Below are positions 1 to 64,000 of a stretch of 64,000 nucleotides of DNA, piece after piece. The DNA lies in the NCBI GenBank assembly GCA_009829735.1, contig CM020619.1, positions 12,515,777 through 12,579,776 on the forward strand. Direction: 5' to 3'. Under the pieces are notes generated by a model that worked only from the letters and a program-made list of their open reading frames with translations, searched no databases and was not told where the DNA came from. The position numbers and the translations under genes are program-made. Origin of the DNA: Pyropia yezoensis. Its lineage: Eukaryota > Rhodophyta > Bangiophyceae > Bangiales > Bangiaceae. The first letter of the stretch is position 1. Each line of letters starts with the position of its first letter.

Positions 1-5
1 CGGCC

Positions 6-2598
6 TTACGTCTCACCCTCGACTTCCTCCGGTATCCGCACGCCTCCTGATGAACGAAAGGCGTTGTGCAAGTAGCGCTGCTCGCGCCCGTCGCGACTAG
101 GTCCCCCCAACTCGGCGGGGTTGGTCCCCACGCCCCGGCGCAGGAAGAGGTCCGCAAAGTCCGGCACCACGTGAACAACACGACGCCAGTCCTCGACAGG
201 CACCCGCAACAGGCGGACGTTGCCGTCACCGCCGCTTGATGGACCGCTTGGCTGCCATTTCCAGCGCAGGTGGGTGCACCCACGACTGGTGAGCGGTCCG
301 TCCTCCTCGCCCGTGCGCACAAGCGCCGCCACAATGGCGACGTCCTCGCCTTCCAACCGCGCCAGCGCCCTAACTTGACCGAAGCTCTCGGGCGTGCCAG
401 CGTCGACTCCCTCGCGTCGGAACGCCAACTAATCGTACCATGGCGCGCCGCGATCCCGGGGCGACGCTCGCACCAGCTGCCGCTCGCGAAGTCCGCCGGG
501 GACGCGCGTCACAAAGTGTACGCATGTCATCACCCTCACTCGGTCGGCAGATGCCAGCCCGAGAACACTGCCGACGCCTGCCAATCCCGGCAACGCAGCC
601 AAGTGTGCCACCGTCTCCTCCCGGAGGTGCGGAGCAGCCGGGCGGCGCACGCCCGCGGCCGACGTTGGGCCGACCGGGGCGACAGGGCAGACAGAGGGAC
701 CACTACCTCCAGCAGGGGCTGCTGCACCCGCAGTCGCAGTGTCGCGAGCGTTGCATTGGCTTCCGGGACCGGCAAGCCCGGCTCGTCATCATCGGCCTCG
801 TTGCCATCACTGTCGCAATCCAGGTCCTCATCGCCGCCCTCTGCGGCGGCAGCGGCCGCCGACGCCGCCGCGTCAGCCGCCCTGTTCCGCTGCAGCACCG
901 CTCTGGATCCTTGGGCGTGGCGCACCAAGTGCCGCAAAAACCCCGCCGCACTCTTGTTAGTGCGTGCGTGGTAGCGCTTGTCTTCCTTGTGCTGCTGCTC
1001 GTTGTTGCTCGTGTCCCCGTTCATAATGTTTCCATGGAAGCGCACGGCCTCGAGTAGATGCGCAAGCAGCTTGTGGACCTTGGTTGTGTGCAGAGGGCCC
1101 AAGGTTGGGACAGCATAACACAATACAAGTTCCTGAGCCTGCTTCGCAATCGCATCCCCCTCCACTAAGGTCATACGGGAGGCGACGGCCTCCCCCAAGT
1201 GCCGCGTAATCCGCCCAACGAGTAGGGCATACTCGGCAAACATGGCGGTGATGGCTGCATGTGGAGAAGTGTCTGGGAACGCCTCGCGATAAGCCGACCA
1301 ATAAAATCTGGCGTTGGCGTGCTGCTTTCCACAAGAGCCGCGACCCGCTGCACCCGGGTCTGCCTCCACCTCGTCGGCGGCAGGCACCTCCTCCTCCTCC
1401 CCACCGTTTTCATCGCCCCATAGGCTGCGGAGCAGCTCGCCCGCTGGGTTGGGATCTTGCGAGGGTGCGCCGTCATCGACGGTCCCCTCGGCGCTAGGCG
1501 CAGCGGCCTCGTTGTCGCCGGGCAGTTCGTCAGAAGGGGGTGCTCGAAGTTGCTCCTCCGCTGGCCCTGCGGCGGTGTCCTCGCCGCCCGCTGTGTTGGC
1601 AGGTTTGCGGAGTCCGCGGTCAAAAATGCCAGCCACCAGGTAGGGAAGAATCCACACCCCCAGCCGCTGCTCTCTACCAGTAAAAGTAGACTGCTTGTCC
1701 TTGGCCGACATGACGTAGCTTTTGGTACAAAACACGACATCCAATAAAGATCACCAACAAACGGACAAGAAGCAAACCCATACATAGCCGCCAAGGGAGT
1801 GTCAGACAATAATCGCATGCCGACGCCCTCTCTCGACTGCGCGCAACCACACGTGGGCAGAGTTCAATGACTCACAGGCGGCAGACGACATTCCCATTGC
1901 CGGCAACATCTCCCGGTCCGTACTCTGAACCAGCCAGCGTTGCCCTGCAGCGCCGGCCTAGAAACTGCAGCCGCCTGTTGACTCGGCGTAAGTCGCCACG
2001 AACGAGCCGCAAGCCGGGTCGAACCCCTGGGAAAGGGAAGGAAATATGGCCACCAGGCGGTGGACAAGCAGCCGGATCACGCCCAGGTCCAGAACCTGTA
2101 TGGTGCGACCAAATGATACCATGCAGTCGGGTGGCTTCTGCAGAACTCACACATGGAATGTCAGCCACCACAAGTCATCCATGTCAAGGCCATCCCGACG
2201 AAATAGCCAGCAAACAAACAACAGACGAGAGTGGACAAGAAACGCGCATGCAACACATCGAAGCCGACGATGTCGTACAGCAAAAACGGTGCCGTCATCA
2301 AGCCCCCCATGGCGGCGAGGGCTGGCATATAGCTGTTGATGCTAATGGCCTTCTCGACCCTTCATTGCTGCTGCCTCTCGCGCCCGTGCAACAGGTGCGT
2401 GGCGGCCTCCACCTGTGGGTGCAGGGTTTTGAGGATGGTCCGGGCTCTTGCCGTCAGTGCCTCAGTGGACCACAGGGAGAGTAGCGCCACGTTGCAGTCG
2501 CTGCAAGGCTTGGTACACTGCCCAGGCTTGAGGCACAGGACCGCCCCCTCCTCTGGCTAGTCACAAATGTAGAGCAGGATACGTGGGAAGGCGATCAG
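6..2598 (-). pseudogene. Plavaka-like (CACTA superfamily) transposase, 3' part, copy 1
   Basis: This is the C-terminal part of a cut-and-paste transposase, read leftwards. From 2598 down, the frame shows a YICD-stop-PEE stretch followed by CTKPCSDC, like the DYPE/CPxC block of fungal Plavaka transposases. Next comes APFLLYDIVGFDVLHA, matching the family's D-LH block. From about 1744 to 536 a 402-codon frame contains KVHKLLAHLLEAVRFHGN, then TSNNEQQHKEDKRYHARTNK, like the Plavaka histidine/glutamate region. The frame at 6-428 adds an FGQVRALARL...GCTHLRW...HVVPDFADL C-terminus. At least two stops (the TAG after YICD and a TGA after a poly-Gln run) and frame changes break it. The gene continues upstream at 12844-14312; the retroelement at 2599-12843 is inserted between the halves. 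Assignment to Plavaka rather than another Tnp2-like clade is by motif memory. Confidence 0.72.
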
Positions 2599-3137
2599 TG
2601 TGGGAGATTGGGCCGGAATTCGGTCCCAATACTTTGGAGATTCGGGTCAAGTGGACCTGACCGGAAGTCGAAATTCACCCGACCCACGATGGTGAAACTT
2701 CTGACCTCTGGACGGAAATTCGACTAGGACTTCCGACATACTAGAGCAGGGTAATGCTGCTGGTATTTGTTTCTTGGGATTTTTGCACGGGAGCCAGACG
2801 GATTTCTACGCATTGAGTGCTTTGCATGTGGAGTGATATGATTGGTTTGTTTGAGGGTTCATTTTCTGAGTGTTTTGAGGGGTTGCGTGAGCGTGTGAGG
2901 AGGGTTGATAAGGAGGGACAGCAAGGCGGGGAGGGCCAACCTTGGCTGGCCAAGCAAGAAAACACCGTCTGGCTCCGACACATCTTGTTCGTGCCTTGGT
3001 GAGCTGACCCGTTCACCACACGCAAGTTCCGTGTTCGGCTGTGTGGAGGTGCTTGCTTCCGGTGTCCCAAGTTGGGATATCGGCAATACTCCTCTTCCTT
3101 CCCTGACTCGGGGTTGGTGGTTGGGAGTACTGCTACA
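2599..3137 (+). repeat. 5' LTR of chromovirus 1 (539 bp)
   Basis: It begins TGTGGGAGATTGG and ends GGGAGTACTGCTACA, with the TG...CA termini expected of an LTR. It carries CGGTCCCAAT and GATTCGGG near its start and CTTCCTTCCCTGAC near its end. These bases distinguish it from the 3' LTR and allow the parentage of the solo LTR to be read. Confidence 0.96.
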
Positions 3138-3139
3138 GT

Positions 3140-3156
3140 TGGTGGATCAGCGGGGG
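3140..3156 (+). other. Primer-binding site of chromovirus 1
   Basis: TGGTGGATCAGCGGGGG lies two bases after the 5' LTR. TGG complements the CCA end of a tRNA. It matches the corresponding site of the other chromovirus (61382-61366, minus strand) at 15 of 17 positions. I cannot name the tRNA. The remaining leader, 3157-3454, has no gene that I can see. Confidence 0.7.
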
Positions 3157-3454
3157 AGAGGATATCGACTTTGGTACCTCCCTTGACCGGAGACGGGACC
3201 AAGTTGGCCCCTCTCCCCCTTCGGCACCGAGACTTCCGGTGACATGATCGACTCGCCTACGTTCCGAGCGTTCGCTGGGTGACGAGGTTGGCCACCGTGA
3301 GTCTTGGTGGGAGACCCGGAGTTTTGGGAAACCTCACCGCCTTCCTTGAGGTAGGTGGAGGGGTGGAACGTGCTCTAGGAACTCCCTAGCTGACGATCCC
3401 CGACTCTGGACACCGTTTGGTCGTTTTGGTTGACTCCACGTGACTCTTGTGGAG

Positions 3455-5218
3455 ATGGCTGGAGAGGGAGACCCCCCCATTGCGCCGAGTGTACCCGGGG
3501 AGGGGGAGCGTAGTCCTCCCCCGACGGGCGGAGTACCACCCAGGCCGGGCAGTGCGGATGTGGTGGGTCCAGAGGTTGGACCCCGACGGCGGTCGGCCAG
3601 GTTCCTTCCCAGGCCGTCCCCGGAAGAGACGGGCGGAGTTCGCCCTTCTCCGGTGGGAGCGCCGAGCCAGCGTCAGGTTCCGGCAACCTCTTCGGGGAGT
3701 GACGACACTCACTTCGGCATGGGACCGCCGACCGGCAGAGGTGACGGGACGGGGAGTTCCGTACCCCGGGTTGGTGGGTCCGCGCCACGACTGGTGTCGG
3801 AAGGACCGGGTGGGAGCTCGAGTCAAGCTCCACCTGGCTCATCCGGTATCGTGGATGACTCGGTGATGACTGCCATCGCACAAGTCGGGCGAGAGGAGGT
3901 GGGGAAGGCGTTGAAAGGGAACACCCCTCCGCCTGAGCAGGCCTCGAGGCGTCAGAAGCGACGGGAGATTCGACGTACTCTCCGTCGTGAGGTGGACTCA
4001 GGGTCTGAGTCCTCTACAAGTGGCAAGTCGGGTGAAGAGGATCTTACCCGACGTGGTCGTGTGACTCACACGGACCGTCTTGGGACTAGAGTCGTCCCAG
4101 GGAAGATAGTGGTGAATAATCCATTGTTCAAGGATGTCTTCGACTGTGAGACATATGGGTTGGTCAACAAGTCGTTGACCTACTCGAATAGTCAGGCCCG
4201 TACCCTGGGCCGGCGCAAGAAACACGTTGCGCAATCCTTCGGGGTCCGTTCAGAATGGGACGGGACACCACCCCTGAAGGTCTTCCAGTTTTTGCGGAAG
4301 TTCGCAAAAGCCTGCGATGACAATGATGTCTCTGAAGCTGAAGCGTTTTTCATGCTTCAGGACTTCACCAAGGAGCCACTCCGCTCCGAGGTGATGAACG
4401 TCATGCCAAGTCGGCATGGTGGGAACCCGGGTGAGGCGACCTCCTACCTGGAGTTGGTTAATTGGATCCTTCGTCTTCACGCAGACGAGGCTTCCTTGGC
4501 TGCGCAGGTTGAAGAGTTCAACCGCGCCACCCAGAGTAAGGGTGAAGAGGAACGGGAGTTCGCTGAACGACTCCGTCAGCTGAACGTCCTCTGTGGATTC
4601 CTATATCCCCAAGGAGTCATTAAGGGACGCTTTGTGGAGGGTGTCCACCGAGCAGCTCGAGCGACTGTGCGAGAGCATAATACTCCGACCATGACTCTGG
4701 CGGAGTTGGCACGCATCGCCCAGACTAAGGGTGATGAGTACCGCTGGCTCGTGTCTGAGCAGCGGAAGGAACGAGAGAAAGAAGCTAAGGGAGTGGAAGC
4801 AAGTCGCTTCCGCAGAACTGCAAGGGTGCCTTCCTACACGCGGACGTACCCTGCAGTACCTTCGTCCTCAACTCGAGATACGGAAGGTATGGTGGCCGCT
4901 ATCCCTGATAAGTCACAGGGAAAAGCGGGGCCATCGGCGCCAATGAGTGATCGGCCGTGTTGGCAGTGTTCCAAGTCGGGACACTGGGCAGCCCAATGCC
5001 CCACTCTGGACGTTCGACTGAGAGCCCTGTTGGCTCGTATTGGGAAGCTCGGTATTCCGAGGACTGATTCGGATACCCGGCCGCGCACCACACGGGTGAC
5101 GGCCATGACTCAACCTAAGTCAGAGGATGAGTCCACGCTTGAGAAGGGGGAAACCTCTTCCCCCAGCTCAAGTGGCAAGGATACTCCATCATCCGAGTCG
5201 GATGAGGGAAACGCCTAG
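3455..5218 (+). CDS. gag: Gag polyprotein, chromovirus 1
   Basis: This encodes the structural protein (587 aa) that forms the retrotransposon particle and packages its RNA. I chose the ATG at 3455; the open frame reaches back to a GTG at 3440, which is not a normal eukaryotic start. The first 200 residues are rich in Pro, Gly, Ser and Arg. A capsid-like region around residues 219-400 includes PLKVFQFLRKFAKACDDNDVSEAEAFF, split here only by my reading of its order. A CCHC zinc knuckle, CWQCSKSGHWAAQCP (C-x2-C-x4-H-x4-C), lies near residues 502-515 and should bind RNA. The frame ends DEGNA-TAG, and its last codons contain the slippery heptamer that feeds ribosomes into pol. The same capsid motif (FLRRF.KACNDNDVSE) is present in the Gag at 59414-61174. 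I see no lesion. Confidence 0.9.
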   Translation: MAGEGDPPIAPSVPGEGERSPPPTGGVPPRPGSADVVGPEVGPRRRSARFLPRPSPEETGGVRPSPVGAPSQRQVPATSSGSDDTHFGMGPPTGRGDGTGSSVPRVGGSAPRLVSEGPGGSSSQAPPGSSGIVDDSVMTAIAQVGREEVGKALKGNTPPPEQASRRQKRREIRRTLRREVDSGSESSTSGKSGEEDLTRRGRVTHTDRLGTRVVPGKIVVNNPLFKDVFDCETYGLVNKSLTYSNSQARTLGRRKKHVAQSFGVRSEWDGTPPLKVFQFLRKFAKACDDNDVSEAEAFFMLQDFTKEPLRSEVMNVMPSRHGGNPGEATSYLELVNWILRLHADEASLAAQVEEFNRATQSKGEEEREFAERLRQLNVLCGFLYPQGVIKGRFVEGVHRAARATVREHNTPTMTLAELARIAQTKGDEYRWLVSEQRKEREKEAKGVEASRFRRTARVPSYTRTYPAVPSSSTRDTEGMVAAIPDKSQGKAGPSAPMSDRPCWQCSKSGHWAAQCPTLDVRLRALLARIGKLGIPRTDSDTRPRTTRVTAMTQPKSEDESTLEKGETSSPSSSGKDTPSSESDEGNA

Positions 5219-5254
5219 CCGCTGGGACTAAGACTGACCCAAAGGCTCCAGCGG
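5206..5254 (+). promoter_or_regulatory. Programmed -1 frameshift signal between gag and pol
   Basis: The heptamer G GGA AAC (5206-5212) fits the X XXY YYZ rule in the gag frame, where GGA and AAC are codons. A six-base spacer that includes the gag stop TAG (5216-5218) follows. A perfect 7-bp stem comes next: CCGCTGG (5219-5225) pairs with CCAGCGG (5248-5254) around a 22-base loop. The pol frame is exactly -1 relative to gag and is closed upstream by TGA at 5203-5205, so the only window for entry is this heptamer. ACCC in the loop (5237-5240) could pair with GGGT at 5264-5267 to form a pseudoknot. GGGAAAC is a known -1 slip site in simian type D retrovirus gag-pro. Confidence 0.85.
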
Positions 5255-8200
5255 TAATGAAGCGGGTTGCTTCACACTCACCGACCCATGGGAGAGTGAA
5301 GGTCCTGACTCGACCTCGAGGGGTGAGGCCTAGAGACAACGTCCCTCCTCAGAAGCACGACCCGAGTCGGATTGTGTCAGTGCTGGTAGGGAGTAACTAC
5401 CAGGTCGCAGCTCGACTCTGGCTGCAGGATGGATATGAGTTTACCTCTCGTGTCATAGTCGACACAGGCTCTGCTGTCTCTCTCATTAGGCAAGACTTAT
5501 TGCCAGAGGGGACGGATGTGAGTCCCGCCGGCTCACCCGAGTGGCGTATGTTTGATGTCAATGGGGGACTCCTCCCCATTGTTGGGTCTATTGCATTGAC
5601 TGTTTGCATTGGGTTCTACCAGACGCAGGTGAACTTTGGAGTAGTCTCCAATATGTCAGTCCCCGTACTCCTGGGAACTGACTATCTGGACCTCCATGTC
5701 CCGGCCGTCTGTGGACCGGAAGGGGTAATCCGAATGCGTAATGGAGAGACTGTCCCCATATTGCGTAAAGGGAGGACTGTTTCCCCTACGACTCATCAAC
5801 CTAGGGAAAACTCTCCCAAGGGTGGAGGCTCTACGACCCATGTACGAGTATGTAAGGGTACGGTAGTCCCGCCCCGATCAAGGACCTTTGTGCGAGTATG
5901 CACACGGTTTCGAGGGAATGGACTCGTTTCCCCCGTGGACCGAGTCTATCATACTCACCAAGTGCAAGTTGCATGGGGCCCCATGACTTGTGGGGATGAC
6001 CAAACTTGGTGGGTGGAGGTCCTCAACACGTCGGAGGAACCTCGACGACTCCCCGGAGGCATGAAGATTGCGTCGATCTCTACCTTTGAGGGGAATGTCG
6101 TTGCTGTGACTCAACAGCAATGGAAGGATATTGGAACGGCAGGCTCTGCCGACCAATCGAGTTCATCGACGGCTAAGTCGCCGACGGTACATCGGGAGAA
6201 CATCCCGGAGTGTTTACATGGACGACTGGATGAGTTAATCCAGAAGCATCACAAGTTGTGGAATGGTGACCTTGGGCTCATCAAGGCCACCGAACACAGA
6301 ATCGTGTTGAAGCCAGGGGCTAGGCCAGTTCTCCTGAGTCCCTACCGTATGGGACCAGACTCACGGGAACTCACCCGAGAGCAGGTCCAACGGATGCAAG
6401 ACATGGGTGTCATTGAGCCTTGCTCAAGTGAGTGGGCCAGTCCCATAGTCTTGGTGCCCAAGTCAGACGGCACGATGCGGTTCTGCATTGATTATCGTAA
6501 GCTAAACGAGCGGACGGTAAGGGATAGTTACCCCTTACCCCGTATGGACGATTGCCTCGACTCACTTGGTGAGGCACAGTACTTTTCCACGTTGGACTGC
6601 AACGCGGGGTACTGGCAGATACCCGTCCGCAAGGAGGACAGACACTTGACCACCTTCACGTGTCACTGTGGAGTTTATCAGTGTACACGGCTCCCTTTCG
6701 GGCTTTGCAATGCACCTGCGACTTTCCAGCGTGCTATTGACTTGATACTTGCCGGAGTCAAGTGGCAGATCGCCCTGGTGTATCTGGACGATATCATTGT
6801 GTTCTCCGGGACTGCCGAAGAACACCTGTCCCACTTGGACAGAGTGTTTACATTGTTGGGTGAAGCAGGAGTAACACTCAAACCTACGAAGTGTCACCTC
6901 TTTAGTAATGAGGTGGAGTACCTCGGCCATATAGTCCGGCCAGGTCGCATTCTGGTCGATGAGAAGAACCTCATGGCCATCCGTCGGGCGAAGTTTCCCC
7001 AGACGCAGACACAACTCAGGAGCTTCCTGGGTATGTGTAACGTATACAGACGCTTTGTGGCGAACTATGCCAAAGTGTCTGCACCGTTGAACCACTTGGT
7101 AAGTTCCAAGATGACCAAGCGCTTGGATGCTCCCAAACCCCCGGAGCAAGAAGCGTTTGATAGGTTGCGAGAGCTCCTCTGCAACCCACCGGTGTTAGCG
7201 ATCCCCTGACCGGGGGCTCACTACATCGTTGATGTGGACGCAAGTCACGACCAACTCGGTTGTTGCTTACTCCAACAACAGCCTTCGGGGGAGTATTTAC
7301 CCGTTGGCTATTTTAGCAAAGGACTCTCACCGGCCCAGAAGAACTATTCTGTGACGGAGGTAGAGGGCCTTGGCGTAGTATGGGCAGTCTCCATGCTACG
7401 GCCATACATCGAAGGAAGGAAGTTCCTCATTCGATGTGACCACAAGGCTCTGAAGTGGATACTCACCACTACAGCCTGTACGAATAACCGACTCAATCGA
7501 TGGCGACTCTGCCTCGCTGAGTTCGATTATGACGTTGAGTATCGGCCAGGCCCGAAGCATGCGGTTGCGGACGCGTTGTCTCGCATACCGACGGATGGGA
7601 AAGACTCTTCCCCCATCCCCGAGGAACTCCCTCATGTGGCAGTGACCACTCGCTCCGGAACTGTCCTCGACCCGAGGATGCCTGGCATGGCCAAGCTATT
7701 ACCCGTGTCTCTGGATGAGTTTGTCCAGGCACAGGAGAGCGACAAACTTTGTCGACGACTCAGGAAGGAGCTCGACCAGGCTCAACCGACTCGGTTCTTC
7801 CTGAATGACAACGGCATACTCTGCCGTAAGGGATATACCCAGGGGGACAAGCAAGTCGTCGTCCCCAAGGAGTTACGCAAGAGTATCCTCCAACGGGAGC
7901 ACTCCTCACCGTTGGGTGGACACCCAGGGTCTACGAGGATGTATCAGACCCTACGCAAGAAGTACTATTGGCCATCACTCGTGGCTGATGTGTACGGGTA
8001 TGTAGCCGCATGCGCGACTTGCGCAAAGAATAGACTCATGGAGTCCCGGCAGACTTCTTCCATGAGACTCTTTCCTGCAACAGAGCCGTTTGCAGCGATA
8101 GCAGTGGACTTACTCGGTCCACTACCACGAACACCTGAAGGATATGAGTACCTTCTGGTGATGTGTGATCGCTTTACTAAGCTCCCACGGGTATCCCCAC

Positions 8201-9246
8201 TCAAGGATATCACAGCTGTGGACGTTCTGAGTGAGTTACTCGACGTCTGGGTTGCCAGTTATGGCATCCCCGACTCTATCCTTTCGGATAACGGACCACA
8301 GTTTGCGTCCGTCCTGTATCAGGGAGTCATGAAGATGTTGGGGGTGCAGACGAATTTCGCAACCCCTTACCACCCCCAGACTAAAGGGCAGGTGGAACGA
8401 TTCAACAGGACTCTAGTGCGCCAGTTGCGTCACTATGTCCATGACCATGTAGTCACATGGGCTCGTTATGCGTCACTACTCGTGACAGAATACAACTCCC
8501 AGGTACACAGTAGTACGGGAGAGGCACCGTTTGCCTTCGTCTGCCCCCGACGACTTCCGTCAGTAGCTGTGGAGCGTCTCACCCAGACAGAGGGTGAGAC
8601 TTCGACTCAAACACCGAGTCAGGCGAAAGCCTCCCTACTCCAGAGACTGGAGGAGATGATACCCCTTGTCCGGGCTACTATGGAGAAGGCCCAAGCTCGT
8701 TACAAGAGGTACTTCGATGTCCGAGTCAGACATCGTCGCGATCCGTTCCGAGTTGGAGATTGGATTTATGTCAACTCCCACGACAATAAGGGAGGGAAAT
8801 TGGTCTTCAAAACTCTGGGACCATATCACAACCTTAAGACGGATGGACGGCGGTTAACCTTCGAGAGTGATGATGGTATCCGGACGATAAATGGGAATCA
8901 CGCGACTCGCGCACCCGAACCCCCAGAGGGAGATCCCGCTTGGGAAAGGGCCTTGCAAGCATGGAAAGTCCCATCCTTGCCGACCTCCTCCAATAAACCG
9001 TTGGAGGCGGTGTTCGACAAGTTTGTCGGACACGGATACGATGAGTCGGGGCGACTCATGCTCCGAGTCAGGTGGTTCGGGTATGGACCAACTTCCGACA
9101 CATGGGAGTTTGTAGAGGACCTACCAGTAGAGAAGGTCCGTAGATACTGCCAGGCTTCGGGCATATCTGTACGCCGACGTAGCACTCGTACGTCGGGGGA
9201 TGAAGTCCCTGCTCCAAGTCAGAGCAGAGCGGCAAGCCAACCATGA
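5206..9246 (+). pseudogene. pol: Pol polyprotein, chromovirus 1, one in-frame TGA
   Basis: Pol would be made by -1 frameshift from gag; the first ATG in frame is at 5257. The domains run in Ty3/gypsy order. First is an aspartic protease with VDTGSAVSLI (about nt 5455-5490). Next is reverse transcriptase with FCIDYRKLN, LPFGLCNAPATFQR and the YLDD active site (6781-6792). Then comes RNase H starting DVDASHDQLG (from 7231). Integrase follows, with an H-H-C-C finger (HPGSTRMYQ...CATCAKNR) and DDE residues in AVDLLG, SDNGPQ and QVERFNRT. A C-terminal chromodomain (FVGHGYD...VRWFGYGPTSDTWEF, about 9013-9115) completes it. The reading frame is otherwise open but is cut by TGA at 7207-7209, between RT and RNase H, in the sequence VLAIP-stop-PGAHY. 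The frame continues directly after it, so this is a point nonsense mutation (for example CGA to TGA), a sequencing error or readthrough. Confidence 0.9.
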
Positions 9247-9374
9247 GTACAAACGCATACCATGGTTCTTCAAAGATTCTCTACTAACAAAGCCGACTAT
9301 GGCACAATACAAAACGAGAAGAACACACACCATTCTTCTCGCCAAGAAAAGAACAAGTCGTTCAAACGCTGACT

Positions 9375-11291
9375 CTAGCGTTCCATACGCCCACCCCCAC
9401 CACTATAGGGACCGGCCGACCACGAACCCCCAGGGTCGTAGGCCGGTAGCGGAGGGGCGTAACCCACTCGGGAGGGCCCCGGAGAGGAAGCACTGGGAGG
9501 GGCCCGCCGACTCGCGGACCCATCCCCGTCGTAAGAAAGATGTCCGGAGGTACTCCCTCCGTGACGCGGAAGCTGCTGCTGAGTCGACAGCAGCCGTTGG
9601 ACAAACTCGTGTCCAACCGCGAGGCGAGTGACCTCAGCTGCCAATGACTGTCGCGCCGTGGCTGAGTCGCCCGACGCGAGGAAGTGACTGACACGCCGGG
9701 TGACCCAAGCCAACGTGTCAAGGGAGGCCACGAGTGCGGCCTCCACCGTGGCGTCATACATGATGGCTCCCAAGTTGGGAAGCATCTCGCCGACGCCACG
9801 CGCAATCGGCATCGGGACCGGAGTTCGGACCCGTAGCGAACCCAACGCCATGTCGGGGAAGGGTTCTAGGAACTGGAAGGGTGGAGCCTGAGTCGGCTCC
9901 ACACCCCCCGAGGTCGGAGTCGCGACCCGCGGGGAAGACGTCGGCACAGCTCGCCCGCGGCTTCGAGGGGCTCCTCGATGAGCACCACGACGAGTCGTCG
10001 CCGATGACGTCGCCCACCCAGAGCCAGGGGGCGACGTAGAGGGAGTAACCCCCTCCGCGTAGGGAAGGGAAGGGTCCCCCAACCCCTCACGCAGGAGCAG
10101 CTGCCCCTGCACCAGAGTATGAGTGACATGGACGAACTCCCGGGGTGGCTCACTCTCCAACCCCGGCTCTGAACGCTTGTTGCGGCGGAGGAAGGGGTCC
10201 AGCTGCGCCCAATCGAGTCGATTGTGCAGGGTGACCATACCCTTGAGGAGGATCGGAGCCAGGTCCCCCGCGCCCAAGGCTAACCAGTGGAAGCCAAGGG
10301 TTTCCATACCCTCCACCAGAGCCGGTGGGAGGTGCCACAGGTAACCCCGATGAACTACATCGGAGTACCAGCCCCGAGCCACCACGACCACCCAGTGCGT
10401 GGCGAGGTAGGCGAAGACCCGGTTGCCCTTTGAGCTGGAGCGTAGCACGGAGCCAAAGTAGGCAACGAGGAGGGGGATCCGAGCCGGAAACCCACAAGGT
10501 ACCTCCACTGTCTCCCACCACCCTGGGAGAAGAGGGTACTGGTGCTCACGCTCCTCCAGAGGTACTTGGGTGAACTCCACCCGCGACCCGTGGATGAGGA
10601 AGCCCGAGGAGCCCCGGAGTCGGAACTCCTCTCGCACCACACCGTGTTGGGCTTGGGCGTCCTCTCCGCCCAGGTAGGGACGAGGAAGGGCACACCACTC
10701 GGTAGACACCACCGCGTGGGTGTCGTCGATCTCCACGTCGCCCGACCCCATGGCGAGGGAGGTTGACAACGCCTGGACTTCAGGCGCGTCCGCCAGGCAG
10801 AGTAGCGCTGGTTGGTCGCAGACCACCCCATCAGGTAGAGTCACCTGGTTAGGATACCGACGAGTCCGGCGGTACCATACGTCGGTCCGCCGTGGCTCGG
10901 GGATGATCAAGTAGACATCCTTGAGCTTGCAGTCGGGAAGCTCCCCGACTGACTTGGGAGGCGCCCAGGCTCGGGGCCCCATAGGAGGACGGGGCCGCGG
11001 CGGAAGCAGCAGCCGCGACTCAGGAAGGCGGAGGATGGGAGTCACATCCCCTTCCGCCACCGGGTTGGAAGACCCATCCCCCGGTGGGACCACAGCCGAG
11101 GGGGCAGTAGGAGGTGATGGGGCGGGGACGGTTGAGGCGGCCGCCTCCGACCCTCGCCCGGGACGAGTCGTCTCCATGGCCGACCCCCGGCTGAGAGACT
11201 CCTCAGTCCCGAGGGCCTCCTCTCCCGCCCGTCGCTTGTCCGACAGAGACGTCGGGGACGGGGACAAAGGCCGACTTGGCTCACCCGCCAT
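9375..11291 (-). CDS. Antisense accessory protein of chromovirus 1, unknown function
   Basis: This 638-codon frame lies on the strand opposite to gag-pol, converging on pol with a gap of 128 bp and ending before the 3' LTR. The ATG at 11291 sits in a good context (AAGATGG). I do not recognise a named domain. The N-terminal 110 residues are Ser/Pro/Gly-rich. A central folded-looking region follows, with hydrophobic stretches (IPLLVAYFGSVL, FAYLATHWVVVVARGWY). A Ser/Pro/Arg linker comes next, and then a second ordered segment (LGAIMYDATVEAALVASLDTL) before a low-complexity tail. The antisense frame of the second chromovirus (53063-55180) has the same placement and similar order, including VEVPCGF..RIP....YF here against VEIPVGF..SIP....YF there. 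Antisense genes are known in some plant gypsy elements (Grande, Retand), but I see no similarity I can claim. It has no clear signal peptide. Confidence 0.75.
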   Translation of the reverse strand: MAGEPSRPLSPSPTSLSDKRRAGEEALGTEESLSRGSAMETTRPGRGSEAAASTVPAPSPPTAPSAVVPPGDGSSNPVAEGDVTPILRLPESRLLLPPRPRPPMGPRAWAPPKSVGELPDCKLKDVYLIIPEPRRTDVWYRRTRRYPNQVTLPDGVVCDQPALLCLADAPEVQALSTSLAMGSGDVEIDDTHAVVSTEWCALPRPYLGGEDAQAQHGVVREEFRLRGSSGFLIHGSRVEFTQVPLEEREHQYPLLPGWWETVEVPCGFPARIPLLVAYFGSVLRSSSKGNRVFAYLATHWVVVVARGWYSDVVHRGYLWHLPPALVEGMETLGFHWLALGAGDLAPILLKGMVTLHNRLDWAQLDPFLRRNKRSEPGLESEPPREFVHVTHTLVQGQLLLREGLGDPSLPYAEGVTPSTSPPGSGWATSSATTRRGAHRGAPRSRGRAVPTSSPRVATPTSGGVEPTQAPPFQFLEPFPDMALGSLRVRTPVPMPIARGVGEMLPNLGAIMYDATVEAALVASLDTLAWVTRRVSHFLASGDSATARQSLAAEVTRLAVGHEFVQRLLSTQQQLPRHGGSTSGHLSYDGDGSASRRAPPSASSPGPSRVGYAPPLPAYDPGGSWSAGPYSGGGGRMER

Positions 11292-12291
11292 CTTGAATAA
11301 CCTTGACCAACTCGGTGAGGTTGAGCACGGGGGGGGGATACGACCCGCTCCCCCTCCTTGACCGCCACCAGGTTAACTCAACCTGGGCCTTGAACAACAG
11401 GGGGGGGACACGACCCACACCCCCCAACGACAACAAAGAAGCCCGACACAAGGGGCAGCGCGGGGAAAACACAACCCCGCCGACGAAGAGCAACAAGGGG
11501 GGGACACAACCCACGCCCCCACCGACAACGAAGACGCCCGACACAGGGGCAGGGAGGGGGAAGACACCACCCCAAGCGGCGACACAAACCGCACGGCGGG
11601 AAGAGACAGACCCGCCGACGCGAGGGAGCAGCGGCGGGAAGACACACACCCGCCCGCACACAAGAAGGGGAGAGAAGACCCCGCACCGGCGGCCGAGTAC
11701 CACCGCCGGCGACCGAGTGCAACACCCCCAACTCGGGGTGCGCACACCCCTCAACCCTGACTAGAAGGGGAGGGGAAAGGAGTGAGGAACACCCCGCAGA
11801 GAGCCAGCTGGGGGTGGATCGAGCTCTAAGGGAGGGGGAAGACACAACCCGACCCCCCGAGAGCAACCGTACCCCAACTGAAGGGGCAGGTGCAGGTCGA
11901 CGTTCCGAGTGAAAACGTCGACGCCCTACTCCTCCAGTTGAGGGGCAGGGGGTGTGGCGGAGGAACGCCGACACCCAGGTTAGGGGGCCCACCCACACGG
12001 GAGTCCACCCGTGGAGCACCCTGACCAGGTGGGGGACGACTTTCCCCCACACCTGTTTCGCGTGGAGGGGGCTCCTCTACCCAGGTTAGGGCAGAGAGCG
12101 CACCCCACGGAGAGGGACTGCCTCTCCCGGAGGGCCCCGCCAGACGCGAGTGCAACCCCGGCGTAACCCTGGTGCACGCTAGACGCCAGCGATGCACCGT
12201 ACTTTGCATCCCGACTCGGGAATTGCATCCTCCTCTCCCGGTCACTGCGACTCGCAGCTGATTGGACGTCCACCGGGACGGCTGGACTTTT
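11292..12291. repeat. GC-rich degenerate repeats upstream of the antisense gene
   Basis: This is about 1 kb without a gene. Between about 11330 and 11730 a short G-run/A-C-rich/C-run unit, roughly GGGGGGACACAACCCACGCC, recurs every 50-60 bases in diverged form, and looser copies continue to about 12080. It sits between the start of the antisense gene and the 3' LTR, so it could hold that gene's promoter or 5' UTR, or act as a structured sense 3' UTR. No TATA box is evident on the minus strand next to 11291. Confidence 0.6.
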
Positions 12292-12304
12292 GAGAAGGGG
12301 GAAA
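12292..12304 (+). other. Polypurine tract of chromovirus 1
   Basis: GAGAAGGGGGAAA directly abuts the 3' LTR. This is the expected plus-strand primer for reverse transcription. Confidence 0.85.
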
Positions 12305-12843
12305 TGTGGGAGATTGGGCCGGAATTCGGTACCAATACTTTGGAGATTTGGGTCAAGTGGACCTGACCGGAAGTCGAAATTCACCCGACCCACGATGGTG
12401 AAACTTCTGACCTCTGGACGGAAATTCGACTAGGACTTCCGACATACTAGAGCAGGGTAATGCTGCTGGTATTTGTTTCTTGGGATTTTTGCACGGGAGC
12501 CAGACGGATTTCTACGCATTGAGTGCTTTGCATGTGGAGTGATATGATTGGTTTGTTTGAGGGTTCATTTTCTGAGTGTTTTGAGGGGTTGCGTGAGCGT
12601 GTGAGGAGGGTTGATAAGGAGGGACAGCAAGGCGGGGAGGGCCAACCTTGGCTGGCCAAGCAAGAAAACACCGTCTGGCTCCGACACATCTTGTTCGTGC
12701 CTTGGTGAGCTGACCCGTTCACCACACGCAAGTTCCGTGTTCGGCTGTGTGGAGGTGCTTGCTTCCGGTGTCCCAAGTTGGGATATCGGCAATACTCCTC
12801 TTCCTTTCCTGACTCGGGGTTGGTGGTTGGGAGTACTGCTACA
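12305..12843 (+). repeat. 3' LTR of chromovirus 1 (539 bp)
   Basis: It is the same length as the 5' LTR, with three differences that I can see: CGGTACCAAT and GATTTGGG near the start, and CTTCCTTTCCTGAC near the end. It is followed by the target duplication ATCAG (12844-12848). Confidence 0.96.
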
Positions 12844-14312
12844 ATCAGCTCCCGGCCAGTGGTGTCCACAGAGCGCGCGCCATTGTGGCTGGCGCTGATG
12901 AACTGACGCTGCGCGAGGTAGATGACGCGCTGAAGGATGCCCATACGCCGCTGCCGAGACCGCTCTGCCCCGCTGGGCCCCTTCTCCGTCGACACAGACG
13001 GCACGTATGCAATCGTGATCCACTCCTTCTGGTCGGTCTCGACATTGACCACCCTAATGCGTACAGGGTAGAGCTTGTGCGCTGCGGGCGCCAACAAAAA
13101 ACAAACATGCAAACACGAAAATGCTTGAGCAAGGACTCCGCAGTCAGAGGCTGCTGACTTCAGCCACCCTCCATCGCAGACTAATAGCCAGCAACTTGTC
13201 GCAGGCACGACAAGTACAAGCTGGCAAGGAGACGTCTGGTGGCAGCACGCTTAAAGTCGTCAACAGAAGCACAAAAAGAGTTACTGCGAACGTACCACCT
13301 GACCGGGACACGACGCTGCTGTCGCTGTAGATGTAGACCGCCAGGAGAACCTTTCCCGCAGGCCAGTCTGTGGCGCAACGGCGTCCCCTCCGCACCAGAA
13401 GCGAACCTTCTTCCCCGCCTCGAGGAGCTTGAGGCATTCGCGTAGCGCATCCCGGGCAAACGCCTCAACCTTCTCACCATTCTCGGAAACTGTGCACGAT
13501 AACCGGCCATCGTCAATCACCGCCTCGTCAATGTTATCGGAGATGGCCTGTCGAAATGCCTCTGCAGACTTGAACGACTCCGCCAGCAGCAAGCTGCTGA
13601 CATCGTCCCCCGACGTCCCGGGAAACGTGCGGTCCCACAGACGCACAAACTTGTAGACCTTGTTCTGCCAATCATGCCCAATGTTCAGGGACAGTACCAA
13701 GTCCTCCAGTGCGCGCAGGCGGTCGTTGTCGAACCTACCTGGGCGTGCGCGCTTTCGTTACCGCACAAGAGGCTGCGCCCGGTCGGCGTCCTCAAAGCGC
13801 TCATAGAACGCGCGGGCCGCAGTATTCAGGCACGGGTAGGCCACCTCCTTGAGGTTCGCAGCGGCTTGCTGCGCAGCATACGCGCCCGCACGTCGACAAG
13901 GCCTCTTGTAGGCGGGAGGGGCGGCTTCAATTATCTCGCCAGCCGCGGATAGCAATGCCGTCAGTTCCGCGTCGCCGATGCTGTCGCTGTCATCACCCTC
14001 ACCGTCTGGAGCTTCCTCCATTCTTGCACTTCCATTGTCTCCACCCCCGCCAGCTCCTCCCCCAGAAAACCGCGGGGGAGCACCGCCAAGATCGTGGCCG
14101 GAGGGGGCTTCTGCGGCAGGTGCATGTCCTGTGCAAGAAGAGGGACCCCCTCGCGCAGGTTGAGAAGGTCTGGCCCCCGTGCAGGAAGCTGTTGGGGTCG
14201 TCCTGCCCCGATGAAACCTGCGTTGATGACGGATGAGGTTGCCAAGGGTAGGCCAAGTACGACGGCAAATGAGACGCTGGAGCTGCTCGCGAGAAGGGGG
14301 CACGTCAGACAT
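12844..14312 (-). pseudogene. Plavaka-like transposase, 5' part, copy 1
   Basis: This is the N-terminal half of the gene continued at 6-2598. The ATG at 14312 opens MSDVPPSREQLQRL followed by a finger-like TLGNLIRHQRRFH. An acidic Gly/Ala-rich linker follows, and then GHDWQNKVYKFVRLWDRTFPG (about 13680-13620). VLLAVYIYSDSS lies in a shifted frame. A likely intron at 13082-13298 (donor CAG|GTGGTA, acceptor CCGCAG|C) joins SVVSRS to AHKLYPVRIRVVNVE, the YPV block expected after the SD block in Plavaka transposases. The frame runs into the retroelement insertion after TTGREL. Frame changes near 13740 and 13360, present in both copies, indicate decay before duplication. The alternative is a different CACTA-like clade. 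Confidence 0.7.
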
Positions 14313-14796
14313 GGTCGTGTTTGTGGTCGATCACGTGCTCGTGCGAGGCGCTCCCTGCGTGGAACCCCCCACCTTGAACAACTCCCTCCCCCTGCTCCCC
14401 ATGCAGTGGAGCTGCCCTCAAGCACTGCGCAACGGAAAGGAGACGCATGGAGAGGAAAGTGCACCAGCGGGCGGACGGAAGTCGCCCCCCCCTTCTCTTC
14501 ATCCCTTGCAACCACCAGTGATTCTGACCCTCGTCTGTAACACTCATCGTCAGGGACGTGCGGAAGAAGGGAGACAACGAGACCCCAGCTGCAAAAAGAA
14601 AAGGAGAACAGACACAACAGCACACAGCGTGACACGACAGGGCGCGCCAGTTTAGCTGCATGGCCACGCCAGTGGCGGACTAAACGAGCAAGACGTCGCA
14701 CCTTCCCCTGCACCGGAGCCCCTCTTCCACTACCAGCCCCACCGACACTCCGGCCGAACGGCGTTTACGTCTCTAAACCAGTACTCGAGGAGAATG
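14313..14796. other. Shared intergenic region between two divergent transposases, copy 1
   Basis: This stretch lies between the minus-strand Plavaka-like start (14312) and the first recognisable coding of the plus-strand Tnp2 gene. I see no third gene and no clear TATA box. It must hold promoters for both genes if they were ever expressed from here. Confidence 0.45.
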
Positions 14797-16501
14797 TCGA
14801 CGACTACGTTGCGTACAGCTTTGTGGTACAACACTGTTTGTCTCGGGAAGGTACGGACGACTACCTGCTCCAGATGCGCGCTTCATGTACCTGTCGGACG
14901 CCTCATACATTGAGCGCCATGGTCGCGGCAAGCGTCGACCTACATACTTAGAAGGTCGATTGCTGCCCAAACGGTTGTGTCGCGTTCACCGCTGACCGCA
15001 AGGCTCTCACCGCGTGCGACGTCTGTGAAGCACCGAGGTTACCGCGCAGATAAGAATCCCGCCAAGCAGGCGACGTACTGGCCTTTATTGCCGTGGCTGC
15101 GGATGATGTTGGCAGACCCCGTCATCGGGCAGAACATGGTAGCCGCAATGAAGGAGGCCAGGCAAGCGGCGGAAGAAGGCCCTCCCCAGGATCTACGTGA
15201 TTGGTACGACGGGGCAGTCTTCCGAAAGCTGCACGCCAAAGGCTACTTTAGCTCCGACACGTGCGTCGCGCTGAGCATTTCAACCGACGGCTCTCGAGCC
15301 TGGAAGCAGCGTGGCTTTGAAGGTCGGCCAATTATTGCCCCTGTTCTAAGCCTCGACCCGGGAACAAGAGTCCGAATTATATCCAAACTTGTTCTGGGCA
15401 TAACACCTGGGCCCCGACAACCGGTCAGCTTGGGAGTCTTTTCGAGGAGCTGAACGTCTTAGCTGCGGGAGTCAGTGGCGTGACCGTCGCCGGGTTTGAC
15501 CAGCCCCAGTATGCGCATGCCCTCGTGGTCCAGTTCACTACAAACATGCCTGCAGGCGATAAGCTGCTGAACGCCATTGGGAAGAACGGGGAGTACCCCG
15601 GGAGGCTCCGCATTCTTAGCGGAGTCCGCGCTCACAACCGGTGCTGGTTTTCACCCTACGATCCCCCGTATGATGTCTCCAACCCCCCCCCTGCTCAACG
15701 TCGGCGGTTTGATGTCCACGGGAACTCTACCCCGCGGCGCACGGCTGCCAGCGTGGCCGCGAGTGCTGCCAGGGTAAAGGGCGCCCGTCAGGCTGGGCAG
15801 AGCAAGACAGCCGTGCGCGCTTTGGCACAGCGGGAAGGCTTCAAGGGCTTCTCATTGTTCTTTTCTTCTAGCCCTGGGGACAAGGCCAGGTACCCAGTAC
15901 TGAAATACCCCTTTGACATTAGTCTGGACCTGCTTCCGTACGACACCATGCACCTGTTTTCGAACAACGTCGTCCGTCGCCTTTGGGAACTATTCGCCGG
16001 CGAGAACGACCAGCTGGGAGCCGACCAGCTGGGAGCCGACCAGCCCTGTGTCGTCCCCTAGTCGGTGCGGCAAGCCATCGGCCAAGAAGTTGAGGATGGC
16101 CGCCCGACCATCCACTTGACTCAAGCTCGCGCATTGCGGGACGTTGAGATTCACTCGAGCTCGTACAAAGCAGTTGATTGGATGTACTTCCTACTGTGCG
16201 TCGGTGGAGTCGTCTTGGCTGACCGGATTCCTAAACATTTTTTCAAAATGTTCATGGAACTTTGCTATGCCGGCAGACTACTGCTCAAGCCAAGTGCGTT
16301 GACGGAGGGCGAGCTGCACGCGGCGGACCAGCACATCAAGATGCTCTGCCACGCGTACTACAAGCACGTCTTTGCCGGAAAGGTGGAACGGCTCAGGTCG
16401 TGTCGGCTCACCATCGTAGCTTTGCTGGACGTTACCGCCAACTTGCGCTCCTGCGGGCCAGCGTGGTCATATTCGCAGTTTCCCGCTGAGCGCCTCATTG
16501 G
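14797..16501 (+). pseudogene. Tnp2-type (CACTA, Transposase_21-like) transposase, copy 1, truncated
   Basis: Motifs in order are a zinc-binding DCCPNGCVAFTADRKALTACDVCEAPR (about 14960-15040, C-C-C-C), then YWPLLPWLRMMLADP, ALSISTDGSRAWKQRG (the DG block), ITPGPRQP, LLPYDTMHLFSNNVVRRLWELF (the D-MH block) and WSYSQFPAERLIG. These follow the Tnp2 transposase layout. Lesions are a frameshift near 15044 (between CEAPR and YRADKN), another near 15425 (between GPRQP and QLGSLFEELN), and a TAG at 16059-16061 just after a 15-bp direct repeat. The copy ends abruptly at 16501, where the tandem duplication junction replaces the C-terminus. It differs clearly from the minus-strand transposase beside it. 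Confidence 0.82.
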
Positions 16502-17409
16502 CTGCTTGTCCTTGGCCGACATGACGTAGCTTTTGGTACAAAACACGACATCCAATAAAGATCACCAACAAACGGACAAGAAGCAAACCCATACATAGCC
16601 GCCAAGGGAGTGTCAGACAATAATCGCATGCCGACGCCCTCTCTCGACTGCGCGCAACCACACGTGGGCAGAGTTCAATGACTCACAGGCGGCAGACGAC
16701 ATTCCCATTGCCGGCAACATCTCCCGGTCCGTACTCTGAACCAGCCAGCGTTGCCCTGCAGCGCCGGCCTAGAAACTGCAGCCGCCTGTTGACTCGGCGT
16801 AAGTCGCCACGAACGAGCCGCAAGCCGGGTCGAACCCCTGGGAAAGGGAAGGAAATATGGCCACCAGGCGGTGGACAAGCAGCCGGATCACGCCCAGGTC
16901 CAGAACCTGTATGGTGCGACCAAATGATACCATGCAGTCGGGTGGCTTCTGCAGAACTCACACATGGAATGTCAGCCACCACAAGTCATCCATGTCAAGG
17001 CCATCCCGACGAAATAGCCAGCAAACAAACAACAGACGAGAGTGGACAAGAAACGCGCATGCAACACATCGAAGCCGACGATGTCGTACAGCAAAAACGG
17101 AGCCGTCATCAAGCCCCCCATGGCGGCGAGGGCTGGCATATAGCTGTTGATGCTAATGGCCTTCTCGACCCTTCATTGCTGCTGCCTCTCGCGCCCGTGC
17201 AACAGGTGCGTGGCGGCCTCCACCTGTGGGTGCAGGGTTTTGAGGATGGTCCGGGCTCTTGCCGTCAGTGCCTCAGTGGACCACAGGGAGAGTAGCGCCA
17301 CGTTGCAGTCGCTGCAAGGCTTGGTACACTGCCCAGGCTTGAGGCACAGGACCGCCCCCTCCTCTGGCTAGTCACAAATGTAGAGCAGGATACGTGGGAA
17401 GGCGATCAG
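16502..17409 (-). pseudogene. Plavaka-like transposase, 3' fragment, copy 2
   Basis: This is an almost identical copy of 1691-2598. It contains the YICD-stop-PEE and GFDVLHA blocks but lacks everything to the left of the duplication breakpoint, so the conserved HGN/NEQQHK region and the C-terminus are missing. One difference is A at 17101, where copy 1 has T. Confidence 0.72.
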
Positions 17410-17948
17410 TGTGGGAGATTGGGCCGGAATTCGGTCCCAATACTTTGGAGATTCGGGTCAAGTGGACCTGACCGGAAGTCGAAATTCACCCGACCCACGA
17501 TGGTGAAACTTCTGACCTCTGGACGGAAATTCGACTAGGACTTCCGACATACTAGAGCAGGGTAATGCTGCTGGTATTTGTTTCTTGGGATTTTTGCACG
17601 GGAGCCAGACGGATTTCTACGCATTGAGTGCTTTGCATGTGGAGTGATATGATTGGTTTGTTTGAGGGTTCATTTTCTGAGTGTTTTGAGGGGTTGCGTG
17701 AGCGTGTGAGGAGGGTTGATAAGGAGGGACAGCAAGGCGGGGAGGGCCAACCTTGGCTGGCCAAGCAAGAAAACACCGTCTGGCTCCGACACATCTTGTT
17801 CGTGCCTTGGTGAGCTGACCCGTTCACCACACGCAAGTTCCGTGTTCGGCTGTGTGGAGGTGCTTGCTTCCGGTGTCCCAAGTTGGGATATCGGCAATAC
17901 TCCTCTTCCTTTCCTGACTCGGGGTTGGTGGTTGGGAGTACTGCTACA
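17410..17948 (+). repeat. Solo LTR of chromovirus 1 family
   Basis: This 539-bp LTR is flanked by ATCAG on both sides (17405-17409 and 17949-17953), the same target duplication as the full element in unit 1. Its first diagnostic bases (CGGTCCCAAT, GATTCGGG) match the 5' LTR and its last (CTTCCTTTCCTGAC) matches the 3' LTR. That is the signature of a crossover between the two LTRs of one element, which deleted the interior. Confidence 0.95.
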
Positions 17949-19417
17949 ATCAGCTCCCGGCCAGTGGCGTCCACAGAGCGCGCGCCATTGTGGCTGGCGC
18001 TGATGAACTGACGCTGCGCGAGGTAGATGACGCGCTGAAGGATGCCCATACGCCGCTGCCGAGACCGCTCTGCCCCGCTGGGCCCCTTCTCCGTCGACAC
18101 AGACGGCACGTATGCAATCGTGATCCACTCCTTCTGGTCGGTCTCGACATTGACCACCCTAATGCGTACAGGGTAGAGCTTGTGCGCTGCGGGCGCCAAC
18201 AAAAAACAAACATGCAAACACGAAAATGCTTGAGCAAGGACTCCGCAGTCAGAGGCTGCTGACTTCAGCCACCCTCCATCGCAGACTAATAGCCAGCAAC
18301 TTGTCGCAGGCACGACAAGTACAAGCTGGCAAGGAGACGTCTGGTGGCAGCACGCTTAAAGTCGTCAACAGAAGCACAAAAAGAGTTACTGCGAACGTAC
18401 CACCTGACCGGGACACGACGCTGCTGTCGCTGTAGATGTAGACCGCCAGGAGAACCTTTCCCGCAGGCCAGTCTGTGGCGCAACGGCGTCCCCTCCGCAC
18501 CAGAAGCGAACCTTCTTCCCCGCCTCGAGGAGCTTGAGGCATTCGCGTAGCGCATCCCGGGCAAACGCCTCAACCTTCTCACCATTCTCGGAAACTGTGC
18601 ACGATAACCGGCCATCGTCAATCACCGCCTCGTCAATGTTATCGGAGATGGCCTGTCGAAATGCCTCTGCAGACTTGAACGACTCCGCCAGCAGCAAGCT
18701 GCTGACATCGTCCCCCGACGTCCCGGGAAACGTGCGGTCCCACAGACGCACAAACTTGTAGACCTTGTTCTGCCAATCATGCCCAATGTTCAGGGACAGT
18801 ACCAAGTCCTCCAGTGCGCGCAGGCGGTCGTTGTCGAACCTACCTGGGCGTGCGCGCTTTCGTTACCGCACAAGAGGCTGCGCCCGGTCGGCGTCCTCAA
18901 AGCGCTCATAGAACGCGCGGGCCGCAGTATTCAGGCACGGGTAGGCCACCTCCTTGAGGTTCGCAGCGGCTTGCTGCGCAGCATACGCGCCCGCACGTCG
19001 ACAAGGCCTCTTGTAGGCGGGAGGGGCGGCTTCAATTATCTCGCCAGCCGCGGATAGCAATGCCGTCAGTTCCGCGTCGCCGATGCTGTCGCTGTCATCA
19101 CCCTCACCGTCTGGAGCTTCCTCCATTCTTGCACTTCCATTGTCTCCACCCCCGCCAGCTCCTCCCCCAGAAAACCGCGGGGGAGCACCGCCAAGATCGT
19201 GGCCGGAGGGGGCTTCTGCGGCAGGTGCATGTCCTGTGCAAGAAGAGGGACCCCCTCGCGCAGGTTGAGAAGGTCTGGCCCCCGTGCAGGAAGCTGTTGG
19301 GGTCGTCCTGCCCCGATGAAACCTGCGTTGATGACGGATGAGGTTGCCAAGGGTAGGCCAAGTACGACGGCAAATGAGACGCTGGAGCTGCTCGCGAGAA
19401 GGGGGCACGTCAGACAT
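17949..19417 (-). pseudogene. Plavaka-like transposase, 5' part, copy 2
   Basis: This is a near-identical copy of 12844-14312, including the candidate intron (18187-18403) and the shared frame breaks. Across the solo LTR it continues into 16502-17409. Confidence 0.7.
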
Positions 19418-19901
19418 GGTCGTGTTTGTGGTCGATCACGTGCTCGTGCGAGGCGCTCCCTGCGTGGAACCCCCCACCTTGAACAACTCCCTCCCCCTGC
19501 TCCCCATGCAGTGGAGCTGCCCTCAAGCACTGCGCAACGGAAAGGAGACGCATGGAGAGGAAAGTGCACCAGCGGGCGGACGGAAGTCGCCCCCCCCTTC
19601 TCTTCATCCCTTGCAACCACCAGTGATTCTGACCCTCGTCTGTAACACTCATCGTCAGGGACGTGCGGAAGAAGGGAGACAACGAGACCCCAGCTGCAAA
19701 AAGAAAAGGAGAACAGACACAACAGCACACAGCGTGACACGACAGGGCGCGCCAGTTTAGCTGCATGGCCACGCCAGTGGCGGACTAAACGAGCAAGACG
19801 TCGCACCTTCCCCTGCACCGGAGCCCCTCTTCCACTACCAGCCCCACCGACACTCCGGCCGAACGGCGTTTACGTCTCTAAACCAGTACTCGAGGAGAAT
19901 G
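19418..19901. other. Shared intergenic region between divergent transposases, copy 2
   Basis: This is a copy of 14313-14796. No gene or clear promoter motif is visible. Confidence 0.45.
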
Positions 19902-22354
19902 TCGACGACTACGTTGCGTACAGCTTTGTGGTACAACACTGTTTGTCTCGGGAAGGTACGGACGACTACCTGCTCCAGATGCGCGCTTCATGTACCTGTC
20001 GGACGCCTCATACATTGAGCGCCATGGTCGCGGCAAGCGTCGACCTACATACTTAGAAGGTCGATTGCTGCCCAAACGGTTGTGTCGCGTTCACCGCTGA
20101 CCGCAAGGCTCTCACCGCGTGCGACGTCTGTGAAGCACCGAGGTTACCGCGCAGATAAGAATCCCGCCAAGCAGGCGACGTACTGGCCTTTATTGCCGTG
20201 GCTGCGGATGATGTTGGCAGACCCCGTCATCGGGCAGAACATGGTAGCCGCAATGAAGGAGGCCAGGCAAGCGGCGGAAGAAGGCCCTCCCAAGGATCTA
20301 CGTGATTGGTACGACGGGGCAGTTTTCCGAAAGCTGCACGCCAAAGGCTACTTTAGCTCCGACACGTGCGTCGCGCTGAGCATTTCAACCGACGGCTCTC
20401 GAGCCTGGAAGCAGCGTGGCTTTGAAGGTCGGCCAATTATTGCCCCTGTTCTAAGCCTCGACCCGGGAACAAGAGTCCGAATTATATCCAAACTTGTTCT
20501 GGGCATAACACCTGGGCCCCGACAACCGGTCAGCTTGGGAGTCTTTTCGAGGAGCTGAACGTCTTAGCTGCGGGAGTCAGTGGCGTGACCGTCGCCGGGT
20601 TTGACCAGCCCCAGTATGCGCATGCCCTCGTGGTCCAGTTCACTACAAACATGCCTGCAGGCGATAAGCTGCTGAACGTCATTGGGAAGAACGGGGAGTA
20701 CCCCGGGAGGCTCCGCATTCTTAGCGGAGTCCGCGCTCACAACCGGTGCTGGTTTTCACCCTACGATCCCCCGTATGATGTCTCCAACCCCCCCCCTGCT
20801 CAACGTCGGCGGTTTGATGTCCACGGGAACTCTACCCCGCGGCGCACGGCTGCCAGCGTGGCCGCGAGTGCTGCCAGGGTAAAGGGCGCCCGTCAGGCTG
20901 GGCAGAGCAAGACAGCCGTGCGCGCTTTGGCACAGCGGGAAGGCTTCAAGGGCTTCTCATTGTTCTTTTCTTCTAGCCCTGGGGACAAGGCCAGGTACCC
21001 AGTACTGAAATACCCCTTTGACATTAGTCTGGACCTGCTTCCGTACGACACCATGCACCTGTTTTCGAACAACGTCGTCCGTCGCCTTTGGGAACTATTC
21101 GCCGGCGAGAACGACCAGCTGGGAGCCGACCAGCTGGGAGCCGACCAGCCCTGTGTCGTCCCCTAGTCGGTGCGGCAAGCCATCGGCCAAGAAGTTGAGG
21201 ATGGCCGCCCGACCATCCACTTGACTCAAGCTCGCGCATTGCGGGACGTTGAGATTCACTCGAGCTCGTACAAAGCAGTTGATTGGATGTACTTCCTACT
21301 GTGCGTCGGTGGAGTCGTCTTGGCTGACCGGATTCCTAAACATTTTTTCAAAATGTTCATGGAACTTTGCTATGCCGGCAGACTACTGCTCAAGCCAAGT
21401 GCGTTGACGGAGGGCGAGCTGCACGCGGCGGACCAGCACATCAAGATGCTCTGCCACGCGTACTACAAGCACGTCTTTGCCGGAAAGGTGGAACGGCTCA
21501 GGTCGTGTCGGCTCACCATCGTAGCTTTGCTGGACGTTACCGCCAACTTGCGCTCCTGCGGGCCAGCGTGGTCATATTCGCAGTTTCCCGCTGAGCGCCT
21601 CATTGGCGTAGTCACGTGCTTGATTCAGTCACGGCGCTTCCCCTACGCAGCTTTGACGTCGGCTGTGTCGCCCAAGTACTCTGCTGAGCTAGTGACGAGC
21701 GTTGCGGAAACGCGCACAGCGGAGAAGTGAGCCGAGGCTACCGGGAAACCAGTCCATCGCGAGAATTTTGACCGCGCTGGCATGCTTTCAATCTCGAAAG
21801 ATCCAGTTTTAGATCCTCTTCCTTCGTGCAAGTCGACTGTTTAGCTCGTTGGCCCGGAGCTGGTCGAGAGGAAGGCTGTGTTGGCATTGGAACGTGCATC
21901 AACTATTCCGGAAATTGTACTTGCCAAGAAGTTCTTCCGGCTACGTTCGGCAAATGTCCAAGTTATTGGCACGGCGGCGACGACGGATGAAATGGGTGAC
22001 CGGCGGCGGGACCACCTGGTTCGGGTTAGCTCGTATGTCCGGCGAGCGGCAGCACGGGGAACGCCGCCTGTTCGCGTTCTTGTGAATGTGTACGGTGCTG
22101 TACATCACTTTGCTGTTGTCCTCATCGATGGGGCGCCAGGGGCATATGCGTTTATAGAGTGTATCAAGTCGGGGGCGGACGGGCAAGGCTCATTTGGTCT
22201 TGCGGAGAAGCGGCGCGATACGGAGTGCTTCACGAGCATGGGGGGTTTAATGCTGTACGTCAATGTGTCGTCCATTGACTCGGCTGTGGGGACTCTGTTT
22301 GTGCGAGGGAGTCACATAGTCTTGTATACCCGAGAGATTTTAAGTACGGAGTAG
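19902..22354 (+). pseudogene. Tnp2-type transposase, copy 2, full length
   Basis: It has the same motifs and shared lesions as copy 1: frameshifts near 20149 and 20530, and a TAG at 21164-21166. It also carries the C-terminus missing there. After PAERLIG it reads VVTCLIQSRRFPYAALTSAVSPKY and stops at 21730. A further frame to 22354 contains VNVYGAVHHFAVVLIDG, like the C-terminal domain of Tnp2 proteins. The gap 21731-21850 may be an intron or decay. Because both copies share the lesions, the gene was dead before duplication. Residue changes between copies include Q/K in EEGPP(Q/K)DLRD and A/V in LLN(A/V)IG. Confidence 0.82.
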
Positions 22355-22977
22355 AAAGCGGTCTGTGGTTTTTGTCAGCCGTCTCTCTCCTTGCACCATT
22401 CTCAGTGGGGCTGAGCATTGCCTTGACGCATAAATGACACAGTTGCCGTCTTTTTTTTGAGGGCCACAGGGCGGCGGTGGGAACAAACCTCGCGGGATGC
22501 TTCCCCGGAGCCGCGTCCGGGGTCGGGACGTGGCGGCTCCCAAGTGGCGCCGGTAGCATGCTGCCTAGACCGCACCGCGTGCCGCCCCGCTGTGCGCCCT
22601 GCAGGCCGGGACTCCGTCCTTATCATTCGGTTGGGCGCGCACAGGGACGTGGCACGGGTGGCCGGGGAGAGGAGCATCGACAGAAGCGCGCGTCGTGCTC
22701 CTCGGTTGCGCGACTTTTTACAACTTGAGAACAAATGCTCATTTGTTACAGACATTTCAGTTTCTGGTACAGTAATTAAACCGTCGGCCCCCCACTTGAT
22801 TTTGTTGGCCTCTCTTCGCTCTGCCACCTGCGCGTCTTCGAGTCTTGCTCACACCTCCGCGCCTTCCGCCCCCCACCGTAGTCTTCCTCTCGCTGCTGCC
22901 CCCCTTGTCTCTGGGGCCGGTGGCGGACCCGCTGTATTCGGGATCCTCCCCACTACCGCCGCGTACTATGCCATCTC
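22355..22977. other. Intergenic, no gene seen
   Basis: I find no supported gene here. It contains a T8 run near 22451 and CA-rich sequence. It is a possible 3' flank of the Tnp2 transposon, but I could not find its terminal repeat. Confidence 0.4.
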
Positions 22978-23988
22978 GTGCACGTGCACGGTCGCGGACC
23001 TCTTCTCGTCAACCGTCCGGTAATGGTAAGCACGGTGCCTGCGCCTCATGTTGACCTTGGGCCTCGGACCTTCCTCCTTTCTGACGTGGATGGTGTGGCG
23101 TTTACGTGGCGCTGGATGCGCTGTAGCTGATGCGTTTGTACCTTTTTGTTTGGTGGTTTGTACAGATGCTTAGTGGATAGGTTTTCCTTGTGGATGGTGG
23201 CATCTCAGACTTGGATGGCTTGATGTCGGCTGCGCAGGTTGCTGCAGATTTTGTGGCTCCGAATGCACACAGTACTCTGGTCGCCCGGGCACCCGCTGGT
23301 GCCCCCCCCCTCAAATCCCCCCCCCCACCCCGCAGATGCCCCCCCCCCCGTTCCGCCGGGGGAATTTGCACCTGCTTTGGCCACCCCCGGTGCCCCTCGT
23401 CCACCGCCTGATGCTGGATGAGACGCGGGCCCGAGTGCCCGGCGTCGCACGAGCGGGCGGGGGGGAATCTTCCCCGGAGGGGATCGGCCGCTGGACCACC
23501 CCGGCCGCCCCCTCCAGAAGATCAACACCTTCAAGCAGCAGGAGCTGCTGCTCACCCGCGCCGACGGCCGCAAGGTGTGGACGCGCGTGGCATTGGCCAT
23601 CCACAACGTTTTGCATTCCACCCTCCCCTTCTGCTCGCACCCGGAGGTCCGTCTACGTGCGGAGGTTAAGTACCTGGGGGGCTCTCTGCCGCGGTTCTCT
23701 CTGTGCGAATCGAGCTGGGCGGCGTGCGCGATGCTGTCTCGTGCCCTGCGCCACCAGCAGCCGCGCAGGTCATCTCGCCGTGACTCGGCGGCGGCCGCGG
23801 CCGCCGCAGCTGGGGATGCCGCTGCCCCGCGTGCCGCTGATGCTGCTTTGCCCGAAGACGGGACGCCTGCCGTGGCTGCCGGCCCCGCTGCTGTGGAGGG
23901 CAATGGCGGCGGCACTGCCATGGAGAGGACGCGCGAGCGGCAGCTGGCAGAGCAGCACCTGGCATGTTTTTGCGAGCTTGAGCAGTAG
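22978..23988 (+). CDS. Uncharacterised gene model, probably spliced
   Basis: The ATG at 22978 opens a short basic exon (MPSRARARSRTSSRQPSGN) that meets a consensus donor GTAAGC near 23035. Later open stretches look coding: DGGISDLDGLMSAAQVAADFVAPN from about 23190, a long Pro-rich run (23290-23430), and DHPGRPLQKINTFKQQELLLTRADG leading into KVWTRVALAIHNVLHSTLPF (about 23490-23620). The last frame ends at 23988 with an Ala/Arg-rich tail. Frame changes are needed between these pieces, so either introns or decay are present. I do not recognise the family. The long frame on the opposite strand (23205-24170) is more likely a shadow. Confidence 0.35.
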
Positions 23989-24599
23989 GAGAAAAAAGAA
24001 TAAGAAGTCACCATTTTCGTATCGACGAGAAAAAGCAAGATTGCGCACGACGCGAAATCATGCGCGCTCCGTCGTGCGGCCGTTTTCTCGGCTCTGTAAG
24101 CCAGGTCCGCAGTCCCACTTCTCCCGTTGCTCACGCTTCCGAGGGCGCCTGTGAGACAATGAAACTGCAATCGATCGCGGTTTTGTCGCGGTTCGGGCCC
24201 CCGCCTGCCTCACCATGGGTGCGGATCACGGATCGCGGTTTTACCGCGGTTTTGTTCCCTTAGGGCGGGTCCCAATTAACTATCGCCGCCGCTTTGCCTG
24301 CCACAACTGACTGCTACCGCAGCTCCAGCGGCGACCGCCAACGTCACCCCCATCATTGGCAGTCACTGCCGCTCCATGGACGCCTGCCGCCGCCGTTGGA
24401 GCGGAGGGCCAGCCGCCCTACCGACTAAAACTGCCAGCAGGCTGCCGACGGCGGCTATCACCGCAGCTCCCCACTGCCACCTTAATGGCAATGCCACGGC
24501 CTTCTTGCCGGCGATGGCCGCCGCCGAGTCTTTGGAAGCCATACACCTGGACAGTGCGAGATGTGGCCTGGAATGGAAGAAGCACGAGCGAAGTCGAAC
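23989..24599. other. Intergenic, no gene seen
   Basis: No gene is supported. A short near-repeat, ATCGCGGTTTT, occurs twice (about 24173 and 24232). Confidence 0.4.
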
Positions 24600-24960
24600 A
24601 AGAAAACAACCGTTCTCTGACCAATCAGCGCTTGGCTTCATGTCCGCTCTCACTCCACCCAATCACGTGATTTCCGCGCTCTGATTGTCATGGAGCGCTA
24701 TTGGGTAATCACCAGCTGCCAGCACGCGATTGGCTTGCACTGTTGCTCTTGCACTTGTATCCCAGTTCAAACCGGCCAACTTTGCGCACTCAGCTATATC
24801 GGACAAGAGCGGAACGACTGGCCCAAGGTATTTTTCATGCGATTATGCGCGTGATATTGTTGCTGTGCAGCGACGGCAGGTTCTCGGATGGGCCTGAGAC
24901 TTGGCACGCGTCGTCCGGATGACCCTCCCCTGGTGGCAGTATAAAAAACCCGAGCGAAAA
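24600..24960 (+). promoter_or_regulatory. Promoter-like island with CCAAT, CACGTG and TATA motifs
   Basis: Within about 330 bases there are CCAATCAG (24620), CCAATCACGTGA with an E-box (24658), inverted CCAAT boxes (ATTGGG near 24698, GATTGGC near 24729) and a good TATA box, AGTATAAAAAACC (24938). A tiny open frame starts 15 bases after the TATA box (24960, 30 codons). That is too close for a normal leader, so the target transcript is unknown. Confidence 0.4.
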
Positions 24961-27253
24961 TGACGCCGAGCTCGCTGTACAGGGTTGAATGGCTGGCCAG
25001 TGAGGCGCACATGCTGGAGCCCTCGCAAGCGTACGCCCAAATGTTGAATTAAAAGATACGTTGTGCGGATCAACGATCTATCAGCACAGAGGGACGCCCT
25101 CAGCGCGGCCTGAGGCGGACGAATTTTCAAAGGTGGCCTCCTTCAATGCAATTTAATGCAATCTTGCTCGTATCGGATGACGCAACGGACGGCGCTTCAG
25201 CATGCGGGGAGGTCCGTTGAAGGACGCACCAGCTGTTTTTTCATCCGATCACTCATTCCAGCCTTTGTACATGTCTATTGCGTCTTTTTCGCAACCTCAC
25301 CACGTTGTAAGTCTGATACTCAGAGGCCCGGTAGTGACGAACACACAGAATACGCGTGAAGAACGGGCCAGTCGATGTCTTGACTTCGCCCTCCAGGACG
25401 GAGAGCACATAATAAAAAAGCAGTTCGTGAGCTGTGATGCCCTCGAGCTTCTCTTTCTTTTGAAGTGACGAACAACTCTCGCCGATGGGATCTTCATACA
25501 CTTCTGTTGGCGCAAAGATTGGTGTCGCTCATCGGCCCTTCTGCATGAGATACACATTTAGTGCCGAGTCTGCCGCAAAAAAGGCTCAAATGAGCCCGTC
25601 CTGAGGCTCAAATGAGGCACGAATCAGTCGCCGACTCTGAGCCCTGGAGGCGTTGTTCGACCCCATTCCTTCGCGTGTCCGCCGGCGCACTTCAGCTGCG
25701 CCTGTGAGCAGCCTGTCACGTTCATCCGCTGTCGCACATCCTCGTCCGCCTCGGAGCCTGCCCACTCCACCCCACCCCAGACCGCTCCTCTCCCTTCCAT
25801 ATGTACACGCCCCTTAGATGGACTGCTCCCGAGTTGTCCCAAGAGTAAAGTGCCTGCGCTGAGTCCACTTCCGTGGTCGAAAGGAGCAGGAGACCACGGG
25901 AAGTATGAGAACTTGACGCAATAAAAGTGGTGCAAATGAGCCGGTCCGTAGAATAGACACTAGAGAGTATGTGCATTTAGAGAAAAAAAAGCCACTAAGA
26001 TTCGACGTATGTGCATTTCTAAGAGCATTCCACTTGGCTTTCGACTTTCTCAAGGCGCCGTGTTGGGCATGCTCACTCCAGTCTACTTCTTATATCGAGG
26101 AAGGTCGCCAGAAAAAGCTGCACCACAGCTCATGGGACAGCTTGAGAATAATCCGTGAGCGTGCAGCGCGCTATATTCGAGAATCGTTTCATGAGGGATT
26201 CTGCAGCAAACCATGGAACGGTTCTTAGGAACATTCCAGGACCGGTATGAGTACCGCGGGTCCACGTTTTGACGTCGTGTAATTGAAAGTTCTGGGGCCG
26301 CCCAAGATGAAGGGCACCCCTGTACGGATCTGCACCGGGTGTGCCCACCCGACCGCTGCTGCCCGCCGCTGCGACGCCCCCCCCAAGATGCTGTCCGCTC
26401 CCTCGCCCGCTCATCCTAATCATTGCCACGGTGTCCTGCACCGAGGGGGCCCATCCCACCCGACCGCTCCAGGGCCTGCCCAACCTCTGAGCGCACACCC
26501 ATGCTGTTCCCGTCCAACGTGTCACCCACCCCGTGGGGTATCTACCTCGGCTCTCGTACGCGCCGCCCTGGGTGCTTTTAGTGAGCCAATCTGGTGTCCC
26601 GCTCGTCTCCCGTCGTTTGTGCCTGGCATCAACCTGCCTATTCATGGTGTCGTCCCCCCCTACAGGCTGCCCCTGCGGCCGTTCTCCCGCCGTTGTTTTT
26701 TCATTTTTGATACCGTCCCTCTGGACCGCCACGCACTGGTATACCGCCTTCTTTTTTTTCGACGACAGAGGGGAGAGTGAGGGAAGGAGAATGCACACAG
26801 CATGTCCTGTGACCGCGTAACACTGCACGTCGACGCACAGGCAGTGTGGCGCGCTGCGGCCGTCGGCCACCGTGAAGAGCCCTCTAGGTCTCGTACACCT
26901 TAAACGTGTTTTTCTCTGTTGCCCGCCTCCGGTGCAAATAAATATATACTGGAAGCTGCCGCACAGAAGCACATCAGAACAAAAACCGTTGCATTGAAAA
27001 AAATACAGTAGAGTAACCCGACGGGGCCGTTCATCTCGCCAGCAGTAGCACAGGCGGCGTCCTCGCCACCACCAGCACCAGCGTGCTGCATTTATCGTGC
27101 TGCTTTCTTGCTTCTTCTCCTTGGCTTCCTCCCCCCCGTTTGACCAGCATGGCAGGGCACAGGGTGACGGACCTTAGAGCCGCTCCGAAGGCTCGCGGAC
27201 TCTCCACGAAAGGCACATAGGAAACGCTCCTCCGGCGCTGGCAGCAGCATTCA
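24961..27253. other. Intergenic, no supported gene
   Basis: This is 2.3 kb without a gene that I can support. The 280-codon minus-strand frame at 26130-26972 has no recognisable motif. Small repeats include AGGCTCAAATGAG twice (25583 and 25603) and GTATGTGCATTT twice (25968 and 26008). The base composition is closer to balanced than in the rest of the window. Confidence 0.4.
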
Positions 27254-28750
27254 GTGGCCTTCCCCGGATCGCACCAGGCCATAAGCGACCCGCCTGTCCC
27301 AGATGCCGCTGCACTTGGTCCTCCCGCCGCTCCCGCTGTCTGTCCGCCCCCCCCCCCTCGAGCTTCTGACTCTGGAGCGGACTCTCCCGCTCCGTCGGCT
27401 GGCCCTCCCGCATCGCTGGCTGGCCGACGCGTCGCTGGCGGATCATTTTTTGCACTCCCTGCCGCGCCCTGTGCCCCCCGCCCTGTGCCCACGACCGGCC
27501 CCCACGGGGCGTCCCCCGAAGGAGCGGTAAGCTGCGCTGGGAGGGCCCTGCTGGCAGCTGCGAGTGGGTTGAACCCAGCTCGGCCGAGGCTGGTTGACGG
27601 CGCTCGTCCGGCCGAGGACGCCAACTCTGTCGTCGCGGCGCCGCAGCCGCAGAGAGCGGGCTCGGACAAGGAGCCTAGTGGCAGCTGCGGGCGATCTCTC
27701 CCGTTCACGAAGCACGAGAAGCTCCGCTTACCGCACGCGTTGTGTGATGGGGACATGTCGTCGGGCGTCATGGTGTCTCGGGGGCCGATGTCGCGCCAGC
27801 AGAAGGACGCCCGGACCAGCCGCCACGCCGTATGGGTGGTGTTAGTAGCGGACCTATTCAACAGCAACAGGGAGTTTGTCGTCCCGAACGAGTGCTATGA
27901 CGGGGGTATTGACCCCAAACTGCACCCTCATAAGAGGACGGGGGAGCTCCTCCAGGCCGAGTGGTCTGAGGTACGCGCACCGCTGCCCCAAGCTATCTCT
28001 CCTCGCGTGCTCTTGTTTGTTTTTGTACTGAGTTGAGTGCCCATCGTCCTTAACATCCCACGCCGGGGGTGGGGGGGAAGGGTCGACTGCGCCACTGAGT
28101 GTTGTCCTCCGCGTGTGCCGCGCGGGTGTTTTCAAACCCTGCAGCGGTGCAAAGAGGGTAGTGTTAGGATGCAACCTCTGTGACGGCACGACGGACAACG
28201 CTCCAGTTGTAGTAACTCCTTAGCCGCCATGTGGCGCTCTGCTGCTGCTTAACCTCGACTGCTCTGTGTGTGTTTCTTTCTCTTCTTGTTCGCTGTGCAG
28301 CTGGGAGGTTTTTTCTGGAACACGTACAAGGACAGGACAGAACAACCGCGCGTTGTGGGGGCAGGTGTCAGACGAGGACGCGACCATTGACTACCGGTGC
28401 TCCCTCTTCCAACACCAGAACATGATCTTGAAACTGATCAACCCGGACGTCAAAGTCGACCCGAAACAAGAGGCCCCAAGTTGATGCTGAGGCAGCCATG
28501 GAGGCCCTTGTTGCCCAGTCCGCCGAGGTGGCGTCCGCGTTCAAGAAGCAGTCGGACCTGTCGAAGCTCACAACCCTCTCCCAGACTCTCAAGAATCTCA
28601 AGGATGCCGCAGCCGACCCCCAACTTTTCCAGTCTGTGGAGACCCGTCTGCAGCGGACTCTGTTGGCGGGGGCTTCCTCGTCCGAGCCTTCATGCCAAGA
28701 GACGGGATGGCAAGGGGCCGGGGATCCAACAAGCGACGGCATTAAAAGGT
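27254..28750 (+). CDS. Uncharacterised, probably spliced gene fragment
   Basis: A Pro/Ala-rich N-terminus (from 27254) is followed by an ordered block: AVWVVLVADLFNSNREFVVP, then NECYDGGIDPKLHPHKRTGE and LLQAEWSE. Translation then meets a donor GAG|GTACGC near 27970. After an acceptor TGTGCAG near 28299 the reading resumes GGFFWNTYKDR. It continues in shifted frames with QVSDEDATIDYRCSLFQHQ and a helical EALVAQSAEVASAFKKQSDL segment (28498 onward) before running into G-rich sequence. The order of blocks suggests one protein with at least one intron and one or more frame errors. I do not recognise its family; a transposon-associated accessory protein is possible. Confidence 0.4.
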
Positions 28751-29420
28751 TGATGGGGGGGGGTGGGGAAAGGGTAACTGGGGGGTGGGGAGGGGTGCGT
28801 AGAAGACGGGGGGCTTCTCCCATATGGTTGAAGGGCAAGGAAGGCGGGGGGGCGGGGCGACGGCAGGTGAAGAGTAGGAGCGGAGGCGGGGGAAATGGAG
28901 TGTGGACGGCCGGCGGGAGCTGTAACAAGGGGGAGAGTGTGGTGTCGAAGAGAGGGGCGCAGGAGGGTACTGGGCAGGGGAAATGGAGCGCTGTAGGGTG
29001 CTTCGCGCGGTGAATTTGCGGGCCAGGGTTGGTTGACGGTGAGGGCTTCACCAAGAGACTCCATGTGGTTCATTTATTCATTGGCCTGTCGTACAGGCGC
29101 AGCTGGCTCAGATGCTTGACCCATTATGTCATTTTCGCCGCGCGTGTGAATATTCCTGATCGTCGTGCCACCCGCTCTCTAGGGGGGGCCGGGGGGGAGC
29201 GTGTATTGGCGGTCTGCGAGCATCATACTCCCTCCTTATCGGCGAAGGTGAGGGGGGGGGGGGGGGGGGGATTGAGAAGGTGGGAGCACATTGGTGAGGA
29301 GAGACGGGAGCGGGCTAAGGGGGGGGGGCGGGGGGAGGAGGCGGGGCGGGGGCCAGCAGGTGGTGCCACACGGGGGGCGGTGAAGGCGTGTGAGAAGGAG
29401 TATAATGGGAAGAAGGGGAG
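28751..29420 (+). repeat. Strand-asymmetric G-rich tract with homopolymer G runs
   Basis: Over about 670 bases the plus strand carries many runs of four or more G and very few C runs, including a run of about 21 G at 29250-29270. It is strongly G-quadruplex prone. No gene is supported. Confidence 0.7.
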
Positions 29421-29513
29421 TGTACTCAAGGCTGCGGAGTAGCGCTATCGGTGATCCTGCCGGCTTGAGGGGGCTAAAAGAGGCTTCTTACATCAGAGAC
29501 GCCTTGGCATCTT

Positions 29514-30260
29514 TCAATACATCGGCCTGACGACCGGACGAAGCAATCCGAGATGCTCCGCCCGCCTTGTCCTTCTCACTCGCACATGTAAACGCTCCCT
29601 GTCCCGGCGCCGACTTCGCTGACTGGGGCACGCCGTATCGTTCTTACAAAAGTAAGCATTGCCACCGTCACGGTCATTGCGATAAGGCGCCAGTGCGTCA
29701 GTGGATGTAGGTGTGTGGCGGCAGCAATGAACGTGCAGCTTGTAGCACGCGCGTACCAGGCTTCGACGCCTGAAAAAAGGTACCCTCAGTGGGCGCCAGA
29801 ACAGACCCCAGCGCCTCACAGGCATGCCAAAAGCTTGCTCCATGTGGATACGGCTGTATTACTGGAAAATATTGTAGCTACCCTTCTACCTGTCTCCGCG
29901 CCCCCCGCAGGACCACAGGACCGCCATCACCTCCCCCGGCGCGTACGCCTCGTCCCTGAAGATGCTGTAGCCGTCTTCCATCAGCTGGGAAGTCACAGCG
30001 TCATGCGGATTCATCAGCATTTGCCCCAGCGCCGTGAAGCCGAAGACGGTGGAGTCGTGGACGGAGCCCAGTCTCTTGCATCGAGATGAACTCGTATTTG
30101 GCGTTCAACATGACCTCAACGTTGTAGGCGTAACAGCCCTTCCGGGAGTAGTAATCGGCCACACAGGGCACGTCACTAGTCAGGGGCTGCTCCTGGCGGA
30201 CGGCCACGCCGTTCACCGCACCCAGAACATTTTCAAAGGGCGACCGTCTGGACGTGCGCG
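29514..30260 (-). pseudogene. PIF/Harbinger transposase (DDE_Tnp_4-like) remnant
   Basis: Read leftwards, the frame gives ENVLGAVNGVAV, then DYYSRKGCYAYNVEV, GSVHDSTVFG, LMEDGYSIFRDEAY, YNIFQ and MEQAFGMPVRRWGLF, followed by ACYKLHVH. These are the ordered blocks of Harbinger-family DDE transposases (GAxDG, YxxRKGxY, HDS, DEAY, EQAFG..RW). The first catalytic Asp appears as Asn (GAVNG). One extra base before GSVHD shifts the frame near 30076, and TAG (29887-29889) and TAA (about 29862) interrupt the stretch between DEAY and EQAFG. It is certainly inactive. I could not find terminal repeats or the 3-bp target site. Confidence 0.82.
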
Positions 30261-31499
30261 TGTTGTGATCATGTCAAGTATCGGCCACTGGTCCAATCAA
30301 ACCCACACTGCACGACCTGTGCACGTCCACTTTTTTCGGGACGCACAATAGTACAATGCGGGGTCCATCGTGATGACTGCGCTCGACCGCCGAGTGCGGG
30401 CGTCCTGCAATATGCCGGGAGCCCGGCGAGGCAAACGGATGACAGCGTAGGTCAGCATATTGTTGGCTTTTAATTGGATTGGCTCTGCACAATTTGTCCA
30501 TTGCAAGTCTTGGGTCTTGTTATACATCTCAGTACGCCGTACAGGAACGTTGTACATATGGAGGGTGCTCGCGATGTCCTTTCTAAGCCCGTCACATGAT
30601 ACAGTACCGCGACACACGAAGGAAATGGAACTTGGAAAGGGCGTCAGTCTGCCGCCTCTTCTCCGTTCACAAATCGATTTATGGGCCGCGGGGGCCCCCG
30701 CGGGTCAGCGGTGCCAACCCCGCGGCGAGCCCCGGCAACGCAAGCCAATGAGTGTGGACCGCCCGCTCTGCATACATACATACATACATACGAGGGCACG
30801 AGGGAGCCGCACGCGGCGGTCCCGCCTTGGCAGCCAACACCGGTCGGCGCCCATCCAGCGCACCGTGCGGGATGACGCGGCCCAGTCGCCAGCCCCCTAT
30901 TTCTACTGTCAGCGTTGCAATGCCGCTCGAGGACCACCAACCAGGCCACTACAGTACTAGGGCGCGGTGCTGCCACTCACGAGGACACCCCCCCTGTACT
31001 CCCCGCCTCAACTGTAAAGGAGGGGGTCCTCGCTGCTCGCCGCGCCACGATGTGGGTTGACCTCTGTTGGGGCTGTGTGTTCGGGAAAACATGCGCGTCG
31101 AGCTAGCGCGACGCGAGCGCGCTCGCGCCACTTTTTAAGTATCCTGATATCCAGGAGGCTGGACAAGGGTATGTATGCTGCCTACAGGGGGTCATCGCTA
31201 CAAATTCAAGAGGAAGCCCTCCACTTGCTGTTTTTGTGTGTGTGGGCTGATTAGAGAACAGCAGCAGAGCCATCCTCGTCAGAGGCTGTCTTTCCTGCCA
31301 CAGCACGAGATCCTGCCGGGCCACCGCACCGGGATCGTTCGGTTGTAAGCCACGCGGAGGGACGCCAGCGCAGCGGTTGCACGTCGCCTGTCCTGATCCC
31401 CATTATCCAGATGGAGCGGTGAAGGGGGCGGCAACCGCGACGTGTGGTGCCGCTGCCCCCCCCCTAACACAGGCTAGCGTGGAGGGCCTACAGCGGTGG
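30261..31499. other. Intergenic; microsatellite; no supported gene
   Basis: Minus-strand frames at 30274-30617 may be an upstream part of the Harbinger remnant, but I cannot match them. Otherwise nothing is supported except a (CATA)5 microsatellite. Confidence 0.4.
30771..30791. repeat. (CATA)5 microsatellite
   Basis: This is a perfect tetranucleotide repeat of five units plus one base. Confidence 0.9.
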
Positions 31500-32424
31500 T
31501 CGGTGTCGCCCCTGCCGACAGCGGCGGCGGTTCCAGGCCACAACGGATGGAAGGGGGAGGGTGGGGGAAGGGGGGGGGGGGGGAAGGGGGAGGCGGGCCA
31601 GAGTTGTCGGACGAACACCCCCTGAATGGAGGCCTCGTGCGGGGAGACTGGTCAGGCCAGCACACCCATCCGCAACCGCGCGGTCCACGCATGGTTGCCA
31701 CCGGCCGGGCAGCCAATGGGGAAGGGAGATCGCCGTCGGGATTTTGGGCTGTCCCATCGTTTCTGACCTAGTTTCCGACCGAGACGGGAGGATACACGAC
31801 AGGTGCCGCTGCACTCTCCCGCTCCCGCCAGTTGCCGTGGCCTCGCTGCAACCTTAGTGGACGCCCTGTATTTCAAGCCGTTCGTGTCAGGGACCCCCCC
31901 CCCTACACCAGCTCCGGAGCTCAGCACAGCAATCACTACATACGAATAATCCGCTGGCAGGCGGCGGCAGCCGTGCGCCCAGAGCGGAGGGGGGAGGGAA
32001 GCGCCAGCCCGCCCCCTTGTCGACGGTTTTCGGTGTCCCAGCAGGGAGGGAGGGGGGGGAGAGGAGGACGAGGTTGTAGCCCACGGTGCGTCACCCTGCT
32101 AGGGGGGACCTGGCAGACAAGGACGGGGGGGCGCTGCCAACACACCGTCATTCCCCCCCCGCCTCGTGCCAGGTGGGCCGACTTCCCCCGCTGTACAGCG
32201 AGTCCACCGATGACCACGCGGGCGAAATGGCCCACTCGGGAGGGGGGCTTGGGAGACTCGGAGATGGGCCCCATGGCACGCCAGCGCTTGCAAGACGGGT
32301 CTGTGGGGGTGCTCAGTGGCAGGCCCCCCCCCCCTCCACTCGCCCACACGCCCCTCTGCACAGCAGCGTGCCAGGGCTGGCTGGCTGCCACTGCCCCCAC
32401 CGCCAGTCGGTGGGGGAGAGGGGA

Positions 32425-32432
32425 CATAAAGG
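32425..32432 (+). promoter_or_regulatory. TATA-like box of the left-arm gene
   Basis: CATAAAGG lies 122 bases before the ATG at 32554. The paralogue has GATAAAAG at the equivalent place. The leader between them is C-rich. Confidence 0.5.
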
Positions 32433-32553
32433 CGCCGGCCGGCGGCGCCCCCCCACCCACCGACACTCTCTCCCATCACTCGGCCCACGAGCAGCCCCAC
32501 CCCCTCACTCCCCCCCCTTCCCCCCCTCCCCCGCAGCCCCACCACACCCCACC

Positions 32554-35500
32554 ATGGGACCCTCTTTCCGCCCACTGGCGTTTCTCGCCGCCGCCGCGGC
32601 CGCCGCGACTGTCGCCACCGCCGCCACCCTGCGCGTCAATGCCGGGGGCGACCCCACAGGCGACTACCTTGCTGACTCTTCCCCCGCCGCGGTCGTGGCC
32701 GGTGGGGCGCGGTACGACCCCCCCCCCGCACCGGCTGGCACCGCCCCCACCCCCATCACCAACGCAACCGCCTCTGGCGTCGACGATGAGGCCGTCCTGC
32801 GGTCCCACCACTGGGGCCCCACCTTTGCGTATGGCATCCCCGTCACCCCCGGCACCTACACCATCGCCGCCCACTGGGCGGAAACGTACGGCCCGGCGTC
32901 GACGGCCGGCGCGCGCGTCTTTGACGTCACCGTCGGGGGCGCGCCCGACGCGATGGTGCCGGCGTGGACAAGCGTGGACGTGGCCGCCGCCGTCGGTGGC
33001 AACGCGGCGTTGACGCTTACCAAGACCGTGTCCGTTGCGACCGAGGCGCTGCTGGTGCACTTTACGGGCACCACCCAAAACGCTTTTGTGTCGGCCCTCA
33101 CCATCACCACCGAGGACGGGTCGTTTACGGGGGCGGCGGGGTCTCCGCAGCCGCCCGCGGCGGTCGTCACACCGACGCCCGCGGCCGTCGTATCGCCGAC
33201 GCCGGCCGCAGTGGTAACGCCGACGCCCGAGGTGGTCGAGACGCCCACCCCCGCTCCCGTCGACGGGTCCGCCCCCATTGGCCCCGTGGGCGTGCCACCC
33301 GGAGAGCTGGACGCGCCTGGCGAGCCCGACGACGGCGCCCACGCGGTGCCGGCGGGCCCCTACACGGCGGTTGCCGACGCCGACGACGGGTCGGCAGAGG
33401 TGACGCTCGACGGCCGCGGCTCCCACACCCACAACACGGGTGGCGATGACGACGACGACGATGGGGATGAGGAGGGGGGCGCGCTGCCCGGCTTTGGTGG
33501 CCTCCTCGCGTTTACGTGGTCCATTTTCGACACCAAGGAGATCCTCGGGGTGGAGCCGACGCTGACGCGGCGGTTCCCCAAGGGGGAGACGCACGTGATG
33601 CTGACGGTCAAGGACTACCAGGGGGACATCCACTCGTACGACACGACCGTCACGGTCACCGACGGCGTCACCGACGGGCTGGTGTGCTACGTGCACAAGG
33701 GCCTGACGGACCTGCCGCCGGTGGGCGTCGCGCCGTCGGTGGCGCCCGCCCACGTGGTGGTGGCGCCGGCGGTGGCGTTCAAGGGGCTGGCCGACTGGGG
33801 CAAGTTCTCGTACGCCGCAGGTGACTGGCTCGCCCGCTGCGTGGGCACCGTCACGGCGCCCGCTGGCGGCGCCGGTGCCGCCGGCCTGCTGGCCGTCAAG
33901 GCCGGCAGCGGGTCTGCCCGGGTGGCGGTGGAGGGCACCGCCGTGCCCGCGGGCGGTGTGGCGTCGCTCCCCGCCGGCACCCATGCGGTGGAGGTGGTCT
34001 ACGCCCACCCCGCCGGCGGCGACGCGGCGCTGTCCGTGACCGCCCCGGCTGGTGCGCTTGCGCACAGTGCTGGGGAGGTGCTGCCCGTCATTACGGGCAT
34101 GACGCCCGCGACGGGCGCCCTGACCGGCGGTGGCACCGTCCGGCTGACCGGCTTTGGCTTCCTCCCGGGCGAGACGGTGGACGTGGGCGGCACCGCCGCG
34201 ACCATCCTGGAAGACGTGGCGGGGGAGACCACCGCCGGGGAGGTGTCCTTTACCGTGCCCCCCCGCGACGCTGACGGCGCCGTGCCGGTGACGGTGACCA
34301 CCCGCGTCGGCACGTCCAACGCGGTGACCTTTACCTACTCCTCTGCCGCGTCGGCGCCGGTGACGCCCGTGTACGAGGAGACGGTGCTCAAGGGGGAGGA
34401 CGGGGAGGAGTTCAAGCTGGGCGGCGGCACGTCCATCGCGGTCGGCCCCGACGGGCGGGTGTACATTGGCAACGCCGGCCAGGGGCGGGTGCACAAGCTG
34501 GATGTGGACTTCCTCACCCACACGGTGACCAAGGCGTGCTCGGTGGAGCTGGGTGGCCAGATTCTGGGAGTGGCGTTTAGCCCCGCGGACCACGCCGCGT
34601 CGCCGACGCTGCTCGTGTCAGTGGGGGACCTCAAAGGCGGGAACTGGAAGTCCGGAAAGGTGGTGGGCCTGCCGTCGCTGCCGACGGGCTGCTTTGGGAC
34701 GCCCAAGGACATCGTCACGGGTCTGCCCGTGCAGGTTGGCCACGACCACAGCGTCGGGCGGCCGGCGTTTGACCAGAACGGCGACATGCTCCTGCCCGTG
34801 GGGGGCATGACCAACGCGGGCGTCAAGCACCCCAAGAGCGGCGACGTGGCCGAGTCCCCGCTGTCGGGGGCGGTGGTCAAGGTGGCACTGTCCAAGGGCG
34901 CCGCCTTTGACGGCAAGATCACCTACTCGACCAACGACCCCGCGTCGGCCAAGCAGACTGGCGGTGATGTGTCGGTGTGGGCGTCGGGGGTGCGGAACGG
35001 GCTCAACGTGGAGCGCCACAGCTCTGGTACCTACTGGCTGGTGGACAACGGCGCCAACGCTGGCTACGGCGACGTGTCGGTGACGTGCAACAAGGCGGTG
35101 AGCTTCAAGAACGCGGGCGACAACAATGACAGACTGCTCAAGCTGGAGGAGGGTGGCTACTATGGGCACCCCAACCCCAACCGCGGGGACAAGGACGAGC
35201 GGCAGTGCACGTACCGCAAGCCCAACGTACAGGCCCCGGGCTTTACCCCGCCCGAACACCTGTTCAAGGCGTCCACCAACGGCATTGCCGAGCAGCGGAC
35301 CAACGTGTTTGGCGGCGCCGTCAAGGGGCACCTCTTCTTCTCCAAGTTTGCCACGGGCGAGGAGGGCGTCACCCACACCGCCCCCGTGTCGGCGACGGGC
35401 AAGCTGGGCACCGTGACGGTGGTCAAGAGCTACTCGGGCCTCAACATTGCGGTCACGCCGTTTGGCTCCCTGTACATGCCGCGGGTGCACCAGGGCAAGG

Positions 35501-35787
35501 TGGTGGTGCTGGCCGCCAAGTACCAGACCGCCGGCCAGGGGCCCATGGTCATGAGCGTCACCCCCAACCGGGGCCGCCGCGCCGGCGGCTACCGCGTGTA
35601 CGTGGCGGGCCACAACCTGCCTGAGGGGGCGGCCGTGTCGTTTAGCGGCGCCCCGTGCACCGACGTGCAGCGGGTGGGCGAGGTGGGCCTCACGTGCACC
35701 ATGCCAGAGGGCACTGGCAAGGTCGCTGCCGAGGTAGCGGGCGTCCCCGTGGCCGACGGCCACGACTTTGAGTACCTGGATGTGTAG
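32554..35787 (+). CDS. Secreted malectin/PKD/PA14-like/TIG/beta-propeller protein, copy 1
   Basis: This is an intron-free frame of 1,077 aa. The ATG at 32554 (CACCATGG) opens a signal peptide with a poly-Ala core (residues 1 to about 24). A malectin-like carbohydrate-binding domain (about 25-190) starts LRVNAGGDPTGDYLADS. A Pro/Thr/Val linker with repeated PTPAAVV (about 200-235) and a PKD/Ig-like fold (about 266-370) follow; the latter has an acidic DDDDDDGDEEGG loop. A PA14-like domain (about 375-500) and a TIG/IPT domain (510-596, MTPATGALTGGGTVRLTGFGF) come next. Then there is a glucose/sorbosone-dehydrogenase-like propeller (about 609-990), with SIAVGPDGRVYIGN, GHDHSVGRPAFDQNGD and ASGVRNG. 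A second TIG domain (about 997-1075) ends the protein. It probably acts at the cell surface or in the wall matrix, binding or oxidising sugars. Catalysis is not shown. It is about 98% identical to copy 2. Confidence 0.85.
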   Translation: MGPSFRPLAFLAAAAAAATVATAATLRVNAGGDPTGDYLADSSPAAVVAGGARYDPPPAPAGTAPTPITNATASGVDDEAVLRSHHWGPTFAYGIPVTPGTYTIAAHWAETYGPASTAGARVFDVTVGGAPDAMVPAWTSVDVAAAVGGNAALTLTKTVSVATEALLVHFTGTTQNAFVSALTITTEDGSFTGAAGSPQPPAAVVTPTPAAVVSPTPAAVVTPTPEVVETPTPAPVDGSAPIGPVGVPPGELDAPGEPDDGAHAVPAGPYTAVADADDGSAEVTLDGRGSHTHNTGGDDDDDDGDEEGGALPGFGGLLAFTWSIFDTKEILGVEPTLTRRFPKGETHVMLTVKDYQGDIHSYDTTVTVTDGVTDGLVCYVHKGLTDLPPVGVAPSVAPAHVVVAPAVAFKGLADWGKFSYAAGDWLARCVGTVTAPAGGAGAAGLLAVKAGSGSARVAVEGTAVPAGGVASLPAGTHAVEVVYAHPAGGDAALSVTAPAGALAHSAGEVLPVITGMTPATGALTGGGTVRLTGFGFLPGETVDVGGTAATILEDVAGETTAGEVSFTVPPRDADGAVPVTVTTRVGTSNAVTFTYSSAASAPVTPVYEETVLKGEDGEEFKLGGGTSIAVGPDGRVYIGNAGQGRVHKLDVDFLTHTVTKACSVELGGQILGVAFSPADHAASPTLLVSVGDLKGGNWKSGKVVGLPSLPTGCFGTPKDIVTGLPVQVGHDHSVGRPAFDQNGDMLLPVGGMTNAGVKHPKSGDVAESPLSGAVVKVALSKGAAFDGKITYSTNDPASAKQTGGDVSVWASGVRNGLNVERHSSGTYWLVDNGANAGYGDVSVTCNKAVSFKNAGDNNDRLLKLEEGGYYGHPNPNRGDKDERQCTYRKPNVQAPGFTPPEHLFKASTNGIAEQRTNVFGGAVKGHLFFSKFATGEEGVTHTAPVSATGKLGTVTVVKSYSGLNIAVTPFGSLYMPRVHQGKVVVLAAKYQTAGQGPMVMSVTPNRGRRAGGYRVYVAGHNLPEGAAVSFSGAPCTDVQRVGEVGLTCTMPEGTGKVAAEVAGVPVADGHDFEYLDV

Positions 35788-35946
35788 GGCGGAGGTGTGT
35801 GGACGCGGGTAGGGGGGGGGGGGTTTCGCCTCCAGCGTGGGTGTACAGAGTGACCGCATAACTGGGAGAGACCGCTTACCATTTCTCTTAATATCAAGTC
35901 GCGACATGTTTCGGCGAATACTCCTGGCCTAATATTGCTGCTGGCC

Positions 35947-36113
35947 TCAGTTAAGCACTTGATGACCAGTTCGCTCCCGTTGGACGGCACGCTCGTGCCG
36001 CGCACACCGTGCATTCTACGATCTAAGAGCTACCGCGTGCACAGCAACCGGCGTGGACGTGGAACCGGCGCTGTCCCGTACGGGCCAATGCGGCCGGCGG
36101 TGTCGAGCGGTGG
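35947..36113 (+). repeat. Dispersed repeat, copy A
   Basis: This segment after the gene, with CGCTCCCGTTG..GGCACGCTCGTGCC, recurs in diverged form at 37847-38052 (same strand) and inverted at 39385-39595. Copy A is cut off at 36113, where copies B and C continue into GGGGCAGAGGTGCGCGG. Confidence 0.75.
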
Positions 36114-36530
36114 GCGACACCGCGTGCCCCTCCCGCACGGCCCGCAGTTCCTCCGCCTCCGCCGCCCGCATCGCGGCCAGACGCGCCGCCGCCGCCGCCG
36201 CCGCCGCCGCCGAGGACCGGCGGAGGCTCCCCCCGTCCGCCACCGCCGCCACCACCGCCGCGTCCACCGCATCCCCATCAGCAGCGGCGGTGGCGGTAGT
36301 AGCGGAGGCCCACGCGATGACGTCGGCGCCCACGGCGGCGGCGGTGGCGGCGAGCCGGGCGGCAGCAGCATGTCCTCGCTGGGCAAAATGCGTCTGATGC
36401 TGTGCACCTCCCCAGCACGGTGACGAAAGAGGCATCCAATAGCCTGCGTTCTTGACATTAGACAGAGAAAAGGCCAGGGTATTTTCGCGAACGCGCTTTC
36501 AGTCAGATCTTGGGAAGGAAGTCGGAACGT
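36114..36530. repeat. GCC/GGC-rich low-complexity spacer
   Basis: It contains a (GCC)n tract at about 36184-36212 and related CCG/CAC triplets to 36300. Frames on both strands are Ala/Arg-rich, and I cannot support a gene. Confidence 0.6.
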
Positions 36531-37196
36531 CATGGTTGGCAAAAACGTAACATTTTTAATTTTGACTTGATTAATCTATAATTCATTCAATATATTTTAG
36601 TTTTTAGTTTCATTACGTTAATCAATGTTCATAAGTACATGATAAGTCAGGTCCAGGATCGACTAAATTCAAACCTAAATATGAACAAATATAAAGTAGC
36701 CCCTTTTGAAGTCGAAACCCATGGACAAGTTGGCCAAGCTAATGTTTGTGCACATCAACCTCAAGCTCCTGGACGGCGTTAACATGAGCGAGGACGACCT
36801 CGACCTCTTTGGTTCAGTTGCTGCAGAGGATGGGGAGAGTGGTGGTGCAACCGATAGTGTGGATGAGGGCGGGCGCGGTATGGATGGGCTGGAGAAGAAT
36901 GAGTTCCTTGTGTCACTGTGAGCCACCCCGTGACTCCGACGATGTTGGCCCGCTGGCGCTCCGAGGAAGGGACTTTTGTGCGATGAGGAGAAGGGTTCAG
37001 GGGTGAGACAACGGCCAGTCTCAGTCGAACAGTTGTGGCCGCAATTGCTTCAGAAGTTAGGAATGTACGTGGTATCAATGCAGGAATTGTTCTTTGATTA
37101 ATCTAAAAGCGCAGAGCCCCAGATAGATTAATTGATAGATTAATCTATAGATTAATTGAAAAATTAAACGTATACGTTTTTCTCGTGACAACCCTG
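36531..37196 (+). mobile_element. 666-bp deleted hAT element with AT-rich termini
   Basis: The left end CATGGTTG and right end CAACCCTG are near-perfect inverted repeats of the hAT terminus CAGGGTTG. They continue inward as AAAAACGTA...TTTAATTTT...ATTAATCTAT on both sides. The 8-bp flanks CGGAACGT (36523-36530) and CGGAACAT (37197-37204) match at seven of eight bases, as expected for a hAT target duplication. The AT-rich termini stand out sharply from the GC-rich surroundings. It sits in the spacer of the inverted duplication and encloses a transposase C-terminal fragment. Confidence 0.85.
36721..36921 (+). pseudogene. hAT transposase C-terminal fragment
   Basis: MDKLAKLMFVHINLKLLDG resembles the last helix of the hAT dimerisation domain (VEKLVFIxxNLRLL), followed by an acidic tail ending at 36921. 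The rest of the transposase is missing, in keeping with internal deletion of the element. It is not the same subfamily as the hAT at 49073-51720 (LLYIYFNSRAL). Confidence 0.65.
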
Positions 37197-39384
37197 CGGA
37201 ACATCCGCGAGGCTGTGGTTTCCGCATCTCTCCTCAAAGCCGACGCGGCAGATGCGGCCACCGTCGCACGCCCGCTGCGCAGCCCACAAAGCCTACAACC
37301 GCACGCGGCCCCTACAAGTGTACCCTGCCTTTGCCTCACCTCCGGCGTGCGGGCCTCGGCGGCCGTCGCCATACTCTACAGTCTCCTCTGTCCGCCGAGG
37401 CTTCCATCCACGCAAGGCCGATCCCACACGTGTGGACCAAGCCTTGGCCAGCCACCGAAAAAGCGTCGTCGGCGTGCCTCTACGTGACACCTTTGTCCAC
37501 TGCCGGCAGCGGCGTCCAATGTCGCGCCGAGCGCGCCACCGCCGCCACCCTGGCGGGTGTCGCCGCCATCGACCGCGCCGTCCTACCCCGGTACGTGCTG
37601 TTTGGGGCGCGCGTCGGGCCCGCCATGGCCGCGGCCGTCCATGTAGGCGTCGTGCCGGGGCAGACTGTGGTGGACGCTACACGGCGCGCCGCCGCCGCCG
37701 CCCTGAGGGACGACGCGAGGGAGGTGGCGTACGGGGTGGCGCTGGTGGGGCTGCCCGTTGGGGTGGGGTGGTGGTGGTCCCCATGGACGGGGGGGGATGA
37801 CCGTGGACAGGGGGGGGGGAGGGGGGGAGAAAGTGCGACAACCTTTTGAGTGACCAGGCCGCTCCCGTTGCAGGGCACGCTCGTGCCATGCACGCCGTGC
37901 ATGCTGCGAAGCACGGGCAACCGTGCGCACAGCAAATGGAGTGGACTCTGAACCGGCACAGTTCCGCGGGGGTCAATGCGGCCGCGGCGCTGTCGAGAGC
38001 CCGGCGAGCGTCGCGGGGGCAGAGGTGCGCGGGTGTCAGCACCGCCCGCTGCCACGATAGGACAGGGGGCACCACACCCGGCTGCAGTAGCGACGACACG
38101 GTGGCGGCCAGTGACTTTGCGGGAGCCGATCTCGGGGGAGGGGGGATGGTGGGAGCGGCGGGTAGTGAAGGGCGCGTCGCGTGGGCGCGTGGAGTACGAC
38201 GGCGATGTGGGGTGGAGGGTGGCAGCGGAGCAGGGCTGCAAGGGCCCCAGAGAGGGGCGGGCGGCGGGCTGGCGAGGACGGGACGGCGTCGTGGCGGGGG
38301 TGCGCTCCCAAACTCAACACCCTCCTCACGCATGAGGTGGGCGCTGGGTTTTCGGCGTTGGGCGGGTTGTTGAGAGGCTAGCCTGTTGGACGCCAGGGGC
38401 GCTCATGGTGGACCCTGCAGCAGTCCCAAAGAGATGGTCGCTCGCCGCAGCGGCAGCGCCGACGCCACATTAGTTGCCACCACCGCTGTCGGCGGCAGCG
38501 GCGGCGTACGGCCACACCCGTCCCGTGGGGCGCGGCGGCCGCGGCGGTCCTGGCCGCCACGCAGGCGGGCAGGCGGGGGGGAGGGGAGGCAAGGGGGTGC
38601 GCCCAACCTGCACGGTCGGCGCAGGCGGCTGGTGCAACAGGTGGGGTAGTGGTGGGCGCGGCGACGGTGGAGGTAGCACACACTGCGACTGCCGCCTCCT
38701 TAGAGAAGCGTTGGGAGGACTGGGACACGTCGGGGGAAGGAGGGGGAAGGGGCGCCATCACTGACCGCCACTGTACCCGTCGGTAGACGCCCGAAGCGGG
38801 AGACGCAACCGCAACGACGGTGGGAAGGTGGCGTCCCTCCGGTGGAGGGGGATGTAGCGCTCCGCCAAGAATGGGAATCCCCCGAGTCAGTCGGGGGGAT
38901 CGGGGACGCAGGCGGCGGTGGGGTAGGCGCCACCACTAGGTGAGCGGCCGTGTCACTGCCGCGTGTCACCGCCCTTTTCTCTCGTTTCGTTCTTCCTCGT
39001 ATACATACTTGTTTTATGTCATTCGATGTGTCTTGGTTGCCGTTTGAGGGCCGCGTCACCTCTGCTGCTGTGTGCCTTCCAGGACAGGTCAAGGTATACA
39101 GAGTCAGACTCTCCTCTGCTCAATCGACCTGGGCTTCATGGGGGGACTGCGACCCGCTCGACTTGCGCCTCCGGGGAGTGTCCCCTCCGGTCCCTTGAGC
39201 TTGAGTCGTCCCTCCCGTTGCTATTTTTTTTTAAAGCTTCAAAAATGAATGGCTTGGTTAAGGTGCTAAGGAGAAAAGGCCTGTCTCTATAGCTTCTTGA
39301 AGCTCAACGCGAGTCTCTCTCCACCAGCACCACCTTCACCAAAAAAGCGTTTAGGTGCTCTCTTGCGGCCCTGTTAGTTTGCGC
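37197..39384. other. Spacer of the inverted duplication, no confident gene
   Basis: A plus-strand frame at 37331-37849 has an ordered-looking part (ERATAATLAGVAAIDRAVL, VHVGVVPGQTVVDATRRAA), but I do not recognise it. It runs into G-rich DNA, and frames overlap on both strands. From 38053 to 39384 I see only low-complexity GC-rich sequence and a T9 run near 39225. Confidence 0.35.
37847..38052 (+). repeat. Dispersed repeat, copy B
   Basis: This is a diverged copy of the sequence downstream of both malectin-type genes. It keeps GCTCCCGTTG, GGCACGCTCGTGCC and the further segment GGGGCAGAGGTGCGCGG..TGTCAGCACCGCCCGC, which copy A lacks but copy C has. Confidence 0.75.
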
Positions 39385-39595
39385 GGGCGGTGCTGACATC
39401 CGCGCACCTCTGCCCCCGAGACGCTCGCCCACCGCTCGACACCGCCGGCCGCATTGGCCCGTACGGGACAGCGCCGGTTCCACGTCCACGCCGGTTGCTG
39501 TGCACGCGGTAGCTCTCAGATCGTAGAATGCACGGCGTGCGCGGCACGAGCGTGCCGTCCAACGGGAGCGAACTGGTCATCAAGTGCTTAACTGA
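39385..39595 (-). repeat. Dispersed repeat, copy C
   Basis: This is the inverted copy next to the right-arm gene. It is nearly identical to copy A over their overlap and, like copy B, extends past the point where copy A stops. Confidence 0.75.
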
Positions 39596-39754
39596 GGCCA
39601 GCAGCAATATTAGGCCAGGAGTATTCGCCGAAACATGTCGCGACTTGATATTAAGAGAAATGGTAAGCGGTCTCTCCCAGTTATGCGGTCACTCTGTACA
39701 CCCACGCTGGAGGCGAAACCCCCCCCCCCCTACCCGCGTCCACACACCTCCGCC

Positions 39755-42700
39755 CTACACATCCAGGTACTCAAAGTCGTGGCCGTCGGCCACGGGGACG
39801 CCCGCTACCTCGGCAGCGACCTTGCCAGTGCCCTCTGGCATGGTGCACGTGAGGCCCACCTCGCCCACCCGCTGCACGTCGGTGCACGGGGCGCCGCTAA
39901 ACGACACGGCCGCCCCCTCAGGCAGGTTGTGGCCCGCCACGTACACGCGGTAGCCGCCGGCGCGGCGGCCCCGGTTGGGGGTGACGCTCATGACCATGGG
40001 CCCCTGGCCGGCGGTCTGGTACTTGGCGGCCAGCACCACCACCTTGCCCTGGTGCACCCGCGGCATGTACAGGGAGCCAAACGGCGTGACCGCAATGTTG
40101 AGGCCCGAGTAGCTCTTGACCACCGTCACGGTGCCCAGCTTGCCCGTCGCCGACACGGGGGCGGTGTGGGTGACGCCCTCCTCGCCCGTGGCAAACTTGG
40201 AGAAGAAGAGGTGCCCCTTGACGGCGCCGCCAAACACGTTGGTCCGCTGCTCGGCAATGCCGTTGGTGGACGCCTTGAACAGGTGTTCGGGCGGGGTAAA
40301 GCCCGGGGCCTGTACGTTGGGCTTGCGGTACGTGCACTGCCGCTCGTCCTTGTCCCCGCGGTTGGGGTTGGGGTGCCCATAGTAGCCACCCTCCTCCAGC
40401 TTGAGCAGCCTGTCATTGTAGTCGCCCGCTTCCTTGAAGCTCACCGCCTTGTTGCACGCCACCAACACGTCGCCGTAGCCAGCGTTGGCGCCGTTGTCCA
40501 CCAGCCAGTAGGTACCAGAGCTGTGGCGCTCCACGTTGAGCCCGTTCCGCACCCCCGACGCCCACACCGACACATCACCGCCAGTCTGCTTGGCCGACGC
40601 GGGGTCGTTGGTCGAGTAGGTGATCTTGCCGTCAAAGGCGGCGCCCTTGGACAGTGCCACCTTGACCACCGCCCCCGACAGCGGGGACTCGGCCACGTCG
40701 CCGCTCTTGGGGTGCTTGACGCCCGCGTTGGTCATGCCCCCCACGGGCAGGAGCATGTCGCCGTTCTGGTCAAACGCCGGCCGCCCGACGCTGTGGTCGT
40801 GACCAACCTGCACGGGCAGACCCGTGACGATGTCCTTGGGCGTCCCAAAGCAGCCCGTCGGCAGCGACGGCAGGCCCACCACCTTTCCGGACTTCCAGTT
40901 CCCGCCCTTGAGGTCCCCCACTGACACGAGCAGCGTCGGCGACGCGGCGTGGTCCGCGGGGCTAAACGCCACTCCCAGAATCTGGCCACCCAGCTCCACC
41001 GAGCACGCCTTGGTCACCGTGTGGGTGAGGAAGTCCACATCCAGCTTGTGCACCCGCCCCTTGTCGGCGTTGCCAATGTACACCCGTCCGTCGGGGCCGA
41101 CCGCGATGGACGTGCCGCCGCCCAGCTTGAACTCCTCCCCGTCCTCCCCCTTGAGCACCGTCTCCTCGTACACGGGCGTCACCGGCGCCGACGCGGCAGA
41201 GGAGTAGGTAAAGGTCACCGCGTTGGACGTGCCGACGCGGGTGGTCACCGTCACCGGCACGGCGCCGTCAGCGTCGCGGGGGGGCACGGTAAAGGACACC
41301 TCCCCGGCGGTGGTCTCCCCCGCCACGTCTTCCAGGATGGTCGCGGCGGTGCCGCCCACGTCCACCGTCTCGCCCGGGAGGAAGCCAAAGCCGGTCAGCC
41401 GGACGGTGCCACTGCCGGTCAGGGCGCCATTCGCGGGCGTCATGCCCGTAATGACGGGCAGCACCTCTCCGGCGCTGTGCGCAAACGCACCCGCCGGGGC
41501 GGTCAGGGACAGCGCCGCGTCGCCGCCGGCGGGGTGGGCGTAGACCACCTCCACCGCATGGGTGCCGGCGGGGAGCGACGCCACACCGCCCGCAGGCACG
41601 GCGGTGCCCTCCACCGCCACCCGGGCAGACCCGCTGCCGGCCTTGACGGCCAGCAGGCCGGCGGCACCGGCGTCGCCAGCGGGCGCCGTGACGGTGCCCA
41701 CGCAGCGGGCGAGCCAGTCACCCGCGGCGTAGGGGAACTTGCCCCAGTCGGCCAGCCCCTTGAACGCCACCGCCGGCGCCACCACCACGTGGGCGGGCGC
41801 CACCGACGGCGCGACGCCCACCGGCGGCAGGTCCGTCAGGCCCTTGTGCACGTAGCACACCAGCCCGTCGGTGACGCCGTCGGTGACCGTGACGGTCGTG
41901 TCGTACGAGTGGATGTCCCCCTGGTAGTCCTTGACCGTCAGCATCACGTGCGTCTCCCCCTTGGGGAACCGCCGCGTCAGCGTCGGCTCCACCCCGAGGA
42001 TCTCCTTGGTGTCGAAAATGGACCACGTAAACGCGAGGAGGCCACCAAAGCCGGGCAGCGCGCCCCCCTCCTCATCCCCATCGTCGTCGTCGTCATCGCC
42101 ACCCGTGTTGTGGGTGTGGGAGCCGCGGCCGTCGAGCGTCACCTCTGCCGACCCGTCGTCGGCGTCGGCAACCGCCGTGTAGGGGCCCGCCGGCACCGCG
42201 TGGGCGCCATCGTCGGGCTCGCCAGGCGCGTCTGGCTGGCCAGGCGGCACGCCCACGGGGCCAATGGGGGCGGACCCGTCGACGGGAGCGGGGGTTGGCG
42301 TCTCGACCACCTCGGGCGTCGGCGTTACCTCTGCGGCCGGCGTCGGCGATACGACGGCCGCGGGCGTCGGTGTGACGACCGCCGCGGGCGGCTGCGGAGT
42401 CCCCGCCGCCCCCGTAAACGACCCGTCCTCGGTGGTGATGGTGAGGGCCGACACAAACGCGTTTTGGGTGGTGCCCGTAAAGTGCACCAGCAGCGCCTCG
42501 GTCGCAACGGACACGGTCTTGGTCAGCATCATCGCCGCGTTGCCACCGACGGCGGCGGCCACGTCCACGCTCGTCCACGCAGGCACCATCGCGTCGGGCG
42601 CGCCCCCGACGGTGACGTCAAAGACGCGCGCGCCGGCCGTCGACGCCGGGCCGTACGTTTCCGCCCAGTGGGCGGCGATGGTGTAGGTGCCGGGGGTGAC

Positions 42701-43000
42701 GGGAATGCCATACGCAAAGGTGGGGCCCCAGTGGTGGGACCGCAGGACGGCCTCATCGTCGACGCCAGAGGCGGTTGCGTTGGTGATGGGGGTGGGGGCG
42801 GTGCCAGCCGGTGCTGGGGGGGGGTTGTACCGCGCTCCACCCACCACGACCGCGGCGAGGGACGAGTCGGCAAAGTAGTCGCCTGTGGGGTCGCCCCCGG
42901 CATTGACGCGCAGGGTGTCGGCGGTCGTGACGGTGACGGCGGCCGCCGTCGCGGCGGCTGCGGCGGCCAGAAAGGCCAGCGGGTGGCGAGCAGATCCCAT
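39755..43000 (-). CDS. Secreted malectin/PKD/PA14-like/TIG/beta-propeller protein, copy 2
   Basis: This is a 1,081-aa, intron-free paralogue of the gene at 32554-35787 on the opposite strand, tail to tail with it. The ATG at 43000 opens a different Ala/Thr-rich signal peptide (MGSARHPLAFLAAAAAAT). The domain order is the same: malectin, Pro/Thr linker, acidic PKD-like domain, PA14-like domain, TIG, propeller, TIG. I count roughly twenty substitutions, for example AAMMLTKT for AALTLTKT, GQPDAPG for GELDAPG, NADKGRVH for NAGQGRVH, and DVLVACNKAVSFKEAGDYND for DVSVTCNKAVSFKNAGDNND. Nearly all lie in the first 890 residues. The last 180 residues and the 3' flank are almost unchanged. Both copies look functional. 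Confidence 0.85.
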   Translation of the reverse strand: MGSARHPLAFLAAAAAATAAAVTVTTADTLRVNAGGDPTGDYFADSSLAAVVVGGARYNPPPAPAGTAPTPITNATASGVDDEAVLRSHHWGPTFAYGIPVTPGTYTIAAHWAETYGPASTAGARVFDVTVGGAPDAMVPAWTSVDVAAAVGGNAAMMLTKTVSVATEALLVHFTGTTQNAFVSALTITTEDGSFTGAAGTPQPPAAVVTPTPAAVVSPTPAAEVTPTPEVVETPTPAPVDGSAPIGPVGVPPGQPDAPGEPDDGAHAVPAGPYTAVADADDGSAEVTLDGRGSHTHNTGGDDDDDDGDEEGGALPGFGGLLAFTWSIFDTKEILGVEPTLTRRFPKGETHVMLTVKDYQGDIHSYDTTVTVTDGVTDGLVCYVHKGLTDLPPVGVAPSVAPAHVVVAPAVAFKGLADWGKFPYAAGDWLARCVGTVTAPAGDAGAAGLLAVKAGSGSARVAVEGTAVPAGGVASLPAGTHAVEVVYAHPAGGDAALSLTAPAGAFAHSAGEVLPVITGMTPANGALTGSGTVRLTGFGFLPGETVDVGGTAATILEDVAGETTAGEVSFTVPPRDADGAVPVTVTTRVGTSNAVTFTYSSAASAPVTPVYEETVLKGEDGEEFKLGGGTSIAVGPDGRVYIGNADKGRVHKLDVDFLTHTVTKACSVELGGQILGVAFSPADHAASPTLLVSVGDLKGGNWKSGKVVGLPSLPTGCFGTPKDIVTGLPVQVGHDHSVGRPAFDQNGDMLLPVGGMTNAGVKHPKSGDVAESPLSGAVVKVALSKGAAFDGKITYSTNDPASAKQTGGDVSVWASGVRNGLNVERHSSGTYWLVDNGANAGYGDVLVACNKAVSFKEAGDYNDRLLKLEEGGYYGHPNPNRGDKDERQCTYRKPNVQAPGFTPPEHLFKASTNGIAEQRTNVFGGAVKGHLFFSKFATGEEGVTHTAPVSATGKLGTVTVVKSYSGLNIAVTPFGSLYMPRVHQGKVVVLAAKYQTAGQGPMVMSVTPNRGRRAGGYRVYVAGHNLPEGAAVSFSGAPCTDVQRVGEVGLTCTMPEGTGKVAAEVAGVPVADGHDFEYLDV

Positions 43001-43119
43001 GGTGGGGTGTGGTGGGCGTGAGGGGGAGGTGGGGAGGCGTGGGGGTGGAGGGGCGCTGATCCTTGTTGTGCGATGGATGGGGGAGAGGGTCGGTGGGCAG
43101 AGGCCACCGCCGGGAGGCC

Positions 43120-43127
43120 CTTTTATC
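43120..43127 (-). promoter_or_regulatory. TATA-like box of the right-arm gene
   Basis: GATAAAAG on the minus strand lies about 120 bases upstream of the ATG at 43000, at the same position as CATAAAGG in the paralogue. Confidence 0.55.
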
Positions 43128-43970
43128 CCCGCTCTCCCCTACCCACTCGCGATGGGGGCAGTAGCAGCCGAGGGGGGGCCTGTGGGGGGGGCGTCGGTCG
43201 GCGCCCGCCTCCACAGCCGCTGGGCAAGCGCTGGTGTGCCATGGTGGCCGACCTCCCTATCTCCCAGCGCCCACACCCTCCCGAATGGTCTCTCTCTTTG
43301 ACCCGCTTGGTCATTGGTGGCCTTTTGCTGTACAGCGGGGGACAGTCGGCCCTCCTTGCACCGAGGCCGGCGGATTGGGATCAAGTTGTGTCGGCCGGTC
43401 CCCGCCTGGCCTCAACCCGCTCCCCGCCCCCCCCCCTCCCTCCGCCCACCGGTCACACCGCTGTGATAACGCACCGTGGCAAGGCTCGCCACCTCGCGCT
43501 GCTGGAAATCCAACAGCCGTGGACGCGCGGCCATCGGCGCGTGGAGTCCATCCACCCCCCCCTCGCTCGGGGCGGGCCGCCTGCCAGCGCATTGCCGTGC
43601 ACAGCACCGAGGTTGGTGTGGGGGGATCCCCCTCCCGGGAGGGGCGGTCCCTGACACGGACGGCATGAAATAAAAAACTGAAGAAAAGCACAGGGTGCGT
43701 CCACTGGGGGTGCTGCATGGCCACCCGCGCGACGGTATTCATACAGGGGTACATAGCGTGGGGGGAGGTGCAGCGGCACCTGTCCTGTACTCCATGCCGT
43801 CCTGGTCAGGAACAGCCGGATTGACGAAAATCCCGACGGTGATCCCCCATTTATTGTTTGTGTCTGGGGGGTCCGCCCGGCTGCAACCACGCGTGCGCCC
43901 CGCGGTCGCGGGAGGAGGGGGAGTGAGCTGGTGGGAGCACCCCCGCAGAACCGCATCGTTCCGTGATGGG

Positions 43971-46900
43971 GCTGGTTTGAAAGAGACCGGGGCGTCCCCA
44001 GCGGGGTCCCAAGACCCGAGCCAACAAGAAAAGCCGGGACGTCACCCTCAGATCCCATCACCGCAGCTGCGGGTACGCGCCACCCCACCCCACCACACCA
44101 GCCGCGATCAGTTGTGCTCGGTCACCCGCGCACGCGCGCGCGCACCCCCCCCCCCCCAGTCCACTCCTACCCTTGCGCCGCATGGGCGGGTGCTGGGAAC
44201 AGCCTGTGCTGCCCACCACTCCACCACCACCTCCCGCTCCCCCCCCGGCGACTTCCACGTGGTGCCCCTCACCAGCGCGCGGCCGCGTCACGCAAGTACC
44301 ACCCGCCCGTCGTGTCCTCTGCCGCCCGGTACTGACCATTTTGTCTCTCTTTCTCTTTCATCCCCTCCCGCCTGTGGCCGCAAGCGTGCAAGCCGCCCCA
44401 CGCACTCTGAACCAGCCCCCCTCCGCCCCACCCTCATGGGCTCCCACCAGAAATACTTTGGTTTGGAAATGCACAGCCGCCACACGGCGGCCCCCTCCAG
44501 GGGTTCCCCCAGAGCCCTACCGCCTAGGCCCCGTCGTCCATCCGACGAATGAGGATAGGAAAGGGGAGACCCCCCTGACCTGGCTCATCAACGAGGCGGG
44601 TATACCACCTCCCCAGCCCGTCATCCCTTCCCTTTCGCCTACTGCCACCCCGCCCCCTCCCCCCCCTCCCACGGGGACCACGAGTGTGGTGAGCAGGCCG
44701 GGCACTCGCGGGGGAAAAAAAGCGCCGCGCCTGCGAGTTCATCGGCACCAGCCGCCGCCTGGAGCTGCTTGTGGGCGCCCACAGCTGGTCGGGGCGGCCG
44801 CCGCCGGGGGGCGCCACCCCCAGGACCAGCCTGCCACCGCAAGAGTGGGTGCCGGCAGTGGGCTCTAGCGCACCGGTGGGGAGCGCCACTGGCGCGTACT
44901 GTACACCACAGGGGACTGGCCAGCAGCGGGCGTGTCGGCGGCGGCAGCGGCAGCAGCAGCGGCGGGGGCCGAATCCCCGCATCTCAAACGGCCGCGGCCA
45001 GGGTCACAGTGGCTGCCCCATCCTCGCCCGTCACCAGCGCCCCCGCCGCCAGCCCCGTATTGAGTAGGTTCATATGCTATGTATCCAGGATAAAGTGGCG
45101 CTACAGAAGCTGGCCTACGGCGCCTCCCTGGCTGCAGACGACGCCCCCATCGGCCGAGGTGGCCCCCACCCCGGCGCCTGCGGCGGCTCGCCCGTCCCAA
45201 AGAACGCAGATGCAGTGGCCAGTCGCCGACGCGGCCTGGGGAGGGGGGGAGGCCGACGCCCCGCCGCACCGCCGCCGCGAGTGCCGCTTCTTGCATCAGC
45301 GGCGGGGGCGGCGCCGCGCCCTGCGGGGGCCGCCCGCACGCGCGCGGTCGCGGCGCCCCAGCCCCCTCCCTCTGCCCCCCGTGCGCGCCGTCGGTTCCCC
45401 TCTGGGGCGTCTCCCCCGCCGCGGCGGCGGCGGGGTTGCGGCGGCAGAGGCAAGGGGGGCCTCCTGGGAAACGCCTCCACGGCCGCCGCCGCCGCCCCTC
45501 CGGCCGCCGGCCGCCGTGGCGGTGTCGGTGGAAACCAGGTGGGCAAAACCGCCCCGCTGCCGCCGCGGAGCGTGGTAAGCCGCTCCTCCTCCTCCCGCCC
45601 CCCCCCCCCCCCCCCGGATGCCGTCTCCGCCGTCGGCGTCCCGCCGTCCCCGTCTGCCGCCGTGCCGGTGGTCACCCCCGCGGGGCGTGAACACCCGCTC
45701 CCCCAGGGGGCGGTTGAAGGGAGGACGGGCGCCCCAACGGCGCGGGCCACCGCGTGGCCCAGCAGCCGCTGCCCCCAGGCTAGAGTAGGCCCACCAGGTG
45801 CCAGGGGGGGCGCTGACAAGGGAAGAACCCCCCCCCGGCCGCCAGGGCGCGGGGGGGGGAGGGGCAGCGGTGTCATCGGCACGGTAGGGTACCTCATCCC
45901 CCCCCACCCTTCACGGCAGGGGAGGCCCGCCGTAAGGGTGACCAGGTGACGGAGCGTCACCCGGGGCTGAGTTGCGCCGGGGGGGGGGGGGGCAGGGGGG
46001 GTGCGGGGTGAGGCCGCGGCAGGAGGGTCCCCACGGGGGCGTGTCGAGCGTCCCTACCTACCGACGCCCGCGCAGGCCGCGCGGGTGGGCAGCGGGGCGC
46101 CCAGGTCTTGGGGGAGTGGAGCGCAGCTCGTGTTCGGTGCCGTCGGACGGGGGTCGTCTGCTCCGCCATCATGCCTTGATAATAGGTCACGGTGTGGAAC
46201 GTGGTGGAGGTGGTGTGTAGTGGGTGTGGGCGTACTGCCACTGTTTGCCGCCACACACCAACACGGCCAGAGGGCCAGGGGGGGGTGCTTTTCATCGCGG
46301 GGAGCCACCATGGGGGCGGGGGGGGGGGTTCAGGCACGGTTGCAACGTCGGGGAGCGGGGATGCGGGCGCCCGCCGGGGCGGCGGCGGCGGCAGCGGCGG
46401 CAGCGGCAGCGGCAGTGGGGGCGGCGGCAGCCGGCCCGGCCCACTCCAACGGCAGCCGCCGCCGCCGCCACCACCACGCCAGTCACCACAGTGGGTGGGC
46501 GGGACACCGCCCGTCACCACAGTGGGAGGGCGGGCGGGTACGGTATGGACAGGACGGCACAGGAAACGGGGATGGACCACTGCCCACAGCGCGGGCGGGG
46601 GGGGGGGGGGGGGGAGGGGGGGGGGAGGGGGGGGGCGGACGTTGCGACTAGCGGGGACTGGAAGCATAGAATATGGGTGGCTGGCGTTGACGGCCCGCTG
46701 GGGTCCATGAACAAGCGGTTGCGGGAAAGAGGGTCGCCGACGGTGCGCCTGTGCGTGGGAATTCTTGCATGTCCGCTACCCTCGGTGGACCTCGTCACCC
46801 CGCCCTCCCCACCGCGGCAGTCCGACCACCCGGCCGGGTGGGTGCCGAATCCCTCCCCAGCCGGCCGCCGGCAGGCCACCCCCGCCCCCCCCGCCTGCCG

Positions 46901-47778
46901 CCCACCCCCTCCTCCTGCCACCCATCCCCCCCCCCCGCCCCGCCCCCCCCCCCCTCCGTCGACGAACCGGCCAACGTCCCTTCCCACCCCCACCCCCCCC
47001 CTCCCCCCATCTGTCTGGGCACACCTCGTGTCGCCCCTTCCCCCCCCCTCCCCCCATCTGTCTGGGCACACCTCGTGTCGCCCCTTCCGTGCGTCGGCCG
47101 CGCTCCCGCGCCCACCCCCCCCCCCCCCCCCCCCCCCTCCGGCCGCGCAGCCGCCCCCACGCCCGCCGGTTCCTTCCCGAAACGGAGGGGGAGCAGGGTC
47201 CGCTTGGCGACGCGCCGTCGGCGACCCTGTGCGTCCGTCCCCCCACCCGCTGCTGCCCCCGGCGGTCTGCCACCTCTCGCTGTGTTGCGGCGGCACCTTG
47301 TGTGGGTCCGCCGGCCACACACACGTACCCCGCCCCGCCGGCGGCGGCGGGGGGGGGGGGGGTGGTCGTGCGGGCGCCCGCCCCCCCCCCCCCCTTTCCC
47401 CTGACCCCCTCCCCTGTGCGGCCCCGTCAATTGGCTGGGGCGGACCGCGCGCCACGCCGCTGTGGTGCCCCCCGCTCGCCTCCCCCGGGCACTGGGGAGG
47501 AGGGTGGGGGGGGGGGGACTGGGGGTAGGAGAGGGGGACGAGTAAGAAATGGGGGGGGGCGGTCGGACAGACATAAGGTGGGCGGGGTGGCCGGCCGGCA
47601 GACGGCTCCCCTCCCAGCATCTCTTGTCCCCTTCGCCTAGGCCACAACCCCCCCCCCCCCCCCCGCCCACCCCGGCTTGTCGTATCGTCCCTTTGCCCCC
47701 ATCTGTCCGGTGTCTCCTGCCCCCCATCCTCCCCACCTAGCGTGTTCGCGCAACACCCCCCCCCGGAGAGGGGGAGCC
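43971..47778. other. Low-complexity GC-rich region, no confident gene
   Basis: This is about 3.8 kb of DNA with long open frames on both strands made of Pro, Arg, Gly and Ala runs. I see no recognisable motif. Homopolymers include C runs near 44147, 45600 and 47117 and G runs near 45982, 46597 and 47351. A stretch around 44720-44900 (CEFIGTSRRLELLVGAHSW) could be an exon but cannot be extended. Confidence 0.4.
47001..47087. repeat. 48-bp tandem repeat, almost two copies
   Basis: A unit beginning CTCCCCCCATCTGTCTGG and including CACCTCGTGTCGCCCC occurs at 47001 and again at 47049. Confidence 0.85.
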
Positions 47779-48249
47779 ATGGCTATCACCTCCTTTGCCT
47801 ACCGTTTCCACTTTGCCATCCACACCGTGCACATCGTGCTGCTGGTCCTGCAGGTGGTGTCGGTGGGCCTGCGGTTCCGCGTGCTCGCCGCCGCCGAGAC
47901 GGCGGTGCTGGCGCTGGTGGCCGCTGCCGGCGGCCGGCTCCGCTACGTCGCCGCCCCCGCGCGGGCGCCGCACCCCGCGCGCCGCCGCGCCTACCTCTTT
48001 TACCTCGCCATCGGCACCGTCTATGGCCTCCTCAACGCCGCCACGTCGGTGGCGGTGTTGGTGTTTGCGGCGCGCGCCGCGGTCGGGGGGGACGGCGGGT
48101 TCCTTGGGGACGCGGTCGGCGGCGACTTTCACACCGTCGCCATTGTCGTTGCGTGCATCGTTGGCCTCATTGCCATTCTCACCATCCTTGACTGCTGGCT
48201 GTGCCGGAAGCTGGTGACGCCGGCTGGGGAGGGGGGGGGGGGGGGGTAG
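47779..48249 (+). CDS. Small four-helix membrane protein
   Basis: The ATG at 47779 (GAGCCATGG) opens 156 codons. Four hydrophobic segments are visible: about residues 10-33 (FAIHTVHIVLLVLQVVSVGL), 40-57, 74-100 (FYLAIGTVYGLLNAATSVAV) and 118-146 (TVAIVVACIVGLIAILTILD), the last followed by CWLCRKL. Loops are short and basic. The layout resembles MARVEL-type tetraspan proteins, but I see no diagnostic motif. The frame ends inside a 16-base G run (48231-48246). Beyond it, in another frame, an acidic tail (EDMEAAA, EEEGAPREDADKDPQTT) looks like a natural cytosolic continuation, so the true end may lie further right. Confidence 0.6.
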   Translation: MAITSFAYRFHFAIHTVHIVLLVLQVVSVGLRFRVLAAAETAVLALVAAAGGRLRYVAAPARAPHPARRRAYLFYLAIGTVYGLLNAATSVAVLVFAARAAVGGDGGFLGDAVGGDFHTVAIVVACIVGLIAILTILDCWLCRKLVTPAGEGGGGG

Positions 48250-48477
48250 GGGGGGAGGACATGGAGGCCGCCGCCGGGGGGGGGGGGGGGGAGGGGGGGG
48301 AGGAGGAGGGGGCCCCGCGGGAGGACGCCGACAAGGATCCGCAGACGACGGTGGGGGGGGGGGTGGGCGGGGGGGGGGTGGCGGCAGACGAATCCGCCCC
48401 TGGGGGGGGGGGGGGCTCTACCCCGTCGTGGGCGCGGGGGCGGCGGTGCCACCGCCGCCGCCACTGCCATGAAGACC

Positions 48478-48530
48478 ACCGCCGCCGCCGCCGCCGTCGC
48501 CGCCGCCGCCGCCGCCGCCGCCGCCAGCGG
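48478..48530. repeat. (CCG)n microsatellite
   Basis: This is a run of CCG triplets with one CGT interruption. Confidence 0.85.
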
Positions 48531-48868
48531 CCAAGCCGGCTTGCCGTTCGCCGCCGCCGCCGGCGTGCCCGGCGGTGGGTCTGGGGCCGGGCTGTCAGCG
48601 GGCCTGCCGAGGGACTGTAGCGCAAAAACAAGAGCAAACTGGTCGCCATCGCTGTCCGCGACCCCCCCCCCCTCGCCTCGCCTCGCCCCGCCCCGCCCCG
48701 TCCTGCCGCGCCTGCCCCCTCCGGCTCCCCTCGCGGGGGCGTCTCCACCCTTTCAGGCTTCACGGGGAGAACCCCGCCGGCACCCGGGGCGTAGCGTCGG
48801 AGGTGGCTGTCGACGCGGAGGCGCAGCGAGCCTCCAAGAACAGTACAGGTCATGACCCGGTTATATGA

Positions 48869-48905
48869 CTCCCAGTTATATGGCACCCTGCCATATAACT
48901 GGGAG
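48869..48905. repeat. Perfect 17-bp hairpin with 3-base loop
   Basis: CTCCCAGTTATATGGCA (48869-48885) is the exact reverse complement of TGCCATATAACTGGGAG (48889-48905), separated by CCC. A partial extra copy (GGTTATATGACT) precedes it. It may be the tip of a palindromic mobile element or a structured 3' end. Confidence 0.9.
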
Positions 48906-49072
48906 CACTGTATCGTTGCGGCCGTTCTCGCGGCCTTTTATTTGGAAAGAGACGTCCCACATCGATTCTGTAAGGAATTCGATGTGGGGGGGGGGGAGGT
49001 GGACGTGAGGGGGGGGGGTGGGAGCGCTGGGGGGTCTTTCGGGGAGGGGACGTCGCTGGGGGCTGCTGGGGG

Positions 49073-51720
49073 CAGGGTTGAGCGGGTCAATGTTCGGTTC
49101 AGTGTTCGGGGGCAAAATCATCCCCGAACATTCCGAACTTGGGGAAGCTTCGGGTCGAACATACATGGGAGTGGCAAGTCTCAATACTTTAAAGTCCAGG
49201 TTGGGCCAAAGTCGCCCCAAATTACAACTACATTTGTGCATGCTGTCTCAAGCACTCGGATCCTCACGCCCCGCCAACGCCCCCGCGTCCCCACCCCACT
49301 CGACCACCACGCCATCCTCTTCACCCAACTCGACCGCAAGCATGTCAGCGACGTCGCCGACGTCCGACAGGCTGCCATTGGAGCCAACTTCTCCACCGTC
49401 CGCCCCGTCATCCAGACTCTCACCATCACCTGCAACGCCCGTGCCGTCACCATCCAGACTGCTGTCGGGGCTGGCGTCCACGTCTGCGTCCGGGAGAGCC
49501 CGGGAGTTGAAGTAGATGTAGAGAAGACGGTGCAGGCACTCGTAGCTCAGCTTGGTCCGCAATACCGACAGGATAAAACCGGCGTTGGAGAACGCGCGCT
49601 CCCGAGCTGCAAAGCTAGTGGGCAGCTTCATGACCCTCACGGCGATGGCCTGCAGGTGGGGAAGATGCCGGGCCCAGAATTTTCACCAGAGCAAGGCATC
49701 TGCCACCGCCGACTTGTCCCAGACGGTCCGCAATGCAAATGACCCTTCTTGCTTGGCGCGGAACTTCGTGTAGTCGGCGGTAATACCGTCGCGCGTTGGA
49801 GTTGCATACCCTGGCTGCAGCTCGGAATCCGCGGTCTTGCCGCTCGCCCTCATTGCCAAGCGCGTGTCATGGATCTCGACCAGTTCCACCAACAGGTCCA
49901 TGGCGCTCTGCATCTCCTCGTCCGTTGGGACATTCGTGGAGTCGACGTGGCGTGGGTCCAAGAGAAAGGCGAGGATGTGTACAGGGCGCAACAAATAGAT
50001 GCGGCGCCGCTGCAGCACTGCCAGGCAATGGGCCTTGAGGTGGGCGCCAGCGGCAGTTGCGGGGTACTTGAACGACTGGAAGTGCGTGTTGAGCTTCAGA
50101 AAGGACGAGTACACCGAGCCGACACCCGGCGTGTCACCCTGGCCAGCATCCAGCGTGTTTGCCACAGGCGCCAACAGGTCCACGTACGCCTGGAGGTCGG
50201 CCCACTTTTTGTCGTCCTTGACCAGCTGCACAGTGTCCGCCGCTGCGTCGCGTGCACGCTTGTCCTTGTCCTTCAACACCACGTTCTTGAACTGGTCATC
50301 CACCACCGCCTTCTGCATGGCAGTCTGCGTTTTCAATAGGGAGACGGCGACCAGCAGCGCCGTCTTCCAGCGGGTGACGCCGACGCGCTGCAGCTGCCGC
50401 ACAGCCTTGTACTCCTCCATTTGGATGCGCTCCAGATTGGCCTTGGGTAGCGCGCGGTTTCTCCAATAGTGGGAGAGGGAAGCCGAAAACACCGTCGCAG
50501 GGGCGATGACAGGGTGCTTGGTGATGTCCCCGAACAACAGGTCGAAACAGTGCGCCGCGCACGGCACGATCACGATGCCCTTGTAGCGCGTCTGCAGCTT
50601 CTCCCACACTGCTTGCATTTTAGGCTCCGTGTCCTACACAAAAGCAAATACATTGTGCTCCCCCAGCTTGTCGATGTGCTCAGCGAAAAACTTGAGTGTG
50701 TTCTCGGCGGTATGGCGCACCTCCGGCTAGATCCCCGTGTGGAAGTAGAGTGGGTTCGGGGTGAAGATCAGGACGCTGACCATGCCGGTTTGCTTGCGGT
50801 CCGAGAAGCCGTCGCCGCCCACAATCACGTCCCCGGCGTCGCAGCAACGCTCCACCTCGCAGTCGACCACCACCTTCTGCTTCTTGTGCTCGCTCCGAAC
50901 CAAGGTGTTTGCCACACGCAAGCGCGAGGGAGGCACAAAAGCAGGGTTGACGGTCTTCATCATCGACTTGAATGCTCGACTCTCTACCGTGCGGAAGGGC
51001 AGCCCCTCGCGGTAAATCCAGCGCGCGCACAGCACAGACGCACGCTCGTTCTCCCCCGCACTCATCGTGGACACAAAACCGCGTAGCCCCCCGCTCCTCG
51101 CAGAGCTACCCCCGCCCGTCGACACCGTCCGCTGGGCATTGCTGGCTGCCCCCGACGCGAGCGCACCGCCCTCGGTCCAATTCTCCGCTTCAGACGCCCC
51201 GTACAGCTGGTCGCTGCTGCGCTTGTCGCGGTGCTCATGCACCGACGCTGACGCAGCGGCCTTGTTCCGCCCCTCCACCAGCTTGGCGTGGATGATTTTC
51301 CGCAACTCAACCGGCGCGTTGCACGCCTCAGTGAGCATGCGCTCCTTGAGGTGGGTGGGGTTCTTGCCAAGCTCCGCGGCGCAGTGGTTGCAGACGTACC
51401 GCGCGGTGTTGCCCACGCGCGTCACATGCTGCCACACGACATCCCGATGCCTCATGGTGAGTGGAGCTCGGCGTCCACCGGGGTGCTGTGGCGCTGGAGG
51501 TCGTCGGCACCCAAGAACGGTGACGGTGACGCCGGTGTCCCCACACAGTGTGAAGCAGCGGCTGGGACTGCAGGGGGCAGATGCTGAAGGTTATCCCGCA
51601 TTTAAAAATCAACACATGACAAGTAGTTTATAATTTGTTCGGTCAAAAGTTGGTTCGATTCGGACCTTCGACCCTAAGTTTCGAACCCTCACGAAGTTCG
51701 GGTCGAACATTACAACCCTG
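49073..51720 (-). mobile_element. hAT element, complete ends, 2,648 bp
   Basis: The ends are CAGGGTTG (49073-49080) and CAACCCTG (51713-51720), a perfect 8-bp terminal inverted repeat. They are flanked by GCTGGGGG (49065-49072) and GCGGGGGG (51721-51728), an 8-bp target duplication with one mismatch. A 14-bp subterminal motif, TTCGGGTCGAACAT, occurs near both ends in the same orientation (49149-49162 and 51697-51710). A single transposase gene fills the interior on the minus strand. Confidence 0.9.
49248..51455 (-). pseudogene. hAT transposase with three in-frame stops
   Basis: One uninterrupted reading frame runs from the ATG at 51455 to 49248 apart from three stop codons. The N-terminus has a BED-type finger (VWQHVTRVGNTARYVCNHC...HLKERM). 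The middle has VNPAFVPPSRLRVANTL, GGDGFSDRKQTG, CAAHCFDLLFGDI, VTRWKTALLV and LLDPRHVDS, the usual order for hAT catalytic domains. The C-terminus has the dimerisation domain (RVMKLPTSFAARERAFSNAGF, then RTKLS..CLHRLLYIYFNSRAL) and an acidic tail. The stops are TAG at about 50727, TAG at about 50633 and TGA at 49683. The last replaces the second Trp of the conserved WW pair. All three can be explained by C-to-T or G-to-A changes. There are no frameshifts. Confidence 0.88.
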
Positions 51721-52306
51721 GCGGGGGGTGGGGGGGGGAGGGGGACGGGGGCCGCGCTGCGGAGGGCTTCGGGGGGGGGGCGTCTGGCGGCCCCTGGGGG
51801 GGGTTGCGTGCAGCCCTGGGCTTGCTGTTCGGGCTTAGATCAAATACATAATTTCTTCTCTTTATTTGTCACGGCATCGGTGCCTATTAACTAATTACGC
51901 CTAATTAAGCTTGACTCTCTCTGGCTCATCATGTTGGTGACGTGACTCGCTGTTTGACCCGTCACCCCATGTGTGATGCCCTTGTCTGAGAATCATTAGG
52001 CGCTCCTCGTCACGAAGCGTCCTGGCCCTGGTCCTCGCTTCCGTCCCTCGATGCTGCCCGTGTCTCGACCTCGTCTTTTGCGTCCCCCCCTCCCGCCGGC
52101 TACTGCCGCCCCCCCCGGCGACCACGTTCCTCCGCCGGCGATGCAGCTGCTGTAGCTTCCGGCGCGCTTCGCCGGCGACGGCCGACCCCGCCGGCAACCG
52201 TCGTCGACACGGCGGATGCGGCGGCGGTGGCGGCGTGGCGGCGGGGCTCGACGCCGCCGCGACGGCTGAGGCAGTATAACCCCCAGGTAGGGGGGCAACA
52301 CGTGCC
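51721..52306. other. Spacer between hAT and chromovirus 2, no gene seen
   Basis: It starts G-rich and then has an AT-richer stretch (51837-51910) with AATAAA on the minus strand near 51864. No gene is supported. Confidence 0.4.
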
Positions 52307-52877
52307 TGTGGTATAAAACTCGATCCTCTCAGACACGTGTCTATATCCCTCGGGGGAAAGGGACAGGTAACATAGAAAGGGGAACTACGAGAAAGGTATG
52401 CCTGTTGCCTCACGTGCCTGCTCGCAGAGCAAACAGATACGCACGGTAGTGCACACGGGGAAGAGGAAAGCAAACGCGCAGTTGTCTTTTTCCTGAGGGC
52501 GCGGGCCAAGGGCGCCTCGCTGTCCCTCTTAACGTGCATCTGGGGGAACCTCGGCACGTTAGCCAGGTAGCCCCCCCATAACCCCGAGTGGCCCCGACCC
52601 GAGTCTAACCTCGTCAGGTCGGGGGCCACTATCACTACTAATTCTATTCCCACCCACTAATCTCACACTCAAATTCTCTCAAATCAAGTCCCTCACAAGT
52701 ATGCAACAACCCATCAGAAATCCCTCTCTCACGTGTGGATAGCGTAGTCCACCGCATCCCAGTGCCGGGCACGGGCCACGGCCGCCAACCATCACCACAC
52801 GGTGGGCGTGTTCTGGCACCTGGTGCCCTCTGGTTGTAGTCCCGGGTCGGCGCTAAGTCGGGGCCAGGGATGCTACA
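52307..52877 (-). repeat. 3' LTR of chromovirus 2 (571 bp)
   Basis: On the plus strand it begins TGTGGTATAAAACTCG and ends CAGGGATGCTACA. It differs from the other LTR at AGAAAGG/AGAATGG, GTTAGCC/GTTGGCC and in CAACAACCC..CAGAAAT against CAAAAACCC..CAGCAAT. The plus strand has a TATAAAA motif at its outer edge (52312), pointing toward the antisense gene. Confidence 0.95.
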
Positions 52878-52880
52878 TAG

Positions 52881-52890
52881 CTCCCTCCCT
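52881..52890 (-). other. Polypurine tract of chromovirus 2
   Basis: On the minus strand AGGGAGGGAG lies three bases before the 3' LTR start (TGTAGC). Confidence 0.65.
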
Positions 52891-53062
52891 AGTCCGGCAC
52901 GTCCTCGGGCCGAACCAGGTGCCACCGTGCACAGCCTCGAGCACGTCCACACCGGTGCCGAGGTCGAGCGTCTTCACCCCGGTTACGATCACCTGCTCCG
53001 ATTCTGCCCCCCCCCCATTCTCCTTCACCTTGGCCCTCTCGTTCCCCCGGAGTCTGGACGTC

Positions 53063-55180
53063 ATGTCCAGTTCCGAGATCCAAGCTGGGCCCGTGGTTCC
53101 GGCGGCGAGTGTTGCGGAGGAGAACTCGGGTAGTCGCGCCCCTCTCCTGCCTCCGGTTCCTCGGGTGTCGATGTCGGCGCCGGTCGCCACGGCGGGGACG
53201 GATCGGGTTCCCCCGGCTTCTGTGATGCACCCGGTCGAGACCCCCCCGGTGGGTCTCCCGGAGATGCTTCTTGGGCAGGACCCTCTGGCGGCCCGGCGTT
53301 ACTCCACGGTGGTCGGCAACGCCGGCGCGGCCCAGTGCCACCAGGATTGCTCGGACCTCTGGCGCAAGGAACTCCAGCGCGGGGTCTTGACAGAGATGGA
53401 TAAGGCTCGTCTTCACACGGCGGACCAGATGCGCCTGGCACAAGACCGCTCCCAGAGCTTCTCGGGTTCCTCTTGGGTTGCTCGTCTGGAGGATCTCCCC
53501 TTCGCGCTGGTGCTGGATCTACCCTTGACCGAGCGTCGCGTGTCCGCGTCCGTTCTCCGGTGGCCGGAGGAGGAAGGGTACGTCCACCGGGCGCTCAAGG
53601 TCTGGGACGAGGCGCTCAAGGGGTCGGGGAGCCTGAACTGCGACCCCCGTCCGAGCATGGTCGCTCTGGAGCCGCCTTTCCTGACCCGTAAGTACTCCAA
53701 GTTGTCACCGGCACGGGAGCAGGGTGAGCGACGCGGGCGTCAGCGTGACTTCCTCGTGAGCTGCAACCATCAGGAGTTCTGGAAGCTGGATAAGGCTAAC
53801 CGGGCGGCGTACTACCCCAAGGTCATCCCGCAGCAGCAGGAAGTCGAGATCCCGGTCGGGTTTGCTCCTTCCAGCATCCCCTTCACCTGGTACTTCTTGG
53901 ACGCCTTGACTCAGGCGTCGATCAAGGGCTTCTTCCACTCGATCCCGTACATGATGTACACGTCCGAGATGACAGTCTTGGCGGCCAACCACTGGCTTCA
54001 CGAGGTCTTGGTGCCCAACCGGCTTTGGTTTCTCCTTGACCTCCTGATGGTCTGGATTGTCGACAAGTTGACCGTCGACTTCCTGTGCAGCCAGGACGAA
54101 GAGTACAAGGGGCTCTTCCAGGCGATGATTGACTTCCGGCGTCTGGTGCCGATGCATGACCGGAACTTCTTGAACGCGATTGCCGACCAGAACCGCCCGC
54201 GTCGGGATGGCTTCGGTTGGGCGCAGGTGGTCTACCAGTCTTCTCCGGCCAAGGTGCAGCTGGCGACGCCGCTTCCGGCGTGGCCGCAGCTAGGTAGCTT
54301 TCCTGCCCCGGCCGCCCTTGATCTTCTGCCAGTTGGGCCGCCGGTGCAAGAGTCGGGATGGGCCGCGGCGGTCGGTCAGGCGTCTGCGGCGGCTCCGCTT
54401 CCTCCTGTTGCACCTGTCGCCCCGGTGGCCTCGCCTGAACCGTCGCCGGCGCGTTCACGCCCTGTTCCGGCTGTGCCGGTACTTCAAGCTCCTCCGGCAC
54501 CGCGCCTGTCTGCGGCGAGTCTGGGGGTGACCGTGCGGTCGCCTACCACTCCGGCCGCTCCGCCTCGGACGCCTTCTTCCAACGCCGGCGGCGCTGTGCC
54601 TCCGCTGGAGTTGGGTACTCCGGTTTCGGGGGCCGCTGTGGACCGTCCGGTGGTGTCATCCTCGTGGCGGTTCGAGATTCCGGCGCCGACTCTGCGCCTT
54701 AACCGCTTCCGGGTGCCTGACTGGTACCTGATCCAAGGTGGTCCGACATGCGACCAGTACGACGTCGGTATGATTGAAGACCAGCTGGGTCGTCTTCCGG
54801 TGCAGGTCGAAGGCGTTGGGTCCTCCCTGGTGCTGGGTACTTACGCCAGCGTCTTGAACAACGTGGTCGACCGGGTGTTTGCTTGCGCGGACAGCGGCCA
54901 GATGTCGAACAGCCCGGTGGTTGGCGAACTTCTGGCGACCTTGACGCGGCATGGCTTGGCCCAGCAGTGGTCAGAAACCTTCACTGGCTTCCAGGGGCGC
55001 CGACGGGCATATCTGGATGAGCGGGAGCCCCCGGCAACTACCGGTACTACTCCGATGGCGTCATACCGGGATGCACCGCGTCCACCGCACTACGTCATCC
55101 CGTCTTCCTCCGGTTCCCGTCGTGCAGCGGAGGCAGCGCTGGAGGACACTCCCGCGGCTCAGCGTCCGCGCCGGGAGTAG
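53063..55180 (+). CDS. Antisense accessory protein of chromovirus 2, unknown function
   Basis: This 705-codon frame lies on the strand opposite to gag-pol, converging on pol with a 145-bp gap. The open frame reaches back into the LTR, but the first ATG is at 53063. I recognise no named domain. Its order is a Ser/Pro-rich N-terminus; a helical segment (DCSDLWRKELQRGVLTEMDKAR); LPFALVLDLPLTERRVSASVL; then VEIPVGFAPSSIPFTWYFLDAL, with hydrophobic LWFLLDLLMVWIVDKLTVDF. A long Pro/Ala/Val linker follows, and then a second ordered region (FRVPDWYLIQGGPTCDQYDV to SETFTGFQGRRR) and a short basic end (AAQRPRRE). Position, size and block order match the antisense gene of chromovirus 1 (9375-11291). The frame has no stops over 2.1 kb. 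Confidence 0.75.
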   Translation: MSSSEIQAGPVVPAASVAEENSGSRAPLLPPVPRVSMSAPVATAGTDRVPPASVMHPVETPPVGLPEMLLGQDPLAARRYSTVVGNAGAAQCHQDCSDLWRKELQRGVLTEMDKARLHTADQMRLAQDRSQSFSGSSWVARLEDLPFALVLDLPLTERRVSASVLRWPEEEGYVHRALKVWDEALKGSGSLNCDPRPSMVALEPPFLTRKYSKLSPAREQGERRGRQRDFLVSCNHQEFWKLDKANRAAYYPKVIPQQQEVEIPVGFAPSSIPFTWYFLDALTQASIKGFFHSIPYMMYTSEMTVLAANHWLHEVLVPNRLWFLLDLLMVWIVDKLTVDFLCSQDEEYKGLFQAMIDFRRLVPMHDRNFLNAIADQNRPRRDGFGWAQVVYQSSPAKVQLATPLPAWPQLGSFPAPAALDLLPVGPPVQESGWAAAVGQASAAAPLPPVAPVAPVASPEPSPARSRPVPAVPVLQAPPAPRLSAASLGVTVRSPTTPAAPPRTPSSNAGGAVPPLELGTPVSGAAVDRPVVSSSWRFEIPAPTLRLNRFRVPDWYLIQGGPTCDQYDVGMIEDQLGRLPVQVEGVGSSLVLGTYASVLNNVVDRVFACADSGQMSNSPVVGELLATLTRHGLAQQWSETFTGFQGRRRAYLDEREPPATTGTTPMASYRDAPRPPHYVIPSSSGSRRAAEAALEDTPAAQRPRRE

Positions 55181-55325
55181 TAGTTGGAGGCAAGGAGGGT
55201 GAAGGTCTTGAAAGAAGCGAGGAGGGAAGAGGCGGAGAGAAGGGTTGCCCGAGCGGGTGCTTGTTTTCCTTGATTGTTCCATGCTTGTATTGCGTGTTCT
55301 CCTTGATATACCCGTTCCCTTCTTC

Positions 55326-58300
55326 TCAATCCTCTTGTTCCGCATCCGTTGCGGATGAACTCGGCTCGTTCCGAGGGTCTTGGTTGGCCCCATCCTCTTG
55401 GTCCTCCTCCGAGTCCGACTCCAGAATCTTGCCGGCTCTGGCCACTGGAGTGCCCTCTATCCCGTTCCGTCGCGTGTAGGCACAGACATCCGCGATGGGT
55501 AGCCGGTTTGAGGGTTCCCAGGTATCATCTGCCGGGTTAAAACCGAACCAGCGTACTCGCAGGTACAGGCGTCCGTCTCTCCAGGCATGGTCCACAAACT
55601 TGACGTAGACATATTCCCGACCTTCTTCTTGGGATAGCCAGGGTACTGCGGCCCGCTTGCGCCGGGTCAAGTCCCGTTGGCTTGGCGGTGGAGCTCGGGT
55701 GACATGGTCGCTGCTCACGCGGTACGGGGAGCCATCCACGTCTAGAAGAAAGGTCCAACCGTCCGTATTCAGGATCTCATAAGGTCCATCCGTCTTCGAG
55801 TCCAGCTTCCCCCGGGTCTTGCTATGGTTGTCCACAAAAACCCAGTCGCCACCACCCAGTTCCTTGTTCTTTTCCCGAACGCCCTTGTCATAGCCCCGCT
55901 TGTATCGCTCCTGGGTCTTCGAGATTGACTCCTTGACTTTTGGGAGCAGGAGCTTCAGTTGTTCCAGGAACTCATCCTTTGCCTTGGGACCTGACTTCAG
56001 TGCAGGCTGGAGACCATCTGGTATTCCTTCCAGGGAGAAGTTGGTCAGCCGCCTTGGGGTGACAAAGTCGAGTGGAGCGACTCCCGTTGTCCGGTGAACT
56101 CGGGAGTTGTAGGCTAGAGTGAGGACAGCCAGGAGCTCGTCCCAGTCTTCTTGGTGCTCCTCCACGTAGTGCCGTAGCATGTCCACTAGGGTCCGGTTGA
56201 ATCGTTCCACCTGGCCGTTCGTTTGCGGGTAGTACGTTGTGGTGTACAAGTTCTTGATGCCCATCAGGTCACAGACTCCTTGGAAGAACAGGGATGCAAA
56301 CTGGGGACCGTTGTCGGTTAAGACGGAGTCTGGAGGGCCGTAGGCAGCTATCCAGTACTCGCAGAAGGCTGACGTGACATCCAGAGCCGTGATGGTCCTC
56401 AGCGGGATTGCTCGAGTGAACTTGGAGAACCGGTCACAAATGATGAGCAGGTATATGTTGCCACTGGATGTTTCAGGTAGGGGCCCCAGGATGTCCATGC
56501 TTAAGCTTGCAAAGGGCTCCGCCGCAGGGAATAGGCGTAGCTTAGAAGTCTTCTTCCTCTGGGACAACCGGTTCCTTGCACAAGAAACACAAGCCTCCAG
56601 GTACTTATGGACGTCACTGGCCATGGTTTCCCAGTAATAGTGTCGTCTCATGGAAGCATACATCCGATTGATACCAGGATGTCCGGCCTGGGGAGACGAG
56701 TGCTCCAGGCGTAGGATGTCAGCTCGTAGGCCCCGGGGTACGTAGACTTGAGTGGCCCCATCGAAGGGTGACACCCGTACTAGGAGTCCGTCCGTAGACT
56801 CGGAGAAACGACTGTTCCGGTTCAGGTCCATTTGGTGGCGAAGCTCCAAGCATTGAGGGTTCGTCAGTTGTGCCTCCAGCATCCGGTGAATGGTCACCGG
56901 TTGATGAGCTTCAGGTGTCTCATACCGGGGAGCGTGCCAGCCACGTCCGACATTCGGGAGGATGAAGCAAGGTATTTCCTCCGGGATGGGACCGGTATCG
57001 GCTGCAGGAGTCTCCAGCCGGGACATGGTGTCGGCGCAGTGGTGCTCACTCCCTGCTCTGGTGCACATCTTGTACTTGAACTCCGAAAGGCGTAGGCGCC
57101 GCCGGGCGACCCTTCCTTGACTGCTGTCCATACATAGCAGCCACCTTAGGCTGGCGTGGTCCGTCCGGATGAGGAACTCTTGTCCTTCAAGATATGGCCG
57201 TAACAGGAAGCAAGCCCAGACGACTGCCAAGCACTCGCGCTCGGTCGTGGAATAGTTCTTCTCAGCTGGAGTCAAGACGCGACTGTAGTAGCCTATCGGG
57301 AGAAAGTGCCCATCAGGTTGCTGCTGGAGTAGTGAGCACCCCACCTGGACGCCACAGGCATCCGTCTCCAGAACAAACTGGCCCTCCCGCTTGGGTAACG
57401 CCAGTACTGGAGTGGTGGTCAGGCGCTTCTTGAGCTCTTCGAAGGCCGCGGTCTGCTTCTCGTCGAACACCGGGAGTTGTGCGGGAAGCTTCTTGCTGGT
57501 CAGCTTGGTCAGTGGCCGGGCAATCAGAGCATAGTCCCGTACGAACCGGCGATAGACGTTGCACATACCCAGGAAGCTCCTGAGTTCCGTCTGAGTTTTG
57601 GGTTGCCGTGCATGCCGGAGGGCCTTGATGTTCTTCTCATTGACTCGGAGCTCCCCCGGACTCAGCACATGCCCCAGATACTCCACCTCAGTCTCAAACA
57701 GGTGGCACTTCTCGGCCTGGAGGGTAACTCCAGCCTTGGACAGGAGGGCCAGGACCTCCCGAAGGTGCTCCAGGTGTTCCGCTGGGGTCTTGGAGAAAAC
57801 GATAATGTCGTCCAGGTAGACCACACATGTTCTCCACCTTAGCCCGGAAAGGATGATGTCGATGGCTCTTTGGAAGGTGGCCGGAGCATTGGTGAGACCA
57901 AAAGGAAGGCGCTTGCACCGGAATAGTCCCAGGTGGCACGTGAAGGTGGTCTTGTCCTTGTCCTCGTCAGCCAGAGGGATCTGCCAGTAACCGGCATTAC
58001 AATCCAGCGTCGAGAAGAGGGTGGCATCACCAAGAAAGTCGAGGCAATCATCCATCCGGGGTATTGGGTATACGTCCTTGACTGTCATCTCGTTCAGGCG
58101 CCGGTAGTCACCGCAGAAACGGAAGTGACCGCCGGTTTTCGGGACGACTACCACCGGGAAAGCCCACTCGCCATCAGACGGCTCGATAACATCCATCTCG
58201 AGCTTCTTGTTAACCTGCTTCTCAATCTCATCCCGGCGATGAGGTCCGGCCCGATATGGTTGCATGTGCACTGGCCTAGCTTCCGGCTTGAGTTGAATCC

Positions 58301-59426
58301 GGTGTAGAGTGGCGTCCATCTTGCCCAGCTCTCCCGACCACAGGTGCCGATATTCCTGGAGAAGCTTCTCCAGTGCCTCCTTCAAGTCGGGAGGGACATT
58401 TTCTTGCTTGACCTTCGGCATCCCGGGTGGTGCTTGTTCGGGTTTCGGAGTAGCGCTGCGAGCCTGCTCTTGTTTCGGAGGTACGTCTAAGGCCGTCAAG
58501 TTGGATGCCAGTTCTTGTTGCAGGTTCAGGAGGTCTTCCTTGCTCATAGCACGGGCGGATCCCCGGTAAGGCTCTGCTGTACCAACTCGGGTGCCCTTGG
58601 CGAGGGTTATTGGCTTCCGGCTCACGTTGACGATTAGCACCGAGAACGGGGTGTGCCTTTCTACCTTCTTGTGATGTCCGTGGGCCAAGTATAACCGGTG
58701 TTTCGCCAGAAATTCCTTACGTCCGTAGATCAGGCATTGACCTGCAATCCGGGTCGTTACTTGAACCTTGGTCTCCGAGCGAGGAGGTAAGAGCACCGGT
58801 TTGAAGAGAGTCAAGGTAGAGGGTGGGATGCGTTCTCTCTTGCTCTTGGCTACACGAACCTTAGCGTCCAGATGCTCCAATACCGGTGACACAAACCCAT
58901 GGTTGAACTGGACCTTCCCTTCTCCGGGTAGGATGCTCTTGACATGCTGCTTCTGGAAGTCCCAGCCTAGGATGACGGGGACTGATAGGGTCTTGACTAC
59001 TAGAAAGGGAAAAAGCATTGGTTCATTGTTGACATAGATGGCGACAGGAAGACGGCCAAGCGGTCGTAGGGTTTGACCCGAAGCGTCGACGATATGGGTC
59101 CGGGTAGGCGCTCTCCAGGCATGTCGAAGCCAGCCCGGAGGTAACAGGTTCTCAGTGATGACGCTTGGTCCGGCTCCCGTGTCAACCACCGGCGTAACAG
59201 CTTGGGGGAGGCTATCCCCCACACGCATACGGGCATTAATCTTGAGGTTTTCTTTACGCAGGACGAGCAATGTCCCCTTGAACAAACAGGGTGTCCAGGT
59301 GGCTACCGGTTGAGCGGGTAACTGCCGTCCTTTCTCCCGGTACGCAAGGGGAGAACAGGTAGAAGTACCCTGCCGTTGGAGGTTCGGGAAGACACTTGGG
59401 GAGAGCGCCTGCCCTACTCGTTTCCC
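55326..59426 (-). CDS. pol: Pol polyprotein, chromovirus 2, intact
   Basis: This is an open frame in the -1 phase relative to gag, running from the slippery heptamer (59426) to 55326. There is no ATG before the protease, so expression needs frameshifting. The domains in order are protease with VVDTGAGPSVI (DTG at 59183-59175); RT with FRFCGDYRRLN, LPFGLTNAPATFQR and YLDD (57818-57807); and RNase H (ETDACGVQVGCSLLQQQ). Next is integrase, with an H-H-C-C finger (HPGINRMYASM...CVSCARNR) and DDE residues in SMDILG, TDNGPQ and QVERFNRT. A chromodomain (VKFVDHAW..RVRWFGFNPADDTWEP) and an acidic tail (SDSEEDQED) complete it. It reverse-transcribes and integrates the element; the chromodomain probably targets particular chromatin. 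No lesion is seen. Confidence 0.93.
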   Translation of the reverse strand, partial: GKRVGQALSPSVFPNLQRQGTSTCSPLAYREKGRQLPAQPVATWTPCLFKGTLLVLRKENLKINARMRVGDSLPQAVTPVVDTGAGPSVITENLLPPGWLRHAWRAPTRTHIVDASGQTLRPLGRLPVAIYVNNEPMLFPFLVVKTLSVPVILGWDFQKQHVKSILPGEGKVQFNHGFVSPVLEHLDAKVRVAKSKRERIPPSTLTLFKPVLLPPRSETKVQVTTRIAGQCLIYGRKEFLAKHRLYLAHGHHKKVERHTPFSVLIVNVSRKPITLAKGTRVGTAEPYRGSARAMSKEDLLNLQQELASNLTALDVPPKQEQARSATPKPEQAPPGMPKVKQENVPPDLKEALEKLLQEYRHLWSGELGKMDATLHRIQLKPEARPVHMQPYRAGPHRRDEIEKQVNKKLEMDVIEPSDGEWAFPVVVVPKTGGHFRFCGDYRRLNEMTVKDVYPIPRMDDCLDFLGDATLFSTLDCNAGYWQIPLADEDKDKTTFTCHLGLFRCKRLPFGLTNAPATFQRAIDIILSGLRWRTCVVYLDDIIVFSKTPAEHLEHLREVLALLSKAGVTLQAEKCHLFETEVEYLGHVLSPGELRVNEKNIKALRHARQPKTQTELRSFLGMCNVYRRFVRDYALIARPLTKLTSKKLPAQLPVFDEKQTAAFEELKKRLTTTPVLALPKREGQFVLETDACGVQVGCSLLQQQPDGHFLPIGYYSRVLTPAEKNYSTTERECLAVVWACFLLRPYLEGQEFLIRTDHASLRWLLCMDSSQGRVARRRLRLSEFKYKMCTRAGSEHHCADTMSRLETPAADTGPIPEEIPCFILPNVGRGWHAPRYETPEAHQPVTIHRMLEAQLTNPQCLELRHQMDLNRNSRFSESTDGLLVRVSPFDGATQVYVPRGLRADILRLEHSSPQAGHPGINRMYASMRRHYYWETMASDVHKYLEACVSCARNRLSQRKKTSKLRLFPAAEPFASLSMDILGPLPETSSGNIYLLIICDRFSKFTRAIPLRTITALDVTSAFCEYWIAAYGPPDSVLTDNGPQFASLFFQGVCDLMGIKNLYTTTYYPQTNGQVERFNRTLVDMLRHYVEEHQEDWDELLAVLTLAYNSRVHRTTGVAPLDFVTPRRLTNFSLEGIPDGLQPALKSGPKAKDEFLEQLKLLLPKVKESISKTQERYKRGYDKGVREKNKELGGGDWVFVDNHSKTRGKLDSKTDGPYEILNTDGWTFLLDVDGSPYRVSSDHVTRAPPPSQRDLTRRKRAAVPWLSQEEGREYVYVKFVDHAWRDGRLYLRVRWFGFNPADDTWEPSNRLPIADVCAYTRRNGIEGTPVARAGKILESDSEEDQEDGANQDPRNEPSSSATDAEQED
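59390..59426 (-). promoter_or_regulatory. Programmed -1 frameshift signal, chromovirus 2
   Basis: The heptamer G GGA AAC (59426-59420, minus strand) is in the gag frame and the gag stop TAG lies at 59416-59414. A nine-base spacer leads to a 7-bp stem with two G-U pairs: AGGCGCT (59410-59404) pairs with AGTGTCT (59396-59390) around a seven-base loop. The pol frame is -1 and stays open from the heptamer onward. The heptamer and its distance to the stop are identical to those of chromovirus 1. Confidence 0.82.
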
Positions 59427-61174
59427 GGGTCCGAGGAGTCCTTAGAGGTTTCGGTCTCCAGGTCGAAGTCCGTAGGAGCTTCCCTTGCCAGAGCCTCCGT
59501 GATGCTCTGTAAGGTTGCCACTCGGATTGCATGTACCTGTGCCTTGTCCATCTTGGAGGGTGCCCGCCGGTCAGCCCAGTTGACCGCCTTTGCAAACACC
59601 AGTCCTTGACGCTTGAGTTTCTCCTGGAGGTCCTTGGGAATGGTCGGGCACTGGTAGGACATGTGATCCTCCTTCTGGCACAGCCAACAAGACCGGAACC
59701 GCTGGTTCTTGACTTGCTTGTGGGCGACCAGGGATGGTTGCTCCTTAGAAACGAAGCCGCCCCACTTGTCCCCTGACCCCATGGGTGAGGCCTTGCCAAC
59801 TGCGAGTACCGGTACAGGGCTATCACCTCCCTTATACTTGTCGGGTCCGGGACGAACTCGCGACAACGGCTTGGGAGTTGATACCATGGGAGCTTGGAGG
59901 GCCCTGGCTTGCCGGTACTTGCCCTGGGTATAGGCCATCAACTGCTGGAAGGTATGTTCTTGATGTTCCTGGTTGTAGTTCTCCGCATCCACATGAAGAT
60001 ATTCAGGAAGCCCTTCCGAGAAGATCATCTTGAGCCTGTCCTCAGGGTAAACGTTTCCACAAGCATCGCTCATCTCCCGGACACGACGGGCGAACGCCTC
60101 TGGAGTCTCTTGTCTTTCCATGGTTGCCCGGTTCAGCCTGCCGACTGCTTTACTCAGAGAGTCCGCGTCAGCGTAGTTGGACAGGAGCCAGTTGACCGCC
60201 TCCGGATAACTCGCGACGGTACGTCCGACAATGTGTCCGGCAGAGTCTGGTAGAACCTGTGCAAACCGCTGTTCCGCTTCTCCGGTCATGAAGTTAACCA
60301 GGAGGTAGAGAGCCTTGCCCTCGGACACATCGTTGTCATTGCATGCCTTGACAAACCGGCGCAGGAAGGCAAAGATAAGCGCCGGTCTCTTCCCGGAAAA
60401 CTTAGGATGTCCCCCGAAGCTCGGCTGCATTCGCCGGTTCAGGGACGCCATCTTCTTGGCCATCTTCCGGGTGTAACCTTGGTCTTGGTTCTCCAGCCGG
60501 TAGTTACCCCAATACGTGACCTTGTTCAGGGTGGCATCTCCCACTTGGTGGGCAGGGAAGTCAAACTCGACTAGCCTGCGCCGGGTGGGACCGGGAGATG
60601 CATCCCAATCATATCCCTCCTCAGAGCTGGAGGAACTGGTCTCGCTGGTGCTAGAGCGACGGCGACGACGCCGACGCCTACGGCTGCTCCGGTTACCGGT
60701 CTTGGAGCTCCCCGCCCCATAGGATGCAAGGGGAGGAAAAGCTTGGCCGGTCCCAGGAGTCGAGGTCTCAGGGAGACCCGTAGAACCAGTCACAACGGTG
60801 CCTCTGGCATCGCTAGTGCCCACAGGAAGAGGTGTATACACCCAGCTGCCATGTGTGGGTCCAGGAGTAAACACACCAGGGGCTATCCCTGGAGGTTGAG
60901 GAGTAGAACCGACAGGAGGGAGACGTCTGCTGCGAGCGGACTCAAACGCCGTTGACCCCGGGGTGGCTCCCACAGGAGGAACAGCCGGAGGAACGGGAGC
61001 AGCTGGTGCTTGGCCGCCTGTGGACTCCAGTCCGCTACCGGATGTCACACCCAGGTCTGCTTCACCCGTAGGGAGAACGCCGGGTTGGGCACCGTCCCCC
61101 GCGGTGACCAGGGATGCGTCAAGGGACGCGGGGTCTACCCCTTCGGGCACCGTCGTGCCAGGGGGGGTAGCCAT
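59414..61174 (-). CDS. gag: Gag polyprotein, chromovirus 2
   Basis: This encodes a 586-aa structural protein. I chose the ATG at 61174 (ACATGGC), because the frame upstream begins only at a GTG. A Pro/Gly/Thr-rich N-terminal third is followed by an Arg/Ser run (RRRRRRRRSSTSETSSSSSE). A capsid-like region comes next (ALIFAFLRRFVKACNDNDVSEGKALYLL, read as two adjacent blocks; RLNRATMERQETPEAFARRV). A CCHC knuckle, CWLCQKEDHMSYQCP (C-x2-C-x4-H-x4-C), follows. The frame ends SDPGNE-TAG, with the slippery heptamer in the last codons. The length is within one residue of the Gag of chromovirus 1. Its role is particle assembly and RNA packaging. No lesion is seen. Confidence 0.9.
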   Translation of the reverse strand: MATPPGTTVPEGVDPASLDASLVTAGDGAQPGVLPTGEADLGVTSGSGLESTGGQAPAAPVPPAVPPVGATPGSTAFESARSRRLPPVGSTPQPPGIAPGVFTPGPTHGSWVYTPLPVGTSDARGTVVTGSTGLPETSTPGTGQAFPPLASYGAGSSKTGNRSSRRRRRRRRRSSTSETSSSSSEEGYDWDASPGPTRRRLVEFDFPAHQVGDATLNKVTYWGNYRLENQDQGYTRKMAKKMASLNRRMQPSFGGHPKFSGKRPALIFAFLRRFVKACNDNDVSEGKALYLLVNFMTGEAEQRFAQVLPDSAGHIVGRTVASYPEAVNWLLSNYADADSLSKAVGRLNRATMERQETPEAFARRVREMSDACGNVYPEDRLKMIFSEGLPEYLHVDAENYNQEHQEHTFQQLMAYTQGKYRQARALQAPMVSTPKPLSRVRPGPDKYKGGDSPVPVLAVGKASPMGSGDKWGGFVSKEQPSLVAHKQVKNQRFRSCWLCQKEDHMSYQCPTIPKDLQEKLKRQGLVFAKAVNWADRRAPSKMDKAQVHAIRVATLQSITEALAREAPTDFDLETETSKDSSDPGNE

Positions 61175-61365
61175 GTTGGTCTCTTGACAACCACAGTCCA
61201 GTTGCCTGCGTGTCCAAAGATCGCCAGACCACAAGAGAGGGGTTGGAGAGCCAGGAATGGGATTCCCGTGAACGGGTGCAAATAATTCCCAAACCACCGA
61301 AAAAGACAGAACAGGAACAACCCAACCGTTGCTCCCAAATGTCTCTTCTCAAACACTCCAATCAT

Positions 61366-61382
61366 CCCCTGCTGCTCCACCA
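61366..61382 (-). other. Primer-binding site of chromovirus 2
   Basis: On the minus strand TGGTGGAGCAGCAGGGG starts four bases after the 5' LTR. It matches the site of chromovirus 1 at 15 of 17 bases, so both probably use the same or sister tRNA primers. Confidence 0.7.
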
Positions 61383-61386
61383 AATA

Positions 61387-61957
61387 TGTGGTATAAAACT
61401 CGATCCTCTCAGACACGTGTCTATATCCCTCGGGGGAAAGGGACAGGTAACATAGAAAGGGGAACTACGAGAATGGTATGCCTGTTGCCTCACGTGCCTG
61501 CTCGCAGAGCAAACAGATACGCACGGTAGTGCACACGGGGAAGAGGAAAGCAAACGCGCAGTTGTCTTTTTCCTGAGGGCGCGGGCCAAGGGCGCCTCGC
61601 TGTCCCTCTTAACGTGCATCTGGGGGAACCTCGGCACGTTGGCCAGGTAGCCCCCCCATAACCCCGAGTGGCCCCGACCCGAGTCTAACCTCGTCAGGTC
61701 GGGGGCCACTATCACTACTAATTCTATTCCCACCCACTAATCTCACACTCAAATTCTCTCAAATCAAGTCCCTCACAAGTATGCAAAAACCCATCAGCAA
61801 TCCCTCTCTCACGTGTGGATAGCGTAGTCCACCGCATCCCAGTGCCGGGCACGGGCCACGGCCGCCAACCATCACCACACGGTGGGCGTGTTCTGGCACC
61901 TGGTGCCCTCTGGTTGTAGTCCCGGGTCGGCGCTAAGTCGGGGCCAGGGATGCTACA
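61387..61957 (-). repeat. 5' LTR of chromovirus 2 (571 bp)
   Basis: Read on the minus strand it begins TGTAGCATCCC and ends TTTTATACCACA. It is nearly identical to 52307-52877. Confidence 0.95.
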
Positions 61958-62045
61958 GCGCCATGCAAGGGGCGGCAGGCCACCAGCCTGACGCGTTCCT
62001 CCCCCTGCATTTGGGTCCATATTCCCTAAGTTTGGGATAGTTAGC

Positions 62046-63866
62046 TTAGTAGTAAATCCAACTTGGATTTGAGGGTTTTTCGGCATTTATCGTCTTGAAT
62101 TTTCGTGTGGCCCGGTGGGCAGGTGCTGGGGTGGGAGATTCTGAGTGGCGAGATTCTGAGGGGACCCTGGGGGGATAAGGGGAGGAACAGCGGGGCTTGG
62201 CCCTGCTTCCCCGTGCCGACCAAGAAACTGTTGGACCACACACCATCTTCTTGTTTGTCAGTGGGGGGATTGCCCCACAACAGGGACAGAGTGTGTGCGA
62301 CTTGCACTTCTTCCGGTTCCCCCGACACAAGAGGCAGCCCTTGCGCACCGCCCCAACTTGGGTGTCGCGTGTGCGAGTGGTTTTTGCCACAACGGCGGCG
62401 GCGCGCGGAAGGGCCGTCGCCGAGGATGCCGAGGCGGCGACTGCCGCTACCAAAGTGGCAGATGCGGCGCCGCCAACCGCACCAATACCAGCCCCGACAG
62501 CAACAGACCCGTCACGGGCAGCAGCGGGGGCAGAGCCCGCACCGACAGCCGCACCGACGAAGCCTCCACCCGCACCGACGCACGAACCAGCGGCACCGCC
62601 CACCGCACCACACGCACCACGGCCGCCCACAACTGCGCCAGGGGGAGCAGTCGGCACCCCCCCCCCACCAGCGACACCGGACAGCGGGGGAGTGCCAGCC
62701 GCACCACGGCCACCACGGCCGACAGCCGCACCAGCCCCAGCAGGACCAGCACCACCTCCCTCACCGGCAGCACCCCCCGCCGCACAACCCGCACAATGGG
62801 CACGATCAGCACCGCGGGGGGGAGCATTCGGCCTCCCCCCCGACGCCAGAACAGGCGCCCAGGAGGCAGCAGCCGCACCGCCACCCCCCCGACCAGCAAC
62901 ACGAACAGCACGCCCAGAGGGACCAGCAGCAGCACCCACCCTCAGGGAAGAACAACCCAAAGCAGCCCCCCCCGGCACAAAAGCAGCAGCACCCACGCTA
63001 GCACCACCAGGGGACGCGCAGGACCCGCCAGAGACCGCCCCACCCACCGCCGCACGCGCACCGACCGCCAAGGAAGCGCCGCCGCCGCCCGCCGCCAGCC
63101 GCCCGCCAACCGCACCCACAGACCCCGCAGGGGCACCGCCAGACGCCACCACAGGGACAGGGACCGCCGGAGAGGGGGAAGAGGGGGGAGCAGGGGGAAC
63201 AGACAAAGAAGGAGCAGAAAGAGACGGACGCAAAGGCTCAAACGCAGACCCAGAGCCCGAACCCGAGCCGCCCACCGCGGCCGCGATCCCACAAAACGAA
63301 GAGGAGGGTGGGAAAAATCCAGCGCACCCACCGCTGTCACTTGAGCACCCCGGGGTCGCCCCCGGGGTGCCGCAAAACACCTGCGCTTCACCCCCCGCCA
63401 GGGTGCAAGCGCCGCCGCACAACGAACGCAACACAGAACCGTTAAGCACAAGATCTGGGCCAATATAACCCCCTGTGATCCCACCGGCCGGTATCTGGCT
63501 TCTCGCCCGCGAGGCTGACGGTGGTTTACAACTGGCGGTCGGCGGCGCACCCAGGCGGACGATCGGCCGGGCCGTCCTGTGACGGCGCCGGCTAGGCGGC
63601 AGCAGCTGCCGGCAGGTACGGTGGCGCCTGCTCCTCCCCCCTCCTCGTCCCCTACCGGCCGCTCGCGCGCTTTCCCGCCACCATCCCTTCCCCCGCCCCT
63701 GCCGACTGCCTGAAGCGGCGCCGCTTGCGGCAGCGGGATGGGCCCCTGGCAGACTCGTCCCCGTGGGCGGGCCGTTTATTTGGCGGGACGCTCGGCGCGG
63801 CTGTCGACTCGGGCGCCGGCCACAGGCGCCTTCATAGGCGGCCGCGCGGGCTCTCCCTCCGGGCAC
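62046..63866 (-). CDS. Low-complexity open frame with Cys-rich C-terminus, uncertain
   Basis: The minus-strand frame is open for 606 codons. Most of it is Gly/Ala/Val/Ser-rich, and the antisense frame (62197-63468) is equally open and Pro/Ala/Thr-rich, so openness alone proves little. The last 110 residues are more informative. RDTQVGAVRKGCLLCRGNRKKC leads into KSHTLCPCCGAIPPL and KKMVCGPTVSW, a set of paired cysteines resembling the zinc-ribbon tail of piggyBac-type transposases. No catalytic domain precedes it. It may be the last exon or remnant of a transposase, or a distinct zinc-binding protein. The upstream start is a guess. Confidence 0.35.
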   Translation of the reverse strand: MPGGRARAAAYEGACGRRPSRQPRRASRQINGPPTGTSLPGAHPAAASGAASGSRQGRGKGWWRESARAAGRGRGGGRSRRHRTCRQLLPPSRRRHRTARPIVRLGAPPTASCKPPSASRARSQIPAGGITGGYIGPDLVLNGSVLRSLCGGACTLAGGEAQVFCGTPGATPGCSSDSGGCAGFFPPSSSFCGIAAAVGGSGSGSGSAFEPLRPSLSAPSLSVPPAPPSSPSPAVPVPVVASGGAPAGSVGAVGGRLAAGGGGASLAVGARAAVGGAVSGGSCASPGGASVGAAAFVPGGAALGCSSLRVGAAAGPSGRAVRVAGRGGGGAAAASWAPVLASGGRPNAPPRGADRAHCAGCAAGGAAGEGGGAGPAGAGAAVGRGGRGAAGTPPLSGVAGGGGVPTAPPGAVVGGRGACGAVGGAAGSCVGAGGGFVGAAVGAGSAPAAARDGSVAVGAGIGAVGGAASATLVAAVAASASSATALPRAAAVVAKTTRTRDTQVGAVRKGCLLCRGNRKKCKSHTLCPCCGAIPPLTNKKMVCGPTVSWSARGSRAKPRCSSPYPPRVPSESRHSESPTPAPAHRATRKFKTINAEKPSNPSWIYY

Positions 63867-64000
63867 TCAGTGCCTGGTAGCGTCCGTCGTTTTGCCCCGC
63901 GTGCGAGGCCAGCCGACGGCTACCCGTGCTTGCCACGTGGTCCGCGCAGACTGCGCGTTTGTACGTGCTTAGTATGGGTGACACCCCGCCGCGAGGCGCT

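Follow-up and report, generated by a model that had tools for sequence, protein, structure and literature searches.

Accessory genes on the strand opposite to gag-pol have already been described in retrotransposons of plants, fungi and one green alga. The aORF-3R genes of plant Ty3/gypsy elements (Grande gene23, RIRE2, Wallabi, Gran3, Retand ORF4 and PvRetro13) and of the fungal element Boty show the same arrangement as the genes considered here. The element REM1 of Chlamydomonas reinhardtii (ORF3p) is likewise a chromovirus with a reverse-frame gene, which reportedly lies downstream of the polyprotein and is said to be regulatory. The REM1 reverse frame is described as carrying an integrase GPY/F module and a chromodomain (PMC2774666). 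In plant elements, antisense genes in this slot are presented as relatively frequent and of unknown function (PMC7264820). The antisense product of Grande is reported to be nuclear and to have its own promoter, whereas that of Retand contains a TRP28 domain with predicted DNA binding (PMC7264820; PMC11963269). The deltaretrovirus antisense genes HBZ and APH-2 are alike in arrangement only; for HTLV, an antisense promoter in the 3' LTR is reported (PMC7264820; PMC11963269).

The window, i.e. the whole stretch of 64,000 nucleotides of Pyropia yezoensis DNA that was analysed, contains two elements, chromovirus 1 and chromovirus 2, and their features are collected in Table 1. Both show the chromovirus (Ty3/gypsy) layout, with gag, the order PR-RT-RH-IN and a chromodomain at the C-terminus of the integrase. 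The chromodomain matches reached 19.7 and 17.8 bits against a Pfam cut-off of 25.1 bits, and the protease (RVP) and CCHC matches also remained below the cut-off, so that these chromovirus features are weakly matched. In both elements an antisense frame occupies the slot between pol and the 3' LTR and is convergent with gag-pol, which is the aORF-3R position. The preliminary description had reported a frame of 705 codons at 145 bp from pol in chromovirus 2 and a gap of 128 bp in chromovirus 1, and these coordinates and gaps were reproduced. The stop-to-stop opening of the chromovirus 2 frame lies within the 3' LTR, upstream of the first ATG.

Table 1. Positions of the features of the two chromoviruses in the window
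Feature	Positions	Strand	Remarks
Chromovirus 1 5' LTR	2599..3137	+	539 bp
Chromovirus 1 gag	3440..5218	+	
Chromovirus 1 pol	5257..9246	+	one in-frame stop
Gap from pol to antisense stop, chromovirus 1	9247..9374	.	128 bp
Chromovirus 1 antisense accessory gene	9375..11291	-	638 codons
Chromovirus 1 conserved core	10227..10691	-	about residues 201-355
Chromovirus 1 3' LTR	12305..12843	+	99.4% identity with 5' LTR
Chromovirus 2 3' LTR	52307..52877	-	571 bp, TGT...ACA; 99.3% identity with 5' LTR
Polypurine-tract-like purine-rich stretch adjoining chromovirus 2 3' LTR	52878..52892	-	partly by eye
Chromovirus 2 antisense accessory gene	53063..55180	+	705 codons from first ATG; frame open from 52748
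Chromovirus 2 conserved core with E(V/I)PxGF motif	53663..54139	+	residues 201-359; common to chromovirus 1 protein
Most hydrophobic 19 residues of chromovirus 2 protein, inside LW.L region	54005..54061	+	Kyte-Doolittle 1.78
Convergent gap from antisense stop to pol end, chromovirus 2	55181..55325	.	145 bp
Chromovirus 2 pol (RVT, RNase H, H2C2, rve)	55326..59285	-	frame open to 59441
Chromovirus 2 gag	59414..61297	-	CCHC knuckle match under Pfam cut-off
Chromovirus 2 5' LTR	61387..61957	-	571 bp

At the position of the primer-binding site beside the 5' LTR (3138-3165 and 61360-61386), the sequences of the two elements are similar, with TGGTGGA in common. The 5-bp sequence ATCAG flanks the chromovirus 1 element on both outer sides. 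The outer 5 bp of chromovirus 2 (52302-52306 vs 61958-61962) agree at four of five positions, so that its target-site duplication is imperfect or uncertain. The antisense gene of chromovirus 1 is intact although pol is broken by an in-frame stop.

The antisense proteins of the two elements were matched by BLASTP with an E value of 5e-9 (26% identity over 145 residues), in elements whose pol is 43-44% identical and whose gag shows 30% identity over 328 residues. This bears out the earlier proposal that a homologous convergent gene has been retained at the same site in two divergent elements. When all 36 frame combinations of the two slots were compared, the pair of antisense frames alone stood out (47.4 bits vs 24.6 bits for the next pair), and the best DNA match between the slots had an E value of 0.27. 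A profile without chromovirus-2 members, comprising 14 of the 21 proteins of the chromovirus-1 type or third branch (P0002 and relatives, with P0009, P0012, P0013, P0019, P0022, P0023 and P0024 left out; the branches are described below), gave the chromovirus 2 protein 22.1 bits, compared with 8.3 bits for the best of 4000 shuffles and 7.4 bits for the highest-scoring of the 136 window ORFs that remain, out of 138, without the two antisense frames. A profile of the core (181-400) scored 32.9 bits on the chromovirus 2 protein and its first half (181-290) 25.5 bits, and in neither case did any of 6000 shuffles score as well. The second half, which holds the LW.L stretch, reached 3.8 bits, a score equalled by 27 of 6000 shuffles and weak alone. 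The similarity is collinear, extending over about residues 201-355 in chromovirus 1 and 201-359 in chromovirus 2. On the strength of the frame-specific match together with the profile and shuffle scores, the antisense proteins of the two divergent elements are, as judged by sequence comparison, homologous over a core of about 155 residues.

The profiles of the N-terminus, the N-terminal helix region, the linker and the C-terminus scored no better on the chromovirus 2 protein than on shuffles. Thus, of the alignment that had been drawn by eye, the core with the E(V/I)PxGF motif stands and the LW.L stretch taken by itself is weak, but the Pro-rich linker and the C-terminal block did not hold. 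Profile-level similarity, the lack of which had been named as counting against the family, was detected for the core. A non-circular profile-profile comparison gave a probability of 78.6 and an E value of 1.7e-5.

We consider it rather probable that these frames are real homologous accessory genes of bangialean chromoviruses, convergent between pol and the 3' LTR, and that they encode a nuclear regulator associated with nucleic acid or chromatin. Expression of each gene would probably depend on an antisense transcript whose start lies within or close to the 3' LTR or in the adjoining leader. The protein may then be a nuclear factor, associated with nucleic acid or chromatin, that regulates the element, and the step regulated would be transcription, silencing or integration of the element, as supposed for the plant antisense genes. 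By analogy with those genes, a role as nuclear regulator appears most likely and that of a particle-associated protein comes next. An antisense-oriented TATAAA was found at 52312 inside the chromovirus 2 LTR, and a TATAAA for the antisense gene was not found in chromovirus 1. The ATG of both antisense genes has a purine at -3, and the leaders showed no depletion of upstream ATGs beyond that expected from composition. The protein P0004 shares the chromovirus 1 protein from the ATG onward, its earlier residues matching another window frame, and this beginning of the match at the ATG supports the chromovirus 1 start codon.

The plant gypsy antisense genes, previously offered as the nearest precedent, are a fair one in kind, and REM1, which had not been named, is another. 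Retand, however, belongs to a non-chromovirus lineage of flowering plants according to PMC11963269, whereas the present elements are red-algal chromoviruses. The TRP28 domain (PF04195), which marks the Retand antisense ORFs, was not detected in the 27 members of the present family in hmmscan searches with E up to 10, in which the HMMER filters may hide very weak matches. Unlike in REM1, the chromodomain match of the present elements lies in the sense pol and none was obtained in the antisense protein (Pfam, E up to 1). A separate family whose core is common to elements with this degree of pol divergence would suggest that the arrangement arose more than once, and the alignable core is offered for functional tests. 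LTR elements are stated to be the dominant repeats in the genome of Pyropia yezoensis (PMC7423979), and the antisense gene may therefore be abundant.

The proteins are laid out as a Pro/Ser-rich N-terminus, the core of about 155 residues with E(V/I)PxGF, a Pro-rich linker and a variable C-terminal part. In proteins of the chromovirus-1 type and third branch, the linker has arginine-rich stretches. The most basic 20-residue segment falls in the linker in 8 of the 18 proteins scored, all of them chromovirus-1-type or third branch, and in the chromovirus 2 protein it belongs to the core instead. The net charge of the two antisense proteins is about zero (-1 and -2). This layout, with a Pro-rich N-terminus, a core and a basic stretch, is broadly Gag-like, and the divergence of the antisense proteins is near that of gag. 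A structural or particle-associated product, such as a second Gag-like protein or an assembly factor, is on these grounds the foremost alternative, although we regard it as unlikely. Resemblance to gag itself was absent, since the scored set of 138 window ORFs included both gag frames and its non-antisense members gave at most 7.4 bits. A CCHC pattern was not found in the antisense proteins, and frameshifting cannot tie expression of an antisense gene to the genomic RNA. In addition, the Gag-like layout is drawn from models of low confidence: the mean pLDDT of AlphaFold2 was 38.3 for P0002 (27-row alignment) and 33.2 for the chromovirus 2 protein (16-row alignment), values at which any description of the fold is weak.

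Database comparisons are consistent with the earlier view of an undescribed family. The two antisense proteins matched no Pfam family with E up to 1, and hmmscan of the 27 members with E up to 10 gave one weak match in one member (E 0.14). A PDB sequence search with the profiles A6 and A7 yielded nothing with E up to 10. Searched against the PDB, P0001 had two weak matches to Rieske subunits, with E values of 0.22 and 0.91, in a region rich in Pro and Ala, and these matches, which were taken as composition, are not convincing. No report of this antisense gene in red algae was found in the literature that could be searched, which excludes most subscription papers, and the family appears to be new.

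Three protein searches found 25 relatives (1, then 6, then 23, of which 18 were new), the largest search scoring the 8000 candidates with most shared words. They were sorted into 14 chromovirus-1-type, 6 third-branch (P0014-P0018 and P0020) and 5 chromovirus-2-type proteins, several of them fragments. A maximum likelihood tree built from 18 of the 27 proteins set apart the chromovirus-2 rows and likewise the third-branch rows, each by a branch with full support; the junction of these two groups carried a long-branch warning. Four relatives are gene models of Pyropia vietnamensis, a bangialean red alga, annotated only as "hypothetical protein", and P0021, P0026 and P0027 came from EukProt. The P. 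vietnamensis relatives, together with the G+C content given below, point to a host that is probably bangialean. The third-branch proteins show 34-41% identity to P0002 in the multiple alignment and derive from JGI- and ENA-labelled contigs of 4.0-8.7 kb. No relative was detected in IMG/VR by scans with P0001, P0002, A2 and A6, a collection from which records near the genome of the window may be absent, nor in bacterial and archaeal genomes scanned with profile A6.

A single capture of a host gene by an ancestral chromovirus of Bangiales, and its retention ever since, would also account for a large, unique protein that lacks an IMG/VR relative in all four scans. The 25 relatives, however, carry neither functional names nor Pfam domains, and the organism names among them include no red alga from beyond Bangiales. 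With an organism name on 4 of the 25 relatives and 8000 candidates scored, a distant host gene could be missed by this comparison; capture of this kind is nevertheless improbable in our judgement. A wider scenario is that of a bangialean-wide chromovirus lineage which, already before the divergence of its main branches, had an additional third gene in antisense orientation, with a protein of novel fold that counters host silencing or steers integration and has co-evolved with gag and pol. This scenario is speculative and has a rather low probability.

Independent acquisition of two unrelated accessory genes in one slot, with the similarity being due to chance or convergence, would agree with the lack of similarity in the N-terminus, linker and C-terminus and with a profile-profile probability of only 78.6. 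It is opposed by the core similarity, which is collinear, was not equalled in 6000 shuffles and is confined to the antisense-antisense frame pair, and is slightly less credible still than the capture of a host gene.

Long chance frames come with G+C-rich DNA. The G+C content of the window is about 63% (mean of 32 stretches), that of Bangiales being given as 64-68% (PMC7423979), and 58 frames of at least 200 aa are present in the 64-kb window. Antisense non-coding RNAs are known from retroelements (PMC7264820), and the frames might accordingly be by-products of base composition, the functional item being an antisense RNA acting in silencing or as dsRNA, or nothing at all. The chromovirus 2 frame extends for 766 codons past the LTR, and the longest frame among 1000 simulations had 667, whereas the 665 codons of chromovirus 1 are marginal on length alone (simulated 99th percentile 645, maximum 836). 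With codon usage trained on gag and pol, four of four tests placed the antisense frame nearest to gag-pol among the six frames, and the in-frame codon scores of the antisense genes relative to base composition were slightly under zero (-0.009 to -0.068 bits per codon).

Constraint on the protein was analysed with five of the 20 relatives that are of the chromovirus-1 type or third branch and with three of the five chromovirus-2-type relatives, using 300 neutral runs. Identities were 60% for P0005, 55% for P0010, 49% for P0006 and 38% for P0014; P0004, at 97% identity, was uninformative. Neutral drift down to the identity of each pair introduced on average 11.0 stops for P0005, 12.1 for P0010, 11.5 for P0006 and 14.2 for P0014, with minima over the runs of 3.0, 4.8, 4.6 and 4.0, respectively. 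The openness of the relatives was taken from database proteins, not from stop counts in DNA, and the gene model of P0010 may be spliced. Because the relatives entered the set through a predicted frame or gene model, this stop comparison is biased to openness and is largely a selection effect. The kind of amino acid change is less exposed to that bias. By this measure, the changes were more conservative than in all 300 neutral runs for P0005, P0010 and P0014, i.e. three of the four informative chromovirus-1-type pairs, and P0006, at -0.68, was just inside the neutral range (maximum -0.65). In the chromovirus-2 branch, P0021 and P0026 lean conservative yet stay inside the neutral range, and P0003 was slightly less conservative than neutral (-0.81 vs -0.59). 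Protein-level conservation across the relatives is thus supported, from sequence, for the chromovirus-1 lineage. These conservative changes, the codon usage and a frame-specific similarity without DNA similarity between the elements make it highly improbable that the frames simply reflect a high G+C content.

An envelope-like or membrane protein, suggested by the hydrophobic LW.L stretch of chromovirus 2 (Table 1), is scarcely credible, because the other 17 proteins of at least 300 aa peak at 1.05-1.57 (1.54 in the near-identical P0003), no transmembrane or strongly hydrophobic stretch is conserved among the 18 proteins by the Kyte-Doolittle scale, and the sense orientation and, on the same scale only, the transmembrane segments of env-like genes were not found.

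Near-exact repeats occur at the chromovirus 1 locus: positions 12305-16502 correspond to 17410-21607 and positions 1691-3137 to 16502-17948, both at 99.86% identity. A third copy of the LTR (17410-17948) and the full element each have ATCAG flanks. The pattern resembles a tandem duplication in which one copy of the insertion locus has the full element and the second a solo LTR, or else an effect of assembly. Elsewhere in the window, an inverted pair of 3.7 kb (32383-36117 and 39425-43169) showed 96.8% identity over 3749 bp by BLASTN and 98% over a core of 3532 nt. The pair contains large frames with malectin and TIG (IPT) domains, and a glucose/sorbosone dehydrogenase match was present in one arm.
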